Assembly (NCBI RefSeq): GCF_014218335.1
Contig: NZ_AP023367.1
Coordinates: 2,853,501 to 2,917,500 of the forward strand
Origin: Anaerocolumna cellulosilytica
Lineage (GTDB): Bacteria > Bacillota > Clostridia > Lachnospirales > Lachnospiraceae
Reading direction: 5' to 3'
Length of the DNA stretch: 64,000 nt
Of the stretch, positions 1 to 64,000 are shown piece by piece (the stretch's first letter is position 1; each line of letters begins with the position of its first letter). The translations under genes were made by a program, and so were the position numbers. The notes below the pieces were generated by a model. The model saw nothing but the letters and a program-made list of their open reading frames with translations, searched no databases and was not told where the DNA came from.

Positions 1-1319
1 CTTACTACCATAGCTTTTGCCTCCACTTCACTCATTCCTCTGCTCATAAGATAGAAGATAGTCTCATCACTTATCCTTCCTATCTTTGCCTCGTGACCAA
101 TGTCAACTTTATCATTACGTATATCCATAACCGGTATAGTATCAGATCTGGAAGAGTCATCTAACATTAAAGATTCACAAGATACTGAAGACTTGCTGTT
201 CTCTGCATTTGCCGCAATTTTTACAGCACTGCGGAAGGTAGAAGAGCCACCATCCTTTGAGATAGATTTCGAACTCATATGAGAAGAAGTGCCAGGGGCT
301 GCATGTACTACCTTAACACCGGTATCCAGATTCTGACCGTTCCCAGCAAAGGTTATTCCTGTGTATTCCATTCTGGCGTTTTCTCCTTTTAAAATACTCA
401 TCGGATACAGATAAGATACCCGTGAACCAAAAGAACCAGAAACCCATTCCATCACTCCGTTTTTTTCTACTACAGCTCTTTTGGTATTTAAGTTGAACAT
501 ATTTTTTGACCAATTTTCAATTGTCGAATATCTAAGTCTGGCACCTTCACCCACGAATAATTCTACACAGCCTGCATGCAAATTGGCTACATTATACTTT
601 GGAGCAGAACATCCTTCAATAAAATGAAGATCAGCCCCTTTATCAACGATAATCAGAGTATGTTCAAACTGTCCTGCACCCGGTGCATTAAGCCTAAAAT
701 ACGATTGTAAGGGTATCTCCACCTTCACTCCCGGAGGAACATAGACAAAGGAACCTCCTGACCAGACCGCACCATGAAGAGCTGCAAATTTGTGGTCGGA
801 TGGCGTCACCAATTTCATAAAATGTTCTTTAACCATTTCTTCATATTCTACCAGTGCGCTTTCCATATCCGTGTATATAACACCCAGACTTTTTACTTCT
901 TCCCTCACATTATGATATACTACTTCTGAGTCGTATTGTGCACCTACGCCTGCCAGAGAAGTACGCTCAGCTTGCGGAATACCCAGTCTTTCAAATGTAT
1001 TTTTAATATCCGTCGGCACTTGTTCCCAAGTAAGATTCATATTAGTATTTGGTCTTACATAAGTAACAATATCCTCCATATGCAAGCCCTCTAAGCTTGG
1101 TCCCCAAATGGGAGGTTTTATATCCTGATATATTTTTAATGCCCTTTGTCGAAACTCCCTCATCCAGGACGGATCATTTTTTTCGAGGGATATTTCATTC
1201 ACGATACCCGCTGTTAATCCTTTTGCTGATTTATAGGAGGCATTAACTTTATCCTTTACATCGTATATGCTTCTGTCTATGTCCGAAACATAGGTTTTAT
1301 TTTTTATTGCCTGTTCCAT
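1..1319 (-). CDS. sufB: Fe-S cluster assembly protein SufB (3' end cut by window edge)
   Basis: The reading frame stays open from an ATG at 1319 to the left edge of the window, so the C-terminus is missing. The ATG follows a strong AGGAGG site at 1325-1330. The translation begins MEQAIKNKTYVSDIDRSIYD and contains typical SufB stretches such as PPIWGPSLEGLHMEDIV, WSGGSFVYVPPGVKVEIPL and SYFRLNAPGAGQFEHTLII. It also has the beta-helix region with IEGCSAPKYNVANLHAGCVE and, near the edge, DIGHEAKIGRISDETIFYLMS. SufB is the scaffold subunit of the SUF iron-sulfur assembly complex and is activated by the ATPase SufC. The gene lies 14 bp downstream of sufC and is clearly cotranscribed. A FeS assembly system fits an anaerobe with a large demand from nitrogenase and several radical SAM enzymes. 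The function call is secure. Confidence 0.95.
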   Translation of the reverse strand, partial: MEQAIKNKTYVSDIDRSIYDVKDKVNASYKSAKGLTAGIVNEISLEKNDPSWMREFRQRALKIYQDIKPPIWGPSLEGLHMEDIVTYVRPNTNMNLTWEQVPTDIKNTFERLGIPQAERTSLAGVGAQYDSEVVYHNVREEVKSLGVIYTDMESALVEYEEMVKEHFMKLVTPSDHKFAALHGAVWSGGSFVYVPPGVKVEIPLQSYFRLNAPGAGQFEHTLIIVDKGADLHFIEGCSAPKYNVANLHAGCVELFVGEGARLRYSTIENWSKNMFNLNTKRAVVEKNGVMEWVSGSFGSRVSYLYPMSILKGENARMEYTGITFAGNGQNLDTGVKVVHAAPGTSSHMSSKSISKDGGSSTFRSAVKIAANAENSKSSVSCESLMLDDSSRSDTIPVMDIRNDKVDIGHEAKIGRISDETIFYLMSRGMSEVEAKAMVV

Positions 1320-1333
1320 CTGCTTCCTCCTAT

Positions 1334-2080
1334 CTATACTAATTCAAAAAATTCTTTGTAACCATTTTTGTTGACCTGCCCTATTAAAGAAGCATCTCCT
1401 GTTTTTACAAGCTTACCGCCCAATAGTATGTGTACATAGTCTACATGAAGATATTCTAATATTTTTGTGTTATGGGTTATGATTAACAGTGAATTCTTTT
1501 TATCTTTAAAGTTTTTTACACCTTGTGATACGATTTTAACTGCATCCACATCAAGTCCGGAATCAGTTTCATCGAGAATTGCCAACTTTGGCTCTAACAT
1601 TAACATCTGTAATATTTCTGCTTTCTTTTTCTCACCACCAGAAAAACCAACATTCAGATATCTATCCCCATACTGTTTATCCATTCCCAAATTATCCATT
1701 GTCTTATGAAGTTCCTTTTTAAAGGCCATAATACGTACCGGCTTAGAGCTAACTGCTGTTTTAGCTGTACGTATAAAATTTTCCAAAGTAACACCAGATA
1801 ACTCCTCTGGGTTCTGAAAGGATAAAAAGATTCCTTTTTTTGCTCTGATATCCGGTTTTTCTTCTGTAATATCTTCTCCTTCAAAATGAATGCTTCCGCT
1901 TTTAATTTCATACTTTGGATGACCCATAATGGTATAGCCTAAAGTGGATTTACCTGCTCCATTGGGTCCCATTATAACATGCACTTCTCCCTGATTAATT
2001 TTTATATTAAAAGATTTAAGAATCTCCTTCTCTTCTATGTGTACATTTAAGTTCTGTATCTCCAGTAATGTATTTTTCAT
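1334..2080 (-). CDS. sufC: Fe-S cluster assembly ATPase SufC
   Basis: This 248-residue protein is an ABC-type ATPase of normal SufC length. The Walker A motif GPNGAGKST is at residues 38-46. The SufC-style signature GFSGGEKKKAEILQ lies near residue 145, and Walker B with the D-loop (AILDETDSGLD) near residue 170. The stretch GYTIMGHPKYEI and the GVTLENFIR segment are also family-typical. No membrane segment is present, as expected for the soluble SUF ATPase that drives cluster assembly on SufB(D). The ATG at 2080 is preceded by an AGGAGC site. It is the first gene of a sufC-sufB operon; the promoter and a repeated operator-like motif lie at 2198-2268. No regulator gene of the Rrf2 type is visible next to it. 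Confidence 0.96.
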   Translation of the reverse strand: MKNTLLEIQNLNVHIEEKEILKSFNIKINQGEVHVIMGPNGAGKSTLGYTIMGHPKYEIKSGSIHFEGEDITEEKPDIRAKKGIFLSFQNPEELSGVTLENFIRTAKTAVSSKPVRIMAFKKELHKTMDNLGMDKQYGDRYLNVGFSGGEKKKAEILQMLMLEPKLAILDETDSGLDVDAVKIVSQGVKNFKDKKNSLLIITHNTKILEYLHVDYVHILLGGKLVKTGDASLIGQVNKNGYKEFFELV

Positions 2081-2197
2081 TTTTAGCTCCTATTCTGCAT
2101 CCCGCAGGAAAACTGCGATACTGCCTCCTAATATAATTTTACGCTTAAGGTTTAAGCGATAATAGCCACTTTAAAATTTGATTTATTAAATCTTATC

Positions 2198-2268
2198 AAA
2201 TTAATTCCTACCAAATTAATTCCCACTAATTTAATTCCAATTATAATACTCGGAATTAAAAATTGCAA
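2198..2268 (-). promoter_or_regulatory. suf operon promoter with repeated GGAATTAA operator-like boxes
   Basis: On the minus strand a -35 box TTGCAA (2263-2268) and a -10 box TATAAT (2240-2245) are separated by exactly 17 bp. Three copies of GGAATTAA follow at a strict 15-bp period (2231-2238, 2216-2223, 2201-2208). The inverted form TTAATTCC sits inside the promoter spacer (2252-2259). The boxes thus cover the region from the spacer to about +30. TTAATTCC/GGAATTAA half-sites resemble those reported for Rrf2-family repressors such as CymR; which regulator binds here is inference. Confidence 0.7.
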
Positions 2269-2375
2269 GTACTATCCAATAAATTTAGTATAACTTATCC
2301 ATATTTTACTATGGTATGCCTAAAAATCGTTTATAAAAGAGGTTATGAAATTGGTTATACAAACTTCTAGTACCT

Positions 2376-2429
2376 AAAAATGAAAAACTGCTGTAACATT
2401 CTATCATTCCATAGAATGTTACAACAGCC
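2376..2429 (-). terminator. Intrinsic terminator of the 2453-2848 gene
   Basis: On the minus strand the sequence GCTGTTGTAACATTCTAT is followed after a six-base loop by ATAGAATGTTACAGCAG and then a T-rich tail. The stem begins about 25 bp after the stop codon of the upstream membrane-protein gene and separates it from the suf operon. Confidence 0.8.
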
Positions 2430-2452
2430 TCTATATTCTTTTGCTTATTCAC

Positions 2453-2848
2453 TTATCTAATCCCACGTTTTTGACTTGATTTATTATAAAAGAAACGGAT
2501 GAGTTGTGCCACAATGCCAATAGCAAATCCAAAAATAATATAGACAATCATAGATATAAAACCCGTTAAATCAGCCCAGCCATCCATGCCATTTAAAAAC
2601 ATCCGATACATTTCATAAAATCCTATGATGATTCCTGCGATAAAACAGTAAAAAGCAGGCATTAGTTTAAAAAAAATATATAAGCCGGCAATCACTCCCA
2701 CTATAAGAGAGAAAATAAAATATGCCAGCAGATTTGTACTATTTATTTTTTGTTTTAGCAAGACGACAATTCCAACATACAAAAGGATATATATAATTAT
2801 CATTATAGAAATACCTGTAATTACGCTTATTGCCTTTCTGTCTTTCAT
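2453..2848 (-). CDS. Small four-helix membrane protein of unknown function
   Basis: The 131-residue product is almost entirely hydrophobic and has four clear membrane segments: about residues 8-31, 40-60, 64-80 and 95-118. The tail is short, basic and cytosolic (RFFYNKSSQKRGIR). A Gly-rich loop between helices 2 and 3 and an acidic stretch NGMDGWADL before helix 4 are the only distinctive points. The start is supported by an AAAGGAG site. It resembles the uncharacterised small integral membrane proteins common in Clostridia (for instance the TIGR04086 type), but I do not recognise a function. It is monocistronic: a terminator follows it and a gap of over 150 bp precedes it. Confidence 0.7.
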   Translation of the reverse strand: MKDRKAISVITGISIMIIIYILLYVGIVVLLKQKINSTNLLAYFIFSLIVGVIAGLYIFFKLMPAFYCFIAGIIIGFYEMYRMFLNGMDGWADLTGFISMIVYIIFGFAIGIVAQLIRFFYNKSSQKRGIR

Positions 2849-3004
2849 AGCATTTTCTCCTTTATCATTTGATTTCTTTGTAGATTCGTATGTGGAATTT
2901 TTTATGTAGGATTCTGGTTAGAAAAGCAGTTCGTTGTATTAACTTAAATTTGTCTTTTAACACTGCTTTTTCTATCCCAGAGAAACAAAATCAATGATAG
3001 GCTA

Positions 3005-3172
3005 TCATTTGCCATCATATTTTATAGGATTTGCTTTTTCATGACCACTTTTTGCTTTACCCTGAATTTCAGGTACTGGTCCTGCTTCATTTTTCGTCCT
3101 ATGCATTCTCTTATTACTCTCCGTACCGTGGGGTTCGCCCGGATCCGGTCTTCTCATACCTGCTTTTGCCAT
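3005..3172 (-). CDS. Small conserved polar protein beginning MAKAGMRRPDP
   Basis: This 55-residue protein (MAKAGMRRPDPGEPHGTESN at its start, later VPEIQGKAKSGHEKANPI) is strongly hydrophilic and rich in Lys, Glu, Gly and Pro. From memory, small proteins of this appearance recur as uncharacterised ORFs in Lachnospiraceae; I cannot name a function. The longer reading frame extends upstream to 3262, but I prefer the ATG at 3172. The segment before it is a structured repeat shared with the nifN-B leader, and in both places the repeat ends five to six bases before the ATG with GGGTG, which could act as ribosome site. A 44-residue protein of similar polarity is encoded just upstream at 3319-3453. 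Confidence 0.6.
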   Translation of the reverse strand: MAKAGMRRPDPGEPHGTESNKRMHRTKNEAGPVPEIQGKAKSGHEKANPIKYDGK

Positions 3173-3284
3173 TATTACACCCATTTCATATCGCAGTTCT
3201 GCCTGCAATATTGCCACAAAATAGAACCGATTAAAAGAATATCTGTGTGGCATCCTTTCCATATTTCTATATTTTCTTTCAATC
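3173..3284 (-). repeat. Structured leader repeat, copy B (pseudoknot plus hairpin)
   Basis: This ~110-bp segment ends exactly at the start codon of the small gene at 3172 and is clearly homologous to 29272-29381. On the minus strand stem 1 pairs 3274-3284 with 3229-3239. The loop of stem 1 holds TGCCAC (3247-3252), which can pair with GTGGCA (3212-3217) to give an H-type pseudoknot. Stem 3 pairs 3205-3211 with 3188-3194. The end is AATGGGTGTAA. Base pairs that differ from the other copy are mostly compensated. Confidence 0.7.
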
Positions 3285-3318
3285 TTACACCGCTGTCCTT
3301 ATTCTAAGTTATCAAAGA

Positions 3319-3453
3319 CTAAACATCATTATTTGGAATTGATTTCTTCTTGCTATTTCTATTTTGGTTTTGATTTTCTCTGGTTATAGGGGTTTGCCCG
3401 TTTGCTTTTTCCATTCTTGCTTTTTTGTTATCTGGCTGACTATCTTTTGGCAT
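3319..3453 (-). CDS. Small highly polar protein (44 aa)
   Basis: An ATG at 3453 preceded by a good AAAGGAG site opens a 44-codon frame beginning MPKDSQPDNKKARMEKANGQ and ending KKKSIPNNDV before a TAG. The product is made almost only of Lys, Arg, Asn, Gln, Asp and Pro, with no hydrophobic core, so it is likely disordered or nucleic-acid or spore associated. It lies between the Csp-like subtilase and the MAKAGM-type small protein. A similar charge pattern in both small proteins suggests, but does not prove, a shared context such as sporulation. I do not recognise the family. Confidence 0.5.
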   Translation of the reverse strand: MPKDSQPDNKKARMEKANGQTPITRENQNQNRNSKKKSIPNNDV

Positions 3454-3572
3454 ACTAATCTCCTTTTTATTTGGTGCTTTCGAGTTTCACAATACCTAAA
3501 AAGTATTATACCAAATCATTATGTTTCATAACGGGTCTTATTATACGCTGCAAAGCTGACATTTTTTTGAAT

Positions 3573-5276
3573 TTAAGATTCTCCGCGCAAACTAACAAAA
3601 GTTCTGTAAATATCAATAATTCCAAAACCCCATTCTCTATTGGGATATGTGGTATTATCACTTCGTTTTACACCCCGAATAAGAAATTTTTTTATTGCAA
3701 TGCTATCAAGAAAAACAAAATTCCCTCTGACAATTCCCCACTCCATCAACATGGCAGATACACCGGCCGCCTCCGCCGCAGAAATACTGGTGCCTGTGTG
3801 GTTCGAAAAAGTATTTCCCACATCAGGTCCGTATACATCTACTCCGGGAGCGGTTAATTCCGGCTTTATAATATTTTCTCTTGTATAGCCTCTGCTTGCA
3901 TTCCGGTAAATACTTTGATTTTTATGATTGTAGGCCGTAACCGTAATAGGAATGGATGAATTACCAGGAGAGGTTACCGTAGTGTCAGGATTAGGGCGTA
4001 CAAAGGCTGTATTTTCTGTAATAAACCCGGTTAAAGGCAGCCAGATATGAAATCCGGTAGTGATATCTCCTCCGCCATATACGCGGAATCTCCAGATTCC
4101 CGGTGCCGGCTCATTGAATCTTAAGAATATCAGCTGATCTCCTGTTTGGGATTCAACTATTAAATAGTCTACATATACAGTAGTACGTTCAAACAAAAAA
4201 CGAATTTCTCTGCTCTCCCCAAGTCTGGCCGGTATTCTTGGTATATATTCACCGGTAGGAGATATCATATCAATAGAGTAGGTTCCCGGCACTTGCCCCC
4301 ATATCTCCATTGTAAAACCATTCTCTCCTTCACCAACCCGCAGTTCAACCGTTTCAAAGCCGGTAGCCTGATCGACTATTCCAAAAAAATGATGCCCTGC
4401 ATTTCCTTCATTTCCAGCCGCAATCACAATAGCTATTCCATTTCGCTCACCGATATTTGATAAAAGCAGCTCCAGAGGACTTCTCCCGTCATGTCCCCCC
4501 ATATTAGTGCCTAATCCGATACAAATAACCATCGGCCGATTAAGACGCCTCGCTGTATGAAAAAGATAATATAGCGCAAACATTATATCATTTTCCTGAT
4601 AACAGATTGAACCATCCGGAATAAAGAAAAAATTTTTCAAATACTGTTTGGCAGGTTTTAGCTTAACTACCACATATTCTGCCTGAGGAACAACACCTAC
4701 AAAATCAGCATTTTCAATGGCACTCCCTCCCGTTAAGCCTGCTAGCGTGGTGCCATGACCAATATCATCCGTACTTGGCACCACAGATAATGGATCTTGA
4801 CTCTGCAAAGCAAGATTGATCTGTTCAGCAAAATATTGTGTACCGTAGTTAAAGGTTTCTTCTGTTGCTTGAAGATTCTCTATACTTTGGTCCCATATGG
4901 CTGCTATTCTGGTTGTATTATCTGCATTTAAAAAAACCGGATTGGTGTAATCTATCCCTGTATCTATAAATCCCAACAGAACTCCCTGACCTCTAAGCGC
5001 CAGAGCAGGTGTGCTTTGAATCCTTTTTACGCCCATCTCCTCAAGATTTGAAGTATCTAATAAACCATACAGATTAGGTATTACCGCATATCCACTTTCG
5101 AATCGAAGCCGGTTTGTGACCCTGCTTACCGGAAAATGTATTACTGCATATGTATCATCCATGTAATTAATAGTGTCTTCTGTAAATTCAACTAAACGGT
5201 TTTCATCTACCTCATACTCTATTAATAGATCAGCATACTCTTCGCTGAATATTTTCTGCTTCTCTTCCTCTGTCAC
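3573..5276 (-). CDS. Csp-like subtilisin family (S8) serine peptidase
   Basis: The 567-residue protein is a subtilase with the full catalytic set: Asp in GFIDTGIDY (about residue 105), His in GHGTTLAG (about 174) and Ser in NHTGTSISAAEAAG (near 500). An N-terminal prodomain-like region of about 90 residues lacks a secretion signal. A large insertion with beta-sandwich character (about residues 330-430) separates His and Ser, as in clostridial CspB-type germination proteases. I chose the GTG at 5276 because an AGGAGG site lies at the right distance before it; an in-frame start at 5339 would place the ribosome site inside the gene. Unlike CspA and CspC pseudoproteases, no catalytic residue is lost. 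A role in processing a spore protein is inference. Confidence 0.85.
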   Translation of the reverse strand: MTEEEKQKIFSEEYADLLIEYEVDENRLVEFTEDTINYMDDTYAVIHFPVSRVTNRLRFESGYAVIPNLYGLLDTSNLEEMGVKRIQSTPALALRGQGVLLGFIDTGIDYTNPVFLNADNTTRIAAIWDQSIENLQATEETFNYGTQYFAEQINLALQSQDPLSVVPSTDDIGHGTTLAGLTGGSAIENADFVGVVPQAEYVVVKLKPAKQYLKNFFFIPDGSICYQENDIMFALYYLFHTARRLNRPMVICIGLGTNMGGHDGRSPLELLLSNIGERNGIAIVIAAGNEGNAGHHFFGIVDQATGFETVELRVGEGENGFTMEIWGQVPGTYSIDMISPTGEYIPRIPARLGESREIRFLFERTTVYVDYLIVESQTGDQLIFLRFNEPAPGIWRFRVYGGGDITTGFHIWLPLTGFITENTAFVRPNPDTTVTSPGNSSIPITVTAYNHKNQSIYRNASRGYTRENIIKPELTAPGVDVYGPDVGNTFSNHTGTSISAAEAAGVSAMLMEWGIVRGNFVFLDSIAIKKFLIRGVKRSDNTTYPNREWGFGIIDIYRTFVSLRGES

Positions 5277-5398
5277 AAACGCTGCCTCCTGCCTAAAGTT
5301 ACATAATAAAATATATGTAAAATTGGCTACTGTATACATATATACGGCAGAATCTTATTTTACCTGTTTGCAAAAATTTTGAAATAACTTTGTATTGC

Positions 5399-5431
5399 AA
5401 GAAGAGGATATCCACTGGATATCCTCTTCTT
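5399..5431 (-). terminator. Intrinsic terminator after the DUF4914 gene
   Basis: A perfect 15-bp stem (AAGAAGAGGATATCC and its complement) with a 3-base loop lies 28 bp after the stop codon at 5460. It separates that gene from the subtilase gene downstream. The U tract is weak. Confidence 0.75.
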
Positions 5432-5459
5432 ATCTATCTATAATTTATAAATACAGTAA

Positions 5460-7337
5460 TTAATATCTCATAGGTAGAATCTCGTTATAATCATCCAAAG
5501 AGCCGTCATTAAAGAAGCACTCAAGAATCTTCTTACCGATTGGATCTAAATCATCTGTATTAAACTTAATTAATTCTGACTTAAAGAAATTCGTTAACAT
5601 GGCGGCACCTTTATCATAGCCTTCAATGCCCACTTCTGATTGCATTTCGGGTTGTAAGAAAGCTTTTCTGATATAATGTCCGTCAATCTTTAATGAATCC
5701 TGACAGTAACCTAATAGTTTGCAACGGGCTTCAACCAAATGTTCCGGTTTAAATTTAGCACCGCCTCTTCTTGCAATGTATTCCCTTGCAATCCACTGAG
5801 GCATGAAACTAACTTCATATGCGCCGATATGCTGGTTTGGTATCAGAACATATCTGGTATGACTGGATTTCTTTACCTGCTCCAGTAATAAATTTGCCTG
5901 AGTAACCATCTTGCCGGTAGCAAACGGCCAATAAGAACCTACACCTTCACTGGTCATCTTATTGGTTGAATTAATACTTGGATTATTGTATCCGCGAGGT
6001 GCTACCAGTCTCCATAACCATGCAAGCGCTGGAGGAAGTACATGGAAAAGTCCCATAATACCATAACTTGGATTTTCTTTCGTACAAGGCGGAGTCCTTA
6101 CACCAAAACTACGGACATCTACCTCTACAAGGTCACTGACAATATTAGGAACAAATTCTCTTGGTAGTATAATTCTTGGATTCGGACAAGGTTTACCATC
6201 GGAATCAATCGTGTGCTCCCAAGGCAGACAGGTGGCATTGGCAATACCTTGCAGGTTTATAAAAACAAGAGGTTTTGGCGGTTGAATAAATATGCTTTCA
6301 AAATGTGGTGATTCACCGTATTTCTTAATATTGTCCAAACGTAAAAACCAGCCGGCTTCTGCGTCTTTTACCACTAGCTTCTGACTGTCATTCTGGATTG
6401 CAGGATGACAAAGAGCCATATCATCTGTCACAGGTCTTAATTCACAGGTATCTAAAAGCTCAATATATGTCTTCTCACCGGTTACGGTATTTTTTCCGAG
6501 TACAACTCTGCCGTCAAGCTCACGGTGAATATTTTCAACCATTTCGCTTTTACCACCGCCGGAAGCACCTTCGTGCATAATAACTATTTCATTATCATAT
6601 GGTGTTATTACTTTTACAGTGGAAGCATGTACTGTTGTCCAGCCTTCATTTTCACCTATATTTAAGAGTACACCATATATTCCTTTTTTAGCACTTGGAC
6701 CTGGATAAAGATTGTAAGAAAATACTTCGTGAATATCTGTTAATCTGTTATGAACAACGATTTGTTTTCCATTGAAATGTGTATGACGGAAAGGAGGTGC
6801 TAAATAAACAATAGCTTTTGGTACAAATTCTCCTTTTATATCATTGATACTTACAAAGCCCTGCAAATCAGCTAATGCAGCTCCGAAGAAAGCAGCGTTG
6901 ACAGGTGCTATAAGTATAGAGGGATAACCATATTCAGGACCGCCGGACATAAAAGGTACAATCATTAAATCCTGGTTTTGTAACCAAGTAAAAGTAGCAC
7001 TACGTAATGGTTCAAAGTCATCCTTATAAACGTCGTCATATTTTGGTTTATCTGTACCAAGTTCATCTGCTACTAATAAGCAGTCTGGATCACGTCTGCG
7101 CATATAGTCTTCCGGATAATTTGCAACCACACCGTTTTTACAACGTGTTACCGTAGCTTCAAGTATGGAACCTTTACCTTCAACCTCATACCTAACCTCG
7201 TAGTTATCACTAGCATCCGGACCAAATGATAATGCTAATAATTCCTCTCTTGTGGCTGGAATGACTACATTATTACAATTTGTTAAAATACGTTTCACTT
7301 CTTCTGACAATCTAAATTTTTGTAACAATTCTTTCAC
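5460..7337 (-). CDS. DUF4914 family protein, PEP-carboxykinase-like P-loop protein
   Basis: The 625-residue product has a phosphate-binding loop EGASGGGKSEM at residues 256-266, in the style of phosphoenolpyruvate carboxykinases. Nearby it has acidic and His-rich stretches (FRHTHFNGKQIVVHN, TDDMALCHPAIQ) that could bind metal. The sequence matches my memory of the DUF4914 family, which is common in gut and soil Clostridia and has no firmly established reaction. The start is a GTG at 7337 behind AAAGGATG. There is no signal peptide or membrane helix. It stands alone, with its own near-consensus promoter 220 bp upstream and a strong terminator. An ATP- or GTP-dependent kinase or carboxykinase-like reaction is inference. 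Confidence 0.75.
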   Translation of the reverse strand: MKELLQKFRLSEEVKRILTNCNNVVIPATREELLALSFGPDASDNYEVRYEVEGKGSILEATVTRCKNGVVANYPEDYMRRRDPDCLLVADELGTDKPKYDDVYKDDFEPLRSATFTWLQNQDLMIVPFMSGGPEYGYPSILIAPVNAAFFGAALADLQGFVSINDIKGEFVPKAIVYLAPPFRHTHFNGKQIVVHNRLTDIHEVFSYNLYPGPSAKKGIYGVLLNIGENEGWTTVHASTVKVITPYDNEIVIMHEGASGGGKSEMVENIHRELDGRVVLGKNTVTGEKTYIELLDTCELRPVTDDMALCHPAIQNDSQKLVVKDAEAGWFLRLDNIKKYGESPHFESIFIQPPKPLVFINLQGIANATCLPWEHTIDSDGKPCPNPRIILPREFVPNIVSDLVEVDVRSFGVRTPPCTKENPSYGIMGLFHVLPPALAWLWRLVAPRGYNNPSINSTNKMTSEGVGSYWPFATGKMVTQANLLLEQVKKSSHTRYVLIPNQHIGAYEVSFMPQWIAREYIARRGGAKFKPEHLVEARCKLLGYCQDSLKIDGHYIRKAFLQPEMQSEVGIEGYDKGAAMLTNFFKSELIKFNTDDLDPIGKKILECFFNDGSLDDYNEILPMRY

Positions 7338-7858
7338 CTAAACATCCTTTCTGCTTTTTATTGAGCAAGGCCTTTTAGGACAAATAAACAACCGAAAACT
7401 TTCTAAGATATGTTAATTTATACTTATTTTCAAACAGATACAATCATGTCACCAATTACATGAATATACCACTTATTTTACTAAGAAAAATCTAAATACA
7501 TATAGCAATTGCTTAATTTCTCTTCTATTGTTCTTTTGTCTTAAAAAAACCTACTTTCCCAGTTATTGTACCGTATTTTGAAATCACTGTCAACCTGACT
7601 TTTTTAGACAAGTAAAGCGTTAAAGGATTAGAATATTTACATAATATCCTATTTAAAAGATAATTGCATAAAAGTATACAAAAAAACAATCCATAAATCT
7701 AAATCAAAACTGTTATTTTTTACAAAAATTTTTGTTAAAATACGTAACTATTTACTTTTATAGAAAATATAGACGTCTCAAAGATTATTTTTATAAATAA
7801 TTACTAAAAGGATGCCAATACACAAAGCAAAGAAATGAATGTACCTATGGAATTTGTG
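7338..7858. other. AT-rich intergenic region
   Basis: These 521 bases contain no convincing gene. They hold the promoter at 7565-7593 and a long AT-rich leader. The right half (about 7600-7858), downstream of the RpiR-type regulator, shows no clear strong terminator. Confidence 0.6.
7565..7593 (-). promoter_or_regulatory. Near-consensus promoter of the DUF4914 gene
   Basis: The minus strand carries TTGACA (7588-7593), a 17-bp spacer, and TACAAT (7565-7570). Transcription would start near 7558 and leave an untranslated leader of about 220 nt before the GTG at 7337. Confidence 0.7.
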
Positions 7859-8719
7859 TTATAGCAACTTTGCTGCTATTGCCTCTGTTGTTCTGCTCTT
7901 ATTATCCCAAGCCAGGTTATAATGTCTGATGAAATACTGCAAGTACAGTACATCTAGGAGATACAACTGAACAATTGAGGTCGAAGCTGCTCCTCCATCC
8001 AAGGGACCTTCATTAGAACCGCAGCTTAAGACAATATCCGCCTGCGCTGTTAATACACTCTTAGCATGTCTTGTAATGCAGATGGATTTACAACCGTTCT
8101 TTTTTAATAGATTATGTACTTCAATCATGTCCTTAGTTGAACCAGAATAAGAAAAAATAACTGCCAGATCCCGACTATCTAAAAGGGCAGCTGCCATATG
8201 CTGCATATGTCCATCTGCTACATAATCCACGTTAGGCATAATTCTCATAAACTTCTGTTTTGCTTCTAAAGCTGTAACACCCGATGAGCCAACGCCAAAA
8301 AAATGAATTCTTTTAGCTGCGGACAGCATATCAACACTTTTCGATATCGCTTCATAATCTAACCCATGAAAGGTCTCTTCCAAAGCTGTTATATTCGCCG
8401 CAAGAGCTTTCTTACATAAGGTTTCAACCGTATCTCCCGGTTCAATCATTCCGGTAACAGCACGAAGTCCTCCATCTTTTGTATTACTTACAGTAACATC
8501 CTGGGCCAAAAGCATTTTAAACTCCTGATAACCGTTTAATTTTAAATCCTTGCAAAACCGAAAAACCGTTGTGTCACCAACGCCACACAATTCAGCCAAA
8601 TCCGTAATAGATGTGTATAATACCGATTGCGAGTTTTTAAATATGTAATCCGCTACCTTTTTCTCTGACTTCGTAAATTGGTTATAGTTCTCTTCTATAG
8701 TCTGTAAGATGCCGCTCAT
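7859..8719 (-). CDS. MurR/RpiR family transcriptional regulator
   Basis: The 286-residue protein has the two-domain plan of this family. An N-terminal helix-turn-helix covers about residues 1-77, with TKSEKKVADYIFKNSQ, then SITDLAELCGVGDTTVFRFC, then LKLNGYQEFKMLLA. A C-terminal SIS sugar-phosphate-binding domain covers about residues 110-260 (HFFGVGSSGVTALEAKQKFM, DLAVIFSYSGSTKDMIEV). Such proteins sense a sugar phosphate, often an amino-sugar phosphate. The gene precedes nanE on the same strand and nagB-nagA diverge beyond, so it is the likely regulator of this locus, responding perhaps to ManNAc-6-P, GlcNAc-6-P or GlcN-6-P. The gene order supports the role; the ligand is inference. Confidence 0.9.
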   Translation of the reverse strand: MSGILQTIEENYNQFTKSEKKVADYIFKNSQSVLYTSITDLAELCGVGDTTVFRFCKDLKLNGYQEFKMLLAQDVTVSNTKDGGLRAVTGMIEPGDTVETLCKKALAANITALEETFHGLDYEAISKSVDMLSAAKRIHFFGVGSSGVTALEAKQKFMRIMPNVDYVADGHMQHMAAALLDSRDLAVIFSYSGSTKDMIEVHNLLKKNGCKSICITRHAKSVLTAQADIVLSCGSNEGPLDGGAASTSIVQLYLLDVLYLQYFIRHYNLAWDNKSRTTEAIAAKLL

Positions 8720-8823
8720 ATTAATATCATTCCCTTTCTATTCCCGCAAGCTTTGAGCCACGGGCACAAATTTATGTGTGAAAAACTCACTCTCCCAATG
8801 ACAGTTTTTTAAATAGCTACATT

Positions 8824-9510
8824 TTATAATATGTCTACAAATCGTCTTGTTATATCTCTTGGTCTTGTTATCGCAGTACCAATCACAGCTGCATATGCGC
8901 CGTTATCCATAGCCGTTTTCAATTGCTCCGGTGTCCATATTCCTCCTTCTGCAATAACCGGTATGTTTAATTTTCCAGTCATTTCTTTTAAAAGCCCAAA
9001 AGCTGGAAGCTTTACATTTTTTGTGTTGTCTGTGTAGCCACACAACGTAGTACCCACTACATCAAATCCCAGGGTTTGGGCATACTCAGCTTCTTTTACA
9101 TTTGAGCAATCTGCCATGAATCGTAGTTTGGGGTACCTGCTTTTTACATCTTTAAAGAACTGTTGTAAGCTAATACCTGTTGGCCGCAGACGATTGGTGG
9201 CATCCATGGCAATAATATCAGCTCCAGAATCGCTAAGCCGGTCCACCTCCTTAAGTGTAGGAGTTATATATATTTTACTATCGGTATATACCTGCTTATA
9301 TAATCCGATTACCGGTAAAGGTACTGTTTTTTTGATTTCTTTTATATCCTCGGGCGAATTCGCCCGAATACCACATGCGCCGCCTTCCCAAGCAGCATAT
9401 GCCATTCTTGCCATAATATAGGAACTGTGAAGCGGTTCATCCTCCAATGCCTGACAGGATACTATTAGACCTCCCTTTATTTTTTCCAAAACTTTATCAA
9501 ATTTGTCCAT
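8824..9510 (-). CDS. nanE: N-acetylmannosamine-6-phosphate 2-epimerase NanE
   Basis: The 228-residue TIM-barrel protein has family-typical segments: [21 protein letters not shown] at the N-terminus (the conserved CQAL..EPL), [10 protein letters not shown], the acidic catalytic region [15 protein letters not shown], and [12 protein letters not shown] with [10 protein letters not shown] at the C-terminus. The enzyme converts ManNAc-6-P to GlcNAc-6-P, feeding NagA and NagB, which are encoded divergently next door. I chose the ATG at 9510 because GGAGG lies just before it; a longer frame to 9570 begins with an unlikely Lys-rich tail. The gene is 104 bp upstream of the RpiR-type regulator on the same strand. 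No sialate lyase or transporter is present within the window. Confidence 0.92.
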
Positions 9511-9575
9511 CTTTCCTCCATAACATAAGGTATCTTCCATCAGAAAATATATTTTCTTTTTGCATTTCAATTACG

Positions 9576-9700
9576 AAAAATAAAAATTATTTTTATTTTT
9601 AAACTTACAAAATATGAATGAGCCCTAATAATATTACTATTCAATACCATTTTATGGTTTGCTTCTTTTGCTTTTAAATATAAATAAAAATTATTTCCTT
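9576..9700. promoter_or_regulatory. Divergent nanE/nagB control region with repeated AT-rich palindromes
   Basis: The 15-mer AATAAAAATTATTTT lies at 9579-9593, and a second copy of AATAAAAATTATTT lies at 9683-9696. The first belongs to a palindrome running to 9600. One copy faces each divergent gene, which suits an operator for the neighbouring RpiR-type protein. AT richness makes chance similarity possible, so this is only a candidate. Confidence 0.4.
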
Positions 9701-9807
9701 TTTATCTTGATTTTTCTATAACAAGATATATACTAATTGTAAAGGAAAAAGTGCCAAACGTCTATAGGTTCAAAGGTGATTAAACAGAAAGGTACAGGTG
9801 ACATAAA

Positions 9808-10530
9808 ATGAAAATAATAAAAGCAGAGAGTTATCAGGATTTGAGCAGAAAAGCGGCTAATATTCTATCAGCCCAAATTATCTTAAAACCCGATTGTGTA
9901 TTAGGTCTGGCGACCGGATCAACTCCAATCGGTACTTATAAGCAGTTAATTGAATGGTATGAGAAAGGAGATATTGATTTTTCTCATACTTCTACAATTA
10001 ATCTGGATGAATACTGTGGTCTATCTCCTGATAATACCCAGAGTTATCGTTATTTTATGAATGAACATTTATTTAAGCATATAAATATTAATATACATAA
10101 TACCCATGTGCCTGATGGCATGGCTGTGGATGAAACAAAAGAATGCCAGAGATATGATAATCTGGTGAACCTACTTGGTGGCATCGATTTACAGCTTCTT
10201 GGTATTGGTCATAATGGTCATATCGGTTTTAATGAACCAAATCCCTCGTTTGAGAAGACTACTCATATAGTAATGCTTGATGATACAACCATAAAGGCAA
10301 ATGCAAGATTTTTTCCTACCCTACAGGAAGTTCCAAGAAAAGCAATTACAATGGGTATTAAAACCATTATGCAGTCAAAAAAAATACTGCTGATAGCAAA
10401 CGGTGCTGATAAGGAGGAAATTGTCAGAAAAGCACTGACCGGACCTGTCACTCCGAAGGTACCCGCTTCTATTCTTCAGTTTCATCCTAATGTAACGGTG
10501 GTCTATTGTTTTGAAGGAGGGATTTTATGA
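9808..10530 (+). CDS. nagB: Glucosamine-6-phosphate deaminase NagB
   Basis: The 240-residue protein carries the sugar-phosphate isomerase motif GLATGSTPIGTY (about residues 34-45), the catalytic Asp region NLDEYCGL (about 65-72), and GIGHNGHIGFNEP (about 137-149), the signature of NagB. It deaminates and isomerises GlcN-6-P to fructose-6-P plus ammonia. The ATG at 9808 follows AGGTGA. The stop overlaps the nagA start by four bases, giving tight translational coupling. Together with NanE and NagA it forms a complete route from ManNAc-6-P or GlcNAc-6-P to glycolysis. The C-terminus is short, without the allosteric extension of the E. coli enzyme. Confidence 0.96.
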   Translation: MKIIKAESYQDLSRKAANILSAQIILKPDCVLGLATGSTPIGTYKQLIEWYEKGDIDFSHTSTINLDEYCGLSPDNTQSYRYFMNEHLFKHININIHNTHVPDGMAVDETKECQRYDNLVNLLGGIDLQLLGIGHNGHIGFNEPNPSFEKTTHIVMLDDTTIKANARFFPTLQEVPRKAITMGIKTIMQSKKILLIANGADKEEIVRKALTGPVTPKVPASILQFHPNVTVVYCFEGGIL

Positions 10531-11675
10531 TTTATTCCAATGCCGAAGTATTTCTAGATGGAAAATTTATAAAAGCAGATTTGGAGGTGGTAGACGGAAA
10601 GTTTGCTGCCATTTACCGGAACGGGCCTGATGCTAAGCAATTGTATACAGACTCAAACCTTGTTGTGGATTGTACAGGAAAAAAAATACTTCCGGGCTTT
10701 ATAGAACTTCACTCCCACGGCTGTATGGGCTTAGATTTTACAACTGCCACCGCCACGGAAATCGAAAAGATGTGCTGTTATTACGCTAGCAAAGGAATAA
10801 CTTCTATATTAGCTACAACTATGACTATCGATTACCCAAGGTACAAACAGGCCATGACCACCATTAAACATACTATGGATACCAGTAAGAAGGGAAGCCG
10901 TATTCTTGGCATTAATATGGAGGGTCCCTTTCTTGGTGCTGATAGAAAAGGGGCACATGACACAAGGTATCTTCTGCCCATTGATGAACAAAAATATGAA
11001 GAATTAAATGCATTATCCGGTGACAACATAAGAATTATAGATCTTGATCCTAATCTAGAAAATTCCATGGCTTTTATTAGAAAACATAAAGATAGAAAGG
11101 TTCTCTCCCTTGCCCATACAAGTTGTACCTATAATACTGCCTTAGAAGCAATACATGCGGGAGCCAGTCATGTTACACATCTATTTAATGCAATGAACGG
11201 TCTTCATCATCGAGAACCAGGAATTATCGGTGCGGTTTCTGACAGTAATGTATTTGCAGAAATAATATGTGATGGCATCCATATTCATCCTTCTGTACTG
11301 CGTCTCATATTCAAAGCTATACCGGAAAAATTGATTCTAGTATCCGACTCAATGAGTGCCGCTGGCCTTACTGACGGAATTTATGAACTGGGGGGTCAAA
11401 AAGTATATGTAAGTAATAACAAAGCCTGCTTAGAGGATGGTACTATTGCAGGCTCTACCACAAATTTATTCCAGTCTTTTCTAAATTTAACAAGTTATGG
11501 TATACCCCTTGAACATGCAGTATTAAGCGCTACATTAAATCCTGCAAAAGCGGTTAAAGCAGAGCAAGAAATTGGTTCCATTGAAATCGGAAAACGGGGT
11601 GATTTTATAATACTAAAGACAGATACTTCCATTGAAAAAGTTTACAAGGATGGAACTGTTATCTTTGAATGCTAA
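10527..11675 (+). CDS. nagA: N-acetylglucosamine-6-phosphate deacetylase NagA
   Basis: The 382-residue amidohydrolase shows the expected metal and active-site motifs: the HxH site in GFIELHSHGCMGLDF, the metal-ligand Glu region INMEGPFLG, SLAHTSCTYNTALEAIHAGASHVTHLFNAMNGLHHREPG spread over the core, and the catalytic Asp in ILVSDSMSAAGL. It removes acetate from GlcNAc-6-P to give GlcN-6-P for NagB. Length and domain order are normal. It overlaps nagB by four bases and ends the operon; no clear terminator follows before the DUF1540 gene. Confidence 0.96.
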   Translation: MIYSNAEVFLDGKFIKADLEVVDGKFAAIYRNGPDAKQLYTDSNLVVDCTGKKILPGFIELHSHGCMGLDFTTATATEIEKMCCYYASKGITSILATTMTIDYPRYKQAMTTIKHTMDTSKKGSRILGINMEGPFLGADRKGAHDTRYLLPIDEQKYEELNALSGDNIRIIDLDPNLENSMAFIRKHKDRKVLSLAHTSCTYNTALEAIHAGASHVTHLFNAMNGLHHREPGIIGAVSDSNVFAEIICDGIHIHPSVLRLIFKAIPEKLILVSDSMSAAGLTDGIYELGGQKVYVSNNKACLEDGTIAGSTTNLFQSFLNLTSYGIPLEHAVLSATLNPAKAVKAEQEIGSIEIGKRGDFIILKTDTSIEKVYKDGTVIFEC

Positions 11676-11889
11676 CAGACATGAATTGATAAATGAATCT
11701 TTTTCTTTCTTATTCCATATTTCTCAGAGGCTTAACAATGCATAAATTAGGGCTTTTAAGCACATTCTAAGATTGAAAGTAATATTACAAATTCGTTTGT
11801 CGTATTGCTTTTGCGCTCTTTTATGAAACTGTCACGAATTAAACTGTGATAATAAGAGCATGTATGAAATAAAAAAGGAGGACTCTAAA

Positions 11890-12063
11890 ATGAGCGAAGT
11901 TAATTCCAGTATTGAATGTATTGTTTCTGAATGTCGCTACCATGCAGGTAACAAGGATTACTGTACTCTTGAAAAAATCAGAGTAGGTAAAACGGATTCC
12001 TTTTCTTCAACATCTGCTGATACTGACTGTGAATCTTTTATCGTAAAAGATAAGACATTCTAA
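11890..12063 (+). CDS. DUF1540 small Cys-containing protein
   Basis: The 57-residue protein has the DUF1540 pattern of four cysteines: IECIVSECRYHAGNKDYCTLEKI, later TDCESF. The spaced Cys residues suggest a small metal site. Such proteins are widespread and uncharacterised in spore-forming Clostridia. The ATG at 11890 is chosen because GGAGG precedes it at the right distance; the frame also contains an ATG at 11860 without a ribosome site. A perfect 11-bp inverted repeat begins at its stop codon, and a strong terminator follows at 12128. No operon partner is visible. Confidence 0.8.
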   Translation: MSEVNSSIECIVSECRYHAGNKDYCTLEKIRVGKTDSFSSTSADTDCESFIVKDKTF

Positions 12064-12085
12064 TATCTGTTAAATAACAGATATT
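12062..12085. repeat. Perfect inverted repeat at the DUF1540 stop codon
   Basis: AATATCTGTTA and its exact complement TAACAGATATT flank a two-base loop and overlap the stop codon. It lacks a T tract, so it is more likely a protective 3' hairpin or a protein site than a terminator. Confidence 0.6.
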
Positions 12086-12127
12086 TACTATGTTAATAGT
12101 TATCATATTAGATTAAATCCAATAGTA

Positions 12128-12176
12128 AGAGGCTGCTGTAGTATATCAAAAATAATACCTACAGCAGCCTCTTTTC
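12128..12176 (+). terminator. Strong, probably bidirectional terminator
   Basis: A perfect 14-bp stem (AGAGGCTGCTGTAG and complement) is followed by TTTT on the plus strand. It lies between the convergent DUF1540 gene and the end of the V-type ATPase operon, and could serve both. Confidence 0.85.
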
Positions 12177-12188
12177 TATCTTTTATTA

Positions 12189-12863
12189 CTAGTAATATCC
12201 CTTTTCCTTATATTGATGCGCTTGTTCTAACATCATATCCTTTACCTTCATCAAGCGAACCTGTGTGCTTCTTTCATTCTCATCCAACTTCATCTTGATA
12301 TATTTAATATTATGACGCATTTCTGGAATCATAACATGTTCCAAGGCGTTCACACGTCTTCTGGTTTTTTCAATTTCAGCAGCCATAAGCTGGCAGGCTT
12401 TTTCACACTCTGCAAGCCGTAACATATCCGGTAAAATATCCTGTAAAGAGCTTACGGCATCATCCAAATCACTGGATGTAAATGCAAAACCATACGAATA
12501 TATATCATTGGCATCAGGCGTTTTGGTTTTGTAATCGAACACAGGAATATCAACACTCATAACATTCTTAGTAGATGCTTCTAAATATACCTCCTGTTTA
12601 GGAGCCATTAATGCTACATTGACTACTTCGTCGTCCATTCCTGCACGAGCCAAACAGAAATTTTTATTCGCAGCAGCTATATTCGTTTCAACCTTTTCTC
12701 TGAGTGCCTTATTTTCCCGCACTAAATCTAGGAATTGACGCATTAACTCATCACGTTTATCTTTTAGAAGCTTATGCCCTCTAACGGCTGTCGTTAATTT
12801 CTTTTTTAACTTCGTTAACTCCATACGAGTAGGGTTAATTTGTGCTTTAGCCAAGAACTGCAC
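12189..12863 (-). CDS. atpD: V-type ATP synthase subunit D (central stalk)
   Basis: The 224-residue protein has the long antiparallel coiled coil of subunit D. It begins with the conserved INPTRMELTKLKKKLTTAVRGHKLLKDKRDELMRQFL (about residues 10-46). It ends with ACQLMAAEIEKTRRRVNALEHVMIPEM and an extended helix. Subunit D turns inside the A3B3 head and couples catalysis to the membrane ring. It is the last gene of the operon, 47 bp after subunit B, and is followed by a strong terminator. The V-type name is used here, not the F-type delta meaning of atpD. Nothing is unusual. Confidence 0.93.
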   Translation of the reverse strand: MQFLAKAQINPTRMELTKLKKKLTTAVRGHKLLKDKRDELMRQFLDLVRENKALREKVETNIAAANKNFCLARAGMDDEVVNVALMAPKQEVYLEASTKNVMSVDIPVFDYKTKTPDANDIYSYGFAFTSSDLDDAVSSLQDILPDMLRLAECEKACQLMAAEIEKTRRRVNALEHVMIPEMRHNIKYIKMKLDENERSTQVRLMKVKDMMLEQAHQYKEKGYY

Positions 12864-12910
12864 CTCCTTCCCAACTTAAGAGTGACTGGATAGCCACACG
12901 GAATCTATTA

Positions 12911-14284
12911 CTATTGTTTTCCATAATATTCGTCGAGGAACTCGTCTTTAATTCTCTTAAGTTCGGTTCTGGGAAGTATGGATAATAGCTTCCAACCAAG
13001 ATTTAAGGTTTCTTCGATATCACGGTTAGTGGTATAACCCTGAGAGACATATTCCTGTTCAAAGGCATCTGCGAATTGTGCATACAATTTGTCAATATCT
13101 GTTAATGCTGCTTCTCCAAGAACTACCATTAATTCTTTTGCTTCCTTACCTCTTGCATAAGCAGCAAATAGCTGATTCATGGTATTTGCATGGTCAGCAC
13201 GTGTCTTACCAGCACCGATACCTTTGTCCTTAAGACGAGACAGGGAAGGTAACACATCAATGGGAGGTGTTACACTTTGCCGGAATAATTCTCGGCCTAA
13301 AATAATCTGACCCTCTGTAATATATCCAGTTAAATCCGGTATAGGGTGGGTTTTATCATCTTCAGGCATGGTTAATATAGGAATCATTGTGATACTTCCG
13401 GCCTTGCCCTTTTGACGGCCTGCCCTTTCATACATAGAAGCTAAATCGGTATACATATAGCCAGGATAGCCACGACGTCCGGGTACTTCTTTACGTGCAG
13501 CAGAAATTTCACGAAGAGAATCCGCATAATTTGTAATGTCCGTAAGTATGACAAGCACATGCATATCCTTTTCAAAAGCCAGATATTCAGCTGCTGTAAG
13601 TGCCATACGAGGTGTTGCAATACGTTCAACCGCAGGGTCATTAGCCAGGTTTACAAACATTACTGTACGGTCAATGGCACCGGTCTGACGGAAGCTTTCC
13701 GTAAAGAAGTTAGCTTCTTCAAAAGTAATACCCATAGCTGCAAATACAACGGCAAAAGGTTCACTCGTTCCTCTAACTTTAGCCTGACGTGCTATCTGAG
13801 CTGCAAGTTCTGCATGTGGAAGACCACTGGCAGAAAAGATAGGAAGTTTCTGACCTCGAACTAAAGTATTTAATCCATCAATCGCAGAAACACCAGTCTG
13901 GATAAACTCCTGTGGGTAGTTTCTTGCTGCGGGATTCATTGGTAATCCATTAATATCCATACGTTTTTCCGGAAGTATGTCAGGACCATTATCAATTGGG
14001 CGACCTAAACCATCAAAAACACGGCTTAACATGTCATCAGATACACCAAGCTCCATGGTTCTGCCTAAGAATCTTACCTTACTATTGGATAAGTTTATAC
14101 CGGTTGAACTTTCAAACAGCTGAACCAAGGCATTACCCTTATCTATTTCAAGAACTTTACAACGGCGTTTTTCGCCATTTACAAGCTCAATTTCTGCAAG
14201 TTCGTTGTACGTAACGTTTTCAACGCCTTGTACAAGCATAAGAGGACCTGCAACCTCTTGAATAGATCTATATTCCTTTGGCAT
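12911..14284 (-). CDS. atpB: V-type ATP synthase subunit B
   Basis: The 457-residue subunit shows typical motifs: [20 protein letters not shown] at the N-terminus, [25 protein letters not shown], and [25 protein letters not shown] where a true P-loop is absent. It also has the arginine-rich [21 protein letters not shown] region. B subunits form the non-catalytic half of the A3B3 head and supply the arginine finger. The ATG overlaps the stop of subunit A by one base (TAATG arrangement), so translation is coupled. Length is normal for bacterial V-type enzymes. Confidence 0.96.
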
Positions 14285-16053
14285 TAGGCTTCCTCCTTCC
14301 TAATCACTGCTTCTATTTCTCTGCTAAGTGCTGTTATAATGTCATCATATTCTTTATCTACTTTGTCATCAGTAATGTATTTAAAACGACCGATTTTTTC
14401 ACGTATCGGCAGTTTTACAAGTTCTTCTACATCTGCACCCTTGCCCAGAGCTTCTGTGGCATAATCAAAGTAATGCAGCATCAATTCCATCATTTTGAAT
14501 TGTTTTACCAGCGGCGTGTACGTATCCACTTCGTGGAATGCATCCTGATGCAAAAAGTCTTCGCGGATAGAACGTGCAGCTTCAAGTTTAATTCGATCTG
14601 GTGCTGACAAGGCGTCCATACCAACCAATTTAACAATTTCTTCCAATTCCGATTCTTCATGAAGCAGACGCATAATACGTGTACGATTACTCATCCAGCT
14701 ATCATTAACTTTTTGAGTAAACCACTTTCCCATATTATCTACATATAAAGAATAACTTGTTAGCCAATTAATAGCCGGGAAATGTCTGCGGTAAGCCAAA
14801 TTAGCATCCAGTCCCCAGAATACCTTTACAATACGAAGTGTAGCCTGAGATACCGGTTCTGATATATCTCCGCCCGGAGGAGATACTGCTCCGATAGCTG
14901 AGAGATAACCTTCTCTGCCTTCTTTTCCAAGAGATACTACTCTTCCAGCTCTTTCATAAAATTGTGCAAGACGGCTTCCAAGATAAGCAGGATATCCTTC
15001 TTCACCAGGCATTTCTTCTAAACGACCGGACATTTCACGTAGTGCCTCTGCCCAACGGGATGTAGAATCCGCCATCAGTGCTACGGAATAACCCATATCA
15101 CGGAAGTATTCTGCAATTGTTATACCTACATAAATGGATGCTTCTCGAGCTGCAACCGGCATATCAGAAGTATTAGCAATTAAAACAGTACGTTCCATTA
15201 AGGAATGACCTGTCTTCGGATCTTTTAATTCAGGAAATTCATTTAAAACATCGGTCATTTCATTACCGCGTTCTCCACAACCAATGTAAACTACAATATC
15301 TGCTTCCGCCCACTTAGCCAGCTGATGCTGTACAACGGTCTTTCCACTGCCAAATGGTCCGGGAACTGAGGCAACACCACCCTTTGCAATGGGAAAGAGT
15401 GTATCGATTACCCTCTGACCTGTCACTAGCGGCATAGCCGGAGGTAATTTTTCTTTATAAGGCCTTCCGACACGTACCGGCCATTTATGAAGCATCGTCA
15501 CACGAATGTCATTGCCATTATTATCCGTAACGATAGCGACCGTTTCTTCTACGGTGAAATCACCTTCTGTTATAGATTTTACTGTACCATTAATTCCTTT
15601 CGGAATCATAATTTTATGCAGTACAATTTCTGTTTCATTTACTGTACCAATAATATCTCCTGGTTCAATGGTGTCTCCAACGGCAACTGCCGGAATAAAA
15701 TGCCATTTTTTTGTTCTTCCAAGAGACGGAATTTCAACACCACGGGTTAAGCTATTACCCGTTGCTTCCATTATATCAACAAGGGGTCTTTGTATACCAT
15801 CGAATATGCTTCCGATTAATCCTGGTCCAAGTTCAACACTTAATGGTGCTCCTGTTGATTCCACCGGTTCACCCGGTCCTAAGCCGGAGGTTTCTTCATA
15901 AACCTGAATAGATGCCTGATCGCCATGAATTTCAATAATCTCGCCAATTAATCTCTGTTCACTAACACGAACTACGTCAAACATATTGGCATCACGCATC
16001 CCCTCAGCTATTACCAAAGGACCGGCAACTTTTTTTATAGTGCCTTTACTCAT
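14284..16053 (-). CDS. atpA: V-type ATP synthase catalytic subunit A
   Basis: The 589-residue subunit contains the Walker A loop [17 protein letters not shown] (about residue 235) and the catalytic region [13 protein letters not shown]. It also has [39 protein letters not shown] and the long A-specific non-homologous insert near residues 110-200. It hydrolyses or makes ATP at the A/B interface. The ATG follows an AGGAGA site. It sits between subunit F (47 bp upstream) and subunit B. Bacteria of this type usually run the enzyme as an ion-pumping ATPase; the direction cannot be read from sequence. Confidence 0.97.
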
Positions 16054-16100
16054 TTTGCTTTTTCTCCTGCTTTTTATTTTAATTATTTATGGGCTATAAC

Positions 16101-16421
16101 TTAATTGCCATTAAATATGATATCAGAACCAACTGCCTGTTCAACTGACTTCTTGACACTTTGCATTCCCATACCTGTATTTCCTGAAACACCTGGTATC
16201 GGTATAATAGCCGGCAGTTTAAGCGACCTGTACCGGTCAAGTTCTGTATCTAATCTGGCCTGTAAAGCTTCAGTAATATAGATAACTGCATACCGCCCAT
16301 CTGCCAGAGATTTCAATTTCTTTGCGGCATCCTCATCCTCACGAATCGGATATATATCTAGACCTAATGCAGCAAAGCCGTATATGCTGTCTCTGTCTCC
16401 TAACACTGCAATCTTATACAT
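16101..16421 (-). CDS. atpF: V-type ATP synthase subunit F
   Basis: The 106-residue protein has the Rossmann-like pattern of subunit F: YKIAVLGDRDSIYGFAALGLDIYPI at the N-terminus, YAVIYITEAL in the middle, and PAIIPIPGVSGNTGMGMQSVKKSVEQAVG at the C-terminus. Subunit F sits on the central stalk with D. Its start overlaps the end of subunit C by eight bases. Length and motifs are fully typical. Confidence 0.93.
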   Translation of the reverse strand: MYKIAVLGDRDSIYGFAALGLDIYPIREDEDAAKKLKSLADGRYAVIYITEALQARLDTELDRYRSLKLPAIIPIPGVSGNTGMGMQSVKKSVEQAVGSDIIFNGN

Positions 16422-17388
16422 ACATCTCCCTTAACCTTTCCCGAACTGAACCCTCTGAAAGATTATTTAATTTTCCAGACAACACAATCCGAACAGATTT
16501 AATTTCATTTTCTTTAGCCAATACATAGGCCGCCAATGGCGATAAGGAAAAAGAGTTGTATTTTTGAGGTTTAATTTGCTGTATTAGTTTATCATCACAC
16601 CATTTTTCAAAACTGGAGGGAGATTCTTTAATAGCTTGCACTGCTTCATAATAGGAAGTATTATCCAAGTATTCATAGATAGCCTCCGGTCCTTTCAATG
16701 CCGCCTCAGATAGGCGTTCTACATCAAGTGTACTGCATTGCGCCAATGCACGCAGAAAAAAATCTTTTTTCTTCCCGGTTTTAGCACCGCGTATAGCAAT
16801 ATTAATATCAGCAGCAGCTACCTTTAATTCAGAATAGGTTAACAATAAGTCATTACCGGAAGCTTTTCCACTCCGATATATGGCCTCTAAAGAGGCCTTA
16901 TCAATAATAATATCACATAATTGACTGTCACCGGTATGGAATAATACTTGATACGCTTCCTGTGCAATCTCCCTCATTTCCTCCGGCAGTAAAGCAAAAT
17001 CATGCTCTCTTGCAGCTTTTACTATTAGTTCCGTATCAATTGTGCCGCGGGTAACGAATATTCCAGGAACCTCCTGGTTTAAATACACTGTTTTAATAGC
17101 TGCCTTTAAATTATGATAGTCATTCCCTAGTAAAAAGGTATCAAAAACAGACATATCTTCTACCAGTTCTCTCATAATCTCCCAAGTTTTTTCCCGCTCT
17201 GCTGTCAGAAACTCTTCAGCCGTTTCCTCCCCTGTTCTGCCCCATCCTTTTTCAGCAAGAAGACGCAGACAATCCTGATAGCTTTTGCAAGCTAAAAGCT
17301 GATCAAAAAACAAATTATCCAGCAGAGAAAGTTCCTTGGTTCTTATTCGTGCTACCGCGTAAATAAATTGGTTATCAGCCATGCTCAT
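16414..17388 (-). CDS. atpC: V-type ATP synthase subunit C
   Basis: The roughly 324-residue, mainly helical protein matches subunit C, the socket joining the central stalk to the membrane ring: FIYAVARIRTKELSLLDNLFFDQLL at the N-terminus, and LLGNDYHNLKAAIKTVYLNQE near residue 90. A C-terminal SPLAAYVLAKENEIKSVRIVLSGKLNNLS is also diagnostic. Three in-frame ATGs occur at 17394, 17388 and 17382. The AAAGGA site abuts the first, so I favour 17388. The gene is between subunits E and F in the usual order. Confidence 0.92.
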   Translation of the reverse strand: MSMADNQFIYAVARIRTKELSLLDNLFFDQLLACKSYQDCLRLLAEKGWGRTGEETAEEFLTAEREKTWEIMRELVEDMSVFDTFLLGNDYHNLKAAIKTVYLNQEVPGIFVTRGTIDTELIVKAAREHDFALLPEEMREIAQEAYQVLFHTGDSQLCDIIIDKASLEAIYRSGKASGNDLLLTYSELKVAAADINIAIRGAKTGKKKDFFLRALAQCSTLDVERLSEAALKGPEAIYEYLDNTSYYEAVQAIKESPSSFEKWCDDKLIQQIKPQKYNSFSLSPLAAYVLAKENEIKSVRIVLSGKLNNLSEGSVRERLREMYV

Positions 17389-17413
17389 CACCATTCCTTT
17401 CTATCTGCTAATA

Positions 17414-18010
17414 CTAAATGAATAGTATCTGGCATACCTTATCCTGCAGGTCTTCTCTGGCAGAGGCAAATAAAGCATCAAAGGAACAGTTAATTTCTAC
17501 TTCACCATATACCAGAACAAAACCACCATTAACATTTCTGGTATCTTCAGAGAGGCTTAAAGCAGCACCATCTACACCTTTAAGGCAGTCTTCTATTGCT
17601 TGGGAAAAATCATTCGGAAGACGTTTTTTATCATCAGGAGAAAAGAGTATCTGCCCTGTTTGAGCCAATGCATGTTTTTGAACCATTTTAAGAAGAATAT
17701 TAAAATATTCTTTATCCGGTAATTTTATAAGTGATTCCTTGGCTTTGGCTATTACATCACCTATGATTTCCTGTTTCGTGCTTAATATCAACTTCTTTTC
17801 ATGAAGTCTCGCAGCAGATTCTGCACGGCTTAAACATGACTGAACTTCCAGTTTAGAGCGCTCTGCAATCTCGGCACACCTTTTTTCGCCTTCTGTCTGG
17901 GCTTCTGCCAATATCTCGGCGGCTTTTATGTTTGCCTCTGCCACTATCTTATCGGCAGCGGAAACAGCATCCTCCTCGATATGCTTAAGTATCTTTTCTA
18001 ATCCAGTCAT
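17414..18010 (-). CDS. atpE: V-type ATP synthase subunit E (peripheral stalk)
   Basis: The 198-residue protein begins with a long charged helix (EKILKHIEEDAVSAADKIVAE, then AEAQTEGEKRCAEIAERSKLE). Its C-terminal domain has GDVIAKAKESLIKLPDKEYF and a GGFVLVYGEVEINCSFDALF ending, which is the subunit E pattern. It pairs with the G/H-type subunit encoded first in the operon to form the peripheral stalk. The ATG at 18010 follows GGAGAG. Length is normal. Confidence 0.93.
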   Translation of the reverse strand: MTGLEKILKHIEEDAVSAADKIVAEANIKAAEILAEAQTEGEKRCAEIAERSKLEVQSCLSRAESAARLHEKKLILSTKQEIIGDVIAKAKESLIKLPDKEYFNILLKMVQKHALAQTGQILFSPDDKKRLPNDFSQAIEDCLKGVDGAALSLSEDTRNVNGGFVLVYGEVEINCSFDALFASAREDLQDKVCQILFI

Positions 18011-18029
18011 TGTTTAACTCTCCTAACTG

Positions 18030-20529
<2,500 letters not shown>

Positions 20530-20557
20530 ATTACAAACACCTCCTTATGTTATATTA

Positions 20558-20866
20558 TTAAATCACTTCTGTAAGAACCAGGTCAATTGCTGCCTGTTCT
20601 TTGCTTTTTGCTACTTCTTTTAACAGAATAATTTCTTTTTCTGCTTTTTGTACCGCTGCTTCCATTAATTTATTGCCTTGAAGCTGTACATCTTTTAAAT
20701 CTTGTTCTGCTTTGGAAAGAACTTGTTTGCTCATAGAGGATTGTATATTTTTAGCTTCCTCTCTTGCATTCTGAATAATCATCTCTCCTTTAGCTAACGC
20801 CTCTTTTTCAATTTGAGCAGCTTTTTCTTCTGCCTGGCGTACAGCCTGTACTGTTTCTTTTGCCAT
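20558..20866 (-). CDS. V-type ATP synthase subunit G/H-type peripheral stalk protein
   Basis: This 102-residue protein is one continuous Ala/Glu/Lys/Gln-rich helix (AVRQAEEKAAQIEKEALAKG, later NAREEAKNIQSSMSKQVLSKAEQ). It matches the AhaH or NtpF type of subunit that forms a heterodimeric coiled coil with subunit E. It is the first gene of the nine-gene operon and has a strong GGAGGTG site. Short helical proteins are hard to assign by sequence alone, but the operon position makes the call safe. Confidence 0.88.
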   Translation of the reverse strand: MAKETVQAVRQAEEKAAQIEKEALAKGEMIIQNAREEAKNIQSSMSKQVLSKAEQDLKDVQLQGNKLMEAAVQKAEKEIILLKEVAKSKEQAAIDLVLTEVI

Positions 20867-21455
20867 TTTTTCACCTCCGATTTTGAGATAATGGCGTTTT
20901 TTAGTTACTCAGCCATTATAAACCATTTTACAACATTTTTCAACAAAATAAATAGTCTGCTCTAGAGTTTGGTAATAATTCTAACTGCAATTATTACGTT
21001 TTTAATAATCTTTTCTTAATAAAAATAAATAAATAATTACATATAATTTTCCCTTAACCACTTTGTTAATTTTGTACAAAATAATATGCATTGTTTTAGT
21101 ATGGAACATTGTTTTTTGTGAGATATTCATAGTTTAATCAAATTCTCACCCATATAAAATTTTCTAGGGCTTTCTTCTTATATTTTATTAAAATAATGCA
21201 TTTTTTAATAATGTTTAAGTAACATGATGTGTTTTTATTATATAATATCTGAAATTGATTTACAATACCAAACTACAGACCTTATTTGTAATAAAATTAC
21301 ACAGAATTACTTTTTATTTGTGTAATAATAGTATGCTCAATTTCCTTAAACTTTCTCTAATTATAGTAAACCATATTGCAAATACTAATACAGCTGTATT
21401 TATTTAAATTCAGCCGCCGCTACTACTGACTCAGATTATCGAAAGGAGTTATAGC
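20867..21455. other. Long AT-rich divergent intergenic region
   Basis: Apart from the V-type ATPase promoter near the left end, these 589 bases contain no gene or obvious repeat. The right part should hold the promoter for the HMA-fold gene at 21456, but no near-consensus boxes stand out. Confidence 0.6.
20888..20943 (-). promoter_or_regulatory. V-type ATPase operon promoter with overlapping inverted repeat
   Basis: The minus strand has TTGAAA (20938-20943), a 17-bp spacer and a perfect TATAAT (20915-20920), about 50 bp before the first gene. An 8-bp inverted repeat, ATAATGGC (20888-20895) and GCCATTAT (20912-20919), overlaps the -10 box and the start of the transcript. It could be an operator or a leader hairpin. 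Confidence 0.7.
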
Positions 21456-21662
21456 ATGAATCGTTTACACTATAATGTTTCCGGATTGCTCAATGAACAG
21501 ATTAAAACACAGGTTAAAAATGCTTTAAATAATATTGAAGGTGTTCAGAATGTTAATGTGGATCTTGGTAGAAGCACCATAGAAGTAGGCTGTAAGGATA
21601 CTATATCGGCAGAGGTAATAGAAAACAGTATAGAAAAGGTTGGTTGTAAAATACAAGCTTAA
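21456..21662 (+). CDS. HMA-fold small protein without the CxxC metal motif
   Basis: The 68-residue protein fits the beta-alpha-beta-beta-alpha-beta pattern of heavy-metal-associated domains: YNVSGLLNEQIKTQVKNALN, then IEGVQNVNVDLGRSTIEVGC, then ISAEVIENSIEKVGCKI. The position normally occupied by GMTCxxC reads GLLNEQI, so the copper-binding cysteines are absent. Two cysteines remain elsewhere (in EVGC and VGC). It is preceded by AAAGGAG. No P-type ATPase or copper regulator is nearby. A role in metal transfer is therefore doubtful; the fold call is fairly sure. Confidence 0.75.
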   Translation: MNRLHYNVSGLLNEQIKTQVKNALNNIEGVQNVNVDLGRSTIEVGCKDTISAEVIENSIEKVGCKIQA

Positions 21663-22345
21663 TAAGCCTAATATTACCATCTGAACTACGAATTTATTTT
21701 ACACTTATGGTCATAATAATGAATGGATACAGGAACAAAATCATTTTGAATTAAAATTTGAAATCTGAATTTAGTTTCACAAAAGTATCCGTTCAAATAA
21801 AAAAGAAATTGCCGTTATTGTCTCATAACAGCAAGAAATCAGTATTTATACTGACTTCATTAAAAAAGAGGCACACATGACAAAGCAGGGTTTAAACCCT
21901 GCTTTTGTCATGTCTATATTTGACTTATTGAAGTTATTTGCATGAAAGAGATTATAGTAACCGCCAATATAACTGTTACAAGTGCTGACCAATACTAATT
22001 ACCAAAAATTTCTTTCATTCTATCCGAATATAAAACATGTGACTGCACATACTATTCTCGGATACAAAAGAAGAGTTCATATTATAAATTCAAATTTATA
22101 GTTTGAATTCATAATTGTAATCCACTTAAGATGAAAATGGAAATTTGTAATTTGTCTCGGTTGCAAATGAAAGCAGCTAAATCACCAACAATATTAGGAG
22201 ATGGTTAAGTTGGACTGGCTTTGTGTCATGATGATTTAAATTCCCGAAGTAATTGGTAATTAAGTTTTGCTACAAAAGTACTCTTAAAAACTGAATAACG
22301 AATGAGACACAAGATAAAAGCAGGAATTTTTATTAATTTCTGCTT
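21663..22345. other. Intergenic region of nearly 700 bases
   Basis: No convincing gene is visible. The region holds a strong hairpin at 21876-21912 and the terminator of the subtilase gene at its right end. A 25-codon frame starting at 22131 lacks a ribosome site and looks like chance. Decayed sequence is possible but I recognise none. Confidence 0.55.
21876..21912 (+). terminator. Hairpin between convergent genes, probable terminator
   Basis: CATGACAAAGCAGGGTTT pairs with AAACCCTGCTTTTGTCATG with a single bulge. It lies 214 bp beyond the HMA-fold gene and has no long T tract, so it may act with processing rather than as a classical terminator. Confidence 0.55.
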
Positions 22346-22349
22346 TTAT
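22314..22349 (-). terminator. Terminator overlapping the subtilase stop codon
   Basis: ATAAAAGCAG and CTGCTTTTAT form a 10-bp stem around a 16-base loop. The stem overlaps the stop codon of the gene that ends at 22346. Confidence 0.6.
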
Positions 22350-23308
22350 TCTTTACTTAAATCTAAAAGTCCATTCCCTTCATTTTTTTTGTTAAAGCCT
22401 AAGGAAACGGTTCTTCTTATAAGCTGGGCATATAATTCTGCTTCTGATAAGGTTCTTCCAAAAGCCTTTTCTTCTTTATTAATGATTAATGCCAAAGCAC
22501 CAGATACATGCGGTGTTGCCATAGACGTACCTGATAATCTTGCATATTTGCCGTTTAAATAAGTTGATAAAATATTGCTGCCTGGAGCTAAAAGATCTAC
22601 ATTTTCATTAGAATTACTGTAAGGTGCCAATTTCTTGTTCAAATCGACGGCACCCACTGATATTGCTTCTACATAAGCACCCGGATAACTATATTCATCC
22701 GTGGTATGCTTCCCATCACCTTCATTACCTGCTGCACAAACAACTAAAATATTGTTATTTACTGCTCGGATTACAGCTGCATGAAGCTCAGGAACATCCG
22801 CCTTTCCACCTAATGACATAGAAATAACTCTTACTTTTTCGCCATTAGCACCTCTCCAGGTAATGGCATAATTAATTGCATCAATAATACCCTGATAAGT
22901 GCCGCCGCCATCTTTTTTTAAAACCTTTAGCACCAATAATTTTACAAGAGGAGCTACACCTAAGACACCTGCATTATCCTCAGCTGCTGCAATTGTACCG
23001 GCTACGTGGGTTCCATGACCATTATTATCATTATAGTTATCAACATTACCACTATAATCCGACGTAAAATTTCTTCCGCCAATAATTCTGTTTTTCAATT
23101 CAGGATGTGTAGTCTGAGCTCCGGTATCCAAGACAGCCACTACAACTCCTTCTCCTTTTTTTCCTTCTTCCCACAAGGAAGGTGCATTGATAAGCTGCAC
23201 ACCTTCAGGTATTTCATTGGCTTCTTGATAAATCTTTTGTATCGTATAAGGAATCAATCCTACTTTCACCTTTGACAGTTTCACATCAGTTTTACCGACT
23301 CTTTTCAT
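22346..23308 (-). CDS. Intracellular subtilisin-type S8 serine protease
   Basis: The 320-residue protein has an intact catalytic triad: Asp in VAVLDTGAQTTHPEL, His in NGHGTHVAGTIAAAE and Ser in LSGTSMATPHVSGAL, plus the oxyanion Asn in CAAGNEGDGKH. There is no signal peptide. The short N-terminal extension (VGLIPYTIQKIYQEANEIPEGVQLI) resembles the inhibitory peptide of Bacillus intracellular subtilisins (ISP family). Of three possible ATGs near 23317, 23314 and 23308, the last has the best distance from GAGG. It is monocistronic and likely degrades cytosolic proteins in late growth or sporulation. Confidence 0.9.
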   Translation of the reverse strand: MKRVGKTDVKLSKVKVGLIPYTIQKIYQEANEIPEGVQLINAPSLWEEGKKGEGVVVAVLDTGAQTTHPELKNRIIGGRNFTSDYSGNVDNYNDNNGHGTHVAGTIAAAEDNAGVLGVAPLVKLLVLKVLKKDGGGTYQGIIDAINYAITWRGANGEKVRVISMSLGGKADVPELHAAVIRAVNNNILVVCAAGNEGDGKHTTDEYSYPGAYVEAISVGAVDLNKKLAPYSNSNENVDLLAPGSNILSTYLNGKYARLSGTSMATPHVSGALALIINKEEKAFGRTLSEAELYAQLIRRTVSLGFNKKNEGNGLLDLSKE

Positions 23309-23317
23309 TCTCATCAT

Positions 23318-23634
23318 CCTCTATTATTATTTCAATGAAACAGATAGAAAGCCGATACTGGATTTGCAATGCTAATATCCGGATATCTCTTCCGAAAATG
23401 TTTCATTGCATTATTAATATATTAATAACTGTCGAAAAATGTAACCTTTTAGGATGAAAATATATTAAAAATTATTCTAAATCAAGGAATCGAATTCTTA
23501 GACAAATAAAAAAGGATATTTTGCTGCTTTATAACCACCGCAAAATATCCTTTAAACTGTATTATTCACTACTGTCTGCTGTCAAACAATTAGGAATTAT
23601 GTCTGTCATACTTCTTAGGATACGAATACTACCT
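23318..23634. other. Intergenic region with one terminator
   Basis: No gene is seen in these 317 bases. The terminator of the 23635-24018 gene is at 23511-23553, and the part nearer 23318 should carry the subtilase promoter, which I cannot place with confidence. Confidence 0.6.
23511..23553 (-). terminator. Intrinsic terminator of the small anchored protein gene
   Basis: On the minus strand AAAGGATATTTTGC and GCAAAATATCCTTT form a perfect 14-bp stem followed by a run of seven T. It lies about 80 bp after the stop codon at 23635. Confidence 0.85.
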
Positions 23635-24018
23635 TTAGTCAACATTCTTCTTTCGCTCAGCAACATAAACTATAGCTAACAGTAATACGACAACACCACC
23701 AATTCCAACTATCACGACAGGAAGAGTGCCACTGTTCTTTGTATCATAAGTATCCTTAACAGAGAAAGTTGTTTTATAAAACTTTGCTTCCTCAAGCATA
23801 CCAGATGTAGCCATTAATTCAACTTCCGCATCTTCACCTATTTGCATCTTGTCTTCACCTGCCAGTTGTACCAGTGACTCATCTATCACCTGAGCCTTTA
23901 TGCTTTTATCAGCCACTATACCTGCTAAATCTTTTGTTTCTGCTAAAGCTCCTCCGGCAGATAATAAGGACAGGCACATGGCCAGTATAATGGTTTTGAC
24001 TATTTTTTTTCGGATCAT
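23635..24018 (-). CDS. Small secreted protein with C-terminal membrane anchor
   Basis: The 127-residue protein has a signal peptide (positively charged start, hydrophobic core, likely cleavage after GGALA at about residue 26). A polar extracytoplasmic domain of about 65 residues follows. Near residue 98 a membrane helix (LPVVIVGIGGVVVLLLAIVYVAE) ends in ERKKNVD, giving a type I topology. No LPxTG motif precedes the helix. I do not recognise the family. It lies just downstream of the nif operon but is separated from it by the terminator at 24216. Confidence 0.6.
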   Translation of the reverse strand: MIRKKIVKTIILAMCLSLLSAGGALAETKDLAGIVADKSIKAQVIDESLVQLAGEDKMQIGEDAEVELMATSGMLEEAKFYKTTFSVKDTYDTKNSGTLPVVIVGIGGVVVLLLAIVYVAERKKNVD

Positions 24019-24215
24019 ATCAAATACCCCTGCTTTCTAATCTATGTTCTGTCTATGTGTAAAAATAAGTTCTTATAGCTTTACATTGATTAGACGATTA
24101 TAGATAGACATGGGTTCCACTAATATGCTATATTTTTAATTTTAAATTAGAATGAAATCTATTACAATTGCTTATGTTATATACAGAATACAACTATGTA
24201 TTCGCATACCTTACT

Positions 24216-24256
24216 AAAAAGACAGGAAAATCTTAAAGCTCTCATCCTGCCTTTTT
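24216..24256 (-). terminator. Terminator at the end of the nif operon
   Basis: On the minus strand AAAAAGGCAGGA and TCCTGTCTTTTT form a 12-bp stem with one G-U pair, ending in T residues. It lies 30 bp after the stop codon of nifV(alpha). Confidence 0.85.
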
Positions 24257-24285
24257 CTACTATATTTCAGGGGTTTGGTAAACAT

Positions 24286-25092
24286 TTATAATGCCCCTTT
24301 TAAGAGGGGATAGCATTCGTCTTCAATTCGCCGGATTTGCTTTTTGTTCATGGCAAATTGATATATGGATTCACTGGCATGCACAAAATCATAAAAGTTA
24401 CAATTACCTGTCCTCTCTCCAATTCCAAATAAGGTACAATCAATATATGATGCACCTGCTTTTGCCCCAACAAGAGAATTAGCCACAGCCATTCCTAAAT
24501 CATTATGTATATGCATTTCTATCTCAATATCTGAATATGCCTTTATGGTTTCTATAATCTCTTTTGTTCTGGAAGGGGTCAGAATGCCTACCGTATCCGC
24601 AATACGGATAATATCTACACCTGCTTTTTTCAAATCCTTGATTAGACTTAATATAAACCCAATATCTGATCGGGATGCATCCTCTAAGCCAACGGTTACA
24701 TCAATTCCATTATTCTTTGCAATTTCAACGCAGTCCAAAACATTTTTTTGTACCCAGGCTTTGTTCTTTTTAAGCTTACTGTATATCTGTATATATGATA
24801 CGGGAGTGCCAATATGCAGAATATGAGGCTTACAAAGTATGGATTGCTTTACATCTGCGGTATTCATTCTGCTCCACACTGATATTTTAGATTTTTTTGT
24901 ATTGTTAATTATTTCCTGAATACTGTCTGATTCCTTTTGACTGACACAAGGAACGCCTGCTTCTATTTCATAGACACCGATTTCATCCAGCATCTTGGCA
25001 ATTTTTACCTTGTCTTCCATCCGCAAAGCAATACCCGGGCTCTGTTCCCCATCCCGCAAGGTAGTATCAACGATATATTTAGTTTCTTTCAT
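24286..25092 (-). CDS. nifV: Homocitrate synthase alpha subunit, NifV(alpha)
   Basis: This 268-residue protein is only the catalytic HMGL-like barrel of homocitrate synthase. It has DTTLRDGEQSPGIAL near the N-terminus, IEAGVPCVSQKE, and the metal-binding and signature region EMHIHNDLGMAVANSLVGAKAGA with IGERTGN. It lacks the C-terminal communication domain, which is encoded by the upstream gene. The split into omega and alpha proteins is known from Clostridium pasteurianum and C. acetobutylicum. The enzyme joins acetyl-CoA and 2-oxoglutarate to homocitrate, the organic part of FeMo-co. I start it at the ATG at 25092, which follows GAGGTGA within the end of the preceding gene; the TTG at 25098 is unlikely. 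Confidence 0.92.
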   Translation of the reverse strand: MKETKYIVDTTLRDGEQSPGIALRMEDKVKIAKMLDEIGVYEIEAGVPCVSQKESDSIQEIINNTKKSKISVWSRMNTADVKQSILCKPHILHIGTPVSYIQIYSKLKKNKAWVQKNVLDCVEIAKNNGIDVTVGLEDASRSDIGFILSLIKDLKKAGVDIIRIADTVGILTPSRTKEIIETIKAYSDIEIEMHIHNDLGMAVANSLVGAKAGASYIDCTLFGIGERTGNCNFYDFVHASESIYQFAMNKKQIRRIEDECYPLLKGAL

Positions 25093-26050
25093 GGGCAATC
25101 ACCTCAGCAGCAAGTCTTGCAAATTCATCATCTTTAAGGCTTGACCGGTACTCGGTACAAATATCCTTGACCGCTTCTAATAATTTCATTACGGTTTCTT
25201 CTGTTGGTATGTTTAATTGAAGCTCCCCCAATTTTAATTTAATGGCTTTAGTTCCCGAATGTTTTCCGATTACCAGCTCAGACCTGCCTCCCACACAGCT
25301 TGGTGCGTACGCTTCATAAGTAGCAGGATTTTTAAGGATTCCATCTGCATGAATTCCTGCTTCCACCTTAAAAATATCCCGGCCAATAACAGGTTTTTTA
25401 TTACTAATTCTACTCCCTGAGATAGCTTCAAACAATCTGGTTAAATCAGGAAATATTGTTAAATCCCGATTGGGCTTATGTCTAACAGCCAGTCGCAAGG
25501 CCATTATAATTTCTTCTGTTGCAGCATTGTTTTTTAATCCCGCAAAGCTTGTGGTAACATCACTTCCACACTGAAGGAGCCATTGCACTGCCAATGCACT
25601 TGCACAATGGAAGGTATTCTCAGGGCATAAATTTATTCTGCTATTTGGTAATAACTTCTTTATTTCATGCATACTTTTTTCATACGTCCCAGACATTAAA
25701 TCATCAAGACCAATTATACGTATTTCTTTACAGTGCTGTAAAGCTCTTAACCTGACAATTTCTCTGGCATCATTTATTTGTACTTCATGTATCATGTGTT
25801 CCATGTTCTGCTCAAAACGACAGGTATATCGATAAAATCCCGGATATTTACGCATATCATCCACATAATCAATTTGAAGGATATAATTCCCTTCTTCCGG
25901 CAATTTTTCCAATTTTTCATAAGCTGCCATGGATAACTCCACAGCATCTACACCTATAGTAAATAGCAACTTACAAAATCTTTGCAATTCTTCCTTTGAT
26001 GGCAGGTTTCCATCAAATCCGGTTAAAGTATTATCTATAATACGAATCAT
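25079..26050 (-). CDS. Homocitrate synthase omega subunit, NifV(omega)
   Basis: The 323-residue protein has a degenerate HMGL-like barrel in its first two thirds. It begins MIRIIDNTLTGFDGNLPS, where the catalytic RDGEQ motif is replaced. The C-terminal communication domain of the isopropylmalate/homocitrate synthase family follows: KPVIGRDIFKVEAGIHADGI, then YEAYAPSCVGGRSELVIGKH, then SGTKAIKLKL. It should form a heteromer with the alpha protein, which carries the active site. The gene overlaps nifV(alpha) by 14 bases and follows the ferredoxin gene in the same operon. The catalytic loss in the barrel is what I see; the partnership is known for Clostridium pasteurianum. Confidence 0.88.
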   Translation of the reverse strand: MIRIIDNTLTGFDGNLPSKEELQRFCKLLFTIGVDAVELSMAAYEKLEKLPEEGNYILQIDYVDDMRKYPGFYRYTCRFEQNMEHMIHEVQINDAREIVRLRALQHCKEIRIIGLDDLMSGTYEKSMHEIKKLLPNSRINLCPENTFHCASALAVQWLLQCGSDVTTSFAGLKNNAATEEIIMALRLAVRHKPNRDLTIFPDLTRLFEAISGSRISNKKPVIGRDIFKVEAGIHADGILKNPATYEAYAPSCVGGRSELVIGKHSGTKAIKLKLGELQLNIPTEETVMKLLEAVKDICTEYRSSLKDDEFARLAAEVIAHERN

Positions 26051-26193
26051 CTGCCATCACCTCTCCCTTATTCTGGCATATACAATGTAACTTGTCTTGT
26101 AGTTACGGCCATGTATACTTTGATTTATATCTGTTCCCTCTTTGTTTATAATACCATAGTTTTATTAAGTATGCAGCTTTTTTCCATTTTATG

Positions 26194-26502
26194 TCATATC
26201 ATTAAATCTTTTACCGGCTCTCCACCTTCAATGTGCTGCTCTATAATTTTTTCAACATCATCTTCTGACAGATTACCATACCATATTCCTTCCGGATATA
26301 TTACAGCTATTGGTCCTTTGTCGCAAATACCAAAGCATCCTGTGTTGGTAATCATAACATCACCTGAAAGCCCTCTGTCATCTACTTCTTCCATAAATTT
26401 TTGTACAATATCTACAGAATCCTTGGAAAAACAAAAGCCTTTTTGAACTCCGTTTACTCTACAACTGGTACAGATAAATATATGATATTTTGGATTCACC
26501 AT
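26194..26502 (-). CDS. [2Fe-2S] ferredoxin, thioredoxin-like (Clostridium pasteurianum type)
   Basis: The 102-residue protein matches in length and layout the C. pasteurianum [2Fe-2S] ferredoxin that is encoded among nif genes. Cysteines fall at 11, 14, 24, 56 and 60: ICTSC, KGFC, and NTGCFGICDKGP. The tail IYPEGIWYGNLSEDDVEKII is also typical. In the family Cys11, Cys24 (or 14), Cys56 and Cys60 are cluster ligands. It probably donates or relays electrons to the nitrogenase system or serves cofactor assembly; the precise partner is unproven. It lies between nifN-B and the nifV pair with an AAAGGAG site. Confidence 0.92.
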   Translation of the reverse strand: MVNPKYHIFICTSCRVNGVQKGFCFSKDSVDIVQKFMEEVDDRGLSGDVMITNTGCFGICDKGPIAVIYPEGIWYGNLSEDDVEKIIEQHIEGGEPVKDLMI

Positions 26503-26559
26503 ATGCTTATACTCCTTTATTATTTATAATTTAGGAACTGAGAGACATTTTGAATTTGT

Positions 26560-29271
26560 CTAATGTTTTTGCAACCGGAACTTAGATAATTGCGATGCCG
26601 CTTTTTTCACAGAATCTTCAATTCTATCGTAGGTTATAAATACCTGAATTCCCTTATTCATTAGCTTTGTCTTAGGGGCTTCTCCAATTCTCATAGCAAT
26701 CACAGCATCGCAGTCTCCGATTACTTTCATAATTGTTGTAATTTTATCTTCTTTTGCATCACATTCCTCTTCACCAGTACAATACTTTTCAATGCTTCGT
26801 CTTTCTTTGAAAATGGCAGCGCCGTTTAAGTATTCATACACATAAAACTCGGAGACCTGGCCAAAATGCTGGTCAACAAGCATACCGCTCTTAGTTGCTA
26901 CAGCCACTTGAAAATTGTTCTCTTTATTCTCAGAACTAGCCCCACTTTGATTTATCCCTTCTGTCTTATGACAGGCATTAAATTCGAAGGAGACATCATT
27001 ACCAAGAGTACCAATGGCATCTGCTCGACATTGTTTGCAATGATACATCTGTTTCATAGTTTCACCGCACCGCTTACGCATTGCCATGATTTCCTGGTTA
27101 CTAACCAGAGGAAGGTCTTCGAATACGCTGTCCTTTACCGGTATTAACTGCATTATATTGGTAATAGAACCTCCCAGTTCTTTTACTTTTTTTACCACCT
27201 CAGGAATATGGGTATCATTTATCCCTTTTATCATAACAATATTAACCTTACAGACGATTCCTTTTAATGCCAGCATTTTAATACCTGTCAGTTGATTTGA
27301 CAGTAATATGGCGGCAGCAGCTTCACCAAAATAATTTACACCCATAAAGTTAACATATTTATATATTTTCCCTCCAATAACCGGGTCTACTGCATTCATG
27401 GTTATAGTAACATGGGATACACCAAGTTCTACTAAGTCAGTAGCATACTGAGGGAGCATAAGCCCGTTCGTGGATAGACAAAAGGTTACATTCTTATCCT
27501 GCTCTCTGATTAATTGAAGTGTTTCCTTAACTTCATCAAAATTAGCAAGAGCATCACCGGGTCCTGCTATGCCAATAACCGATAAGTTCGGAACCCTTTT
27601 CTTAACCTCCTTATATTTTATAAATGCTTCTTTGGGATTTAGCACCTGGGTTGTAACACCCGGGCGGCTTTCATTGGGGCAGTCATATTTTCTGACACAA
27701 TAATTACAGCTAATATTGCATTTTGGTGCAATGGGCAGATGCATTCTGGCATAATCGTTCGCTCCGCAGTTAAAACACGGATGAGTGGCTGTTTTTTCTG
27801 CTATTGTTTTTTCTGCTTCACTTACTTCTATAACCATACTTTGATCCGCTCCTTTTCTGTTTAAAACACTGCTTTTGGTATCTTTTTTATCCATTCGTCC
27901 TTTATAATACTTTTCATACAAGGTTTCCCGAAAGCTAGTTTCTTTCTTAGAAAGGATTACATTGGAGATATCATCTAAAAAGCTTAATGCCCCCGAATAG
28001 CCAATCGTACGCAACCTTTGGCCACCTACTCTGTCATGAATCGGAAAGCTACGGCGCACAAGACCAATGTTTAGTTTTTCGGAGATACGCCTTCCGTCAG
28101 AATTTCCGATTAATACATTCACTTCCAATTCCCTGGAATATTCTTCAATTGTCTGAAAATCCACATCATTAAGAATTCTATATTCTTCAATAAAATAGCT
28201 ATCTGCAACCTCCTGTATTTCTACTTTTAGCATTTCTTTAAAACTTCCGCATTTTGACCCGGTTGCTGCCAGTATGGGCATGATACCATTCTCCACGCAT
28301 AATCGAACCGTACTATATACAAAGTCAGGTTCACCATATACCGCAACCCTTGCTTCTCCATTGTATTTATGGGCATCCACCATGGCATCCAAAAAACGCC
28401 CTTTGTCTTCTTTTAACTTATCTGGTATTGGCATGCCGGATAAAGCAGCTAATAGCTTTAGCAAGGAATCATTATCCCTTAATGATACCGGGAGATTACA
28501 TTTTTTATAAGGTACACCATAAGTATCATAAAGATATTCTGCTACAGAAGGATTAGAATTCGTAAAGCTTGATAATTCAATGGTGAATCTGGAACCAGAC
28601 ATTATTTTAACTTCTTTAATATCCGTACCTTTTGAAGGGAGTTTTTCATATTGTGGCTTGTATACTCCGTCCAAATTGTCTGATAAATCGGGGAGCAATA
28701 TGTAATCAAGAGAAAAGCTGTCTAAAAGTTCTTTTAAGTATCTGGTATCCGCCGGTGATAAAAGACTAGTAACTACATTAATTTTTTCATGTTTATTTGT
28801 TGGCACGGTAACCTTTTTAACCAGCTGGTACAGTGCTTTCATATAACCTTCAAATTGTGTCCCCGCATAACCTGCGGAAGGTACAGGAATGATTTCAATT
28901 CCCTGATATGCCGTATTCTCCTCATAGAATTTATCAATAATTCGCTCTATATCCTCACCAATGGTTTCCGCCAGGCAAGTGGTCTCAACTGCTATAACTT
29001 CCGGTTCGTATATGGCTATCAGGTTTTTCAAACCCTTCATCAGATTTTGCTCTCCACCATAAACAGTACCCTCCTCCGTTAAGGATGAAGAAGCAATATC
29101 AACCGGTTCGTTGTAATGCGTTGCCATATGGCGTCTGATATAGGTGCTGCAGCCTTGGGAACCATGAAGAATGGACATACATTTCTTTATGCCATAAAAA
29201 GCGGTAACCGCTCCCATTGGCATACACATCTTACAGGGATTCACATTCAGATTTACTAACGTTCCTCTCAT
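26560..29271 (-). CDS. nifN-nifB: NifN-NifB fusion protein (FeMo-co biosynthesis)
   Basis: This 903-residue protein joins three parts. Residues 1 to about 440 are a NifN-like half of the NifEN scaffold, with NPCKMCMPMGAVTAFYGIKK, GSQGCSTYIRRHMATH and ETTCLAETIGEDI. Residues about 500-770 are NifB, a radical SAM enzyme with the cluster motif CNISCNYC followed by VRKYDCPNESRPGVT. The last 110 residues are a NifX/NafY-like cofactor-binding domain (VAVATKSGMLVDQHFGQVSE). NifB makes the 8Fe-9S-carbide core, and NifEN matures it, so the fusion joins consecutive steps. The same fusion is known in C. pasteurianum. The leader between nifE and this gene is a repeated structured element (29272-29381). 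Confidence 0.95.
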   Translation of the reverse strand: MRGTLVNLNVNPCKMCMPMGAVTAFYGIKKCMSILHGSQGCSTYIRRHMATHYNEPVDIASSSLTEEGTVYGGEQNLMKGLKNLIAIYEPEVIAVETTCLAETIGEDIERIIDKFYEENTAYQGIEIIPVPSAGYAGTQFEGYMKALYQLVKKVTVPTNKHEKINVVTSLLSPADTRYLKELLDSFSLDYILLPDLSDNLDGVYKPQYEKLPSKGTDIKEVKIMSGSRFTIELSSFTNSNPSVAEYLYDTYGVPYKKCNLPVSLRDNDSLLKLLAALSGMPIPDKLKEDKGRFLDAMVDAHKYNGEARVAVYGEPDFVYSTVRLCVENGIMPILAATGSKCGSFKEMLKVEIQEVADSYFIEEYRILNDVDFQTIEEYSRELEVNVLIGNSDGRRISEKLNIGLVRRSFPIHDRVGGQRLRTIGYSGALSFLDDISNVILSKKETSFRETLYEKYYKGRMDKKDTKSSVLNRKGADQSMVIEVSEAEKTIAEKTATHPCFNCGANDYARMHLPIAPKCNISCNYCVRKYDCPNESRPGVTTQVLNPKEAFIKYKEVKKRVPNLSVIGIAGPGDALANFDEVKETLQLIREQDKNVTFCLSTNGLMLPQYATDLVELGVSHVTITMNAVDPVIGGKIYKYVNFMGVNYFGEAAAAILLSNQLTGIKMLALKGIVCKVNIVMIKGINDTHIPEVVKKVKELGGSITNIMQLIPVKDSVFEDLPLVSNQEIMAMRKRCGETMKQMYHCKQCRADAIGTLGNDVSFEFNACHKTEGINQSGASSENKENNFQVAVATKSGMLVDQHFGQVSEFYVYEYLNGAAIFKERRSIEKYCTGEEECDAKEDKITTIMKVIGDCDAVIAMRIGEAPKTKLMNKGIQVFITYDRIEDSVKKAASQLSKFRLQKH

Positions 29272-29381
29272 AATTTACACCCATTGCATACCGCAGACCT
29301 TACAGCGGTATTGCCACAAATAAAAATAGTTGAAAGAATCACTGCGTGGCATTCCTTTCTTTATTGAATTTTCTTTCAACC
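29272..29381 (-). repeat. Structured leader repeat, copy A (pseudoknot plus hairpin) before nifN-B
   Basis: This segment starts over the nifE stop codon and ends at the nifN-B ATG. On the minus strand stem 1 pairs GGTTGAAAGAA (29371-29381) with TTCTTTCAACT (29328-29338). TGCCAC (29346-29351) in its loop can pair with GTGGCA (29312-29317). Stem 3 pairs ATACCGC (29305-29311) with GCGGTAT (29288-29294). A 25-codon frame (29275-29352) with one C-x2-C also runs through it, without a well-spaced ribosome site. The homologous copy is at 3173-3284. Confidence 0.7.
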
Positions 29382-30722
29382 TTCCACCTTCATATATTTC
29401 CACACCGGATTATTGATACTCCTATTAATTTCCTTTATAAAATTCACAACTCCGTCAAACCCGCATAAAGGATGCTTTCTTTCATGGTTATGGTCACAAA
29501 AAGCAATCCCCAGCTTATAGGCTAAAGGTCTTTCCTTCACGCCTCCTACCAATATGTCTGCATTCTTTGCCTTCATAAACTTTTCAAGTTCTGCCGGATT
29601 GGTATCATCTAGTATAACTGTATTACTGCCAACCAAGCTTTCAATGATTTCATAATCATCCTTTTTACCAGTCTGTGTTCCGACTACTACTGTCTCCATT
29701 CCCATTAACTGAAATTGACGAATCAAAGAAATAGCCTTAAAGCCTCCGCCGACATAAATAGCCGCTTTCTTTCCTTCAAGATTCTTTCTATATTTAGCTA
29801 AGAACTCCTGTAGCTTTTCTGTCTCCTTCTTTGTAAAGGCAAGTGCTTTTTCTTTTGCTTCCGTATTGTTTAGTGCTTCTGCAATCCGAATAAGGGAGTT
29901 CGTAGTATCCTCAATGCCAAAGAAGCTTACTTTAATATAAGGAATTCCCATTTCTTCTTCCATTCGGTTTGCCAGATAGGTACTGGAGCCAGCACATTGA
30001 ACAATATTTAACCTGGCACCTGGCGACTTAAGTAAGCTCTCATAACTGGAATCTCCAGTAAAGGTCGAGACCACCTGAATTCCAAGCTTTGCAAGATAAT
30101 CCTCAATAATCCACAGCTCACCTGCCAAATTAAAATCTCCCAAGATATTGACCCCCTCCTGCTTAGGTTGATTATGTTTTGATATCAACTCCATTATAGC
30201 ATTACAGGCCATTTTATAGCCTACCGATTTATTTCCGGAAAATCCGGGGGATTTAACAGGAATAACTCTCATATTATATTTTTCAGACATACCTTTACAG
30301 ACTGCATTTACATCATCTCCAATCACACCCACAATACAAGTCGCATAAACGAAAATTAACTTAGGGTGATATTTTTCTGCTATTTCCTCAATTGCCGCCG
30401 CAAGCTTTTTTTCTCCGCCAAAGATTATATCTGATTCCCGTAAGTCAGTGGAAAAACTGTTTCGGTATAAATCTTCACCACTGGATAAACTTCCTCTGAT
30501 ATCCCATGTATAACTAGCACAACCGATGGGCCCATGCACAATATGAAAAGCATCCGTTATAGGATTAAGAACTACACGGGCACCGCAATATACACAAGCC
30601 CTTTGACTGACAGCACCGGAGACACTGTTTGCGTCACATTTCATGCCGTTTCCGCCGCACCCGCCATCACTTTTGTGTAAAATGAACTCTTTTCTTTCCT
30701 CTAAAACTCTTGCATTTTCCAT
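29376..30722 (-). CDS. nifE: Nitrogenase FeMo-co scaffold protein NifE
   Basis: The 448-residue protein carries the NifE/NifD-type cysteine regions: QRACVYCGARVVLNPITDAF, HGPIGCASYTWDIRG, and YATCIVGVIGDDVNAVC. It also has the lower-domain FTGDSSYESLLKSPGARLNIVQCAGS and HERKHPLCGFDGVVNFI near the end. NifE pairs with NifN, here part of the downstream fusion, to form the scaffold on which the FeMo-cofactor precursor matures. I use the ATG at 30722, which follows AGGAAG; a GTG at 30731 is possible. The nifK-nifE gap is 148 bp and contains two hairpins. Confidence 0.95.
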   Translation of the reverse strand: MENARVLEERKEFILHKSDGGCGGNGMKCDANSVSGAVSQRACVYCGARVVLNPITDAFHIVHGPIGCASYTWDIRGSLSSGEDLYRNSFSTDLRESDIIFGGEKKLAAAIEEIAEKYHPKLIFVYATCIVGVIGDDVNAVCKGMSEKYNMRVIPVKSPGFSGNKSVGYKMACNAIMELISKHNQPKQEGVNILGDFNLAGELWIIEDYLAKLGIQVVSTFTGDSSYESLLKSPGARLNIVQCAGSSTYLANRMEEEMGIPYIKVSFFGIEDTTNSLIRIAEALNNTEAKEKALAFTKKETEKLQEFLAKYRKNLEGKKAAIYVGGGFKAISLIRQFQLMGMETVVVGTQTGKKDDYEIIESLVGSNTVILDDTNPAELEKFMKAKNADILVGGVKERPLAYKLGIAFCDHNHERKHPLCGFDGVVNFIKEINRSINNPVWKYMKVEG

Positions 30723-30756
30723 ACGCTGCACTTCCTTTCGACCGTTAATTACTTAG

Positions 30757-30847
30757 ATTGCGAAACTCCCTGTATAGAGTTAGAGAACCAATCTTTATAA
30801 TATAAATTCCCGCAAAACGGCTGCTTTGCCACCTTGCGAGAATTATG
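30757..30847 (-). other. Two hairpins in the nifK-nifE gap
   Basis: On the minus strand AATTCTCGCAA pairs with TTGCGGGAATT (30806-30847). After it GATTG...AACTC pairs with GAGTT...CAATC (30757-30794). Neither is followed by a T run, so they are more likely RNA processing or stability elements than terminators, separating the nifHDK part from the scaffold genes. Confidence 0.6.
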
Positions 30848-30870
30848 TATTACTGTATTATTGGGTTTCT

Positions 30871-32235
30871 TTACATTACCATTTCAAAATCTTCTTCTAA
30901 AGCATCCCTGTCCTGTCTGTCCATCAACGCATTGGTAATCATCTCTGCAAGTCTCATACCGCCTTTATAGCCTACTAATGGCATATAAGAATGAATATAA
31001 CGGTCAATAATAGGAAAGCCCGCTCTGATAAAAGGAATATCTTCTGCTCTGGCTATATGCTTGCCATGGGTTCCGCCAATAATTAAATCTATGCCATCTT
31101 CCTTAATCCATTGATGCAACTCATATAAATCACCACCGGCTTTGGCTATACAGCCATCTACTCCAAACTTCGTAAATAACGCCTCAGCAGCACTTACAAA
31201 AGCATCCCCCGGGGTACCGGTCAAAACATATTTTGGTATCATGCCCATCTCCAATACGAACTCTGTAATTCCAAGAACCGTGTCGGGATCACCAAATATG
31301 GCAACTTTTTTATTATAAGTATAGGGATGTATATCAATTAAAATATCTACTAATTGCCCACGTTCTTCTTCAATATCATAGGGCACCTCTGTTTTTGAAA
31401 ATGCTTGCAACGCTATAATGTATTCGTCTGTTCTGGATATACCAATTGGTATAGGTAATAAATTATATGGAACACCACATTTTTTCTTTAATGTCTCTGC
31501 TCCTGCTTCACTTGCAAATTTACCAAATGCCAGAGTCAATTCAGAATTACCAAGAGCAATAATCTCTTCTACTGTTGTACCTCCTTTTGGGTACATTTCG
31601 AATTTACCGGTCATAGGGCTATCCAATACACCGCTGGTATCCGGAAGCATGGTATAGGAAACCCCTAAGGCGGTTGCCAGACGCTTTAATTCTCTCATGT
31701 CCCCTGGGTTAACAAAACCTGGCATTAACACTGCTTTACCGTTCTTATTACCAGAGGATACGGATAAATAACTGATAAAACTGGCAACCATATTACTAAA
31801 ACCGGTGATATGTGAACCTTTATAACTTGGTGTATTAGTGTGTACCATATATTTTCCTTCCGGAATATCAATATCCTGAATAAAAGCATTTAGATCATCA
31901 CCTATGGTTTCTGATAAACAAGTTGTATGGACAGCTATGATTTTAGGATTATAGATATCAAATATATTCTTTGCTGCTGTCTTTAAATTACTGCCCCCGC
32001 CAAATACAGAGGCACCTTCTGTAAAGGAACTTGTGGAAGCCATTGCCGGATCTTTAAAGTGTCTGGTTAAAAACATTCTGTGAAAAGCACAGCACCCTTG
32101 AGAACCATGACTATGAGGCATACATTCATGAACACCTAACGCTGCATACATTGCACCAACCGGCTGGCAGGTTTTTGCAGGATTTACTCTCAGGGCAGTT
32201 CTATCATATTTTTCTTTTTTTGTATAATCTAGCAT
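30871..32235 (-). CDS. nifK: Nitrogenase MoFe protein beta chain NifK
   Basis: The 454-residue protein begins close to the P-cluster region (RVNPAKTCQPVGAMYAALGV, HGSQGCCAFHRMFLTRHF, HTTCLSETIGDDL). It thus lacks the roughly 50-residue N-terminal arm of Azotobacter NifK, as is usual for the clostridial enzyme. STSSFTEGASVFGGGSNL is the conserved Ser-containing stretch. NifK and NifD form the alpha2beta2 MoFe protein. It starts two bases after nifD with a good ribosome site and is co-transcribed with it. Confidence 0.97.
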   Translation of the reverse strand: MLDYTKKEKYDRTALRVNPAKTCQPVGAMYAALGVHECMPHSHGSQGCCAFHRMFLTRHFKDPAMASTSSFTEGASVFGGGSNLKTAAKNIFDIYNPKIIAVHTTCLSETIGDDLNAFIQDIDIPEGKYMVHTNTPSYKGSHITGFSNMVASFISYLSVSSGNKNGKAVLMPGFVNPGDMRELKRLATALGVSYTMLPDTSGVLDSPMTGKFEMYPKGGTTVEEIIALGNSELTLAFGKFASEAGAETLKKKCGVPYNLLPIPIGISRTDEYIIALQAFSKTEVPYDIEEERGQLVDILIDIHPYTYNKKVAIFGDPDTVLGITEFVLEMGMIPKYVLTGTPGDAFVSAAEALFTKFGVDGCIAKAGGDLYELHQWIKEDGIDLIIGGTHGKHIARAEDIPFIRAGFPIIDRYIHSYMPLVGYKGGMRLAEMITNALMDRQDRDALEEDFEMVM

Positions 32236-32237
32236 TC

Positions 32238-33827
32238 TTATTCACCTCCCAAAGTTCCTTCTAAGACGGGTGTGTTCTTCCAAGGAGCCTTTACAAAACT
32301 CCAGGCCGGAGTGTAAATGCCCATTGTTACATCCCTTGCAAAGTTAACGGCACCTCTAAATCCAGAGTACGGTCCACTGTAATCATAAGAGTGTAACTGT
32401 CTGGATAAAATACCACTTTTTTGTGCCACAAACTTATCCTTTATACCGGAGAAGAAGATATCTGGTTTCAACCGTTTTAAAAATTCTTCTGTTTCAAAAT
32501 GATTCAAGTCATCCACCATATAAGTGCCATTGGCCATATCTTTAATCATACCGCCATAGTAGTCAATTAGTTTTTCTTCTTTTAATTTATTTATTTCTTC
32601 TTCCGGTAGATATAAATGATACTTTTCCTTATCAGGTTCTACAGTAATAGATTCTATATTTTTGCTGTCTGCATCGGGCTTAATAAAGGGAAGTACCTCA
32701 CGGCCTTCATACTCATCCCTATGACCAAATTCATAGCCTGCTAAGATTGTACTAACACCTAAATCGTGAAGCAGGAACTGATAATGGTGTGCTCTGGAGC
32801 CGCCTACATAAATAGCAGCCGTTTTTCCTTTCAGCTTACTCTTGTAATAAGCCATGTCATCTGCAATTAATCCTATTTCATCTGCAATTACAACTTCAGT
32901 TTTTGCAGTAAGTTCTTCATCGTTGAAGTATTTTGCAATATTGCGAAGAGTTTCAATGGTTCCCTGCACACCAATAAAGTTAACCTTCATCCAGGGGATT
33001 CCATATCTTTCTTCAATCATTTCTGCTATATAGTTTATAGAACGGTGACACTGCACCAGGCTTAGGTTTGCTTTATGTGCGTTTTTTAAATCTTCAATAC
33101 TACTGTCACCGGTAAACGTTGATACGACTTCATAACCGATTCGTTTTAAGATACGTTCAGTCTCCCAGCCATCACCACCTATGTTGTATTCACCTAATAT
33201 GTTCACGGCAAATTTACTTTTAATTTCTCTGTCTCCTTCACCAATTACATATCTCATAATCTGGTTATTCGCTATATGATGCCCTGCTGACTGGCTTACA
33301 CCTTTATACCCCTCACAACTATAGGCAATGCATTTAATACCGTATTCTTTTTCTGCTGCTTTTGCTACTGCATGTATATCATCACCGATTAATCCCACCG
33401 GACAAGTAGAACAGATAAAGATTGTGGAAGGATGAAATAAATCAACTGCTTCTGCAATGGCTTTTTTTAGTTTTTTCTCGCCTCCAAAAACAATGTCTGG
33501 TTCCTGCATATCTGTTGAAAAGCTGTATTGTAAGTAATTATCAACACCTTCTTCTGTTTTGCCTTTGTGCCTTCTGGTTCCCCATGCATAGTAGGAACAG
33601 CCGATAGGTCCATGTACTATCTGCAATGCATCCTTGATAGGCCCTAATACAACACCTTTACAACCTGCATAACAACATCCTCGCTGCGTAATTATTCCCG
33701 GAATTGTACGTACATTGGCGGCTATCTGATTATTGTTTTCATTATTGTTTACATCAACCATATGCTCTTTACGATTTTTATAAACTCTGGAACTATACTG
33801 GTCTAATACATTCTCTAACACGCTCAT
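32238..33827 (-). CDS. nifD: Nitrogenase MoFe protein alpha chain NifD
   Basis: The 529-residue chain shows P-cluster cysteines in TQRGCCYAGCKGVVLGPIKD and HGPIGCSYYAWG, and CSTCPVGLIGDDI. The FeMo-co cysteine is in LSLVQCHRSINY, and the homocitrate-side region with the cofactor His area is in RQLHSYDYSGPYSGFRGAVN. An extra segment of about 50 residues (around 370-430, GREVLPFIKPDADSKNIESI onward) is the insertion typical of C. pasteurianum-type NifD. Molybdenum nitrogenase is therefore the right call rather than VnfD or AnfD; no vnfG/anfG gene is present. It is preceded by nifI2. Confidence 0.97.
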   Translation of the reverse strand: MSVLENVLDQYSSRVYKNRKEHMVDVNNNENNNQIAANVRTIPGIITQRGCCYAGCKGVVLGPIKDALQIVHGPIGCSYYAWGTRRHKGKTEEGVDNYLQYSFSTDMQEPDIVFGGEKKLKKAIAEAVDLFHPSTIFICSTCPVGLIGDDIHAVAKAAEKEYGIKCIAYSCEGYKGVSQSAGHHIANNQIMRYVIGEGDREIKSKFAVNILGEYNIGGDGWETERILKRIGYEVVSTFTGDSSIEDLKNAHKANLSLVQCHRSINYIAEMIEERYGIPWMKVNFIGVQGTIETLRNIAKYFNDEELTAKTEVVIADEIGLIADDMAYYKSKLKGKTAAIYVGGSRAHHYQFLLHDLGVSTILAGYEFGHRDEYEGREVLPFIKPDADSKNIESITVEPDKEKYHLYLPEEEINKLKEEKLIDYYGGMIKDMANGTYMVDDLNHFETEEFLKRLKPDIFFSGIKDKFVAQKSGILSRQLHSYDYSGPYSGFRGAVNFARDVTMGIYTPAWSFVKAPWKNTPVLEGTLGGE

Positions 33828-33844
33828 GTTGTCACCTCCTAATA

Positions 33845-34327
33845 TTAATATGCATCTAAACTTGCCTCTCCGTTACGTACCTGGTAATTTTCGTTAATCG
33901 GAAGAATGAATATTTTTCCATCTCCAGGGTTTTCAGTGGAGTTAACTTCCATTATAGCATTTACTACCTTTTCTATATCATGGTCTTCTACAACAATGGT
34001 AAAAACTCTTTTGGGTATCAAACGTGTCGTTTCAGATAAATATTCACCGGAGGTATCAACTGGTATTTCTCCGGATTCAACAATGTTTCTCAACAAGGTC
34101 ATATCAATTAACTTTTTCCCTCGTCCAAGTACCTTCCTACAGGTAAAAGCCGGTATGCCGGCTAGCGCTAAAGCTTCTTTTGTCACATTGACCTTATTCT
34201 GTCTGACAATTGCCATAACTTCCTTCATATAATTAACCATCCCCTTTCCACTACTTGCAACTTTAACCACAGGCCCTTCATAAGGCCGACCAGTCTTTGA
34301 TACTGCCCAAATGGAGCAAATCTCCAT
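33845..34327 (-). CDS. nifI2: PII-like nitrogenase regulator NifI2
   Basis: The GlnB-family domain starts at MKEVMAIVRQNKVNVTKEAL (codon 34). It contains the T-loop-like region FTCRKVLGRGKKLIDMTLLR with its long insertion, and ends in NPGDGKIFILPINENYQVRNGE. NifI1 and NifI2 form a complex that inhibits nitrogenase when nitrogen is plentiful and responds to 2-oxoglutarate, known from methanogens. The full frame from 34327 gives 160 residues, about 33 more than the family usually has at the N-terminus. Its ATG directly follows the nifI1 stop. An alternative ATG at 34228 or 34240, with GGAAAGGGG just upstream, would give a normal length. Confidence 0.9.
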   Translation of the reverse strand: MEICSIWAVSKTGRPYEGPVVKVASSGKGMVNYMKEVMAIVRQNKVNVTKEALALAGIPAFTCRKVLGRGKKLIDMTLLRNIVESGEIPVDTSGEYLSETTRLIPKRVFTIVVEDHDIEKVVNAIMEVNSTENPGDGKIFILPINENYQVRNGEASLDAY

Positions 34328-34328
34328 C

Positions 34329-34655
34329 CTATAATCCTTTTTTCTTTGTACTGATGGTATATGCTTCTTCTACAGGACTTACAAAAATTCTTCCGTCACC
34401 AAAGTGTCCGCTTTCGCCGGTTCTGGCATATTTCATGATAATCTTTACAACATCGTCTTTTTCAGTGTCTTCCACAACAATTAATAACATTTCTTTTGGG
34501 ATTTCATCATAGAAGATTTCACCGACCTTTACCCCCTTTTGCTTACCACGGCCATATACATCCATTTTGGTTACAGCAGGATATCCGGCAGATAATAATT
34601 CTGATAAAACTGTTCCGACTTTTTCGGGTCTGATAATTGCTCTTACTAATAACAT
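34329..34655 (-). CDS. nifI1: PII-like nitrogenase regulator NifI1
   Basis: The 108-residue GlnB-family protein begins MLLVRAIIRPEKVGTVLSEL and has YPAVTKMDVYGRGKQKGVKVG in the T-loop region. It ends in GRIFVSPVEEAYTISTKKKG. It lacks the Tyr-containing uridylylation T-loop of GlnB. Its position between nifH and nifD is diagnostic for NifI1. It works with NifI2 in post-translational switch-off of the MoFe protein. The ribosome site is GGAGGTG. Confidence 0.95.
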   Translation of the reverse strand: MLLVRAIIRPEKVGTVLSELLSAGYPAVTKMDVYGRGKQKGVKVGEIFYDEIPKEMLLIVVEDTEKDDVVKIIMKYARTGESGHFGDGRIFVSPVEEAYTISTKKKGL

Positions 34656-34679
34656 AAATACACCTCCAGTAATGTGATT

Positions 34680-35537
<858 letters not shown>

Positions 35538-35603
35538 TTAATTGTTATTCCACCTGCAAGTAACAAGGTTGTAATAAGCTTGCCCTTGCACTCTTATATA
35601 AAC

Positions 35604-35634
35604 AAAAAAACGCCATTACTTTTCAGTAATGACG
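35604..35634 (-). terminator. Intrinsic terminator inside the nifH leader
   Basis: On the minus strand CGTCATTACT, a GAAA loop and AGTAATGGCG are followed by seven T. The structure lies downstream of the likely promoter and about 105 bp before the nifH ATG, so it can only act as a leader attenuator if that promoter is real. Confidence 0.85.
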
Positions 35635-35703
35635 TCTCTGTCTAATAGAGTACTTGCTTATAGAAAACCTGTAATTTCTATAGCACAAATTTTATCATTA
35701 AGG

Positions 35704-35733
35704 ATATACTTATTCAATACACCGATTTGTCAA
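35704..35733 (-). promoter_or_regulatory. Likely nif operon promoter
   Basis: The minus strand carries a perfect TTGACA (35728-35733) and GTATAT (35704-35709) with an 18-bp spacer. No sigma-54 type GG/GC promoter was seen. The leader to nifH would be about 195 nt, with an upstream hairpin (TATAGAAA/TTTCTATA) before the terminator at 35604-35634. Confidence 0.6.
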
Positions 35734-35846
35734 TAATTTTTCTCAATATGAAACCTTTTTTGCACAATATTTACTATTAAATTTTCAATCATTCATTCCG
35801 GTTCAGCTAAAAAAGTATTGTTTCATAACATTTCATTCCAAAAGTA

Positions 35847-35889
35847 AGTCAATAAACTAACCATAAAACCTACGGTCAGTTTATTGACT
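35847..35889 (-). terminator. Perfect inverted repeat at the end of the oxidoreductase remnant
   Basis: AGTCAATAAACT and AGTTTATTGACT (12 bp, exact) flank a 19-base loop and overlap the stop codon at 35876. The U tract is weak (ACTTTTGG on the minus strand). Confidence 0.6.
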
Positions 35890-36094
35890 CTAATATTATT
35901 TCTGCAAATGAATCCGTACGTTTTAAACATTCATATATCTGCATGAAGCCCATACATATTACCAAATTTCTCCGACTTTTCCTTGCTTCTTGAAGCTGCA
36001 CCTCTAAGTTCAACTTCAACCATTGCACACACGTTTGAGCAAATTTATCAGCAATTTTACCAAGTCCTATGATGCCCCAGGCTATTTTCTTCAC
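35876..36094 (-). pseudogene. Remnant of a Gfo/Idh/MocA family oxidoreductase
   Basis: A GTG at 36094 with a good AGGAGG site starts the NAD-binding signature VKKIAWGIIGLGKIADKFAQ typical of Gfo/Idh/MocA dehydrogenases. The frame then loses similarity, but the neighbouring frame continues it as VEVELRGAASRSKEKSEKFG followed by NMYGLHADI. This shows a frameshift about 25 codons into the gene. The frame ends after about 72 codons, whereas intact members have about 330, so most of the gene is deleted. It lies next to a similarly broken AraC-type gene. A sequencing error could explain the shift but not the missing two thirds. Confidence 0.8.
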
Positions 36095-36308
36095 TTGTAT
36101 TCCTCCTTTCATGCAAGTTATTTGAGCATACGAGTTAATAACCCTCCTATTATGAAATATCAATCAATTACACTACTTCCTTTTGGTTTTACTTATATCT
36201 AAGAGATATACTATATGAAATAATACCATCCTTTTTCTACAGTTTCAATCGTAAAGCATGTACGTTTTTATTCAATATATGAACATATACAGATAGGAAA
36301 GAATGAAT

Positions 36309-36449
36309 TCATCTTTTCCCATTACGATACTGCCTTGGAGAATAACCCATATGTTTTTGAAATTGCCTTGAGAAATAATTACTGTCATTAAAACCGCTCC
36401 TATATGCAATGTATGGGCTGAGTTCTATGATTTTACGTGGGAACAACAT
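36309..36449 (-). pseudogene. C-terminal fragment of an AraC-family regulator
   Basis: A frame of 46 codons encodes the second helix-turn-helix of an AraC-type activator. The text [20 protein letters not shown] followed by [11 protein letters not shown] is very close to the family consensus (IAxxxGFxDxxYFSRxFKKxxGxSPxxYR). The rest of the protein is absent; the upstream bases run into the terminator of the histidine kinase gene. With the Gfo/Idh remnant it suggests a lost sugar-utilisation locus. Confidence 0.8.
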
Positions 36450-36473
36450 GACTCGTTGTAAGTACTGGAAAAG

Positions 36474-36516
36474 GGACTGTCGCAATTCTGTAAATAGAAA
36501 ATGCTTGCAACAGTCC
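36474..36516 (-). terminator. Hairpin terminator after the histidine kinase gene
   Basis: GGACTGTTGCAA and its near complement TTGCGACAGTCC (one bulge) form a stem on the minus strand, about 50 bp after the kinase stop codon, followed by CTTTTCC. Confidence 0.65.
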
Positions 36517-36563
36517 TCTAAGAACGATTGGCGAATTAAAAATTGTAATGACCTTTAATAGTT

Positions 36564-37601
36564 TTAAACTTGTTCATTAGATAGATATACGGAAAATTTT
36601 GTTCCTTTACCAACTTCGGATGCTATTTTTATATAGCCGCCTTGTAGTGTAATAATCTTGCGTACTATGTATAACCCAATACCTATACCAGGAACTTCAT
36701 GTACTTCTTCTTCTCTATAAAAACGTTTAAATATTTCTGCTTGATGAGGCTCTGAAACTCCCTTTCCATTATCCACTATATCTATTTTTGTATACATTTC
36801 CCACCTGGTTACGCTTACATCTACTCTTCCACCTATAGGTGTATATTTTACTGCATTATCAAGAATATTGAACAGGGCTTCTGCTGTCCACTTAGTATCA
36901 TGGGGTACCATTAAATTTGAATCACAATCTACTGTAACTGTTATACACTTTTTTTCTGCCTGCATAACGATAGCTCCCAGCGCATCTGCCAATGTCTCAT
37001 ATATGGAATATTTCTTTTTCTCTAATACAATTACCCCTGCCTCCAGCCTCGAAGTCTTTATCATGGCTTGCATTAAAAAATCAAGCTTATCAAGTTGTCC
37101 TGCCATTGACCTCAATAATTCTATTCTTTTTTCTTTGGACAAATCCCCTTCTAACATAATTGAATACATCAATTTCAGATTTGCTATAGGTGTTTTAGTC
37201 TGGTGTGAAATATCAGAAATCAATTCTTGTAAAATGTTTTTTTCATTACTAATAATAGAACGATTTTCATTACTAATCTCATATAACCGAATCAGTCGAT
37301 GGTTAATTCTTGCCAACAATGTTTCTTCGTATAGTGCAGATTTAGGCTGTTCTTCTCCACGTATCATTAAATCCATACTATGACAAATATCGTCTGTAAA
37401 TTGTACGAGCTTTCTATGTAATAAGATAAAAAAACAAACAACCCAGGCTAAGTTAATTAAAAAAAACATAGCAATTATTAATGATACTATTATATTACCT
37501 GTAAATAAAAATATACAAAGAAGAAATATAGTGTCTATGATAAATACACAAATGCCCATAAAAATGTAAATATTTCTGATTGACACCTCTTTAGACTTCA
37601 A
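36564..37601 (-). CDS. Sensor histidine kinase with two membrane helices
   Basis: The roughly 345-residue kinase has two membrane helices (residues about 10-35 and 38-60) with only a few residues outside. A dimerisation/phosphoacceptor region follows with DISHQTKTPIANLKLMYSI (His near 133). The ATPase domain has N (FNILDNAVKYTP), G1 (DNGKGV) and G2 (GIGIGLYIVRKI) boxes. The short loop is typical of intramembrane-sensing kinases tied to ABC exporters. I prefer the TTG at 37601: it overlaps the response-regulator stop by four bases and follows GGGGGAAGG; a GTG at 37622 is the alternative. With the neighbouring regulator and ABC genes it probably senses a membrane-active compound. Confidence 0.9.
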   Translation of the reverse strand: MKSKEVSIRNIYIFMGICVFIIDTIFLLCIFLFTGNIIVSLIIAMFFLINLAWVVCFFILLHRKLVQFTDDICHSMDLMIRGEEQPKSALYEETLLARINHRLIRLYEISNENRSIISNEKNILQELISDISHQTKTPIANLKLMYSIMLEGDLSKEKRIELLRSMAGQLDKLDFLMQAMIKTSRLEAGVIVLEKKKYSIYETLADALGAIVMQAEKKCITVTVDCDSNLMVPHDTKWTAEALFNILDNAVKYTPIGGRVDVSVTRWEMYTKIDIVDNGKGVSEPHQAEIFKRFYREEEVHEVPGIGIGLYIVRKIITLQGGYIKIASEVGKGTKFSVYLSNEQV

Positions 37602-38296
37602 TTTTTTCCTTCCCCCATCCACATATATCCCATACTATATACTGTTTTAATATACTTATATCTATTATTTTCTATTTTATTACGAATTCGGCATATCATT
37701 GTGGTTAGAGTATGTTCATCAACAAAATTTTCATCGACATCCCACAGTTTCTCCAACAAGGTTTGTCTAGTCAAAACATTTTTAGGATTTGCTGTAAATA
37801 TTTTCAAAGTGCGATATTCCATTGGCGTAAATTCTATTAGTTGTCCATTTATAAAGGAAGTGAGCTTAGAAAAATTAATTAACAGATTGTCATCATCATA
37901 ACAATCATCCCAAGCTTGTCTAATCATTCGACGAAATAAAACATCAATTTTCTTTTGTAATACCCGAATTGGAAACGGTTTTGTCACATAATCATCTGCT
38001 CCTAATTCAAATCCCTTTATCATATCACTTTCCATATCATTTGCTGTTAAGAAAAATATGGCTGTATTTGTAGAACTCTTCTTTATTTTCTCACATAAAT
38101 CAAACCCATTACCATCAGGTAAATTTATATCAAGAATAATCAACTTATATTCCTCATCTTTAATAAGCTTTTGTGCGGTAACAGCTGAAGAAGCTGATTC
38201 TACCAAATATCCCTTATGGGTTAGACAGTAAGATAGATTCCTGCTCAATAATAGGTCATCTTCTACAATTAATATTTTCTCTGTCATCTGTTTCAT
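37598..38296 (-). CDS. OmpR-family response regulator
   Basis: The 232-residue regulator has a receiver domain (acidic pocket VEDD, phosphoacceptor Asp56 in LIILDINLPDGNG, Lys in DYVTKPF). A winged-helix output domain follows (LIEFTPMEYRTLKIF, then TRQTLLEKLWDVDENFVDEH, then TLTTMICRIRNKIE). The gene is coupled to the kinase gene by a four-base overlap. A direct repeat overlapping the -35 region of the ABC operon at 39629-39649 is a candidate binding site. The pair is divergent from the ABC genes and separated from them by the phospholipase gene. Confidence 0.93.
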   Translation of the reverse strand: MKQMTEKILIVEDDLLLSRNLSYCLTHKGYLVESASSAVTAQKLIKDEEYKLIILDINLPDGNGFDLCEKIKKSSTNTAIFFLTANDMESDMIKGFELGADDYVTKPFPIRVLQKKIDVLFRRMIRQAWDDCYDDDNLLINFSKLTSFINGQLIEFTPMEYRTLKIFTANPKNVLTRQTLLEKLWDVDENFVDEHTLTTMICRIRNKIENNRYKYIKTVYSMGYMWMGEGKN

Positions 38297-38494
38297 ACCT
38301 CTCTCCTGTTAAAATACAAAATACTAATCATAATTAAACAAGAAATTACATATTATTTTCTTTCATTTTGGCAAAATACTTTTAATAAATTTTATACCAA
38401 GTTCCATATATTAGCAATGTTTTAGCAAGAAATTAATTTAAAACAGTAAAGATTCTTCTAAATATATAACATCATTAAAGGGAACTTCACTTGA

Positions 38495-38527
38495 CAAAAA
38501 AGAAGGAGGTGTGAACTCCCTCCTTCC
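38495..38527 (-). terminator. Terminator after the phospholipase C-like gene
   Basis: On the minus strand GAAGGAGG and CCTCCTTC form an 8-bp stem with a 9-base loop followed by TTTTTT. It begins about 45 bp after the stop codon at 38571. Confidence 0.8.
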
Positions 38528-38570
38528 TTTTAACTATATACTTAGGAATATTGCCTCATTAACTATTATA

Positions 38571-39455
38571 TTAGTAAATCCCAACAGTTTTTCCAAATTT
38601 ATAGAGATACTGAGCCACTGTAGTAATGGCATTCTGAACCGATTGCCTTGCGGCTGACTCATATGTATCCTTTTGTTGTGCTTGTTCAACTAACGCATAA
38701 CTTTTCAGTGCCGCTCCATGTATTAAATCACCAACTGAACTATTTACTGCTGTTTGATATATACCATTGGCAAGAGTATTTCCATTTATATAAAAAGACG
38801 TTCTGTTTACATCAACATATTTTTCAAATTCTGAATGGTTGCTATTTAATGCAGTTAGGTTTGAGGCATGATGAGGTACATTCACATCTGATACATAATG
38901 CGTTCCACGTCCAATGTATTTGAATGCTTCTGTAACATTCCCAGCATTATAGCTTGCTACCGCACGATTAAAATATTCTACTGCTCTAGTTTTTGCTGTT
39001 GGAGACGATTGACCTAACCAATTTACTCCTGTCTTCGGATTATAGAAATGTCCCGCAAATGTTCCATAGTCAGTTTCATTTCCTAACTTGTCTGGCCAAT
39101 CTGTGTTCGCCATCATTTCAAGAGCATTTGCTTCACTGTTCATTACACTATTTCCCTGATCTCGATATAATATTGTTAACGCCGATGCCACAATATATTG
39201 ATGCGTGTGGTCATTACCACCACTTACAAATTGAACTGATATTCCATCCAATACACTACTGCTTTCATCAATTGCTTCGCGCAGTATTGGTGCATCCAAT
39301 TCATAGATTTCATCTGATCCATTGGCAATAGCGATTACCTTCTCTGGTAATCCATTTAACTCCTTCTCCTCAATTGAGGCAAATACGGTAACACTGCTGC
39401 TAATCATCAACAGCATACACACATAGCAAATTAATTTTTTTAATCCCTTCTTCAT
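38571..39455 (-). CDS. Secreted zinc-dependent phospholipase C-like protein
   Basis: The 294-residue protein has a signal peptide (KKGLKKLICYVCMLLMISSS, cleavage likely after VFA). The mature region follows the zinc phospholipase C pattern of Bacillus cereus PC-PLC and clostridial alpha-toxin N-domain. NDHTHQYIVASALTIL and NTDWPDKLGNETDYGTFAGH supply ligands, FKYIGRGTHYVSDVNVPHHA holds the HxxxD motif and further His, and HSEFEKYVDVN supplies His-x3-Glu. There is no C2-like C-terminal domain. It may cleave phospholipids outside the cell; whether it is a toxin cannot be said. I use the ATG at 39455 behind GGGAG; a TTG lies 15 bases upstream. It sits between the two-component system and the ABC exporter. 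Confidence 0.88.
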   Translation of the reverse strand: MKKGLKKLICYVCMLLMISSSVTVFASIEEKELNGLPEKVIAIANGSDEIYELDAPILREAIDESSSVLDGISVQFVSGGNDHTHQYIVASALTILYRDQGNSVMNSEANALEMMANTDWPDKLGNETDYGTFAGHFYNPKTGVNWLGQSSPTAKTRAVEYFNRAVASYNAGNVTEAFKYIGRGTHYVSDVNVPHHASNLTALNSNHSEFEKYVDVNRTSFYINGNTLANGIYQTAVNSSVGDLIHGAALKSYALVEQAQQKDTYESAARQSVQNAITTVAQYLYKFGKTVGIY

Positions 39456-39628
39456 AATAACTCCCTTCAATTAGATATTTAGGTTTTATAAAACCTATAA
39501 AAATGAATTACTTGATTATTTAATTTTCAAATATTAGTATACTACTTGTTTGAAAATTTTTCAATATTTTTCCATATTTTCCTTCTTTATTTTAAGTTAC
39601 TTTTTTTATAACAAAGGAATGAATTTGT

Positions 39629-39668
39629 TTTCTGTTAGGACATTTCTGTAACATTTGGCATTTATAAT
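39629..39668 (+). promoter_or_regulatory. Candidate activated promoter of the ABC exporter operon
   Basis: A TATAAT box (39663-39668) has no good -35 partner. The direct repeat TTTCTGT (39629-39635 and 39643-39649, 14-bp period) overlaps where it should be. This layout is common for OmpR-type activation and suggests control by the adjacent two-component system. Confidence 0.45.
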
Positions 39669-39698
39669 AGTATTATCTTATAGAGAGGAAAGGGTTAA

Positions 39699-40370
39699 AT
39701 GAATATTTTACAGACTAATGAATTAAAAAAATATTACAGTCAGGGATCGAATATAACAAAGGCACTAGATGGTATAAGCTTTTCTGTTGAAAAAGGAGAA
39801 TTTGTTGCTGTGGTCGGTACTTCTGGAAGCGGAAAATCCACATTGTTACATATGATTGGTGGATTGGACACCCCGACATCTGGTACTGTACTCGTTAAAA
39901 ACAACGACTTAACTAAATTGAATGATGAACAGGCTACTATTTTTCGTCGCCGAAATATAGGCTTTATATTTCAAAATTATAACCTTGTTCCAATCCTAAA
40001 TGTCTATGAAAATATTGTCCTTCCAGTTGACTTAGATGGTGAAATCGTAGACACAGCTTTTTTGGATGAGATTATTAACATGCTGTCATTAAGAGAAAAA
40101 TTGCAAAGCATGCCAAACAATCTCTCTGGTGGACAACAACAACGTGTAGCTATTGCCAGAGCGTTGGTTACCAAACCGGCTATTATTTTAGCAGATGAAC
40201 CAACGGGTAATCTGGATAGTAAAACAAGTGCAGATGTAATTGGATTACTTCAAATGAGTAGTAAAAAATACCAGCAAACCATTGTCATGATTACTCATAA
40301 TAATGAAATTGCACAACTTGCAGACCGAATCGTCCGAATTGAAGACGGACAGATTATAGACAGGCGGTGA
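39699..40370 (+). CDS. ABC transporter ATP-binding protein (MacB/LolD/BceA type)
   Basis: The 223-residue ATPase has Walker [10 protein letters not shown] (residues 40-48), the Q-loop in [12 protein letters not shown], the signature [15 protein letters not shown], and Walker B with D-loop [15 protein letters not shown]. The switch His is in [10 protein letters not shown]. The subfamily-typical [20 protein letters not shown] marks exporters paired with FtsX-like permeases. It is followed five bases later by the permease gene. The neighbouring two-component system suggests inducible defence against, or export of, a membrane-active peptide. Confidence 0.94.
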
Positions 40371-40374
40371 TGTA

Positions 40375-42765
40375 ATGTTCCAAAATAAAAATACTAAAAT
40401 TATAAAACAGTTATCAAATAGTAGTATTAAAGCGGATAAAAGACGTAATTTGTTTGTCATTCTCACCATTGCATTCGCAACTTGCCTAATGCTGGTTTTG
40501 GCTCTTAGTAACCTAGGTCGTTCTCGCGAAAATAAATTATTTTTACAAGGCAGATATCAAGCATCTTTCATAAAATTAAATAATGCAACCATTAATTCTA
40601 TGGAAATGCATAATTCAGTTGAAAAAATAGGCAGGAAGCTTGATATAACAACACAACGAGTGGATGATTATACGTTAAATATTGTTTTTAAAGATAGTGC
40701 TGCACTTCTTCTGCTCAGTTCACCAAAATTAATCGGACACATGCCAGAAAAGTCAAATGAAATCATAGTAGAACAATCTTATTTAGAGCATATTGGTCTT
40801 ACACCCACACTCAATCAACAAATTAAATTGGACTTAGGAGATAATAATGAGACAACATACACAGTATGCGGTATACTTAAAGGAAAAAATGACAGCAGAA
40901 GCTATCAAGTGATTCCCTCTGAAGCGCTTGTGGAAGCCATCACAAACGGAATGCCTTTATATGACACCTTAGTGCGATTCAAAGATACTCAAAATATACC
41001 AACCGATTATTTAAGGACAGAAATTAAGAATTTTGCAAAAGAGTTTAATATATCTGAAAAGGAATTTGTATATAGCTCCACATATTTTGACCTTGCAAAA
41101 GAAAGTTCTACCTTGGAGATAGCCGCTATAGTCATAGCAAGCATTATGATTGTAGTTGCCTGTTCATTAGTAATTTATAGCTTATTCTATATTTCAGTAA
41201 TAGGGAAAGCTCAAGCATATGGACGACTTAGAATAATCGGAACGACCAAAAAACAAATCAAAAGAATGGTACGAAAAGAAGGAATTAAACTAGCCTCTAT
41301 TGCTATTCCCGTTGGATTAATAGTTGGATGTATCATTAGTTATTTGTTAGTTCCAAAAGGCTGGCATTTGCCCACAACGATAATAAGTATCTTACTAATT
41401 ACTGTAGTAACAGAAATCACAATTTATATCGCAATACATACACCGGTAAAGATAGCCGCCTCTGTTTCACCTATAGAAGCAATACGTATTACACCTTATA
41501 CTGGCTTAGTGAAGGGTGAGTACTCAAAAAAGTTACATCATCCTATTACCCCCATTCGACTAGCGCAAATGAATTTTGTGAGAAACAAAAAAAAGACAAC
41601 ATTAACATTACTATCTCTTGGTTTTTCCGGTATACTATTAATGTGTGCTTCTGCTTATTTGAATTCTATTGATACAACTGAGATGGCAAAGCAAGCAATG
41701 CCCCGTGGAGATTTTAATATTACGCTGAATCCAACAGCTGTCACTGATTCATTTATAGAAAATTATACGCAATTGCAGAGTATGAATCCACTCAATAAAG
41801 ATTTAGAAGATGCCTTGTTGGCCATTGAGGGTGTAAATCATATAGAAAAATTTGTGGGATGTAAGTCTGAACTTATCTACCCAAATGGTGAAAAAAGTCA
41901 AGTCCGCGTAATAGGATTAACACAACAGCAGCTTAATGAATACAAAGCCAATTTATTAGAAGGTACAGCCGATTATGACGAACTAATAAAAAATAACGGA
42001 ATTTTAGTTGCTGATCCGGGAGGACTTATTAATCAACTCTATGGCTACACTGCAAAGCTTGATGATATAATATCCATAGAAACAGATGAGGGTACCTATA
42101 AAAAGTTTAAGGTAATGGGTATAATGAAGAATTTGAATATTGGTATTGATATGGCTTTTTACTTCGTCCCTGATGACTTAGTCCCCAAGTTAAAAAGTAA
42201 TGTATCCAACTTTAATACGCATTTTTTTGTACGTGCGGATAATATAAAGCTTAAACCTGTAGAAAAGCAGATATTTAATCTTGCTTCCCAAAATATAGGT
42301 TTAGAAGTAACTTCCATTAATGACGTTCAAAATTCCTTACAAAATCTATTAGACAATTACAAAATGCCCCTTTATGGACTAATCATATTTATTTCGGTGT
42401 TTGGATTAATTAATTTGATAAATACATTAATGACAAACTTAATTTCCAGACAACAGGAGTTTGGTATGTTACAATCAATAGGATTGAGTAATAAACAGCT
42501 TTCACATGTTATCCAATCCGAGTGTTTGTTATATATACTAGGAACATTGTTCCTGACCTTAACGATAGGAAGTATATGTGGTTATCTTCTATGTTCTGTC
42601 TTTAATCAAGTTGGGATTTACGGTAAGCTAACTTATCATTTTCCTGTATTGGAATTAGCATTATACTTTACATTCCTACTGCTGATTCAATTTTTATTCT
42701 CATATATTGCTATGAATATACTAAGAAAGAAGCCGTTAGTTCAACGGATTAAGATGATTGATTAA
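40375..42765 (+). CDS. FtsX-like ABC transporter permease
   Basis: The 796-residue permease has an N-terminal helix and a periplasmic-type domain, then three helices near residues 255-350 (ASIMIVVACSLVIYSLFYIS onward). A second copy of the layout follows with a helix near 415, a second large extracytoplasmic domain (about 435-660), and three C-terminal helices from LYGLIIFISVFGLINLINTL. Two FtsX domains in one chain fit the eight- to ten-helix permeases of Bce or MacB-like antimicrobial peptide modules. It may give immunity to the RiPP encoded 80 bp downstream on the other strand, but this is inference from proximity. Confidence 0.9.
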   Translation: MFQNKNTKIIKQLSNSSIKADKRRNLFVILTIAFATCLMLVLALSNLGRSRENKLFLQGRYQASFIKLNNATINSMEMHNSVEKIGRKLDITTQRVDDYTLNIVFKDSAALLLLSSPKLIGHMPEKSNEIIVEQSYLEHIGLTPTLNQQIKLDLGDNNETTYTVCGILKGKNDSRSYQVIPSEALVEAITNGMPLYDTLVRFKDTQNIPTDYLRTEIKNFAKEFNISEKEFVYSSTYFDLAKESSTLEIAAIVIASIMIVVACSLVIYSLFYISVIGKAQAYGRLRIIGTTKKQIKRMVRKEGIKLASIAIPVGLIVGCIISYLLVPKGWHLPTTIISILLITVVTEITIYIAIHTPVKIAASVSPIEAIRITPYTGLVKGEYSKKLHHPITPIRLAQMNFVRNKKKTTLTLLSLGFSGILLMCASAYLNSIDTTEMAKQAMPRGDFNITLNPTAVTDSFIENYTQLQSMNPLNKDLEDALLAIEGVNHIEKFVGCKSELIYPNGEKSQVRVIGLTQQQLNEYKANLLEGTADYDELIKNNGILVADPGGLINQLYGYTAKLDDIISIETDEGTYKKFKVMGIMKNLNIGIDMAFYFVPDDLVPKLKSNVSNFNTHFFVRADNIKLKPVEKQIFNLASQNIGLEVTSINDVQNSLQNLLDNYKMPLYGLIIFISVFGLINLINTLMTNLISRQQEFGMLQSIGLSNKQLSHVIQSECLLYILGTLFLTLTIGSICGYLLCSVFNQVGIYGKLTYHFPVLELALYFTFLLLIQFLFSYIAMNILRKKPLVQRIKMID

Positions 42766-42770
42766 TTCAT

Positions 42771-42826
42771 TAAAAGTAGCCGCTCTAATCCTTTGCATAC
42801 GCAAGTTTCAAGCGGCTATTTTTACT
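42771..42826 (+). terminator. Bidirectional terminator between the ABC operon and the RiPP cluster
   Basis: AAAAGTAGCCGCT and AGCGGCTATTTTTACT form a 10-bp stem with a 25-base loop. There is a T-rich tail on the plus strand and a shorter one on the minus strand, so it can end both convergent units. Confidence 0.8.
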
Positions 42827-42842
42827 AAATCTTTTACAAGTA

Positions 42843-42989
42843 TTAGTTATCTGTACTTAGCCAGGCAGTATCACCCCAGCAGTCATACATACAATGAACC
42901 TTTATGGTGCCACAGATTTCACTCCAGCCATATATATTCACTTCTGCTTCCTCAAGCTCTTTTCTTTCTTTTACAATCTCATCATTCAT
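42843..42989 (-). CDS. RiPP precursor peptide 1 (C-x6-C-x3-C core)
   Basis: The 48-residue peptide has an acidic/basic leader containing ELEEAEVNIY and a C-terminal core with CGTIKVHCMYDC followed by WGDTAWLSTDN. The ATG at 42989 has an ideal AAGGAGG site seven to eight bases upstream; a longer frame to 43037 only adds an unlikely tail across that site. It shares the pattern ELxEAEVN[IV]Y, CGxxKxxCMxDC and a final W-[LI]-[ST]-T-[DE] with precursor 2. It is the last gene before the terminator, downstream of three radical SAM genes. Radical SAM enzymes would be expected to install thioether or C-C links at the core; which bond is unknown. I recognise no named precursor family. Confidence 0.85.
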   Translation of the reverse strand: MNDEIVKERKELEEAEVNIYGWSEICGTIKVHCMYDCWGDTAWLSTDN

Positions 42990-43056
42990 GTTACAATCCT
43001 CCTTCTTTATGCTAAGGTGAAAACTCCTATTGCACATAATTACTTTAAAATTGATT

Positions 43057-43082
43057 CCCTGGAATGACTCCTCATTCTAATC
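43057..43082 (-). other. Hairpin between the two precursor genes
   Basis: On the minus strand GAATGA, a GGAG loop and TCATTC form a small perfect hairpin, with outer GATT and AATC able to pair. It lies just past the stop of precursor 2 and could set the relative transcript amounts of the two peptides. Confidence 0.5.
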
Positions 43083-43095
43083 ATATCCTACGTAC

Positions 43096-43233
43096 TTATT
43101 TTTCTGTTGTAATCCATGGAGTTAAATTAATACAATCAACCATACAACCATATTTAGGATCTCCACAACCGTATGTATAAACGTTAACTTCTGCTTCCTG
43201 AAGTTCTGTTGTGGTTTTGTTGTTTTCATTCAT
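43096..43233 (-). CDS. RiPP precursor peptide 2 (C-x6-C-x3-C core), unannotated small ORF
   Basis: An ATG at 43233 with a GGGAGGAG site opens a 45-codon frame. The leader contains ELQEAEVNVY. The core is CGDPKYGCMVDC followed by INLTPWITTEK. Relative to precursor 1 the three Cys, the Gly after the first, the Lys, CMxDC, and the Trp near the end are conserved while other core residues vary. This is the pattern expected for a leader recognised by shared enzymes and a diversified product. It lies 132 bp after the last radical SAM gene and 106 bp before precursor 1. I am confident it is a real gene because of the homology and ribosome site. Confidence 0.85.
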   Translation of the reverse strand: MNENNKTTTELQEAEVNVYTYGCGDPKYGCMVDCINLTPWITTEK

Positions 43234-43365
43234 TTCGTACTCCTCCCTTCGTTTTATTTTCTATATAAAACTAAAATCAGATATCTTCACTATTAAAAAT
43301 ATCCGAAGATAGTTCTATAGCAATTATTAATTCCTCCTTAGTAAGTTATTTTTTCAATAATTACA

Positions 43366-44610
43366 CTAAACTATGTATTTCAGATACTGCTTTTCCTCGC
43401 AAAATTTAACAAACGAATTTATATTTTGTAAATTACTGCATTTTGAATTATAAATTAATAAGTTATACGTTATTATAACTTTCTGAAGCATACAATCTAT
43501 TTTTACATGATTAAACTGCTCCGCTCCGCAACCTCCGCCACACAAATATTTAAACTTACAATCTTCGCAGTATTCTTTTAATTCAACATGAAACAACTTC
43601 TTAACATCCATTTGTTTGATTAATTCATTCCATTTTTTTAGTATCATTTTTGTAGAATCTGTATTTATATCACCAACGCGAAATTCTCTATTTGCTAATG
43701 AATGACAAATGTATATATTCCCATCCGGAAAAATAACTAGTGCTCTTCCAAGGGCACTGCACTGCTTTTGTACCTGAATATTTCTAAAAAAAATCTGCGC
43801 TAATTTAGTGCATGTATATTTTTTTGCAATGATATATTTTGCAATACATAAATATACCTGCAATTTTTCTTCCGAACTCATTATCTTTATATTATCGTCT
43901 AAGGCACTCCCAGTTGATGAAACAAAATTAAAAATAAAATCTGTATTTTGATTTGCAGCGATATCAAGAATCTGATACATTGCTGAATCATTATTGTTAT
44001 AAACAAATGATAACGTTACCTCTGTCTTAATTACGTTCATTCTTTGAATGAACGTAATTAAATTTTCAGTACAATTAGAAAAATGTGCTGTACTTATTTC
44101 TACCCGATTTACTCTTCCTGCTATTCGATTTATGATAGTATCATTTAATAGTAACCCATTACTCTGAACAATCACCTGCGCTTCTGTTTTAGTATATATG
44201 CAGTCTATTAACTCTGCTATTTCATTATGTATAAAGGGTTCTCCCCCACTTATGATTATTCTTCTTGGCTTGATTTCATTTATCATTGGAACTATATTAT
44301 TCATAAGGGTATCGACTGTTAACTCAAAAGAATTTATTTCTTCTTTCTTATTCGATCGCATTGAGCAGAATGTACATGACAAATTACAATTGTTTGTAAT
44401 AAATAGATAGACAGTATTTACTTGAGCTACCCGTTTTCTTTTTAACTCACTTTGTTCTTTCAAAATTCTATTAATAATACTATATGAATTTTCCACTTCA
44501 CACTCTTTATAGTATTCCGTATTCACAGAAATGCAGATTTCCTCCACCGAGTCTATAAGTATAGTACGTTTTCCCAATTCTACCGTATGGATATCCTTTA
44601 ATTTAGACAT
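43366..44610 (-). CDS. Radical SAM/SPASM peptide maturase 1
   Basis: The 414-residue enzyme has the cluster motif CNLSCTFC (Cys 75, 79, 82), IIISGGEPFIHNE as the GGE motif, and a SPASM-type C-terminus. The latter has QCSALGRALVIFPDGNIYICHS and later YCEDCKFKYLCGGGCGAEQFNH with a further Cys. About 70 residues before the radical SAM core could form a leader-binding (RRE-like) domain; this is inference from position. I use the ATG at 44610 behind AAAGGAG; it overlaps the end of maturase 2 by eight bases. It is the enzyme gene closest to the precursors. Auxiliary clusters in SPASM proteins usually serve thioether or C-C crosslinking. Confidence 0.88.
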   Translation of the reverse strand: MSKLKDIHTVELGKRTILIDSVEEICISVNTEYYKECEVENSYSIINRILKEQSELKRKRVAQVNTVYLFITNNCNLSCTFCSMRSNKKEEINSFELTVDTLMNNIVPMINEIKPRRIIISGGEPFIHNEIAELIDCIYTKTEAQVIVQSNGLLLNDTIINRIAGRVNRVEISTAHFSNCTENLITFIQRMNVIKTEVTLSFVYNNNDSAMYQILDIAANQNTDFIFNFVSSTGSALDDNIKIMSSEEKLQVYLCIAKYIIAKKYTCTKLAQIFFRNIQVQKQCSALGRALVIFPDGNIYICHSLANREFRVGDINTDSTKMILKKWNELIKQMDVKKLFHVELKEYCEDCKFKYLCGGGCGAEQFNHVKIDCMLQKVIITYNLLIYNSKCSNLQNINSFVKFCEEKQYLKYIV

Positions 44611-45706
44611 GTCCAATACTCCTTTTCTGATAATACTGTTTGAATGCTTCCTGTTGTGTCGAACTTAGGTTGCTTCTTAGTAAATTAAATATAAACTTCG
44701 TCATATTACAGTTGATTGTTATTGGTTTATAAAAATCTCTATGCACCTCATAGTTATTCATAATACAACCACATACCCTGCAATGTGTAAACTCTGAACA
44801 TTTTATACAACTTTCATTTGTACTACAATTTAACTTAACAAAGCTTCGTATTTTATCAACATCCAACCCTTCCGATACATCGCCTACTTTTACCATCTCA
44901 TCAATTTCTGTACAAGGGTATATAATTCCATCTACCGTGACATAAATTGAAATGAGTCCTGCCTTACAGCCAAAAAAATGTGATAATGTGAATAAATTAC
45001 TGATACGGTCCTCAAAATACTTCCAATATATATTTTTACCATGCCTTCGAATGTTACTATAAAAGACAAAAGCTTTTTCCATCTGTACGCATAACCTATT
45101 AAAGTCCTCTTCTGACCAAGTAGAATATATATTAATTGTACTTTCCACAATTTTGAATCCCAAATCTGTTAAATGTAACATATTCTCATATAATGAATTG
45201 CAATTATTTGTTGTTATTACATTTGCCACATGACATATCTTCTCTGTTTTTTTCTCATATTCCCATATTAAGGGTAATTTTGAAATAATATCTTTATAAC
45301 TTCCCTTATGATGATAGTATTCTCTATTTAGGTTATGTACCTCTTCTGTACCATCAATACTAACTTTTAAATCAAAATTATGCTGAATTAAAAATCTGAC
45401 TTTTTCCTGATCTAGTAATGTCCCATTGGTTGTGGTACTGAATAATATGCTTAATCCGCTTTCTAAACCTTTCTTAGAGGCATAATCAACACAAAACTCT
45501 ATTAATTCAAATGCCAACATTGGTTCCCCGCCAATAAAATAGATCACTAAGGTTTTATCCCTCTGCTTTCTTGCTTCATGAATAGAAAGATCCATTGCAC
45601 TTTTAGCGGTATCCTTTGGCATTTTTCTGTTTTTCTTTTCACCAAGATAACAATATTTACAGTTTAAATTACATTGATTTACAACTTCCAATGATAACGT
45701 ATACAT
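44603..45706 (-). CDS. Radical SAM/SPASM peptide maturase 2
   Basis: The 367-residue enzyme begins almost directly with the cluster motif (MYTLSLEVVNQCNLNCKYCY; Cys 12, 16, 19). It has FIGGEPMLAFELIEFCVDYA and the anaerobic-maturase-like region LKVSIDGTEEVHNLNREYYH. The SPASM part has FGCKAGLISIYVTVDGIIYP followed by CTEIDE, and CIKCSEFTHCRVCGC near the end. It resembles maturase 3 more than maturase 1 in layout. It lacks an N-terminal recognition domain, so it may depend on a partner for leader binding. The ribosome site is GGGGAGG. The gene lies between the protease and maturase 1. Confidence 0.88.
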   Translation of the reverse strand: MYTLSLEVVNQCNLNCKYCYLGEKKNRKMPKDTAKSAMDLSIHEARKQRDKTLVIYFIGGEPMLAFELIEFCVDYASKKGLESGLSILFSTTTNGTLLDQEKVRFLIQHNFDLKVSIDGTEEVHNLNREYYHHKGSYKDIISKLPLIWEYEKKTEKICHVANVITTNNCNSLYENMLHLTDLGFKIVESTINIYSTWSEEDFNRLCVQMEKAFVFYSNIRRHGKNIYWKYFEDRISNLFTLSHFFGCKAGLISIYVTVDGIIYPCTEIDEMVKVGDVSEGLDVDKIRSFVKLNCSTNESCIKCSEFTHCRVCGCIMNNYEVHRDFYKPITINCNMTKFIFNLLRSNLSSTQQEAFKQYYQKRSIGHV

Positions 45707-45724
45707 TGTAATCCTCCCCTTGTT

Positions 45725-46750
45725 TTACAAATAAGGTTGCTCAATCAGCAAACCATACTCTTTTTGTAAACTCATTCTCTCCTCTATTGAATAGATAGGA
45801 TACCTTGTATATATCTTTCTAAAGAGAATTCCTGTGTTTATTATAATTCTGTCTAATTCTTTTTTATTATTTGTATAATAGCCATAGTTATCTATATCAA
45901 TTAAAAACGTTCCATTTTCTAAAGAAATTTTGCTTTTTGTATGCAAAAAGCTCTCTACCTCATTAAACACTACTATATCACTACATAAAAAGCATTCTTT
46001 TGCAAACCTTCTTTGCAACAAATCTTTTGGACGGTTACTCATGCAAATAACATAATTATTTTTGTAATCTACAAAATCAGGTATGCTATTAACTCTGTTT
46101 TTCTCCACTTTTTTAATATACTCTAATACAGTACTATTTCTTATTTCTTCATAATAAACACTTAACATTCCCGTAATCCTTGCTGCTAAAAAACTATTTC
46201 CACCCATTAAGTATTTTTGATTTAATTGATAATATGAAACCATACTATCAAAGGCAAAACTAATATTGTTATTTTTTGTGTCGTATCTAAAGAATTTATT
46301 TACTTCTTTTCCAAAATTATTATCTACTCCAATAACATTATCAAAGCTTGCAGGGTATGCAACATAGTTCTCATTACTATGTGCTGCTACTAATAATACT
46401 CCCTTACTCTTAGCCTCCTCACATATTTTATAAAAATAATCCGAATATAACTCTTCTATACCTAAACTTATATTTATGATGCCGACCCCCTCATCCACCA
46501 GCGCATTGATGCTATCAGCCATAAGTATTCCATTTTTTTGATTTTCATTTCCTATAATATTATATAGAATTATTTCTGCTAACGGATTTTCGGCTAAGAT
46601 AGCGGCACAAACATACTCTGCATGAGTGAATGGATAGTTTTCTTCAGATATTATTTTTATACCCGGTCTTATTCTTCTTACTTCTATCTTTTTATCCTTA
46701 AAAAAATCATGATTTAATTGTGCATCTGTATCTATGACTCCTATCTTCAT
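45725..46750 (-). CDS. Subtilisin-like protease of the RiPP cluster
   Basis: The 341-residue protein is a compact, divergent S8 protease: Asp in IGVIDTDAQLNHDFF (residue 7), His in FTHAEYVCAAILA (about 43), the oxyanion Asn region AAHSNENYVAYPASFDNVIG, and Ser in MGGNSFLAARITGM (about 186). The usual GTSMA is changed to GNSFLA and HGTHVAG to THAEYVC, but the triad seems intact. There is no signal peptide, so it should act in the cytosol, most likely removing the leader. The ABC exporter next to it has no peptidase domain of its own. About 120 residues after the catalytic core are of unknown function. Confidence 0.82.
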   Translation of the reverse strand: MKIGVIDTDAQLNHDFFKDKKIEVRRIRPGIKIISEENYPFTHAEYVCAAILAENPLAEIILYNIIGNENQKNGILMADSINALVDEGVGIINISLGIEELYSDYFYKICEEAKSKGVLLVAAHSNENYVAYPASFDNVIGVDNNFGKEVNKFFRYDTKNNNISFAFDSMVSYYQLNQKYLMGGNSFLAARITGMLSVYYEEIRNSTVLEYIKKVEKNRVNSIPDFVDYKNNYVICMSNRPKDLLQRRFAKECFLCSDIVVFNEVESFLHTKSKISLENGTFLIDIDNYGYYTNNKKELDRIIINTGILFRKIYTRYPIYSIEERMSLQKEYGLLIEQPYL

Positions 46751-46774
46751 AATGACTCCCGTATCAAGGTCATA

Positions 46775-48439
46775 TTATTTTACCAACACCATTTCTTTAT
46801 CAGTTAATTCATAAATAACATTGGCTTGCTCTAATTCACTCTGATTATGTGTTGACATAATAATAATCCTATCTTTTGAAATTTTTTTCAGTAACTTATA
46901 AAATTTTTCTCTTCTTATCCCATCAATATTTGAAACTGCCTCATCGAACACTAATATCTGAGGAAACTTTAGTATGTTTCTGGCAATATCTATTCTACGC
47001 ATCTGTCCTTCTGAAAAATTAGGTGGTTCAACTTTTAATATTGTATTCCACCTATCTTCTAAAGAGTTCACATCATCATAAATATCTAAGTCTTCACATA
47101 TGGCCTGTATTTGCTCAAAGGTTGCCTTATTGGTTAAGTTCATATTCTGTATAATGGTGTCCTCAAAAAACATAGATTTTTGCATTACATATCCCAGTCT
47201 ATTCCAATAACTTTCTAAATTATATTCACATAAACTAATCCCATTAATTAATATACTACCATCTTTAGGCTCCAGAATTCCAGCTAACAGCTTAAACAGA
47301 GTACTTTTACCTTGTCCACTTTTTCCTGATATACCATAAATTTTACCTGTCTCGAAATACCCGTTAATATTATTTAAAATATTGTGCTCTACATTATCAA
47401 ATCCAAAATTAACATTTTTTAACTCAATGGTACTGACTTCTCCTTGTAATAATAATTTATGATTCGAGAGATTCGGATAGCTTAAGACTGTAAATACATC
47501 ATTCAGAGCAACTATAGAAGTGTGGTACTCGTTAGAAAAAGATGCAATATTAATTATAGGATTCATAATAATTGCTTGGTAGTTCATTAGTATCATAATT
47601 GTACCAATCGTCATTCTATTCTCGAATACTTCTTTTGCTCCAACAAGCCATATAATCACCGTCCCTATAAATTGTACAACCAGTGTTATAATTGTATTCA
47701 AAAAATATATAAAATTTTGATGATTAGTGCATTTTTTATATTTTTGATTTTCATCATAGTATCTTAAATGTACATACTCATAACATTGAAATAATCGAAC
47801 CATAAACCAGTTATTATAGCTGTTATTTAATACATTTGTCATATCATTATATCCCTGAAGAACTTTTTCACTAGTTTTTTTAATTTTTTTTCCTACTATT
47901 CTGCTTATAAAGGGTATACTACTCGTCAGCAATACAACAGCTAAAGCAATTTTCATATGTATTAAAAACATATATGGTATTATAATAATTAAAGTTACGA
48001 CATTTGACACCAGAGTAATTATACTAGTAATTCCACACTGCTTAATTATTGAAATATCTTTATCCGTTTTTAACAAAATATCACTTATTTTCATCTTCTT
48101 AAAGAATGATGGAGATACTATACCTAATTTATCATGTATACTTTGCCGAACATCAGCAGCTACTTCTTCTGAGGCTAAAGAAGCCATATATCTTTGTAAA
48201 TATGTAATAATATAATTGGCCAAAAGCATAATCAGAAAAAGCACCAATCTAATTAAAAAATATGTAAATGTTGATTTGTCCGGTACACTTAATTCATCCA
48301 CAATCTGCCCCTGCAGTTTTGGCCTTATCAATGAAATACCCGCATCAAAAATAATGAATAACGTTATAATAAAATACAATGGTATCAGGGTCTTTTTCAT
48401 CGCATATTGTTTTATAAATAGGATAAAATTCTTGTCCAA
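46775..48439 (-). CDS. ABC exporter (fused permease and ATPase) of the RiPP cluster
   Basis: The 554-residue half-transporter has an N-terminal six-helix membrane domain (about 1-310) and a C-terminal ATPase. The ATPase has GKSGQGKSTLFKLLAG, the Q-loop region LGYVMQKSMFFEDTI, a degenerate signature FSEGQMRRIDIARNIL, Walker B ILVFDEAVSNIDG, and the switch His in STHNQSE. The signature SEGQ differs from the usual SGGQ. No N-terminal C39 peptidase domain is present. The start is a TTG at 48439 with AAGGAG ten bases upstream; the next ATG is 13 codons in and lacks a site. It would export the matured peptide as a homodimer. Confidence 0.88.
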   Translation of the reverse strand: MDKNFILFIKQYAMKKTLIPLYFIITLFIIFDAGISLIRPKLQGQIVDELSVPDKSTFTYFLIRLVLFLIMLLANYIITYLQRYMASLASEEVAADVRQSIHDKLGIVSPSFFKKMKISDILLKTDKDISIIKQCGITSIITLVSNVVTLIIIIPYMFLIHMKIALAVVLLTSSIPFISRIVGKKIKKTSEKVLQGYNDMTNVLNNSYNNWFMVRLFQCYEYVHLRYYDENQKYKKCTNHQNFIYFLNTIITLVVQFIGTVIIWLVGAKEVFENRMTIGTIMILMNYQAIIMNPIINIASFSNEYHTSIVALNDVFTVLSYPNLSNHKLLLQGEVSTIELKNVNFGFDNVEHNILNNINGYFETGKIYGISGKSGQGKSTLFKLLAGILEPKDGSILINGISLCEYNLESYWNRLGYVMQKSMFFEDTIIQNMNLTNKATFEQIQAICEDLDIYDDVNSLEDRWNTILKVEPPNFSEGQMRRIDIARNILKFPQILVFDEAVSNIDGIRREKFYKLLKKISKDRIIIMSTHNQSELEQANVIYELTDKEMVLVK

Positions 48440-48444
48440 TACGT

Positions 48445-49605
48445 CTAAGCTCCTTGTCTATTAATCGCTGTTTTAATCTCACTACCCAGACTACTCAATT
48501 TAAGATGAGAAATATTTATGTATTCGTAGTGCTTACCAAGTGCTTGATATAGTTTTTCACCGTTCTGTGAACTAAAATGGTTTAATATTTTTTTAACTAC
48601 AGGATAAAATACATGTTCATATTCACAGGTTGAATCAGCAGGAATATTAATACTTCCCGTTCTAATATAATTCATATAGCCACATTTCATTCCATGACAA
48701 AAATCTTTAATTTTGCATTCCGCACATTTATTGTCTTGCTTATTGTATAGTGAAACAGCAATTTTTTTCGCACGATTCACATCCACCGCTTCGTCAATCG
48801 TTCCAATTATATACTGTGTATTATCAGTTAAAAATCCACAAGGATATATAGAACCATCCGGCATAATCTTAATAGACCCTATTCCTGCATCACACATAGA
48901 GAAACAGTTACCATAATCACATAACAAACTAAAGAATTTACCATCAAATTGATCGATTGAAAATTTCCTTCCATTATTATATTCATGAATATAATAATGA
49001 GCGACTGACTCTACCTGGGATTTAAATACTTCTAATGATTTCTTCGAAAACTCCATATAGACATCCGGTATCATACATATATAATCCAGCCCATTTTCAT
49101 GTAAAAAAACTACATTTTCATATAAAAATGGTATAGTATTCTCCGCTATTGTCATTCGGACAGAATACGGTGTCCCACTATCCCGTACTTTAATAATATT
49201 TTCAAATATTTTGTCATAACTGCATTCTCCATTAGCCGTTACACGATTTAATTCATGTGCTTCTTTGCATCCATCAAAGCTAAGTCTAAGGGTAAAATTA
49301 TTATTTTTTGTTAATTCAATCAGTGAAGAATCCAATAAAGAGCAATTGGTGGTCATATAATACTTAACTTCTCTTTCTGGATAATTTTTAGCAATGTAGT
49401 CCAAAGCCATAAAAATAAGTTCTTTTTTCAATAATGGTTCACCACCCATAAAATCAATTAATATTTTTTGGGATTTATCATATTTAAAAATAAATCTTAT
49501 AATATCAATTAACCTATTTTCATTTAGTTCAATATGATGGTTATAATTTTCATAGCAATAAGAACATATAAAATTACATTTTGTTGTTAAATATATGGTG
49601 TACAT
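48445..49605 (-). CDS. Radical SAM/SPASM peptide maturase 3
   Basis: The 386-residue enzyme starts MYTIYLTTKCNFICSYCYEN (Cys 10, 14, 17) and carries FMGGEPLLKKELIFMALDYI and LRLSFDGCKEAHELNRV. The SPASM region has FSMCDAGIGSIKIMPDGSIY followed by PCGFLTD, then KCAECKIKDFCHGMKCGYMNYI. About 70 C-terminal residues lie beyond the last cysteine. Its start matches maturase 2 (MYTxxL...CNxxCxYCY), which suggests duplication. It is the first gene of the cluster, behind a near-perfect promoter. All three maturases keep the Cys triad and auxiliary-cluster cysteines. Confidence 0.88.
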   Translation of the reverse strand: MYTIYLTTKCNFICSYCYENYNHHIELNENRLIDIIRFIFKYDKSQKILIDFMGGEPLLKKELIFMALDYIAKNYPEREVKYYMTTNCSLLDSSLIELTKNNNFTLRLSFDGCKEAHELNRVTANGECSYDKIFENIIKVRDSGTPYSVRMTIAENTIPFLYENVVFLHENGLDYICMIPDVYMEFSKKSLEVFKSQVESVAHYYIHEYNNGRKFSIDQFDGKFFSLLCDYGNCFSMCDAGIGSIKIMPDGSIYPCGFLTDNTQYIIGTIDEAVDVNRAKKIAVSLYNKQDNKCAECKIKDFCHGMKCGYMNYIRTGSINIPADSTCEYEHVFYPVVKKILNHFSSQNGEKLYQALGKHYEYINISHLKLSSLGSEIKTAINRQGA

Positions 49606-49637
49606 ATCTTCCCTCGTCTCAATATGGTATATTCTGT

Positions 49638-49666
49638 ATTATAATTCTATTTTTTTACATTTTCAA
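49638..49666 (-). promoter_or_regulatory. Near-consensus promoter of the RiPP operon
   Basis: The minus strand has TTGAAA (49661-49666), exactly 17 bp, then TATAAT (49638-49643). The start of transcription would fall near 49631, 25 bases before the ATG of maturase 3. No obvious operator is next to it. Confidence 0.75.
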
Positions 49667-49719
49667 GTGCTTTTAACATAAAATTTATAAACTACATTAA
49701 ATTTATTTTATCCAAATTA

Positions 49720-49764
49720 AAAAATGATAAATGTTCTCTCTTTTACTGAACATTTACCATTTTT
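49720..49764 (-). terminator. Terminator after the transglutaminase-like gene
   Basis: AAAATGGTAAATGTTC pairs with GAACATTTATCATTTT (one G-T pair) around an 11-base loop, followed by T residues on the minus strand. It separates that gene from the RiPP operon promoter. Confidence 0.8.
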
Positions 49765-49780
49765 TAGTTATTTATTCTAT

Positions 49781-51421
49781 TTAATTAAACGTTATAGTAA
49801 GTACATTCTTCTTATAACTGGCATTAATATTTGATACAAAATTATAATTATATATATATGTTTCACAATACGTATTCACATTACTTCCTTTTATTTTAAA
49901 AGTATATGTACGTTTCTTACCATCTTTGCTTAAGTAAGCAGCATAAGTAGCGGCTCTCCTTAAATCATCAGTCGTTTTTATATTATTTCTGTCAATTAAC
50001 TTCCAGTTCTTACTAAACTTCTCAGGAGTATAATCCTCTTCTTCCCAATAATGTGTCCCCATAAACTCATAGGCAGACTTTAAGAAAAATCTTCTGTAAG
50101 GTTTTAAATCCTTTGTACTGTGTGTAATGACAGCATCTGTTGCTGTATCTACATGATAGACTTTTCCGCCTAAGTATACTCTATTCCAGTCAAGTCCTTC
50201 ACCGTCACCTATGATATTGTTAGGAATTAACAGACGATTACAGCACTCCTTAAATAAATCAGCAAAGGCATTTCTCTTATACTCCTTATCCACCATTAAA
50301 TGCTTTGCATCATATAAGTTATCTCGCATAACGTACTTAGGAAAGGCATCCATATACCAGATATCCTCATACACATTATACTTTGTCACAATTGCATCAT
50401 GAATGGCTTTTAATTTTTCTTTATCTGTATTGCAGCCTTTGATTGCTTTTTTTACAAATTCATAGATTTCATCCTTTTGTAATTTATCCTTTGCTAAAGG
50501 CTTCTTACGAAAATATAAGGTTTTTGTCTTACTGTCATATTCAAATAACTCTCTATTATCACCATTCCAATCTTCTATGATATCAGAAAGCTTATAGTAA
50601 TATTGATGACCAATCGTATATCTGTTCCTTCTAATCACGTCTGCGATATAATAATTTTTTTCAACCTTGTCAATTTTTCCAACGATGGTACCTGCCTTTT
50701 TAAAACTTTTCCATTCTACATTAAAATATGCTCTTTGATTAAGATCTATAATTCTATTTTCACCTAATGGATACATACCATTATTAAAAATTAAAAACTC
50801 GTAGTCATCCTCTGGAATAAAGAATTCTCCGCCGTCCTCTATGGCATAAGAAACTCTGCTCCTTGAAATATAGAGTGTCATCGGTGACAACTCATAACTT
50901 CCGTCAGCTTTCGTATATGGCAGACCCAGTTCCTCGCCTATAACAAAATCCTCTGGATATTTATACTTTACTAAAATCACTGCCTTTGATGCGACAAAAT
51001 CATCCCCGAACGCTACTATGCTTATAAGGTTTTCCCTTTGCTTAAATATATCCGCTTCTATAGCCTTTATAACACTTTCTATGGAATCATAATTTCCCTT
51101 TAGTGATATGTCTATGTACTCTTCCTTTTCAACACTGCCGCCTACTGCACTGGAATCCTTAAATTCTCCCCGATACAATATATTAAGAGTTATCTCCTTA
51201 AATTGATGACTTATTATTGTAATATCCTCAGCTTCATAATTCTTCGATTCTAGTTCCTCTAAAATAGCATACTCATAATTATACTCCAAATAAATCTCTG
51301 TAACCGTAACCTCTTTTTCACGGGTAGTACCTGCATAAACCGTATTCGCCGTACCTTGTGTTAAAAACACCATAAACAATACACTTAAAACTACAATGGT
51401 TATTCCAGCTTTCCTCTTCAT
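49781..51421 (-). CDS. Secreted protein with a degenerate transglutaminase-like domain
   Basis: The 546-residue protein has a signal peptide (AGITIVVLSVLFMVFLTQG, cleavage near VYA). About 270 residues of beta-rich sequence follow, and then a helical KLKAIHDAIVTKYNVYED segment that normally precedes a transglutaminase core. The core reads YKRNAFADLFKECCNRLLIP, then IIGDGEGLDWNRVYLGGKVYH, then VDTATDAVIT. Compared with the usual GxCxGYAxAF / HAWNxV / WYxVDxTWD pattern, the catalytic Cys and His positions appear replaced while the Asp is kept. It may therefore be a binding domain rather than an enzyme. The AAGGAGA site supports the ATG. It has its own terminator, and a link with the RiPP cluster is not supported. 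Confidence 0.75.
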   Translation of the reverse strand: MKRKAGITIVVLSVLFMVFLTQGTANTVYAGTTREKEVTVTEIYLEYNYEYAILEELESKNYEAEDITIISHQFKEITLNILYRGEFKDSSAVGGSVEKEEYIDISLKGNYDSIESVIKAIEADIFKQRENLISIVAFGDDFVASKAVILVKYKYPEDFVIGEELGLPYTKADGSYELSPMTLYISRSRVSYAIEDGGEFFIPEDDYEFLIFNNGMYPLGENRIIDLNQRAYFNVEWKSFKKAGTIVGKIDKVEKNYYIADVIRRNRYTIGHQYYYKLSDIIEDWNGDNRELFEYDSKTKTLYFRKKPLAKDKLQKDEIYEFVKKAIKGCNTDKEKLKAIHDAIVTKYNVYEDIWYMDAFPKYVMRDNLYDAKHLMVDKEYKRNAFADLFKECCNRLLIPNNIIGDGEGLDWNRVYLGGKVYHVDTATDAVITHSTKDLKPYRRFFLKSAYEFMGTHYWEEEDYTPEKFSKNWKLIDRNNIKTTDDLRRAATYAAYLSKDGKKRTYTFKIKGSNVNTYCETYIYNYNFVSNINASYKKNVLTITFN

Positions 51422-52098
51422 AAACCTTCTCCTTCGTATGTATGGATAAAATCAATATTCATTTATCAATCATATTTTAACTAGAATATTTAATAAAGTC
51501 AAAGAGTACTTTATCGTTAGTTACTTAAATATATAATTTTTTATAACTCTTCCCCGATGTAACTTCCTTGTAAATATATTGTATATTTTCTTACATATAT
51601 TTTCATATTATACAAGCATCAAAATATAATTTAAAATCAAATAATCTGAAGGGGGCGTATCGTCCAGATTTAATTAGGGACTATTCAACCGGTACAGACA
51701 GATGTTGCATAATACGGCATACGTGGTTTAACAGCAAGTACAAAATCCATGAATTCCCATCAAGGCAAAACTTCAATCCTTGACGGTTTATTCATGGATT
51801 TACTAAAAAGTTTCTTCTCAAGCTTTTTAGATTTGAATTTATCTGCCTTTACTGATACCTTTGGATTCTTTGGAGGTCTGTACCGGTATCTTAAAAATAT
51901 TGGAGAGGATTTATTTGTACATTCGAAGGCACATGCCCGTCAGCCCAGAATTCATCCCATTGCAGTATCAGAAGAAGTCAGGGGTAAAGGGTCGGGGGAA
52001 AGAGAAGGTTATGTTAAATATAGATACCTTCCCACCTCTGTATTTACCAGTAAAGCAGGTTTTGACGGTATCATTATATGAAAAAGAGTCTATACTTT
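51422..52098. other. Gap of 677 bases without a convincing gene
   Basis: The region holds an interrupted inverted repeat, ATCCATGAAT and ATTCATGGAT (51745-51754 and 51790-51799) with inner TCAAGG/CCTTGA. Two overlapping plus-strand frames exist (51749-52081 and 51861-52112), but neither has a clear ribosome site or recognisable family and they run against the gene order. A decayed gene is possible. Confidence 0.5.
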
Positions 52099-54330
52099 TT
52101 ATTCCAACTTAATCGAGACCTCGACGGAGTACTGCAAATTCTCAATGAATGCTTTGGGATTCTCCCGGTACTTCAACCATATTTTTTTATCCTTATAGCT
52201 GGTCATACGGTATAAATTCATAAAATCAATCTGTTTCTCTCTCATTAATACCTCTATGGTTTTTTCTGTCCGTTCCGCAATCAAAGCATTGAGACGGTTC
52301 TGTATTTCTTCCATCTTTTGAACATTTGCCCTATCAGATATAGTAGCAAAATCCTTGATACCTTTTTCAACAAATCCAATTCCTTCAATGCCTATCACCA
52401 GGTAAGGTTTCCCGTCTTTTGAGTAAAAGTCCATACTTCGTGTAATATTATTTAATTTGACTACATGCTCTGTAACATTTTCGTTGCCTTCTTTTGTTAA
52501 AAATATAACTTTATTTTTACCATAACCATTGGCAATGTCAATATAATCACTATCCTTTTGATTTGAAACATGAGTTAATATATTATCTTCAAAAATTCCG
52601 ATACCGGCAAGCTCTACTTTTTTATCTATGGCCTTTATAAGAGGTACATTTACAGTTAAATCTCCTTCATTCTTAGCTAACACCAGATTCCCAATGGTAA
52701 CTTCCGCAATCCCTGTATTTATTAAATTAATCTTATAAAGTTTTTCTAAATAATCACCAACACCACCCTCTAAGTCACCACTGATAGTTATAATATCCTT
52801 TGCACTGGAATCAGACAAAAAAACAAGTGTATTTCTACCCAATTCATATTTATTTTCTGCATAAGACAAAAATTCTGCCAGTAGTTCTTTATCTTCTGCA
52901 ATACTCCTGCCAAGAACAATCATTTTTAAATGGCTGAAATCTAGCCGTTTATTATTCTCCAGACTGTACTGTTCTTCTATCTCCCAGTAATCCAATCCTT
53001 CCAGATGCAGCAAAAGTTTTTTAGGATCATCTGCTCCCTGCTCCGTTAAAGCCTTTAAATCCGGTAGCACATAATATGCCGATATCTTATCATCAGCGGT
53101 TATATCAATACCTAATGCCTGAATAAAATTTCTGTCTTCAATCTCAGCCATATCTCCGCATCCGGTTAACGTTAAGGCTGTCGTAAAGGAAAATAGTAAT
53201 AGCAGGGATTTTACGGCTGTTTTTACCTTCACTTTTCGTAACCCTCCTATAATAAGAATGATGAGAGGTAAAAGTATAGATTGGGGCATTCCAATGTATT
53301 TCATATAATTTTCAAAATAAAAGTAAAACTGTTCCGTATCCATCGGAATAACTGAAGCTCCAAATATAAGCAATATATATGGTACCAATAGATAATTTTG
53401 CCCAGATATACGAAATATGTGTTTACTGATATAACTCATATAATAAAAGAATGCACTGATAATAGTAAAGATGCTTAACATCCAAAAGCCAAGAACAAGA
53501 GCATCCTGACGCCTGATAAATCCTCCGGGCAAATTGATTACCTGTATAACTGTTACCATAGACCACAATTTCTGTCTGGTTTCACTTTGTCCGAGTATTC
53601 CTGTTGTTAGTATAAACAGTAATAGATTCATAATTCCGGTAACTATTAAAGCCTGGGCAACATAACGATAGAGCCGCTTTCCCTGGCTGATATCTGCTTT
53701 TTTAAACTGAATTAGAGGAGCTGTAAAAAGGAGGAACTCCAATACACTAAAAGTTAAAAACACTTCATACCCGCCTAAAGCAATTGTTCCGGCGGACTGT
53801 GTTAACAGAGGCATTAGATTAGAAAGCTCGACCTTATTTAAGCCAACTAAAAGAAAAATAAAAATTGGTACGATAACGATAAAAAATAAAACTTCAGTAA
53901 TTCTTGCTCTTACCTCAAAGCCCTTAGAGGCAGCATAGGCAGACACAATTAAAAGTAAGAGCAGTATAATCCGGGGGTCGGTTTCCTTTAACAGCGTCTC
54001 CCCAATTACCTCTCCAAAGAGTCGAACGGCAAATACACAGCAGGCAAATAGCTTCATGACATAGAATAAACCAATTACGAAGGTTAAGACTTTTCCTCCA
54101 TTACTATCGCTGTAATCAAGAAATTTTCCCCCCGTACGCTTGGCAAATGACAGTATTATCCATGCATAAACAAAGGCAAATAATGTGGCTAAAATAATGG
54201 ACAGAATGCCGTCTTTACCTGCTTTTGCAGATGCTACACTTGGTATAATAATACCTGAAATACTAAACAAATCAAATATAAGTAAACGTTTTAACTGTCT
54301 AAGGGATATCTTATCATTATCTGAAAACAT
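52099..54330 (-). CDS. Spore germination receptor GerB-GerC fusion
   Basis: This 743-residue protein joins two germinant receptor subunits normally encoded separately. Residues 1 to about 363 are a GerAB-type amino-acid-permease-like domain with about ten helices (KISLRQLKRLLIFDLFSISG at the start). Then KTAVKSLLLLFSFTTALTLTGC is a complete lipoprotein signal with Cys391 as lipobox cysteine. The remainder is a Ger(x)C family domain (EDRNFIQALGID, HLKMIVLGRSIAEDKE, VNVPLIKA). Keeping the lipobox inside the fusion suggests cleavage by signal peptidase II into two subunits, or a GerC part tethered by the uncut helix. It follows gerA by 14 bp, so the two genes make a full receptor. Confidence 0.92.
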   Translation of the reverse strand: MFSDNDKISLRQLKRLLIFDLFSISGIIIPSVASAKAGKDGILSIILATLFAFVYAWIILSFAKRTGGKFLDYSDSNGGKVLTFVIGLFYVMKLFACCVFAVRLFGEVIGETLLKETDPRIILLLLLIVSAYAASKGFEVRARITEVLFFIVIVPIFIFLLVGLNKVELSNLMPLLTQSAGTIALGGYEVFLTFSVLEFLLFTAPLIQFKKADISQGKRLYRYVAQALIVTGIMNLLLFILTTGILGQSETRQKLWSMVTVIQVINLPGGFIRRQDALVLGFWMLSIFTIISAFFYYMSYISKHIFRISGQNYLLVPYILLIFGASVIPMDTEQFYFYFENYMKYIGMPQSILLPLIILIIGGLRKVKVKTAVKSLLLLFSFTTALTLTGCGDMAEIEDRNFIQALGIDITADDKISAYYVLPDLKALTEQGADDPKKLLLHLEGLDYWEIEEQYSLENNKRLDFSHLKMIVLGRSIAEDKELLAEFLSYAENKYELGRNTLVFLSDSSAKDIITISGDLEGGVGDYLEKLYKINLINTGIAEVTIGNLVLAKNEGDLTVNVPLIKAIDKKVELAGIGIFEDNILTHVSNQKDSDYIDIANGYGKNKVIFLTKEGNENVTEHVVKLNNITRSMDFYSKDGKPYLVIGIEGIGFVEKGIKDFATISDRANVQKMEEIQNRLNALIAERTEKTIEVLMREKQIDFMNLYRMTSYKDKKIWLKYRENPKAFIENLQYSVEVSIKLE

Positions 54331-54344
54331 AAGTAGACACCTTT

Positions 54345-55883
54345 CTAAGGATTCTTTTGCTTATCCTCCGTTTCAGCTGAAACAAAACGGGTTCTTTCAC
54401 TTTTCTGTGCAAAAATCGGACGTCGTTTTAATGTTCGTAACGGAAATCGGACAATGGCATCCTTAGTATCCGTTCCTTCATTGATCCCGGAAGCTGCAAA
54501 AGGTACCATATATGGCATACCAAAACTTTTTAAGCCTCCTAAATGAATTAATAAAATCATGATTCCAAGTACAAAACCATAAAGGCCTAAAAACGCAGAC
54601 AATATAATAATTAAATAGCGAACCACCCGAAAAGCAGATGAGAACGGTTCATTGGGTACTGTGAAAGCAGATATAGCCGTCAGAGCTATGACAATCACAA
54701 CAATAGGGCTTACCAGATTGGCATTGACAGCCGCATCGCCTATTATCAGACCTCCTACAATACCAAGCGTACTTCCCATTGGTCCCGGCAACCTTATGCC
54801 TGCTTCTAACAGCATTTGAAAAGCAACCTCCATCATTATTACCTCAAACATAACGGAAAAAGGTACCCCGCTTCTGGCTGCCGCAAAAGACAAAGCCATA
54901 GAGGAGGATAATACCTCCGCATTATAATTAATAACTGCAATATAAAGACCAGGCAGGGCTATGGACAATAAGGCTCCTAGATAGCGCAGTATCCTTGTAA
55001 AAGTCGCTACCTCCCAACGGCTATAGGAATCATCTGAAGCCTGAAAGAAGGAATTTAATGTGGTAGGAAGTAGTAAGGCTAAAGGGGAGTTATCAACTAA
55101 TACAGCAACTCTGCCCTCTAAGATAGCTGATGCTGCTTTATCCGGACGTTCTGTGGATTGAAATTCAGGAAAGGGAGAATACACATTCCTTTCTGTCAGT
55201 TGCTCCAGCATACCACTGTCAAATATTCCGTCAATTACAAAATTCTGTATGCGGCTTTCTATATCTGCAACTATCGCCGGCTTTGCTACATCTTCAAGAT
55301 AGCAAACGGCAACATTCGTTTTTGTTCTGGTTCCCACTACATATTGCTTTATCTTAAAATTAGTGTCTTTGATTCTGCGCCTTAACAATACCCGGTTAAT
55401 ATGAAATGCTTCACTAAAGCTTTCCTTTGAACCCCTTACAGACACTTCATTTTCACTGGTAGGAACCCCCCTGTTTGCGGCACCCCGAATGGAGACTCCC
55501 AACGCTTTATCATATCCGTCTATTAGAATTACTGTGTCACCGGAAAGTACTTTATCAATCACTTCGTTTATGGTAATAAGTTCAGATAAATCAACCGTTT
55601 GAAGCCCACATTCTTTTATATATTCAATTTGATTTTCTGAAGGCATCTGTTCCAATTTACGAAATAGTGGCTGTAAAGTTGCCATTTCCAACAATTCTTT
55701 ATTAACCATATTATCTACATAAACTACATAGATATCCACTTTATTATCCGTACCAAGGGTAAACTTACGCTTCACCACATCTGCACAGTCTTTAAAGAGT
55801 GCACCAATTGTATCTATATTTTCCTGCAAATCTTTATACATTACCGCTGTTATCCGGTTTTCTTCATCATGTAACAGACTCAT
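54345..55883 (-). CDS. Spore germination receptor subunit A (GerA family)
   Basis: The 512-residue protein has the soluble N-terminal domain of GerAA-type proteins (DLSELITINEVIDKVLSGDT, then VILIDGYDKALGVSIRGAAN, then NEVSVRGSKESFSEAFHINR). The membrane domain has SRWEVATFTRILRYLGALLS, LPGLYIAVINYN, and the typical EAGIRLPGPMGSTLGIVGGL. The basic tail is cytosolic. I start it at the ATG at 55883 because AGGAG and AGGTG lie just upstream; the frame extends to 55922 but there without a ribosome site. Together with the GerB-GerC fusion it makes a germinant receptor of unknown ligand. Confidence 0.93.
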   Translation of the reverse strand: MSLLHDEENRITAVMYKDLQENIDTIGALFKDCADVVKRKFTLGTDNKVDIYVVYVDNMVNKELLEMATLQPLFRKLEQMPSENQIEYIKECGLQTVDLSELITINEVIDKVLSGDTVILIDGYDKALGVSIRGAANRGVPTSENEVSVRGSKESFSEAFHINRVLLRRRIKDTNFKIKQYVVGTRTKTNVAVCYLEDVAKPAIVADIESRIQNFVIDGIFDSGMLEQLTERNVYSPFPEFQSTERPDKAASAILEGRVAVLVDNSPLALLLPTTLNSFFQASDDSYSRWEVATFTRILRYLGALLSIALPGLYIAVINYNAEVLSSSMALSFAAARSGVPFSVMFEVIMMEVAFQMLLEAGIRLPGPMGSTLGIVGGLIIGDAAVNANLVSPIVVIVIALTAISAFTVPNEPFSSAFRVVRYLIIILSAFLGLYGFVLGIMILLIHLGGLKSFGMPYMVPFAASGINEGTDTKDAIVRFPLRTLKRRPIFAQKSERTRFVSAETEDKQKNP

Positions 55884-56030
55884 AAAGGTCACCTGCTCCT
55901 TCTTTGGTTTAATTAAAAACATACGTAGATGGAATTCATTTCATAGTATAACCATTTTCTATAAATTTATTTCATCACCTGCATTCTGCTACTATATTAT
56001 CAATATAAATATACCTCTAATTTCCAAAAC

Positions 56031-56079
56031 AAAAAACTTACCCATATCTCTTTTAAATGTAAAGAGATTGGTAAGTTTT
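56031..56079 (-). terminator. Terminator of the scpA-scpB operon
   Basis: On the minus strand AAAACTTACC and GGTAAGTTTT enclose a second stem, ATCTCTTT/AAAGAGAT, followed by TTTTG. It lies about 70 bp after the scpB stop codon. Confidence 0.8.
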
Positions 56080-56145
56080 ATCATGTTCTCTATGTAGTTT
56101 AGGTTTTTCTAAAACCATTTGTATCTTTTTATATTCTCGCTTACT

Positions 56146-56715
56146 CTAAATATCTAATTTCAACTGCAATTCCTCTTCTACTTCCAGTTTAAAATCTTCT
56201 ACTTTTTCGGGATTTATCACCGGCAAATCTTCCAAAGACTGGATACCAAAACTTCGAAGGAATTCTTCTGTTGTACCAAATAATATAGGACGTCCCGGAG
56301 CATCCATACGTCCTACTTCACAGGCAAGATTATATTCTATCAGTTTATTCACAGCATGGTCAGACTTAACACCACGTATTGCTTCAATTTCTATCTTGGT
56401 AATCGGCTGCTTATAAGCAATGATTGATAACGTTTCAAGTAGAACATCGGATAAGAAATGTTTTTTAGGTATATGGGCAATTCTGATTAGGGTTTCATAC
56501 ATTTCAATCTTTGTACATAATTGATAAGCACCCTCCAGCTCAATTATTTTTATCCCCCGTGATGGCAAATCATACTGTTCCATCATCCTGTTAATAACCT
56601 TACGTGTGGTTTCTATGTCTTGTCCTACAGCTGCTGCTATCCTTTCCAATTCGATAGCTTCACCCATAGTAAATAAGATAGCTTCTATTGCAGCCTCAAT
56701 GTTTTTTGACTCCAT
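56146..56715 (-). CDS. scpB: Segregation and condensation protein B
   Basis: The 189-residue protein has the tandem winged-helix plan of ScpB: IEAAIEAILFTMGEAIELERIA at the start, YETLIRIAHIPKKHFLSDVL, then LSIIAYKQPITKIEIEAIRG with VKSDHAVNKLIEYNLACEVGR. PGRPILFGTTEEFLRSFG is the conserved end of the second domain. With ScpA and SMC it forms the condensin that organises the chromosome. It starts 13 bp after scpA with GGAGGAAAC. Confidence 0.96.
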   Translation of the reverse strand: MESKNIEAAIEAILFTMGEAIELERIAAAVGQDIETTRKVINRMMEQYDLPSRGIKIIELEGAYQLCTKIEMYETLIRIAHIPKKHFLSDVLLETLSIIAYKQPITKIEIEAIRGVKSDHAVNKLIEYNLACEVGRMDAPGRPILFGTTEEFLRSFGIQSLEDLPVINPEKVEDFKLEVEEELQLKLDI

Positions 56716-56728
56716 AGTTTCCTCCGTT

Positions 56729-57511
56729 TTATATCAATATTAAATCTTCTTCCATATCCTTTATCTCATCCCCAACAAAGGTTATGGTTATGTCATCAAA
56801 GAGACTATCCTGATTCACAATAACCTGTCCGATTTTCATCAATTCCAGAACACCTAAAAAGGTAACAATAACCTCCATCTTACCGCACTGAGCCATAAGC
56901 AGCTTCCGAAAACTAAAAGTTTTATGTAAAAGTCCGAATTGTTGTATGGCTTCTATCTTGTCACTTAAGGTTACTTCTTCTTTCTCAATTCTTCCGAATT
57001 TACTGCGGATTGGGTCAATCTTATCTGTTTGACGTTTTATCACAGACTCAAATATCCGGTGAAGCTTCGCTAAAGTTAACCCTTGTAAAAGGCTTGCTGT
57101 ATCAACCTCTTCTTCATATTCTGAAATTTCCTCAGGTATAGTAGGTTTTTTATATAGTACCTTTCCTGCGTCTAGTTCCCTGTCCTTTAATTCCAGGGAT
57201 ATGTACTTAAACATTTTATATTCCAGCAATCTTTCAACCAGTTCTTTTCTTGGATCCTCCTCTTCTTCCTCCTTCGTTTCATCCTTAGGCAATAACATCT
57301 GGGACTTGATTTTAATCAAGGTAGCTGCCATTACTAGAAATTCACTCATAATATCTAAGTCTTTCGTTTCCATACCACGAATATACTCCATGTATTGCTC
57401 CGTAATTTCAACTATGGGGATATCATGTATGTTAACTTTATTCTTATCAATCAGATGGAGCAGTAAGTCCAATGGGCCTTCAAAAGCTTCCAGCTTAACA
57501 GGTATGCTCAT
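56729..57511 (-). CDS. scpA: Segregation and condensation protein A
   Basis: The 260-residue kleisin starts with the diagnostic MSIPVKLEAFEGPLDLLLHL followed by IDKNKVNIHDIPIVEITEQY. It continues with MSEFLVMAATLIKIKSQMLL and an acidic linker EEEEEDPRKELVERLLEYKM. The C-terminal winged helix ends in a conserved FLGVLELMKIGQV. ScpA bridges the SMC heads and binds ScpB. The ATG at 57511 is preferred over one at 57520 since family members begin at this Met. The operon is scpA-scpB. Confidence 0.96.
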   Translation of the reverse strand: MSIPVKLEAFEGPLDLLLHLIDKNKVNIHDIPIVEITEQYMEYIRGMETKDLDIMSEFLVMAATLIKIKSQMLLPKDETKEEEEEDPRKELVERLLEYKMFKYISLELKDRELDAGKVLYKKPTIPEEISEYEEEVDTASLLQGLTLAKLHRIFESVIKRQTDKIDPIRSKFGRIEKEEVTLSDKIEAIQQFGLLHKTFSFRKLLMAQCGKMEVIVTFLGVLELMKIGQVIVNQDSLFDDITITFVGDEIKDMEEDLILI

Positions 57512-57601
57512 ATATACCATCCTACTTTCTTTTTACGGTTACTTAATTTATGAATCTTGCAATGTAATTTTAAAACAATGAATTACAAGCACCCTCTCGA
57601 A

Positions 57602-58207
57602 TCACCCCAATAAAGAGGTAAGTATAAGGGTACTAAAGGTTGTAATAAACTGAAACATAATAACCAGAATCAGCATAACTTTAATAAAGTAATCATTCTT
57701 TATTATAGTAAAATATTTTGACGGCGATTTACCGGCGATGCAAAGTCCCATATCAAAAGTTGATACCGGAAACAAATTCACCATAAACATACTTAGACTG
57801 ATTAAAGCAATATATACCAGAACAAACTGGAGTATAAGCTGGGCATTTCCCAACGTACGGGAATAATTAAGACCTGAATTAATCCCTAAAACAAAGCGGA
57901 GTACTAAAAGGCTTGTAAGGAAAGTAAACAGTAAACTTGCCATTCCGGTGATGCCTAAACAAAAGTTTGTTTTTCTGTCTTTAATGCGATACATATAGGG
58001 CTTTGAAAAACCGGCTTGATTGGTTATACAAAGCAGTATACCAATCGGGTCAATATAATGATGCAATTTATATATATTTCTTTTTTTCTTTGGATCCTGA
58101 TTCGGATTAAATTTATTATATAGCAGAGCTTTCGGGAATTCATGTAATATCATTACGATTCCACCAGCTATAAAAGCAGCCAACAGCCTAATTAATTGTA
58201 TTTTCAT
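57602..58207 (-). CDS. M50 (site-2 protease)-like membrane protein, second catalytic His missing
   Basis: The 201-residue protein has four to five membrane helices. The M50 landmark HExxH reads ILHEFPKALLYN, so the second His is replaced. KLHHYIDPIGILLC matches the typical HIDPIGT stretch, and NLFPVSTFDMGL the NLxPxxxLDG motif with its metal-ligand Asp retained. Loss of one ligand His suggests an inactive or altered enzyme. Short M50-like proteins are often found beside scpAB in Clostridia. It has no terminator before scpA, so cotranscription is possible. The substrate is unknown. Confidence 0.75.
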   Translation of the reverse strand: MKIQLIRLLAAFIAGGIVMILHEFPKALLYNKFNPNQDPKKKRNIYKLHHYIDPIGILLCITNQAGFSKPYMYRIKDRKTNFCLGITGMASLLFTFLTSLLVLRFVLGINSGLNYSRTLGNAQLILQFVLVYIALISLSMFMVNLFPVSTFDMGLCIAGKSPSKYFTIIKNDYFIKVMLILVIMFQFITTFSTLILTSLLG

Positions 58208-58242
58208 ACAAGATTCACTCCAATCTGCCTGCTGGTTTCAGG

Positions 58243-59100
58243 CTAGTCTTTATTCTTTAAAGTAATAACCATTAATTCCGGACGGTTCCAAATCCGTATT
58301 CTAATGGTATGCAGTCCCAATCCTCTGGATACTAGCATTATCTTATTGTCTTTATAAAATTTCCCTGCATCATACATAGGAAACAGCTTATACTGTGGTG
58401 ATACCACTCCTCCAAGCCATGGCAGGCGGAGAATCCCTCCATGATTATGACCTGATACCGTCAAATCAGCACCCCAGGAAGCATACGCAGGAAAGAAGGA
58501 CGGATTATGGGCAATCAATATATTATACCATTGATTGTTCGGAAATCCTACTAAATTTTGAAGATATTCTTTCGTCATAATGGGTTGTTTTAATTTCTTA
58601 AAATATTCTTTCCCTATCATTACTCCGGTAATAGACAGAATTTGATTATCTTTTTTCAGCGTAACGGAACGATTTTCCAAGAATCTAATGCCTAATGACT
58701 TTAATTTGTTTTGATATTCCTCGTATGATCTGGAATGGTTTAAAATTAACTTTTGTTCATGATTGCCGATTCCATAATATATGGGATAGCTTTTTGAGAG
58801 TCTATGAAGAAGCTGATAGGCTATATCCATATTTTCAGTCTCTCTTCCTACAATTAAATCTCCTGCTACCAGTATAATATCGGGTGATTTTTCTTGTATT
58901 CTCCTAATTAGAGTTTCGTTATTTACACCAAAGGTGTTACTATGAAGATCAGCCAACATAACGATTTTCATCCCATGAAAAGCGTTCGGTAATTTTTCTG
59001 ATACTACTTCATATCCAGTGACCTCTAAATTTTTATTCTCATATATAATATATAAACCAAATAATAAGAGCAACACAATACATATTAGTATATAATACAT
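58243..59100 (-). CDS. Membrane-anchored metallophosphoesterase (calcineurin-like)
   Basis: The 285-residue protein has an N-terminal helix (MYYILICIVLLLLFGLYIIY). Then come the five metallophosphatase motifs: KIVMLADLHSN, ILVAGDLIVG, YGIGNHE, LIAHNP, and DLTVSGHNHGGILRLP. This is the YkuE/YaeI-like subgroup, some members of which act on lipid-linked pyrophosphates or UDP-diacylglucosamine. The active site would be cytosolic or external depending on topology, which I cannot settle. It lies 36 bp before the M50-like gene in the same direction. Confidence 0.9.
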   Translation of the reverse strand: MYYILICIVLLLLFGLYIIYENKNLEVTGYEVVSEKLPNAFHGMKIVMLADLHSNTFGVNNETLIRRIQEKSPDIILVAGDLIVGRETENMDIAYQLLHRLSKSYPIYYGIGNHEQKLILNHSRSYEEYQNKLKSLGIRFLENRSVTLKKDNQILSITGVMIGKEYFKKLKQPIMTKEYLQNLVGFPNNQWYNILIAHNPSFFPAYASWGADLTVSGHNHGGILRLPWLGGVVSPQYKLFPMYDAGKFYKDNKIMLVSRGLGLHTIRIRIWNRPELMVITLKNKD

Positions 59101-59252
59101 GTTATACCTGCCACATCCCTCTGTTTTCGAATTAAGTATTCATATAATTCCTTACAAGGTCCTGTGACATCCTTTCTTTGCTTGTCTGTAATAATTATAA
59201 ATCTTTCCAGTTAAATCATTTTAAACTTTTCCCAAGTTATCAAAAAAGAAAA

Positions 59253-59304
59253 ACCCCGGAAAAAAGTATGTTATCAATTATAACACAGTCTTTTCCCAGG
59301 GTCT
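59253..59304 (-). terminator. Terminator after the dacF-type gene
   Basis: On the minus strand CCCTGGGAAAAG pairs imperfectly with CTTTTTTCCGGGG and a nested GTTAT/ATAAC stem, followed by TTTTTCTTTTTT. It begins about 30 bp after the carboxypeptidase stop codon. Confidence 0.8.
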
Positions 59305-59331
59305 ATAGATATCCTCAATATGTACCGGTTA

Positions 59332-60516
59332 CTAAAGCAATAGCTTTAACCACGCCCGCTTAAAATAGTCACCAAATTTAGCTTTTTCTACATTTTCTGA
59401 CGCTACAATATCAACACTGCCTAAGGTTTTACCATTAAGTTGATATACAATTTCACCCACCTTATCATTTTCTAAAATAGGCGCGGTCACATCTTCATTT
59501 AAAGTAACCTTTTTGGTAATATCAGAAGGATTGGTTCCTTTTAAACAAAGATATGAGAAGGTATCATTTACCCGATAGCTAACCTCATTGGCAACTCCCT
59601 TTTTCACCGTTAAGGGCGTCGCTGCCAAATCTTTATTATCATCACGAAAGATACTGCAATTCGCAAATCCGTAGTCCAAAAGCCTTGCAGCTTCATGAAA
59701 CCTGACCTTAGTTTCAGGCGCTGCCATAATAACGGCAATTAAGTCCATACTATCTCTTTTTGCTGTTGCAGATAAACAGTATTTTGCCAGGCTGGTAGAT
59801 CCTGTTTTTAGTCCGGTTATCCCGTTATAACTTTTAATGAGTTTGTTTGTATTTGTTAAGCCAAATTCACTTTGCCCTTTTCTGGTAGTATGTACAATCG
59901 TATCCATCCACACAGTAGAATAATTACTAATTTCCGGATGCTTGGTGATTAATTCTCTGGACATAAGCGCTACATCATAAGCTGTTGAGTAATGATTATC
60001 AACATCCAAACCACAACAATTTACAAAATTAGTATTTAACATACCCAGTTCCTTTGCTTTTGCATTCATTTGCACAACAAATTCTGCCTCGGATCCTGCT
60101 ATAAATTCTGCCATAGCTACCGATGCATCGTTAGCACTGGATATACTAATGCACTTTATCATGGTCTCTACGTCCTGCGTTTCAAAAGGTTCTAAATAAA
60201 CCTGGGAACCACCCATGGAAGCTGCATACTCGCTAACGGCTACCTGATCTGTCAGTTTGATTTTACCACTGTCGATGGCTTCAAAAATTAAAAGCAGGGT
60301 CATAATCTTTGTAATACTGGCCGGCTTTAATTTTTCATCCTTATTCTGCTCAAAAATTATGGAACCGGTAGAACCTTCAATTAATACTGCCGAAGATGAT
60401 GTGATCTCTAATTTAGGTTCATTGGTTTGCGCATATACTTTGCTGCTTCCCATGGCATTCATTAGTAAAACGGCACTTAATAAAAGACTTATCAATAACG
60501 TACCAAATCTTTTCAT
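59332..60516 (-). CDS. Serine-type D-Ala-D-Ala carboxypeptidase (DacF/PBP5 type)
   Basis: The 394-residue protein has a signal peptide (about 1-30). The penicillin-binding motifs follow in order: SITK (Ser67-Lys70) in LKPASITKIMTLLL, SSAND (Ser127-Asn129) and KTG in ITGLKTGSTSLAKYC. The C-terminal part has the PBP5-associated beta domain, and the final FKRAWLKLLL is an amphipathic membrane-binding helix. It trims terminal D-Ala from peptidoglycan peptides. Neighbouring spore and chromosome genes fit a DacF role, but a vegetative DacA role cannot be excluded. Confidence 0.93.
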   Translation of the reverse strand: MKRFGTLLISLLLSAVLLMNAMGSSKVYAQTNEPKLEITSSSAVLIEGSTGSIIFEQNKDEKLKPASITKIMTLLLIFEAIDSGKIKLTDQVAVSEYAASMGGSQVYLEPFETQDVETMIKCISISSANDASVAMAEFIAGSEAEFVVQMNAKAKELGMLNTNFVNCCGLDVDNHYSTAYDVALMSRELITKHPEISNYSTVWMDTIVHTTRKGQSEFGLTNTNKLIKSYNGITGLKTGSTSLAKYCLSATAKRDSMDLIAVIMAAPETKVRFHEAARLLDYGFANCSIFRDDNKDLAATPLTVKKGVANEVSYRVNDTFSYLCLKGTNPSDITKKVTLNEDVTAPILENDKVGEIVYQLNGKTLGSVDIVASENVEKAKFGDYFKRAWLKLLL

Positions 60517-60801
60517 GATAACTCCCTTCTGTGTGCTCTAGTGCTGTATGCACTTGCACACAAATAAATCAGGATGCTCCCATTGCATGTCAAATCTGCT
60601 TTTAGCGTCCATATTCTATTAGTACTATTGTAAGCCGGAAATCCTTATTTTAGACCAACTTTTACACCATCTTTAATCTATAGATTTATAATTCCCGGAG
60701 TTATTTGAAAATTGTCGCGTCTGACGGACCCTAACACTTTGCAGTATCCAGTCTAGTGTAATAATTTTACTGATATATTCTATAACAATAACAAAGAGAC
60801 C

Positions 60802-60837
60802 ATCTGTGATTATATTTATAAAAATATAATCACAGAT
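60802..60837. repeat. Perfect 16-bp inverted repeat
   Basis: ATCTGTGATTATATTT and its exact complement AAATATAATCACAGAT flank a 4-base loop. There is no adjacent T tract on either strand. Confidence 0.8.
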
Positions 60838-60870
60838 AATCCCTATATTCATGATACACTAGCCCTCAAT

Positions 60871-60904
60871 GCAGTACCAAATCTGCAAGCAGATTTGGTA
60901 CTGC
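60871..60904. repeat. Perfect 16-bp inverted repeat with 2-base loop
   Basis: GCAGTACCAAATCTGC and GCAGATTTGGTACTGC are exact complements around AA. An outer GCCCT (60862-60866) and AGGGC can extend it. It lies 50 bp after the stop codon at 60955 and may stabilise or end that transcript, though no T tract follows. Confidence 0.8.
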
Positions 60905-60954
60905 CATACAATCAGGGCGTGAAATTATTCTTTACTTCTCACTAAATTCATTTT

Positions 60955-61530
60955 TTATTCCACTCTAACATGGCAGGTTACGACTTTCCCCCTGATTTTA
61001 GCATATATTTTAGCACTTCCCTTACGTTTTGCAGTCACTTTTCCAAATCGGCTAACGGATACAACAGAGGCGTTACTGCTAGACCATCGTGCTCCTAACC
61101 ACGCTCCCTTCACCGTCAGCCTAGTTGAACGTCCTGGCTTTAAGGTTACCTTCTTTTTACTAATATCAATAACCCTTACTCGGCATTTTAACACATTATC
61201 CTTATATTTTACTTTAATTATGGTCGTACCTGGACGAAAGGCAAACACTTTACCAAGAATATTAACATCTGCCACCTTAATATCTGTTGAAGTATAGGTA
61301 ACCCGCTGGTTCAGCCTCATAACGTAAAGCTTAAAACTTTCCCCTCTGACTAAGGTAATATCTTCCGTATTTAAGCGGTGTCCAAAGGGGTCATATAGAT
61401 TTATGCGATAAAATATTCCGGTACGGGGTATAATCAGATACCATAGTAACGCCAGGAATGCTACATAATATATAATAGAAACAAAACCTCTAAACTTAAA
61501 TAACTGAAGAATCTTTTTAATCAAGCACAC
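60955..61530 (-). CDS. Membrane-anchored protein with bacterial Ig-like repeats
   Basis: The 191-residue protein has one N-terminal membrane helix (FVSIIYYVAFLALLWYLIIP) and two Big2-like Ig modules outside the cell. The first includes LVRGESFKLYVMRLNQRVTY, then IKVADVNILGKVFAFRPGTT. The second has VTLKPGRSTRLTVKG, then WSSSNASVVSVSRFGKVTAK and RKGSAKIYAKIRGKVVTCHV. It is strongly basic, suggesting it binds acidic wall polymers. The start is a GTG at 61530 with a weak ribosome site, so the N-terminus is uncertain. It lies 65 bp downstream of the FtsX-type permease gene. Confidence 0.75.
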   Translation of the reverse strand: MCLIKKILQLFKFRGFVSIIYYVAFLALLWYLIIPRTGIFYRINLYDPFGHRLNTEDITLVRGESFKLYVMRLNQRVTYTSTDIKVADVNILGKVFAFRPGTTIIKVKYKDNVLKCRVRVIDISKKKVTLKPGRSTRLTVKGAWLGARWSSSNASVVSVSRFGKVTAKRKGSAKIYAKIRGKVVTCHVRVE

Positions 61531-61595
61531 TACTCTTATCTATTCCATTTTTACATTCTATTATAGATCAAGCAGGTGTATACCTAGCGATTATC

Positions 61596-64000
61596 TTATT
61601 CTACGCTTTTTAATGATTCAACCATGTTAATTTTTTGAAGTTTATAGTACATTACAAAATTTACGAATGCAGAGAAACCAAAGGTTAATATTATACTTAA
61701 AATATAACTAAGTAGTTTCATATTTCTACCAAACATAATAGAATCTATTTCAGCAGTAATTATAACAAAACGGTGTAAAACAATTCCTATAAAAATACCG
61801 GCAATGGCACCGATTACTGTAAGCATAATATTTTCCCTATATACATATGCCCCAACTTCACCATCCATAAATCCTAATACCTTGAGTGTGGCAAGTTCAC
61901 GTTTTCTTTCATTAATATTTATATTATTTAAGTTATAAAGCACAATGAAAGCTAATAGTCCTGCTGATATAATCAGAACGTAAATAACCATGTTCAGGCT
62001 GTTTAACATGTCCGTTATCCGTTGCTGAAAATCTGAGGTAAAGGTAACATTCGTGATTGAAGAATTAGCAAGCATCTCTTCCGCAAACTGCTTTTCATCT
62101 AAGGTGATACCTTTTTCACTCTTTATATAAACCTTATTATATGCAGGTATACTTCCATACAGCTTTTCATAAAGAGCCGGTGACATAAAGATGTAATGAA
62201 ACATATAATTTTCCATTACGGCTGTAATTGTGACTTCTACCCGTTTCTTATTACTGTCCTCCAGATATATGGTATCTCCTGTTTCTGCTTTAAGTAAAGA
62301 AGCTAGCTTTTCCGTAATAATTACGCCGTTCTCTTTCAGCATATAACTCTCATGAGTAAGTCTGTTACGGAATACAACATAGTCATCAATCATCTTGATA
62401 TTCTCAGGTACAAACAAATAGGATGACTTTACATTCTTTCCATATCCTGCATCTATAGTAGTATCCCTTACTAATAAGGTTTCCGCTATTCTCTCGTCTG
62501 TTCCAAGTTCTTTTAAAAGACTGTCTTTTTCGCCTACTGTCATATCCTCATCTATTGACATAAAAGCGTCCTGATGCCATATGTTAACATATTGAATGTC
62601 AGATATTGCTCCAATTGAATCCTTTATACCAAAGCCTACTAATAGTAAAGCCATACAGCTTCCGATACCAAATACGGTCATAAAAAATCTCTTTTTATAA
62701 CGCAATAGGTTACGCACTGCTGCTTTACTGGTAAAGTTTAGTTTACCCCATATAAATGGCAGGTTTTCTAAAATAACACGCTTACCTAATTTAGGAGCAG
62801 CCGGTCGCATAAGTTTAGCCGGATTTGCTGCCAGTTCTTTGTAACAGGAGAAAAATGTTGCTAGGGTGGTACACATTACTGCAACCAATGTAGACATGAC
62901 ACCGTAGTATAAGTTATAAGGTGTAATTGCTTCCGGTAAAGACTGATACATAATTTTGTAAGCTTTGATAACAACCTGGGGAAGTATCTGCTGTCCAATT
63001 AAAACACCCAGCAGACTGCCCATTAAGCTGGCAGTTAACGCATACAGTATATACTTTCCGGCAATGGATTTCCTGCTATAACCCAAAGCTTTTAAGGTAC
63101 CAATCTGCGTTCTCTGTTCTTCCACCATACGGGTCATAGTGGTAAGACTCACAAGAGCCGCAACCAAAAAGAAAATAACCGGAAAAACCTTTCCGATATT
63201 ACCGATACGTTCCGAATCCTGACCGTATTCCACATATGTTTGCAAACTGTTACGGTCAAGAACATACCATTCCGGGAAATCTACGTCATCCAGTTCTTCT
63301 TCACCGTCTTTTATTTTCTTCTCTGCGTCTGCAATTTCTGTTTCAGCCTTTTCTTTTGCATCTGTATATTCTTTACGACCCTTTTCCAGTTCTTCCTTAG
63401 CTTCCTGTAATTCTTTGCTTTTTTCTGTTAGGGTTGCTTCACCATCTTTTATTTCTTGCGCAGCCTTATCAAGCTTCTGCTGTCCACTTTCTATCTGCTC
63501 TTTGCCGCTCTTTAATTCTCCTTCTTTCTCCTTAATCGTATCTTTGGCCGCATCAAGCTTTTGTTCCTCAGCCGTCAGCAATTTGTTCGCTTCCTCTAAT
63601 TTTAATTTTTGCTGGTCTAAAACCTGCTTAGCAGAAGTAAGCTGCTCTTTGACGGGCGATAATGCTTCCTTTTGTTCCGTTATTGTATTAAGCCCTTCTG
63701 TAAGCGCTGCTTCATTGTCCACTAATTCTTTCCACGCATCTGGATATAAATCTTTCACAGGTTCCAACGCGTTTTTTTGTTCCTGCACTTGTTTCATAGA
63801 AGCGTTCAGTTCCGTTTCTTTGCTCTGTAATTCTTTTAACCCTTTCTTGTATTGTTGATTTGAGGTATTCCATTCTGCTAAACCATCCTTTAGAGCCTTC
63901 GCACCTGTATTATACTCAGCACGCTTAACTTTAAGGGTTGCTTCACCAGCTTTTATATCCGTCTTAGCTTTCTCTAATTCTTTTTCACCTTTTTCTAATT
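61596..64000 (-). CDS. FtsX-like ABC permease with long coiled-coil domain (5' end cut by window edge)
   Basis: The frame is open from the right edge of the window (64000) to 61596, so at least 801 residues are encoded and the N-terminus is missing. The visible N-terminal third is a long heptad-rich coiled coil (EEQKLDAAKDTIKEKEGELK, then SGKEQIESGQQKLDKAAQEI and more). It is followed by GNIGKVFPVIFFLVAALVSL and two FtsX-type membrane blocks with MTRMVEEQRTQIGTLKALGY and NINERKRELATLKVLGF. Such proteins with a coiled coil between helix 1 and the FtsX block are common in Firmicutes next to a LolD/MacB-type ATPase, here presumably outside the window. The ATG at 63797 is internal and not the start. 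Confidence 0.9.
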   Translation of the reverse strand, partial: LEKGEKELEKAKTDIKAGEATLKVKRAEYNTGAKALKDGLAEWNTSNQQYKKGLKELQSKETELNASMKQVQEQKNALEPVKDLYPDAWKELVDNEAALTEGLNTITEQKEALSPVKEQLTSAKQVLDQQKLKLEEANKLLTAEEQKLDAAKDTIKEKEGELKSGKEQIESGQQKLDKAAQEIKDGEATLTEKSKELQEAKEELEKGRKEYTDAKEKAETEIADAEKKIKDGEEELDDVDFPEWYVLDRNSLQTYVEYGQDSERIGNIGKVFPVIFFLVAALVSLTTMTRMVEEQRTQIGTLKALGYSRKSIAGKYILYALTASLMGSLLGVLIGQQILPQVVIKAYKIMYQSLPEAITPYNLYYGVMSTLVAVMCTTLATFFSCYKELAANPAKLMRPAAPKLGKRVILENLPFIWGKLNFTSKAAVRNLLRYKKRFFMTVFGIGSCMALLLVGFGIKDSIGAISDIQYVNIWHQDAFMSIDEDMTVGEKDSLLKELGTDERIAETLLVRDTTIDAGYGKNVKSSYLFVPENIKMIDDYVVFRNRLTHESYMLKENGVIITEKLASLLKAETGDTIYLEDSNKKRVEVTITAVMENYMFHYIFMSPALYEKLYGSIPAYNKVYIKSEKGITLDEKQFAEEMLANSSITNVTFTSDFQQRITDMLNSLNMVIYVLIISAGLLAFIVLYNLNNININERKRELATLKVLGFMDGEVGAYVYRENIMLTVIGAIAGIFIGIVLHRFVIITAEIDSIMFGRNMKLLSYILSIILTFGFSAFVNFVMYYKLQKINMVESLKSVE

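What the first reader, a model, noticed from the sequence alone, without database searches (positions are those of the whole stretch)
42843..49605. RiPP cluster with three SPASM radical SAM enzymes, paired precursors, subtilisin-like protease and ABC exporter
Seen: seven consecutive minus-strand genes with very short gaps or overlaps, encoding three radical SAM/SPASM proteins (cluster motifs CNLSCTFC, CNLNCKYC, CNFICSYC), a compact S8 protease, an ABC exporter without a peptidase domain, and two short Cys-containing peptides at the 3' end. Known: SPASM radical SAM proteins beside small Cys-rich ORFs mature sactipeptides, ranthipeptides and related RiPPs. Inference: maturation by three different or cooperating enzymes, cytosolic leader removal by the S8 protease, then export. 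Three maturases for peptides with only three Cys, and a protease instead of a C39 exporter domain, is a combination I do not match to a named class.
Basis: partly seen in the sequence, partly recalled or inferred. Interest (0 to 1): 0.92.

Follow-up and report, generated by a model that had tools for sequence, protein, structure and literature searches.

The report
Triple radical-SAM cluster with CxxDC peptides
A bacterial gene set appears to build, cut and export a small cross-linked peptide, and the peptide shares one invariant five-residue signature (Cys-x-x-Asp-Cys) with a scattered group of similar gene sets whose chemistry has not been studied.

Summary
The seven genes are real: three SPASM radical SAM enzymes with intact motifs, a compact S8 protease, an ABC exporter without peptidase domain and two three-Cys precursors. 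They belong to a 12-gene block (36564-49605), shared with Anaerocolumna sp. AGMB13025, that adds a two-component system, a Zn-phospholipase-C-like protein and an ATPase/FtsX pair. Fourteen further clusters combine a radical SAM enzyme with an N-terminal, probably leader-binding domain (rSAM1), a PapB-like one without it (rSAM2), a QhpE-like S8 protease and an exporter. All 23 precursors counted in the 15 clusters carry C-x-x-D-C; 8 clusters were chosen without using the motif. In 94 control loci 3 of 1501 small ORFs have it. Best reading: a RiPP with Cys-Asp thioether crosslinks, cytosolic leader removal, export and FtsX-type self-protection; chemistry and activity are inferred. The third enzyme is an extra PapB-like one here, a second rSAM1 in another genome. 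The window branch is divergent: without it, profiles do not single out its rSAM_C or exporter. Prior art: 'Cluster 115' of Kostenko 2022 (3-5 rSAM, peptidase, Asp-Cys peptide; uncharacterised) is probably the same kind. New variant of a known, unstudied kind.

The parts
42843..42989 (-). pepB, precursor peptide, 48 aa; Cys26, core C33-M-Y-D36-C37
   Evidence: ORF with AAGGAGG site; CxxDC
43096..43233 (-). pepA, precursor peptide, 45 aa; Cys23, core C30-M-V-D33-C34
   Evidence: ORF with GGGAGG site; CxxDC; 49% identical to pepB
43366..44616 (-). rSAM_C, rSAM1 type, 76 residues ahead of CxxxCxxC (putative leader-binding domain), TTG start
44603..45706 (-). rSAM_B, extra PapB-like SPASM enzyme without N-terminal domain
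   Evidence: PapB NF047865 213.8 bits, cut-off 340; tree
45725..46750 (-). compact S8 protease, QhpE-like, catalytic Asp at residue 7 so no room for a signal peptide
   Evidence: NF049966 92 bits, cut-off 165; catalytic residues
46775..48439 (-). ABC exporter, membrane and ATPase domains, no C39 peptidase
48445..49605 (-). rSAM_A, PapB-like SPASM enzyme, rSAM2 type, no N-terminal domain
   Evidence: PapB NF047865 186.8 bits; sister to the rSAM2 clade 77/90
40375..42765 (+). FtsX-type permease (796 aa), putative immunity or sensing
   Evidence: PF02687; 28% identical counterpart in L078
39699..40370 (+). ATPase partner of the FtsX permease
   Evidence: PF00005; 67% in L078; 49-70% in 7 of 9 related loci
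38571..39470 (-). zinc-dependent phospholipase-C-like protein, role unknown
   Evidence: PF00882; 56% in L078
37598..38296 (-). response regulator
   Evidence: PF00072 and PF00486; 49% in L078
36564..37622 (-). histidine kinase
   Evidence: PF02518 and PF00512; 48% in L078

Best explanation
It is a bacteriocin-like RiPP cluster. Two precursors of 45 and 48 residues carry an acidic leader (E-A-E-V-N) and a three-Cys core with C-x-x-D-C. The three SPASM enzymes act in the cytosol. rSAM_C, the only one with an N-terminal extension, most likely binds the leader and works with the PapB-like rSAM_A, which has none. rSAM_A or rSAM_B joins the first Cys of CxxDC to the Asp three residues on (a PapB/QhpD-type thioether) and the other enzymes modify the remaining two Cys; rSAM_B is an extra PapB-like enzyme of this lineage. 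The compact S8 protease then removes the leader in the cytosol as QhpE does, and the exporter ships the mature peptide. The ATPase/FtsX pair gives self-protection or senses the peptide and the two-component system regulates. Shown: gene content, intact motifs, conservation, the invariant precursor motif. Inferred: the bonds, the order of steps, who does what, and the antibacterial role.
For: Precursor motif CxxDC in 22 of 22 precursors of 14 clusters plus one on a plasmid; 8 of 15 clusters were chosen by S8 or rSAM1 profile without the motif; control 3 of 1501 small ORFs. rSAM_A and rSAM_B are nearest PapB; PapB links Cys to Asp and takes Cys-Xn-Asp with n = 0-6 in vitro (PMC9413430 passages). 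S8 nearest QhpE and, as a profile, intracellular subtilisins; QhpD/E/F order from PMC7876137 passages. rSAM1 profile aligns with CteB from profile position 26, so over its N-terminal part too. rSAM1 and rSAM2 fused in one ORF in L068. ATPase homologue in 7 of 9 related loci.
Against: No chemistry was measured. A review reports that PapB mostly fails on CX2D (PMC8172795 passages), against the in vitro result. PapB and QhpE matches are under the family cut-offs. With profiles built without window and L059, rSAM_C is not among the nine best rows shown and the exporter ranks fourth; S8 leads by 111.7 to 102.4 and L059's S8 does not lead. No Pfam PqqD domain in the 12 rSAM1 members scanned, and the window's rSAM_C was not in that profile. 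Structure job unfinished. ATPase/FtsX was not found in L161 and L214 nor annotated near the p_TW11 cluster.
Confidence: 0.68

Rival explanations
1. Same RiPP logic but different bonds: the enzymes install sactionine (S to alpha-carbon) or carbon-carbon links, for instance to the aromatic residues near the C terminus, and the Asp of CxxDC is needed for recognition only.
For: rSAM_C scores best with WgkB (64.8 bits, cut-off 650) and StsB (58.6 bits, cut-off 625); rSAM1 of L063 and L079 score best with StsB (145.8 and 96.9 bits); many precursors end in or near Trp or Tyr.
Against: Two of the three enzymes are nearest PapB and the one invariant spacing is Cys to Asp.
Confidence: 0.25
2. The product is a signal or a metal-binding peptide rather than a bacteriocin; the FtsX pair and two-component system sense it.
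For: A homologous two-component system lies beside the cluster in window and L078; an FtsX system fits sensing as well as immunity; Cys/Asp cores could bind metal (inference).
Against: A homologous two-component system was found in 1 of 9 related loci (L078). FtsX, maturases, S8 and exporter diverge fast (27-33%) while ATPase, kinase and regulator keep 48-67%, which looks more like peptide and immunity changing together; indirect.
Confidence: 0.3
3. A quinohemoprotein-like system: the small Cys/Asp protein becomes a subunit of an enzyme, as QhpC does.
For: QhpE-like S8, PapB/QhpD-like rSAM and an ABC exporter, as in qhp operons.
Against: No QhpA, QhpB or QhpG counterpart among the 15 proteins of 34680-51421 that were scanned (the rest of the window was not scanned for them). 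Precursors are 45-48 aa against a gamma-subunit of about 9 kDa.
Confidence: 0.04

Closest known systems
Kostenko et al. 2022 (PMC9062424), SSN 'Cluster 115'
   Same: 3 to 5 rSAM enzymes, a peptidase, a hydrolase, a precursor with at least three Cys of which one is in an Asp-Cys motif (section 4 read); the window has three rSAM, S8, a PLC-like hydrolase and three Cys with D-C
   Different: Identity not shown: figure and network files were not held. Here most clusters have two rSAM, and the motif is narrowed to CxxDC
PapB/PapA ranthipeptide (freyrasin)
   Same: rSAM_A and rSAM_B nearest PapB; Cys and Asp close together
   Different: PapA has six CX3D and one maturase; here one CX2D followed by a further Cys, and two or three maturases; scores under the PapB cut-off
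QHNDH gamma-subunit maturation (QhpC, QhpD, QhpE, QhpF)
   Same: rSAM thioether enzyme, S8 leader protease in the cytosol, ABC exporter
   Different: no QhpA/B/G counterpart seen in the part scanned; short peptides; S8 under the QhpE cut-off
Lachnocin-type and CcpM-type clusters
   Same: SPASM maturase with a QhpE-like S8 nearby (L181, L018; L222)
   Different: one long maturase that scores 838 and 807 bits with lachnocin, or 495 bits with CcpM (cut-off 500); S8 of 415-569 residues
CteB, SCIFF maturase (5wgg)
   Same: best solved relative of rSAM_B (1.5e-38) and of the rSAM1 profile (8e-30)
   Different: one maturase for a six-Cys peptide (recalled)

Membership tests
CxxDC multi-rSAM group (defined here; probably Kostenko Cluster 115) | precursor with C-x-x-D-C | tested here: met
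   pepA and pepB
CxxDC multi-rSAM group (defined here; probably Kostenko Cluster 115) | rSAM1 + rSAM2 + compact S8 + exporter in one cluster | tested here: met
   profiles incl. window: rSAM1 394, rSAM2 410 and 417, S8 359, ABC 708 bits
CxxDC multi-rSAM group (defined here; probably Kostenko Cluster 115) | each protein recognised by profiles built without the window and L059 | tested here: inconclusive
   rSAM_A 241.7 (best unrelated 219.7) and S8 111.7 (102.4) lead; rSAM_B 204.7 is under 219.7; rSAM_C and ABC not separated
CxxDC multi-rSAM group (defined here; probably Kostenko Cluster 115) | falls in SSN Cluster 115 | not testable with these tools
   network files not held
PapB family (NF047865) | score over the curated cut-off of 340 bits | tested here: not met
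   213.8 and 186.8 bits
Ranthipeptides | thioether to beta- or gamma-carbon | not testable with these tools
   needs MS and NMR
Sactipeptides | thioether to alpha-carbon | not testable with these tools
   needs MS and NMR
QhpE (NF049966) | score over the curated cut-off of 165 bits | tested here: not met
   92 bits
QHNDH operon | qhpA, qhpB, qhpG present | tested here: not met
   absent among the 15 proteins scanned in 34680-51421; rest of the window not scanned
AC3_0185 peptides (TIGR04118) | score over the curated cut-off of 35 bits | tested here: not met
   pepA 14.1 bits; the one hit over the cut-off elsewhere has CxxxC repeats, no CxxDC and no rSAM in its 19-kb region

The most novel reading that the evidence does not exclude
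CxxDC peptides are a RiPP class of their own: an obligate pair, one leader-binding rSAM and one PapB-like rSAM without a leader-binding domain, works on the same complex and makes two interlocked crosslinks on five residues (Cys to Asp, plus a different bond on the next Cys). Three-enzyme systems arose at least twice (extra PapB-like enzyme in Anaerocolumna, second rSAM1 in G633) and add a third bond.
Probability: 0.35. Interest if true: 0.8.

Novelty: new variant of a known kind. Interest (0 to 1): 0.62.

Why it matters
A five-residue invariant signature and a defined minimal gene set turn a short mention in print into a testable RiPP group: substrate site, enzyme pair and a natural comparison of two- and three-enzyme clusters are named, and the window's own genome holds one of each. 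If the pair makes interlocked crosslinks, it would show how a leader-binding rSAM can serve a partner that lacks such a domain. A copy on a Clostridioides difficile plasmid suggests that the products may matter in gut competition.

Tried and rejected
Single-protein scans found no relatives: S8 in viral contigs, rSAM_C in genome contigs. The A1 scan of genome contigs kept 80 of 92 loci; by tblastn only L078 and L079 among them have S8 and exporter too. The weak TIGR04118 matches (E 0.035 for pepA, 0.0097 for one L213 peptide) were followed and dropped. The order-wide S8 search is mostly long subtilase-like frames; of the 15 regions fetched after hold both rSAM types. L328 (Acetoanaerobium) has an rSAM2-like gene (206 bits) but no S8 or CxxDC: not a member. 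L222 has a CSTDC peptide in a CcpM-type setting: counted as a control hit. Two CxxDC frames overlapping exporter genes (L064 6327-6485, L216 10420-10728) were judged chance and left out of the 23. The viral-contig scan with the rSAM1 profile gave 58 loci, best E 1e-17, not examined. Promoter-like sites were at chance level (51 against 49.9); terminator-like 5 against 2.0. The structure job for rSAM_C never finished (last asked).

Limits: in the genome searches only 4-6 candidates per genome were scored, so those counts are lower bounds. The control loci include other phyla and other rSAM neighbourhoods. Composition-keeping shuffles of one precursor per cluster give CxxDC in 0.5 to 2.9% of cases; rows are related, so I do not multiply them. 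Some rSAM1/rSAM2 rows of later loci were read from stop to stop, so their N-terminal lengths are upper bounds.

Literature: ten searches. No characterised CxxDC peptide appeared in the listings; 'CXXDC' hit one sulfur-metabolism paper (listing only). Most subscription papers are not held; a 2022 atlas of radical SAM RiPPs was seen only in a reference list.
Full report
What is there. The seven minus-strand genes of the finding are present with the stated cluster motifs. Each rSAM has CxxxCxxC and SPASM-type cysteine patterns, though Pfam's SPASM model passes its cut-off only in rSAM_C. The exporter has membrane and ATPase domains and no C39 domain. The S8 protein has 341 residues with its catalytic Asp at residue 7, so there is no room for a signal peptide or propeptide. 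pepB most likely starts at 42989 behind AAGGAGG. The two precursors come last in the row, each with its own ribosome site.

Wider anatomy. It has a matching locus (L059/L078): precursor, rSAM_A, rSAM_B, rSAM_C, exporter, PLC-like protein, S8, with regulator, kinase, ATPase and FtsX beside it. Of 16 window genes compared, the 10 from 36564 to 49605 have counterparts in the 21-kb locus L078 and the 6 outside have none there (the two precursors were not queries). Identity is 48, 49, 56 and 67% for kinase, regulator, PLC-like protein and ATPase, but 27-33% for the rSAMs, exporter, S8 and FtsX: the peptide-facing parts change fastest. In the 15 genomes of the genus, the own one included, only G308 has an rSAM_C relative of this strength (4e-51; next 5.7e-18).

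A larger group. The S8 is nearest QhpE (92 bits, cut-off 165); rSAM_A and rSAM_B are nearest PapB (186.8 and 213.8, cut-off 340). Loci in the window's own genome (L063), G147 (L064), G276 (L068), Clostridioides (L079) and G633 (L161) hold the same kinds of gene. From these I built profiles for rSAM1 (long N-terminus), rSAM2 (PapB-like, short N-terminus), S8 and exporter. Among 15 regions fetched after the S8 searches, 3 hold both rSAM types with S8 and exporter genes (L213, L214, L216; in L213 the exporter match lies in two ORFs). A class-wide rSAM1 search of 391 genomes gave five, the own included, above 337 bits, then a gap to 196 (window and L063 rows were in the query). The four new ones (L248-L251) all have rSAM2, S8 and exporter; four regions of three genomes from below the gap (L252-L255) have no S8 and no CxxDC ORF. 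Of 289 genomes of the phylum, the own and one frame-broken relic (G1076) passed 1e-60. In plasmids, 3 of 72,556 records matched; I read one.

The signature. Each of the 15 clusters has at least one small ORF with C-x-x-D-C: 22 precursors in 14 clusters and one on C. difficile plasmid p_TW11, annotated 'hypothetical protein'. L213 alone has eight. The motif was derived on seven clusters (window, L059, L063, L064, L068, L079, L161); the other eight were chosen by S8 or rSAM1 similarity without it, and 8 of 8 have it. Control: 94 non-member loci, 1,572,287 bases, 1501 small ORFs with a ribosome site, 3 with CxxDC (2 of 271 with three or more Cys); among 92 C..xC occurrences the fourth residue is Asp 3 times. 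An earlier count that included cluster flanks gave 8 of 1606, five of them further L213 precursors. In the leaders, [FLVIA]-[DE]-[AVI]-x-x-Q occurs in 16 of 22, E-x-E-[VI] in the three Anaerocolumna precursors, and neither in L064, L068 and L216: common, not universal. Of the 14 precursors scanned with NCBIfam none passes a cut-off.

Three enzymes. In the rSAM2 tree rSAM_A with L059A is sister to the 12 other rSAM2 rows (77/90), while rSAM_B with L059B is a separate pair (100/99) grouped with outgroup rows (82/77). rSAM_C with L059C is sister to the 13 other rSAM1 rows (SH-aLRT 84; quick tree with long branches). So the window has the common pair plus one extra PapB-like enzyme. In G633 (L161) the third enzyme is a second rSAM1. 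In G276 (L068) rSAM1 and rSAM2 form one 753-residue protein.

Limits of the link. Profiles built without window and L059 rank rSAM_A (241.7) and L059A (244.2) first, rSAM_B (204.7) under one unrelated row (219.7), the window's S8 first (111.7 against 102.4) but L059's S8 fourth (91.8), the exporter fourth (328.3), and rSAM_C not among the nine best rows shown. The window branch is divergent; its place in the group rests on the gene set and the precursor motif.

Mechanism. PapB joins Cys to the beta-carbon of Asp, natively in CX3D and in vitro in CX0-6D, incompletely at 0 and 6 (PMC9413430, abstract and passages); a review says that PapB mostly fails on CX2D (PMC8172795, passages). QhpD makes Cys-Asp/Glu thioethers, QhpE removes the leader before export through QhpF (PMC7876137, passages). 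The window has a counterpart of each. The rSAM1 profile (window not included) aligns with the SCIFF maturase CteB from profile position 26 and chain residue 17, so over the part ahead of the radical SAM domain (that this part of CteB is a leader-binding domain is recalled); Pfam shows no PqqD domain in the 12 members scanned. rSAM1 proteins have 75-126 residues ahead of CxxxCxxC, rSAM2 proteins 9-38. The S8 profile best matches intracellular subtilisins. I infer: leader held by rSAM_C, Cys-Asp link by rSAM_A or rSAM_B, remaining Cys by the others, S8 cut, export, self-protection by ATPase/FtsX. The ATPase has homologues of 49-70% identity in 7 of 9 related loci; L161 and L214 lack one in the stretch read, and none is annotated near the p_TW11 cluster.

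Known or new. QhpE-like S8 beside SPASM maturases is known ground: L181 and L018 (lachnocin model, 838 and 807 bits, cut-off 550) and L222 (CcpM, 495 bits, cut-off 500). Kostenko et al. 2022 describe 'Cluster 115' with 3 to 5 rSAM enzymes, a peptidase, a hydrolase and a precursor with three or more Cys and an Asp-Cys motif, product unknown (section 4 read). This is probably the same kind; I could not test identity. Added here: the CxxDC definition with a test on clusters chosen without it and a control, the rSAM1/rSAM2 pair rule, two origins of the third enzyme, the linked regulation and FtsX genes, and the two-enzyme clusters (11 of 15: L063, L064, L068, L079, L213, L214, L216, L248-L251, plus L269 make 12; three-enzyme: window, L059, L161). 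Ten searches of the held library listed no characterised member. To be plain on that count: 12 of 15 clusters have the two-enzyme set (one of them fused) and 3 of 15 have three enzymes.

Noticed in passing
L063 (G000:C1:3538001-3556000), 3839-10129: The window's own genome has a second, two-enzyme CxxDC cluster with precursor at 7573-7746; its S8 ends in a stretch that weakly resembles acyl carrier protein (TIGR00517, E 0.0037).
   Followed up: partly
L068 11087-13348: rSAM1 and rSAM2 are fused in one 753-residue ORF.
   Followed up: partly
L213 3310-3751, 7206-7714, 16806-17096: One cluster carries eight CxxDC precursors in three groups, each group near an ATPase/FtsX match.
   Followed up: partly
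L269 (NZ_CP045225.1) 7983-13341: A mobilizable Clostridioides difficile plasmid carries a complete two-enzyme cluster; all genes have generic names in the record.
   Followed up: partly
L268 (G1076) 6598-9415: rSAM1 and exporter matches are split over several frames: a broken copy or assembly errors, outside the class.
   Followed up: partly
window 38571-39470; L059 6250-7107: A Zn-phospholipase-C-like protein with a signal-like N terminus belongs to the shared block; its role in a peptide cluster is unexplained.
   Followed up: partly
L222 4267-4443: A CSTDC-containing Cys-rich peptide between an S8 gene and a CcpM-like maturase in a genome of the same genus; probably another RiPP type.
   Followed up: partly
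window 49781-51421: 546-residue protein directly upstream of rSAM_A with no Pfam match and no counterpart in L078.
   Followed up: no
window 34680-35501: NifH-family protein (PF00142, 430.8 bits) next to the cluster; the genes around it were not studied.
   Followed up: no
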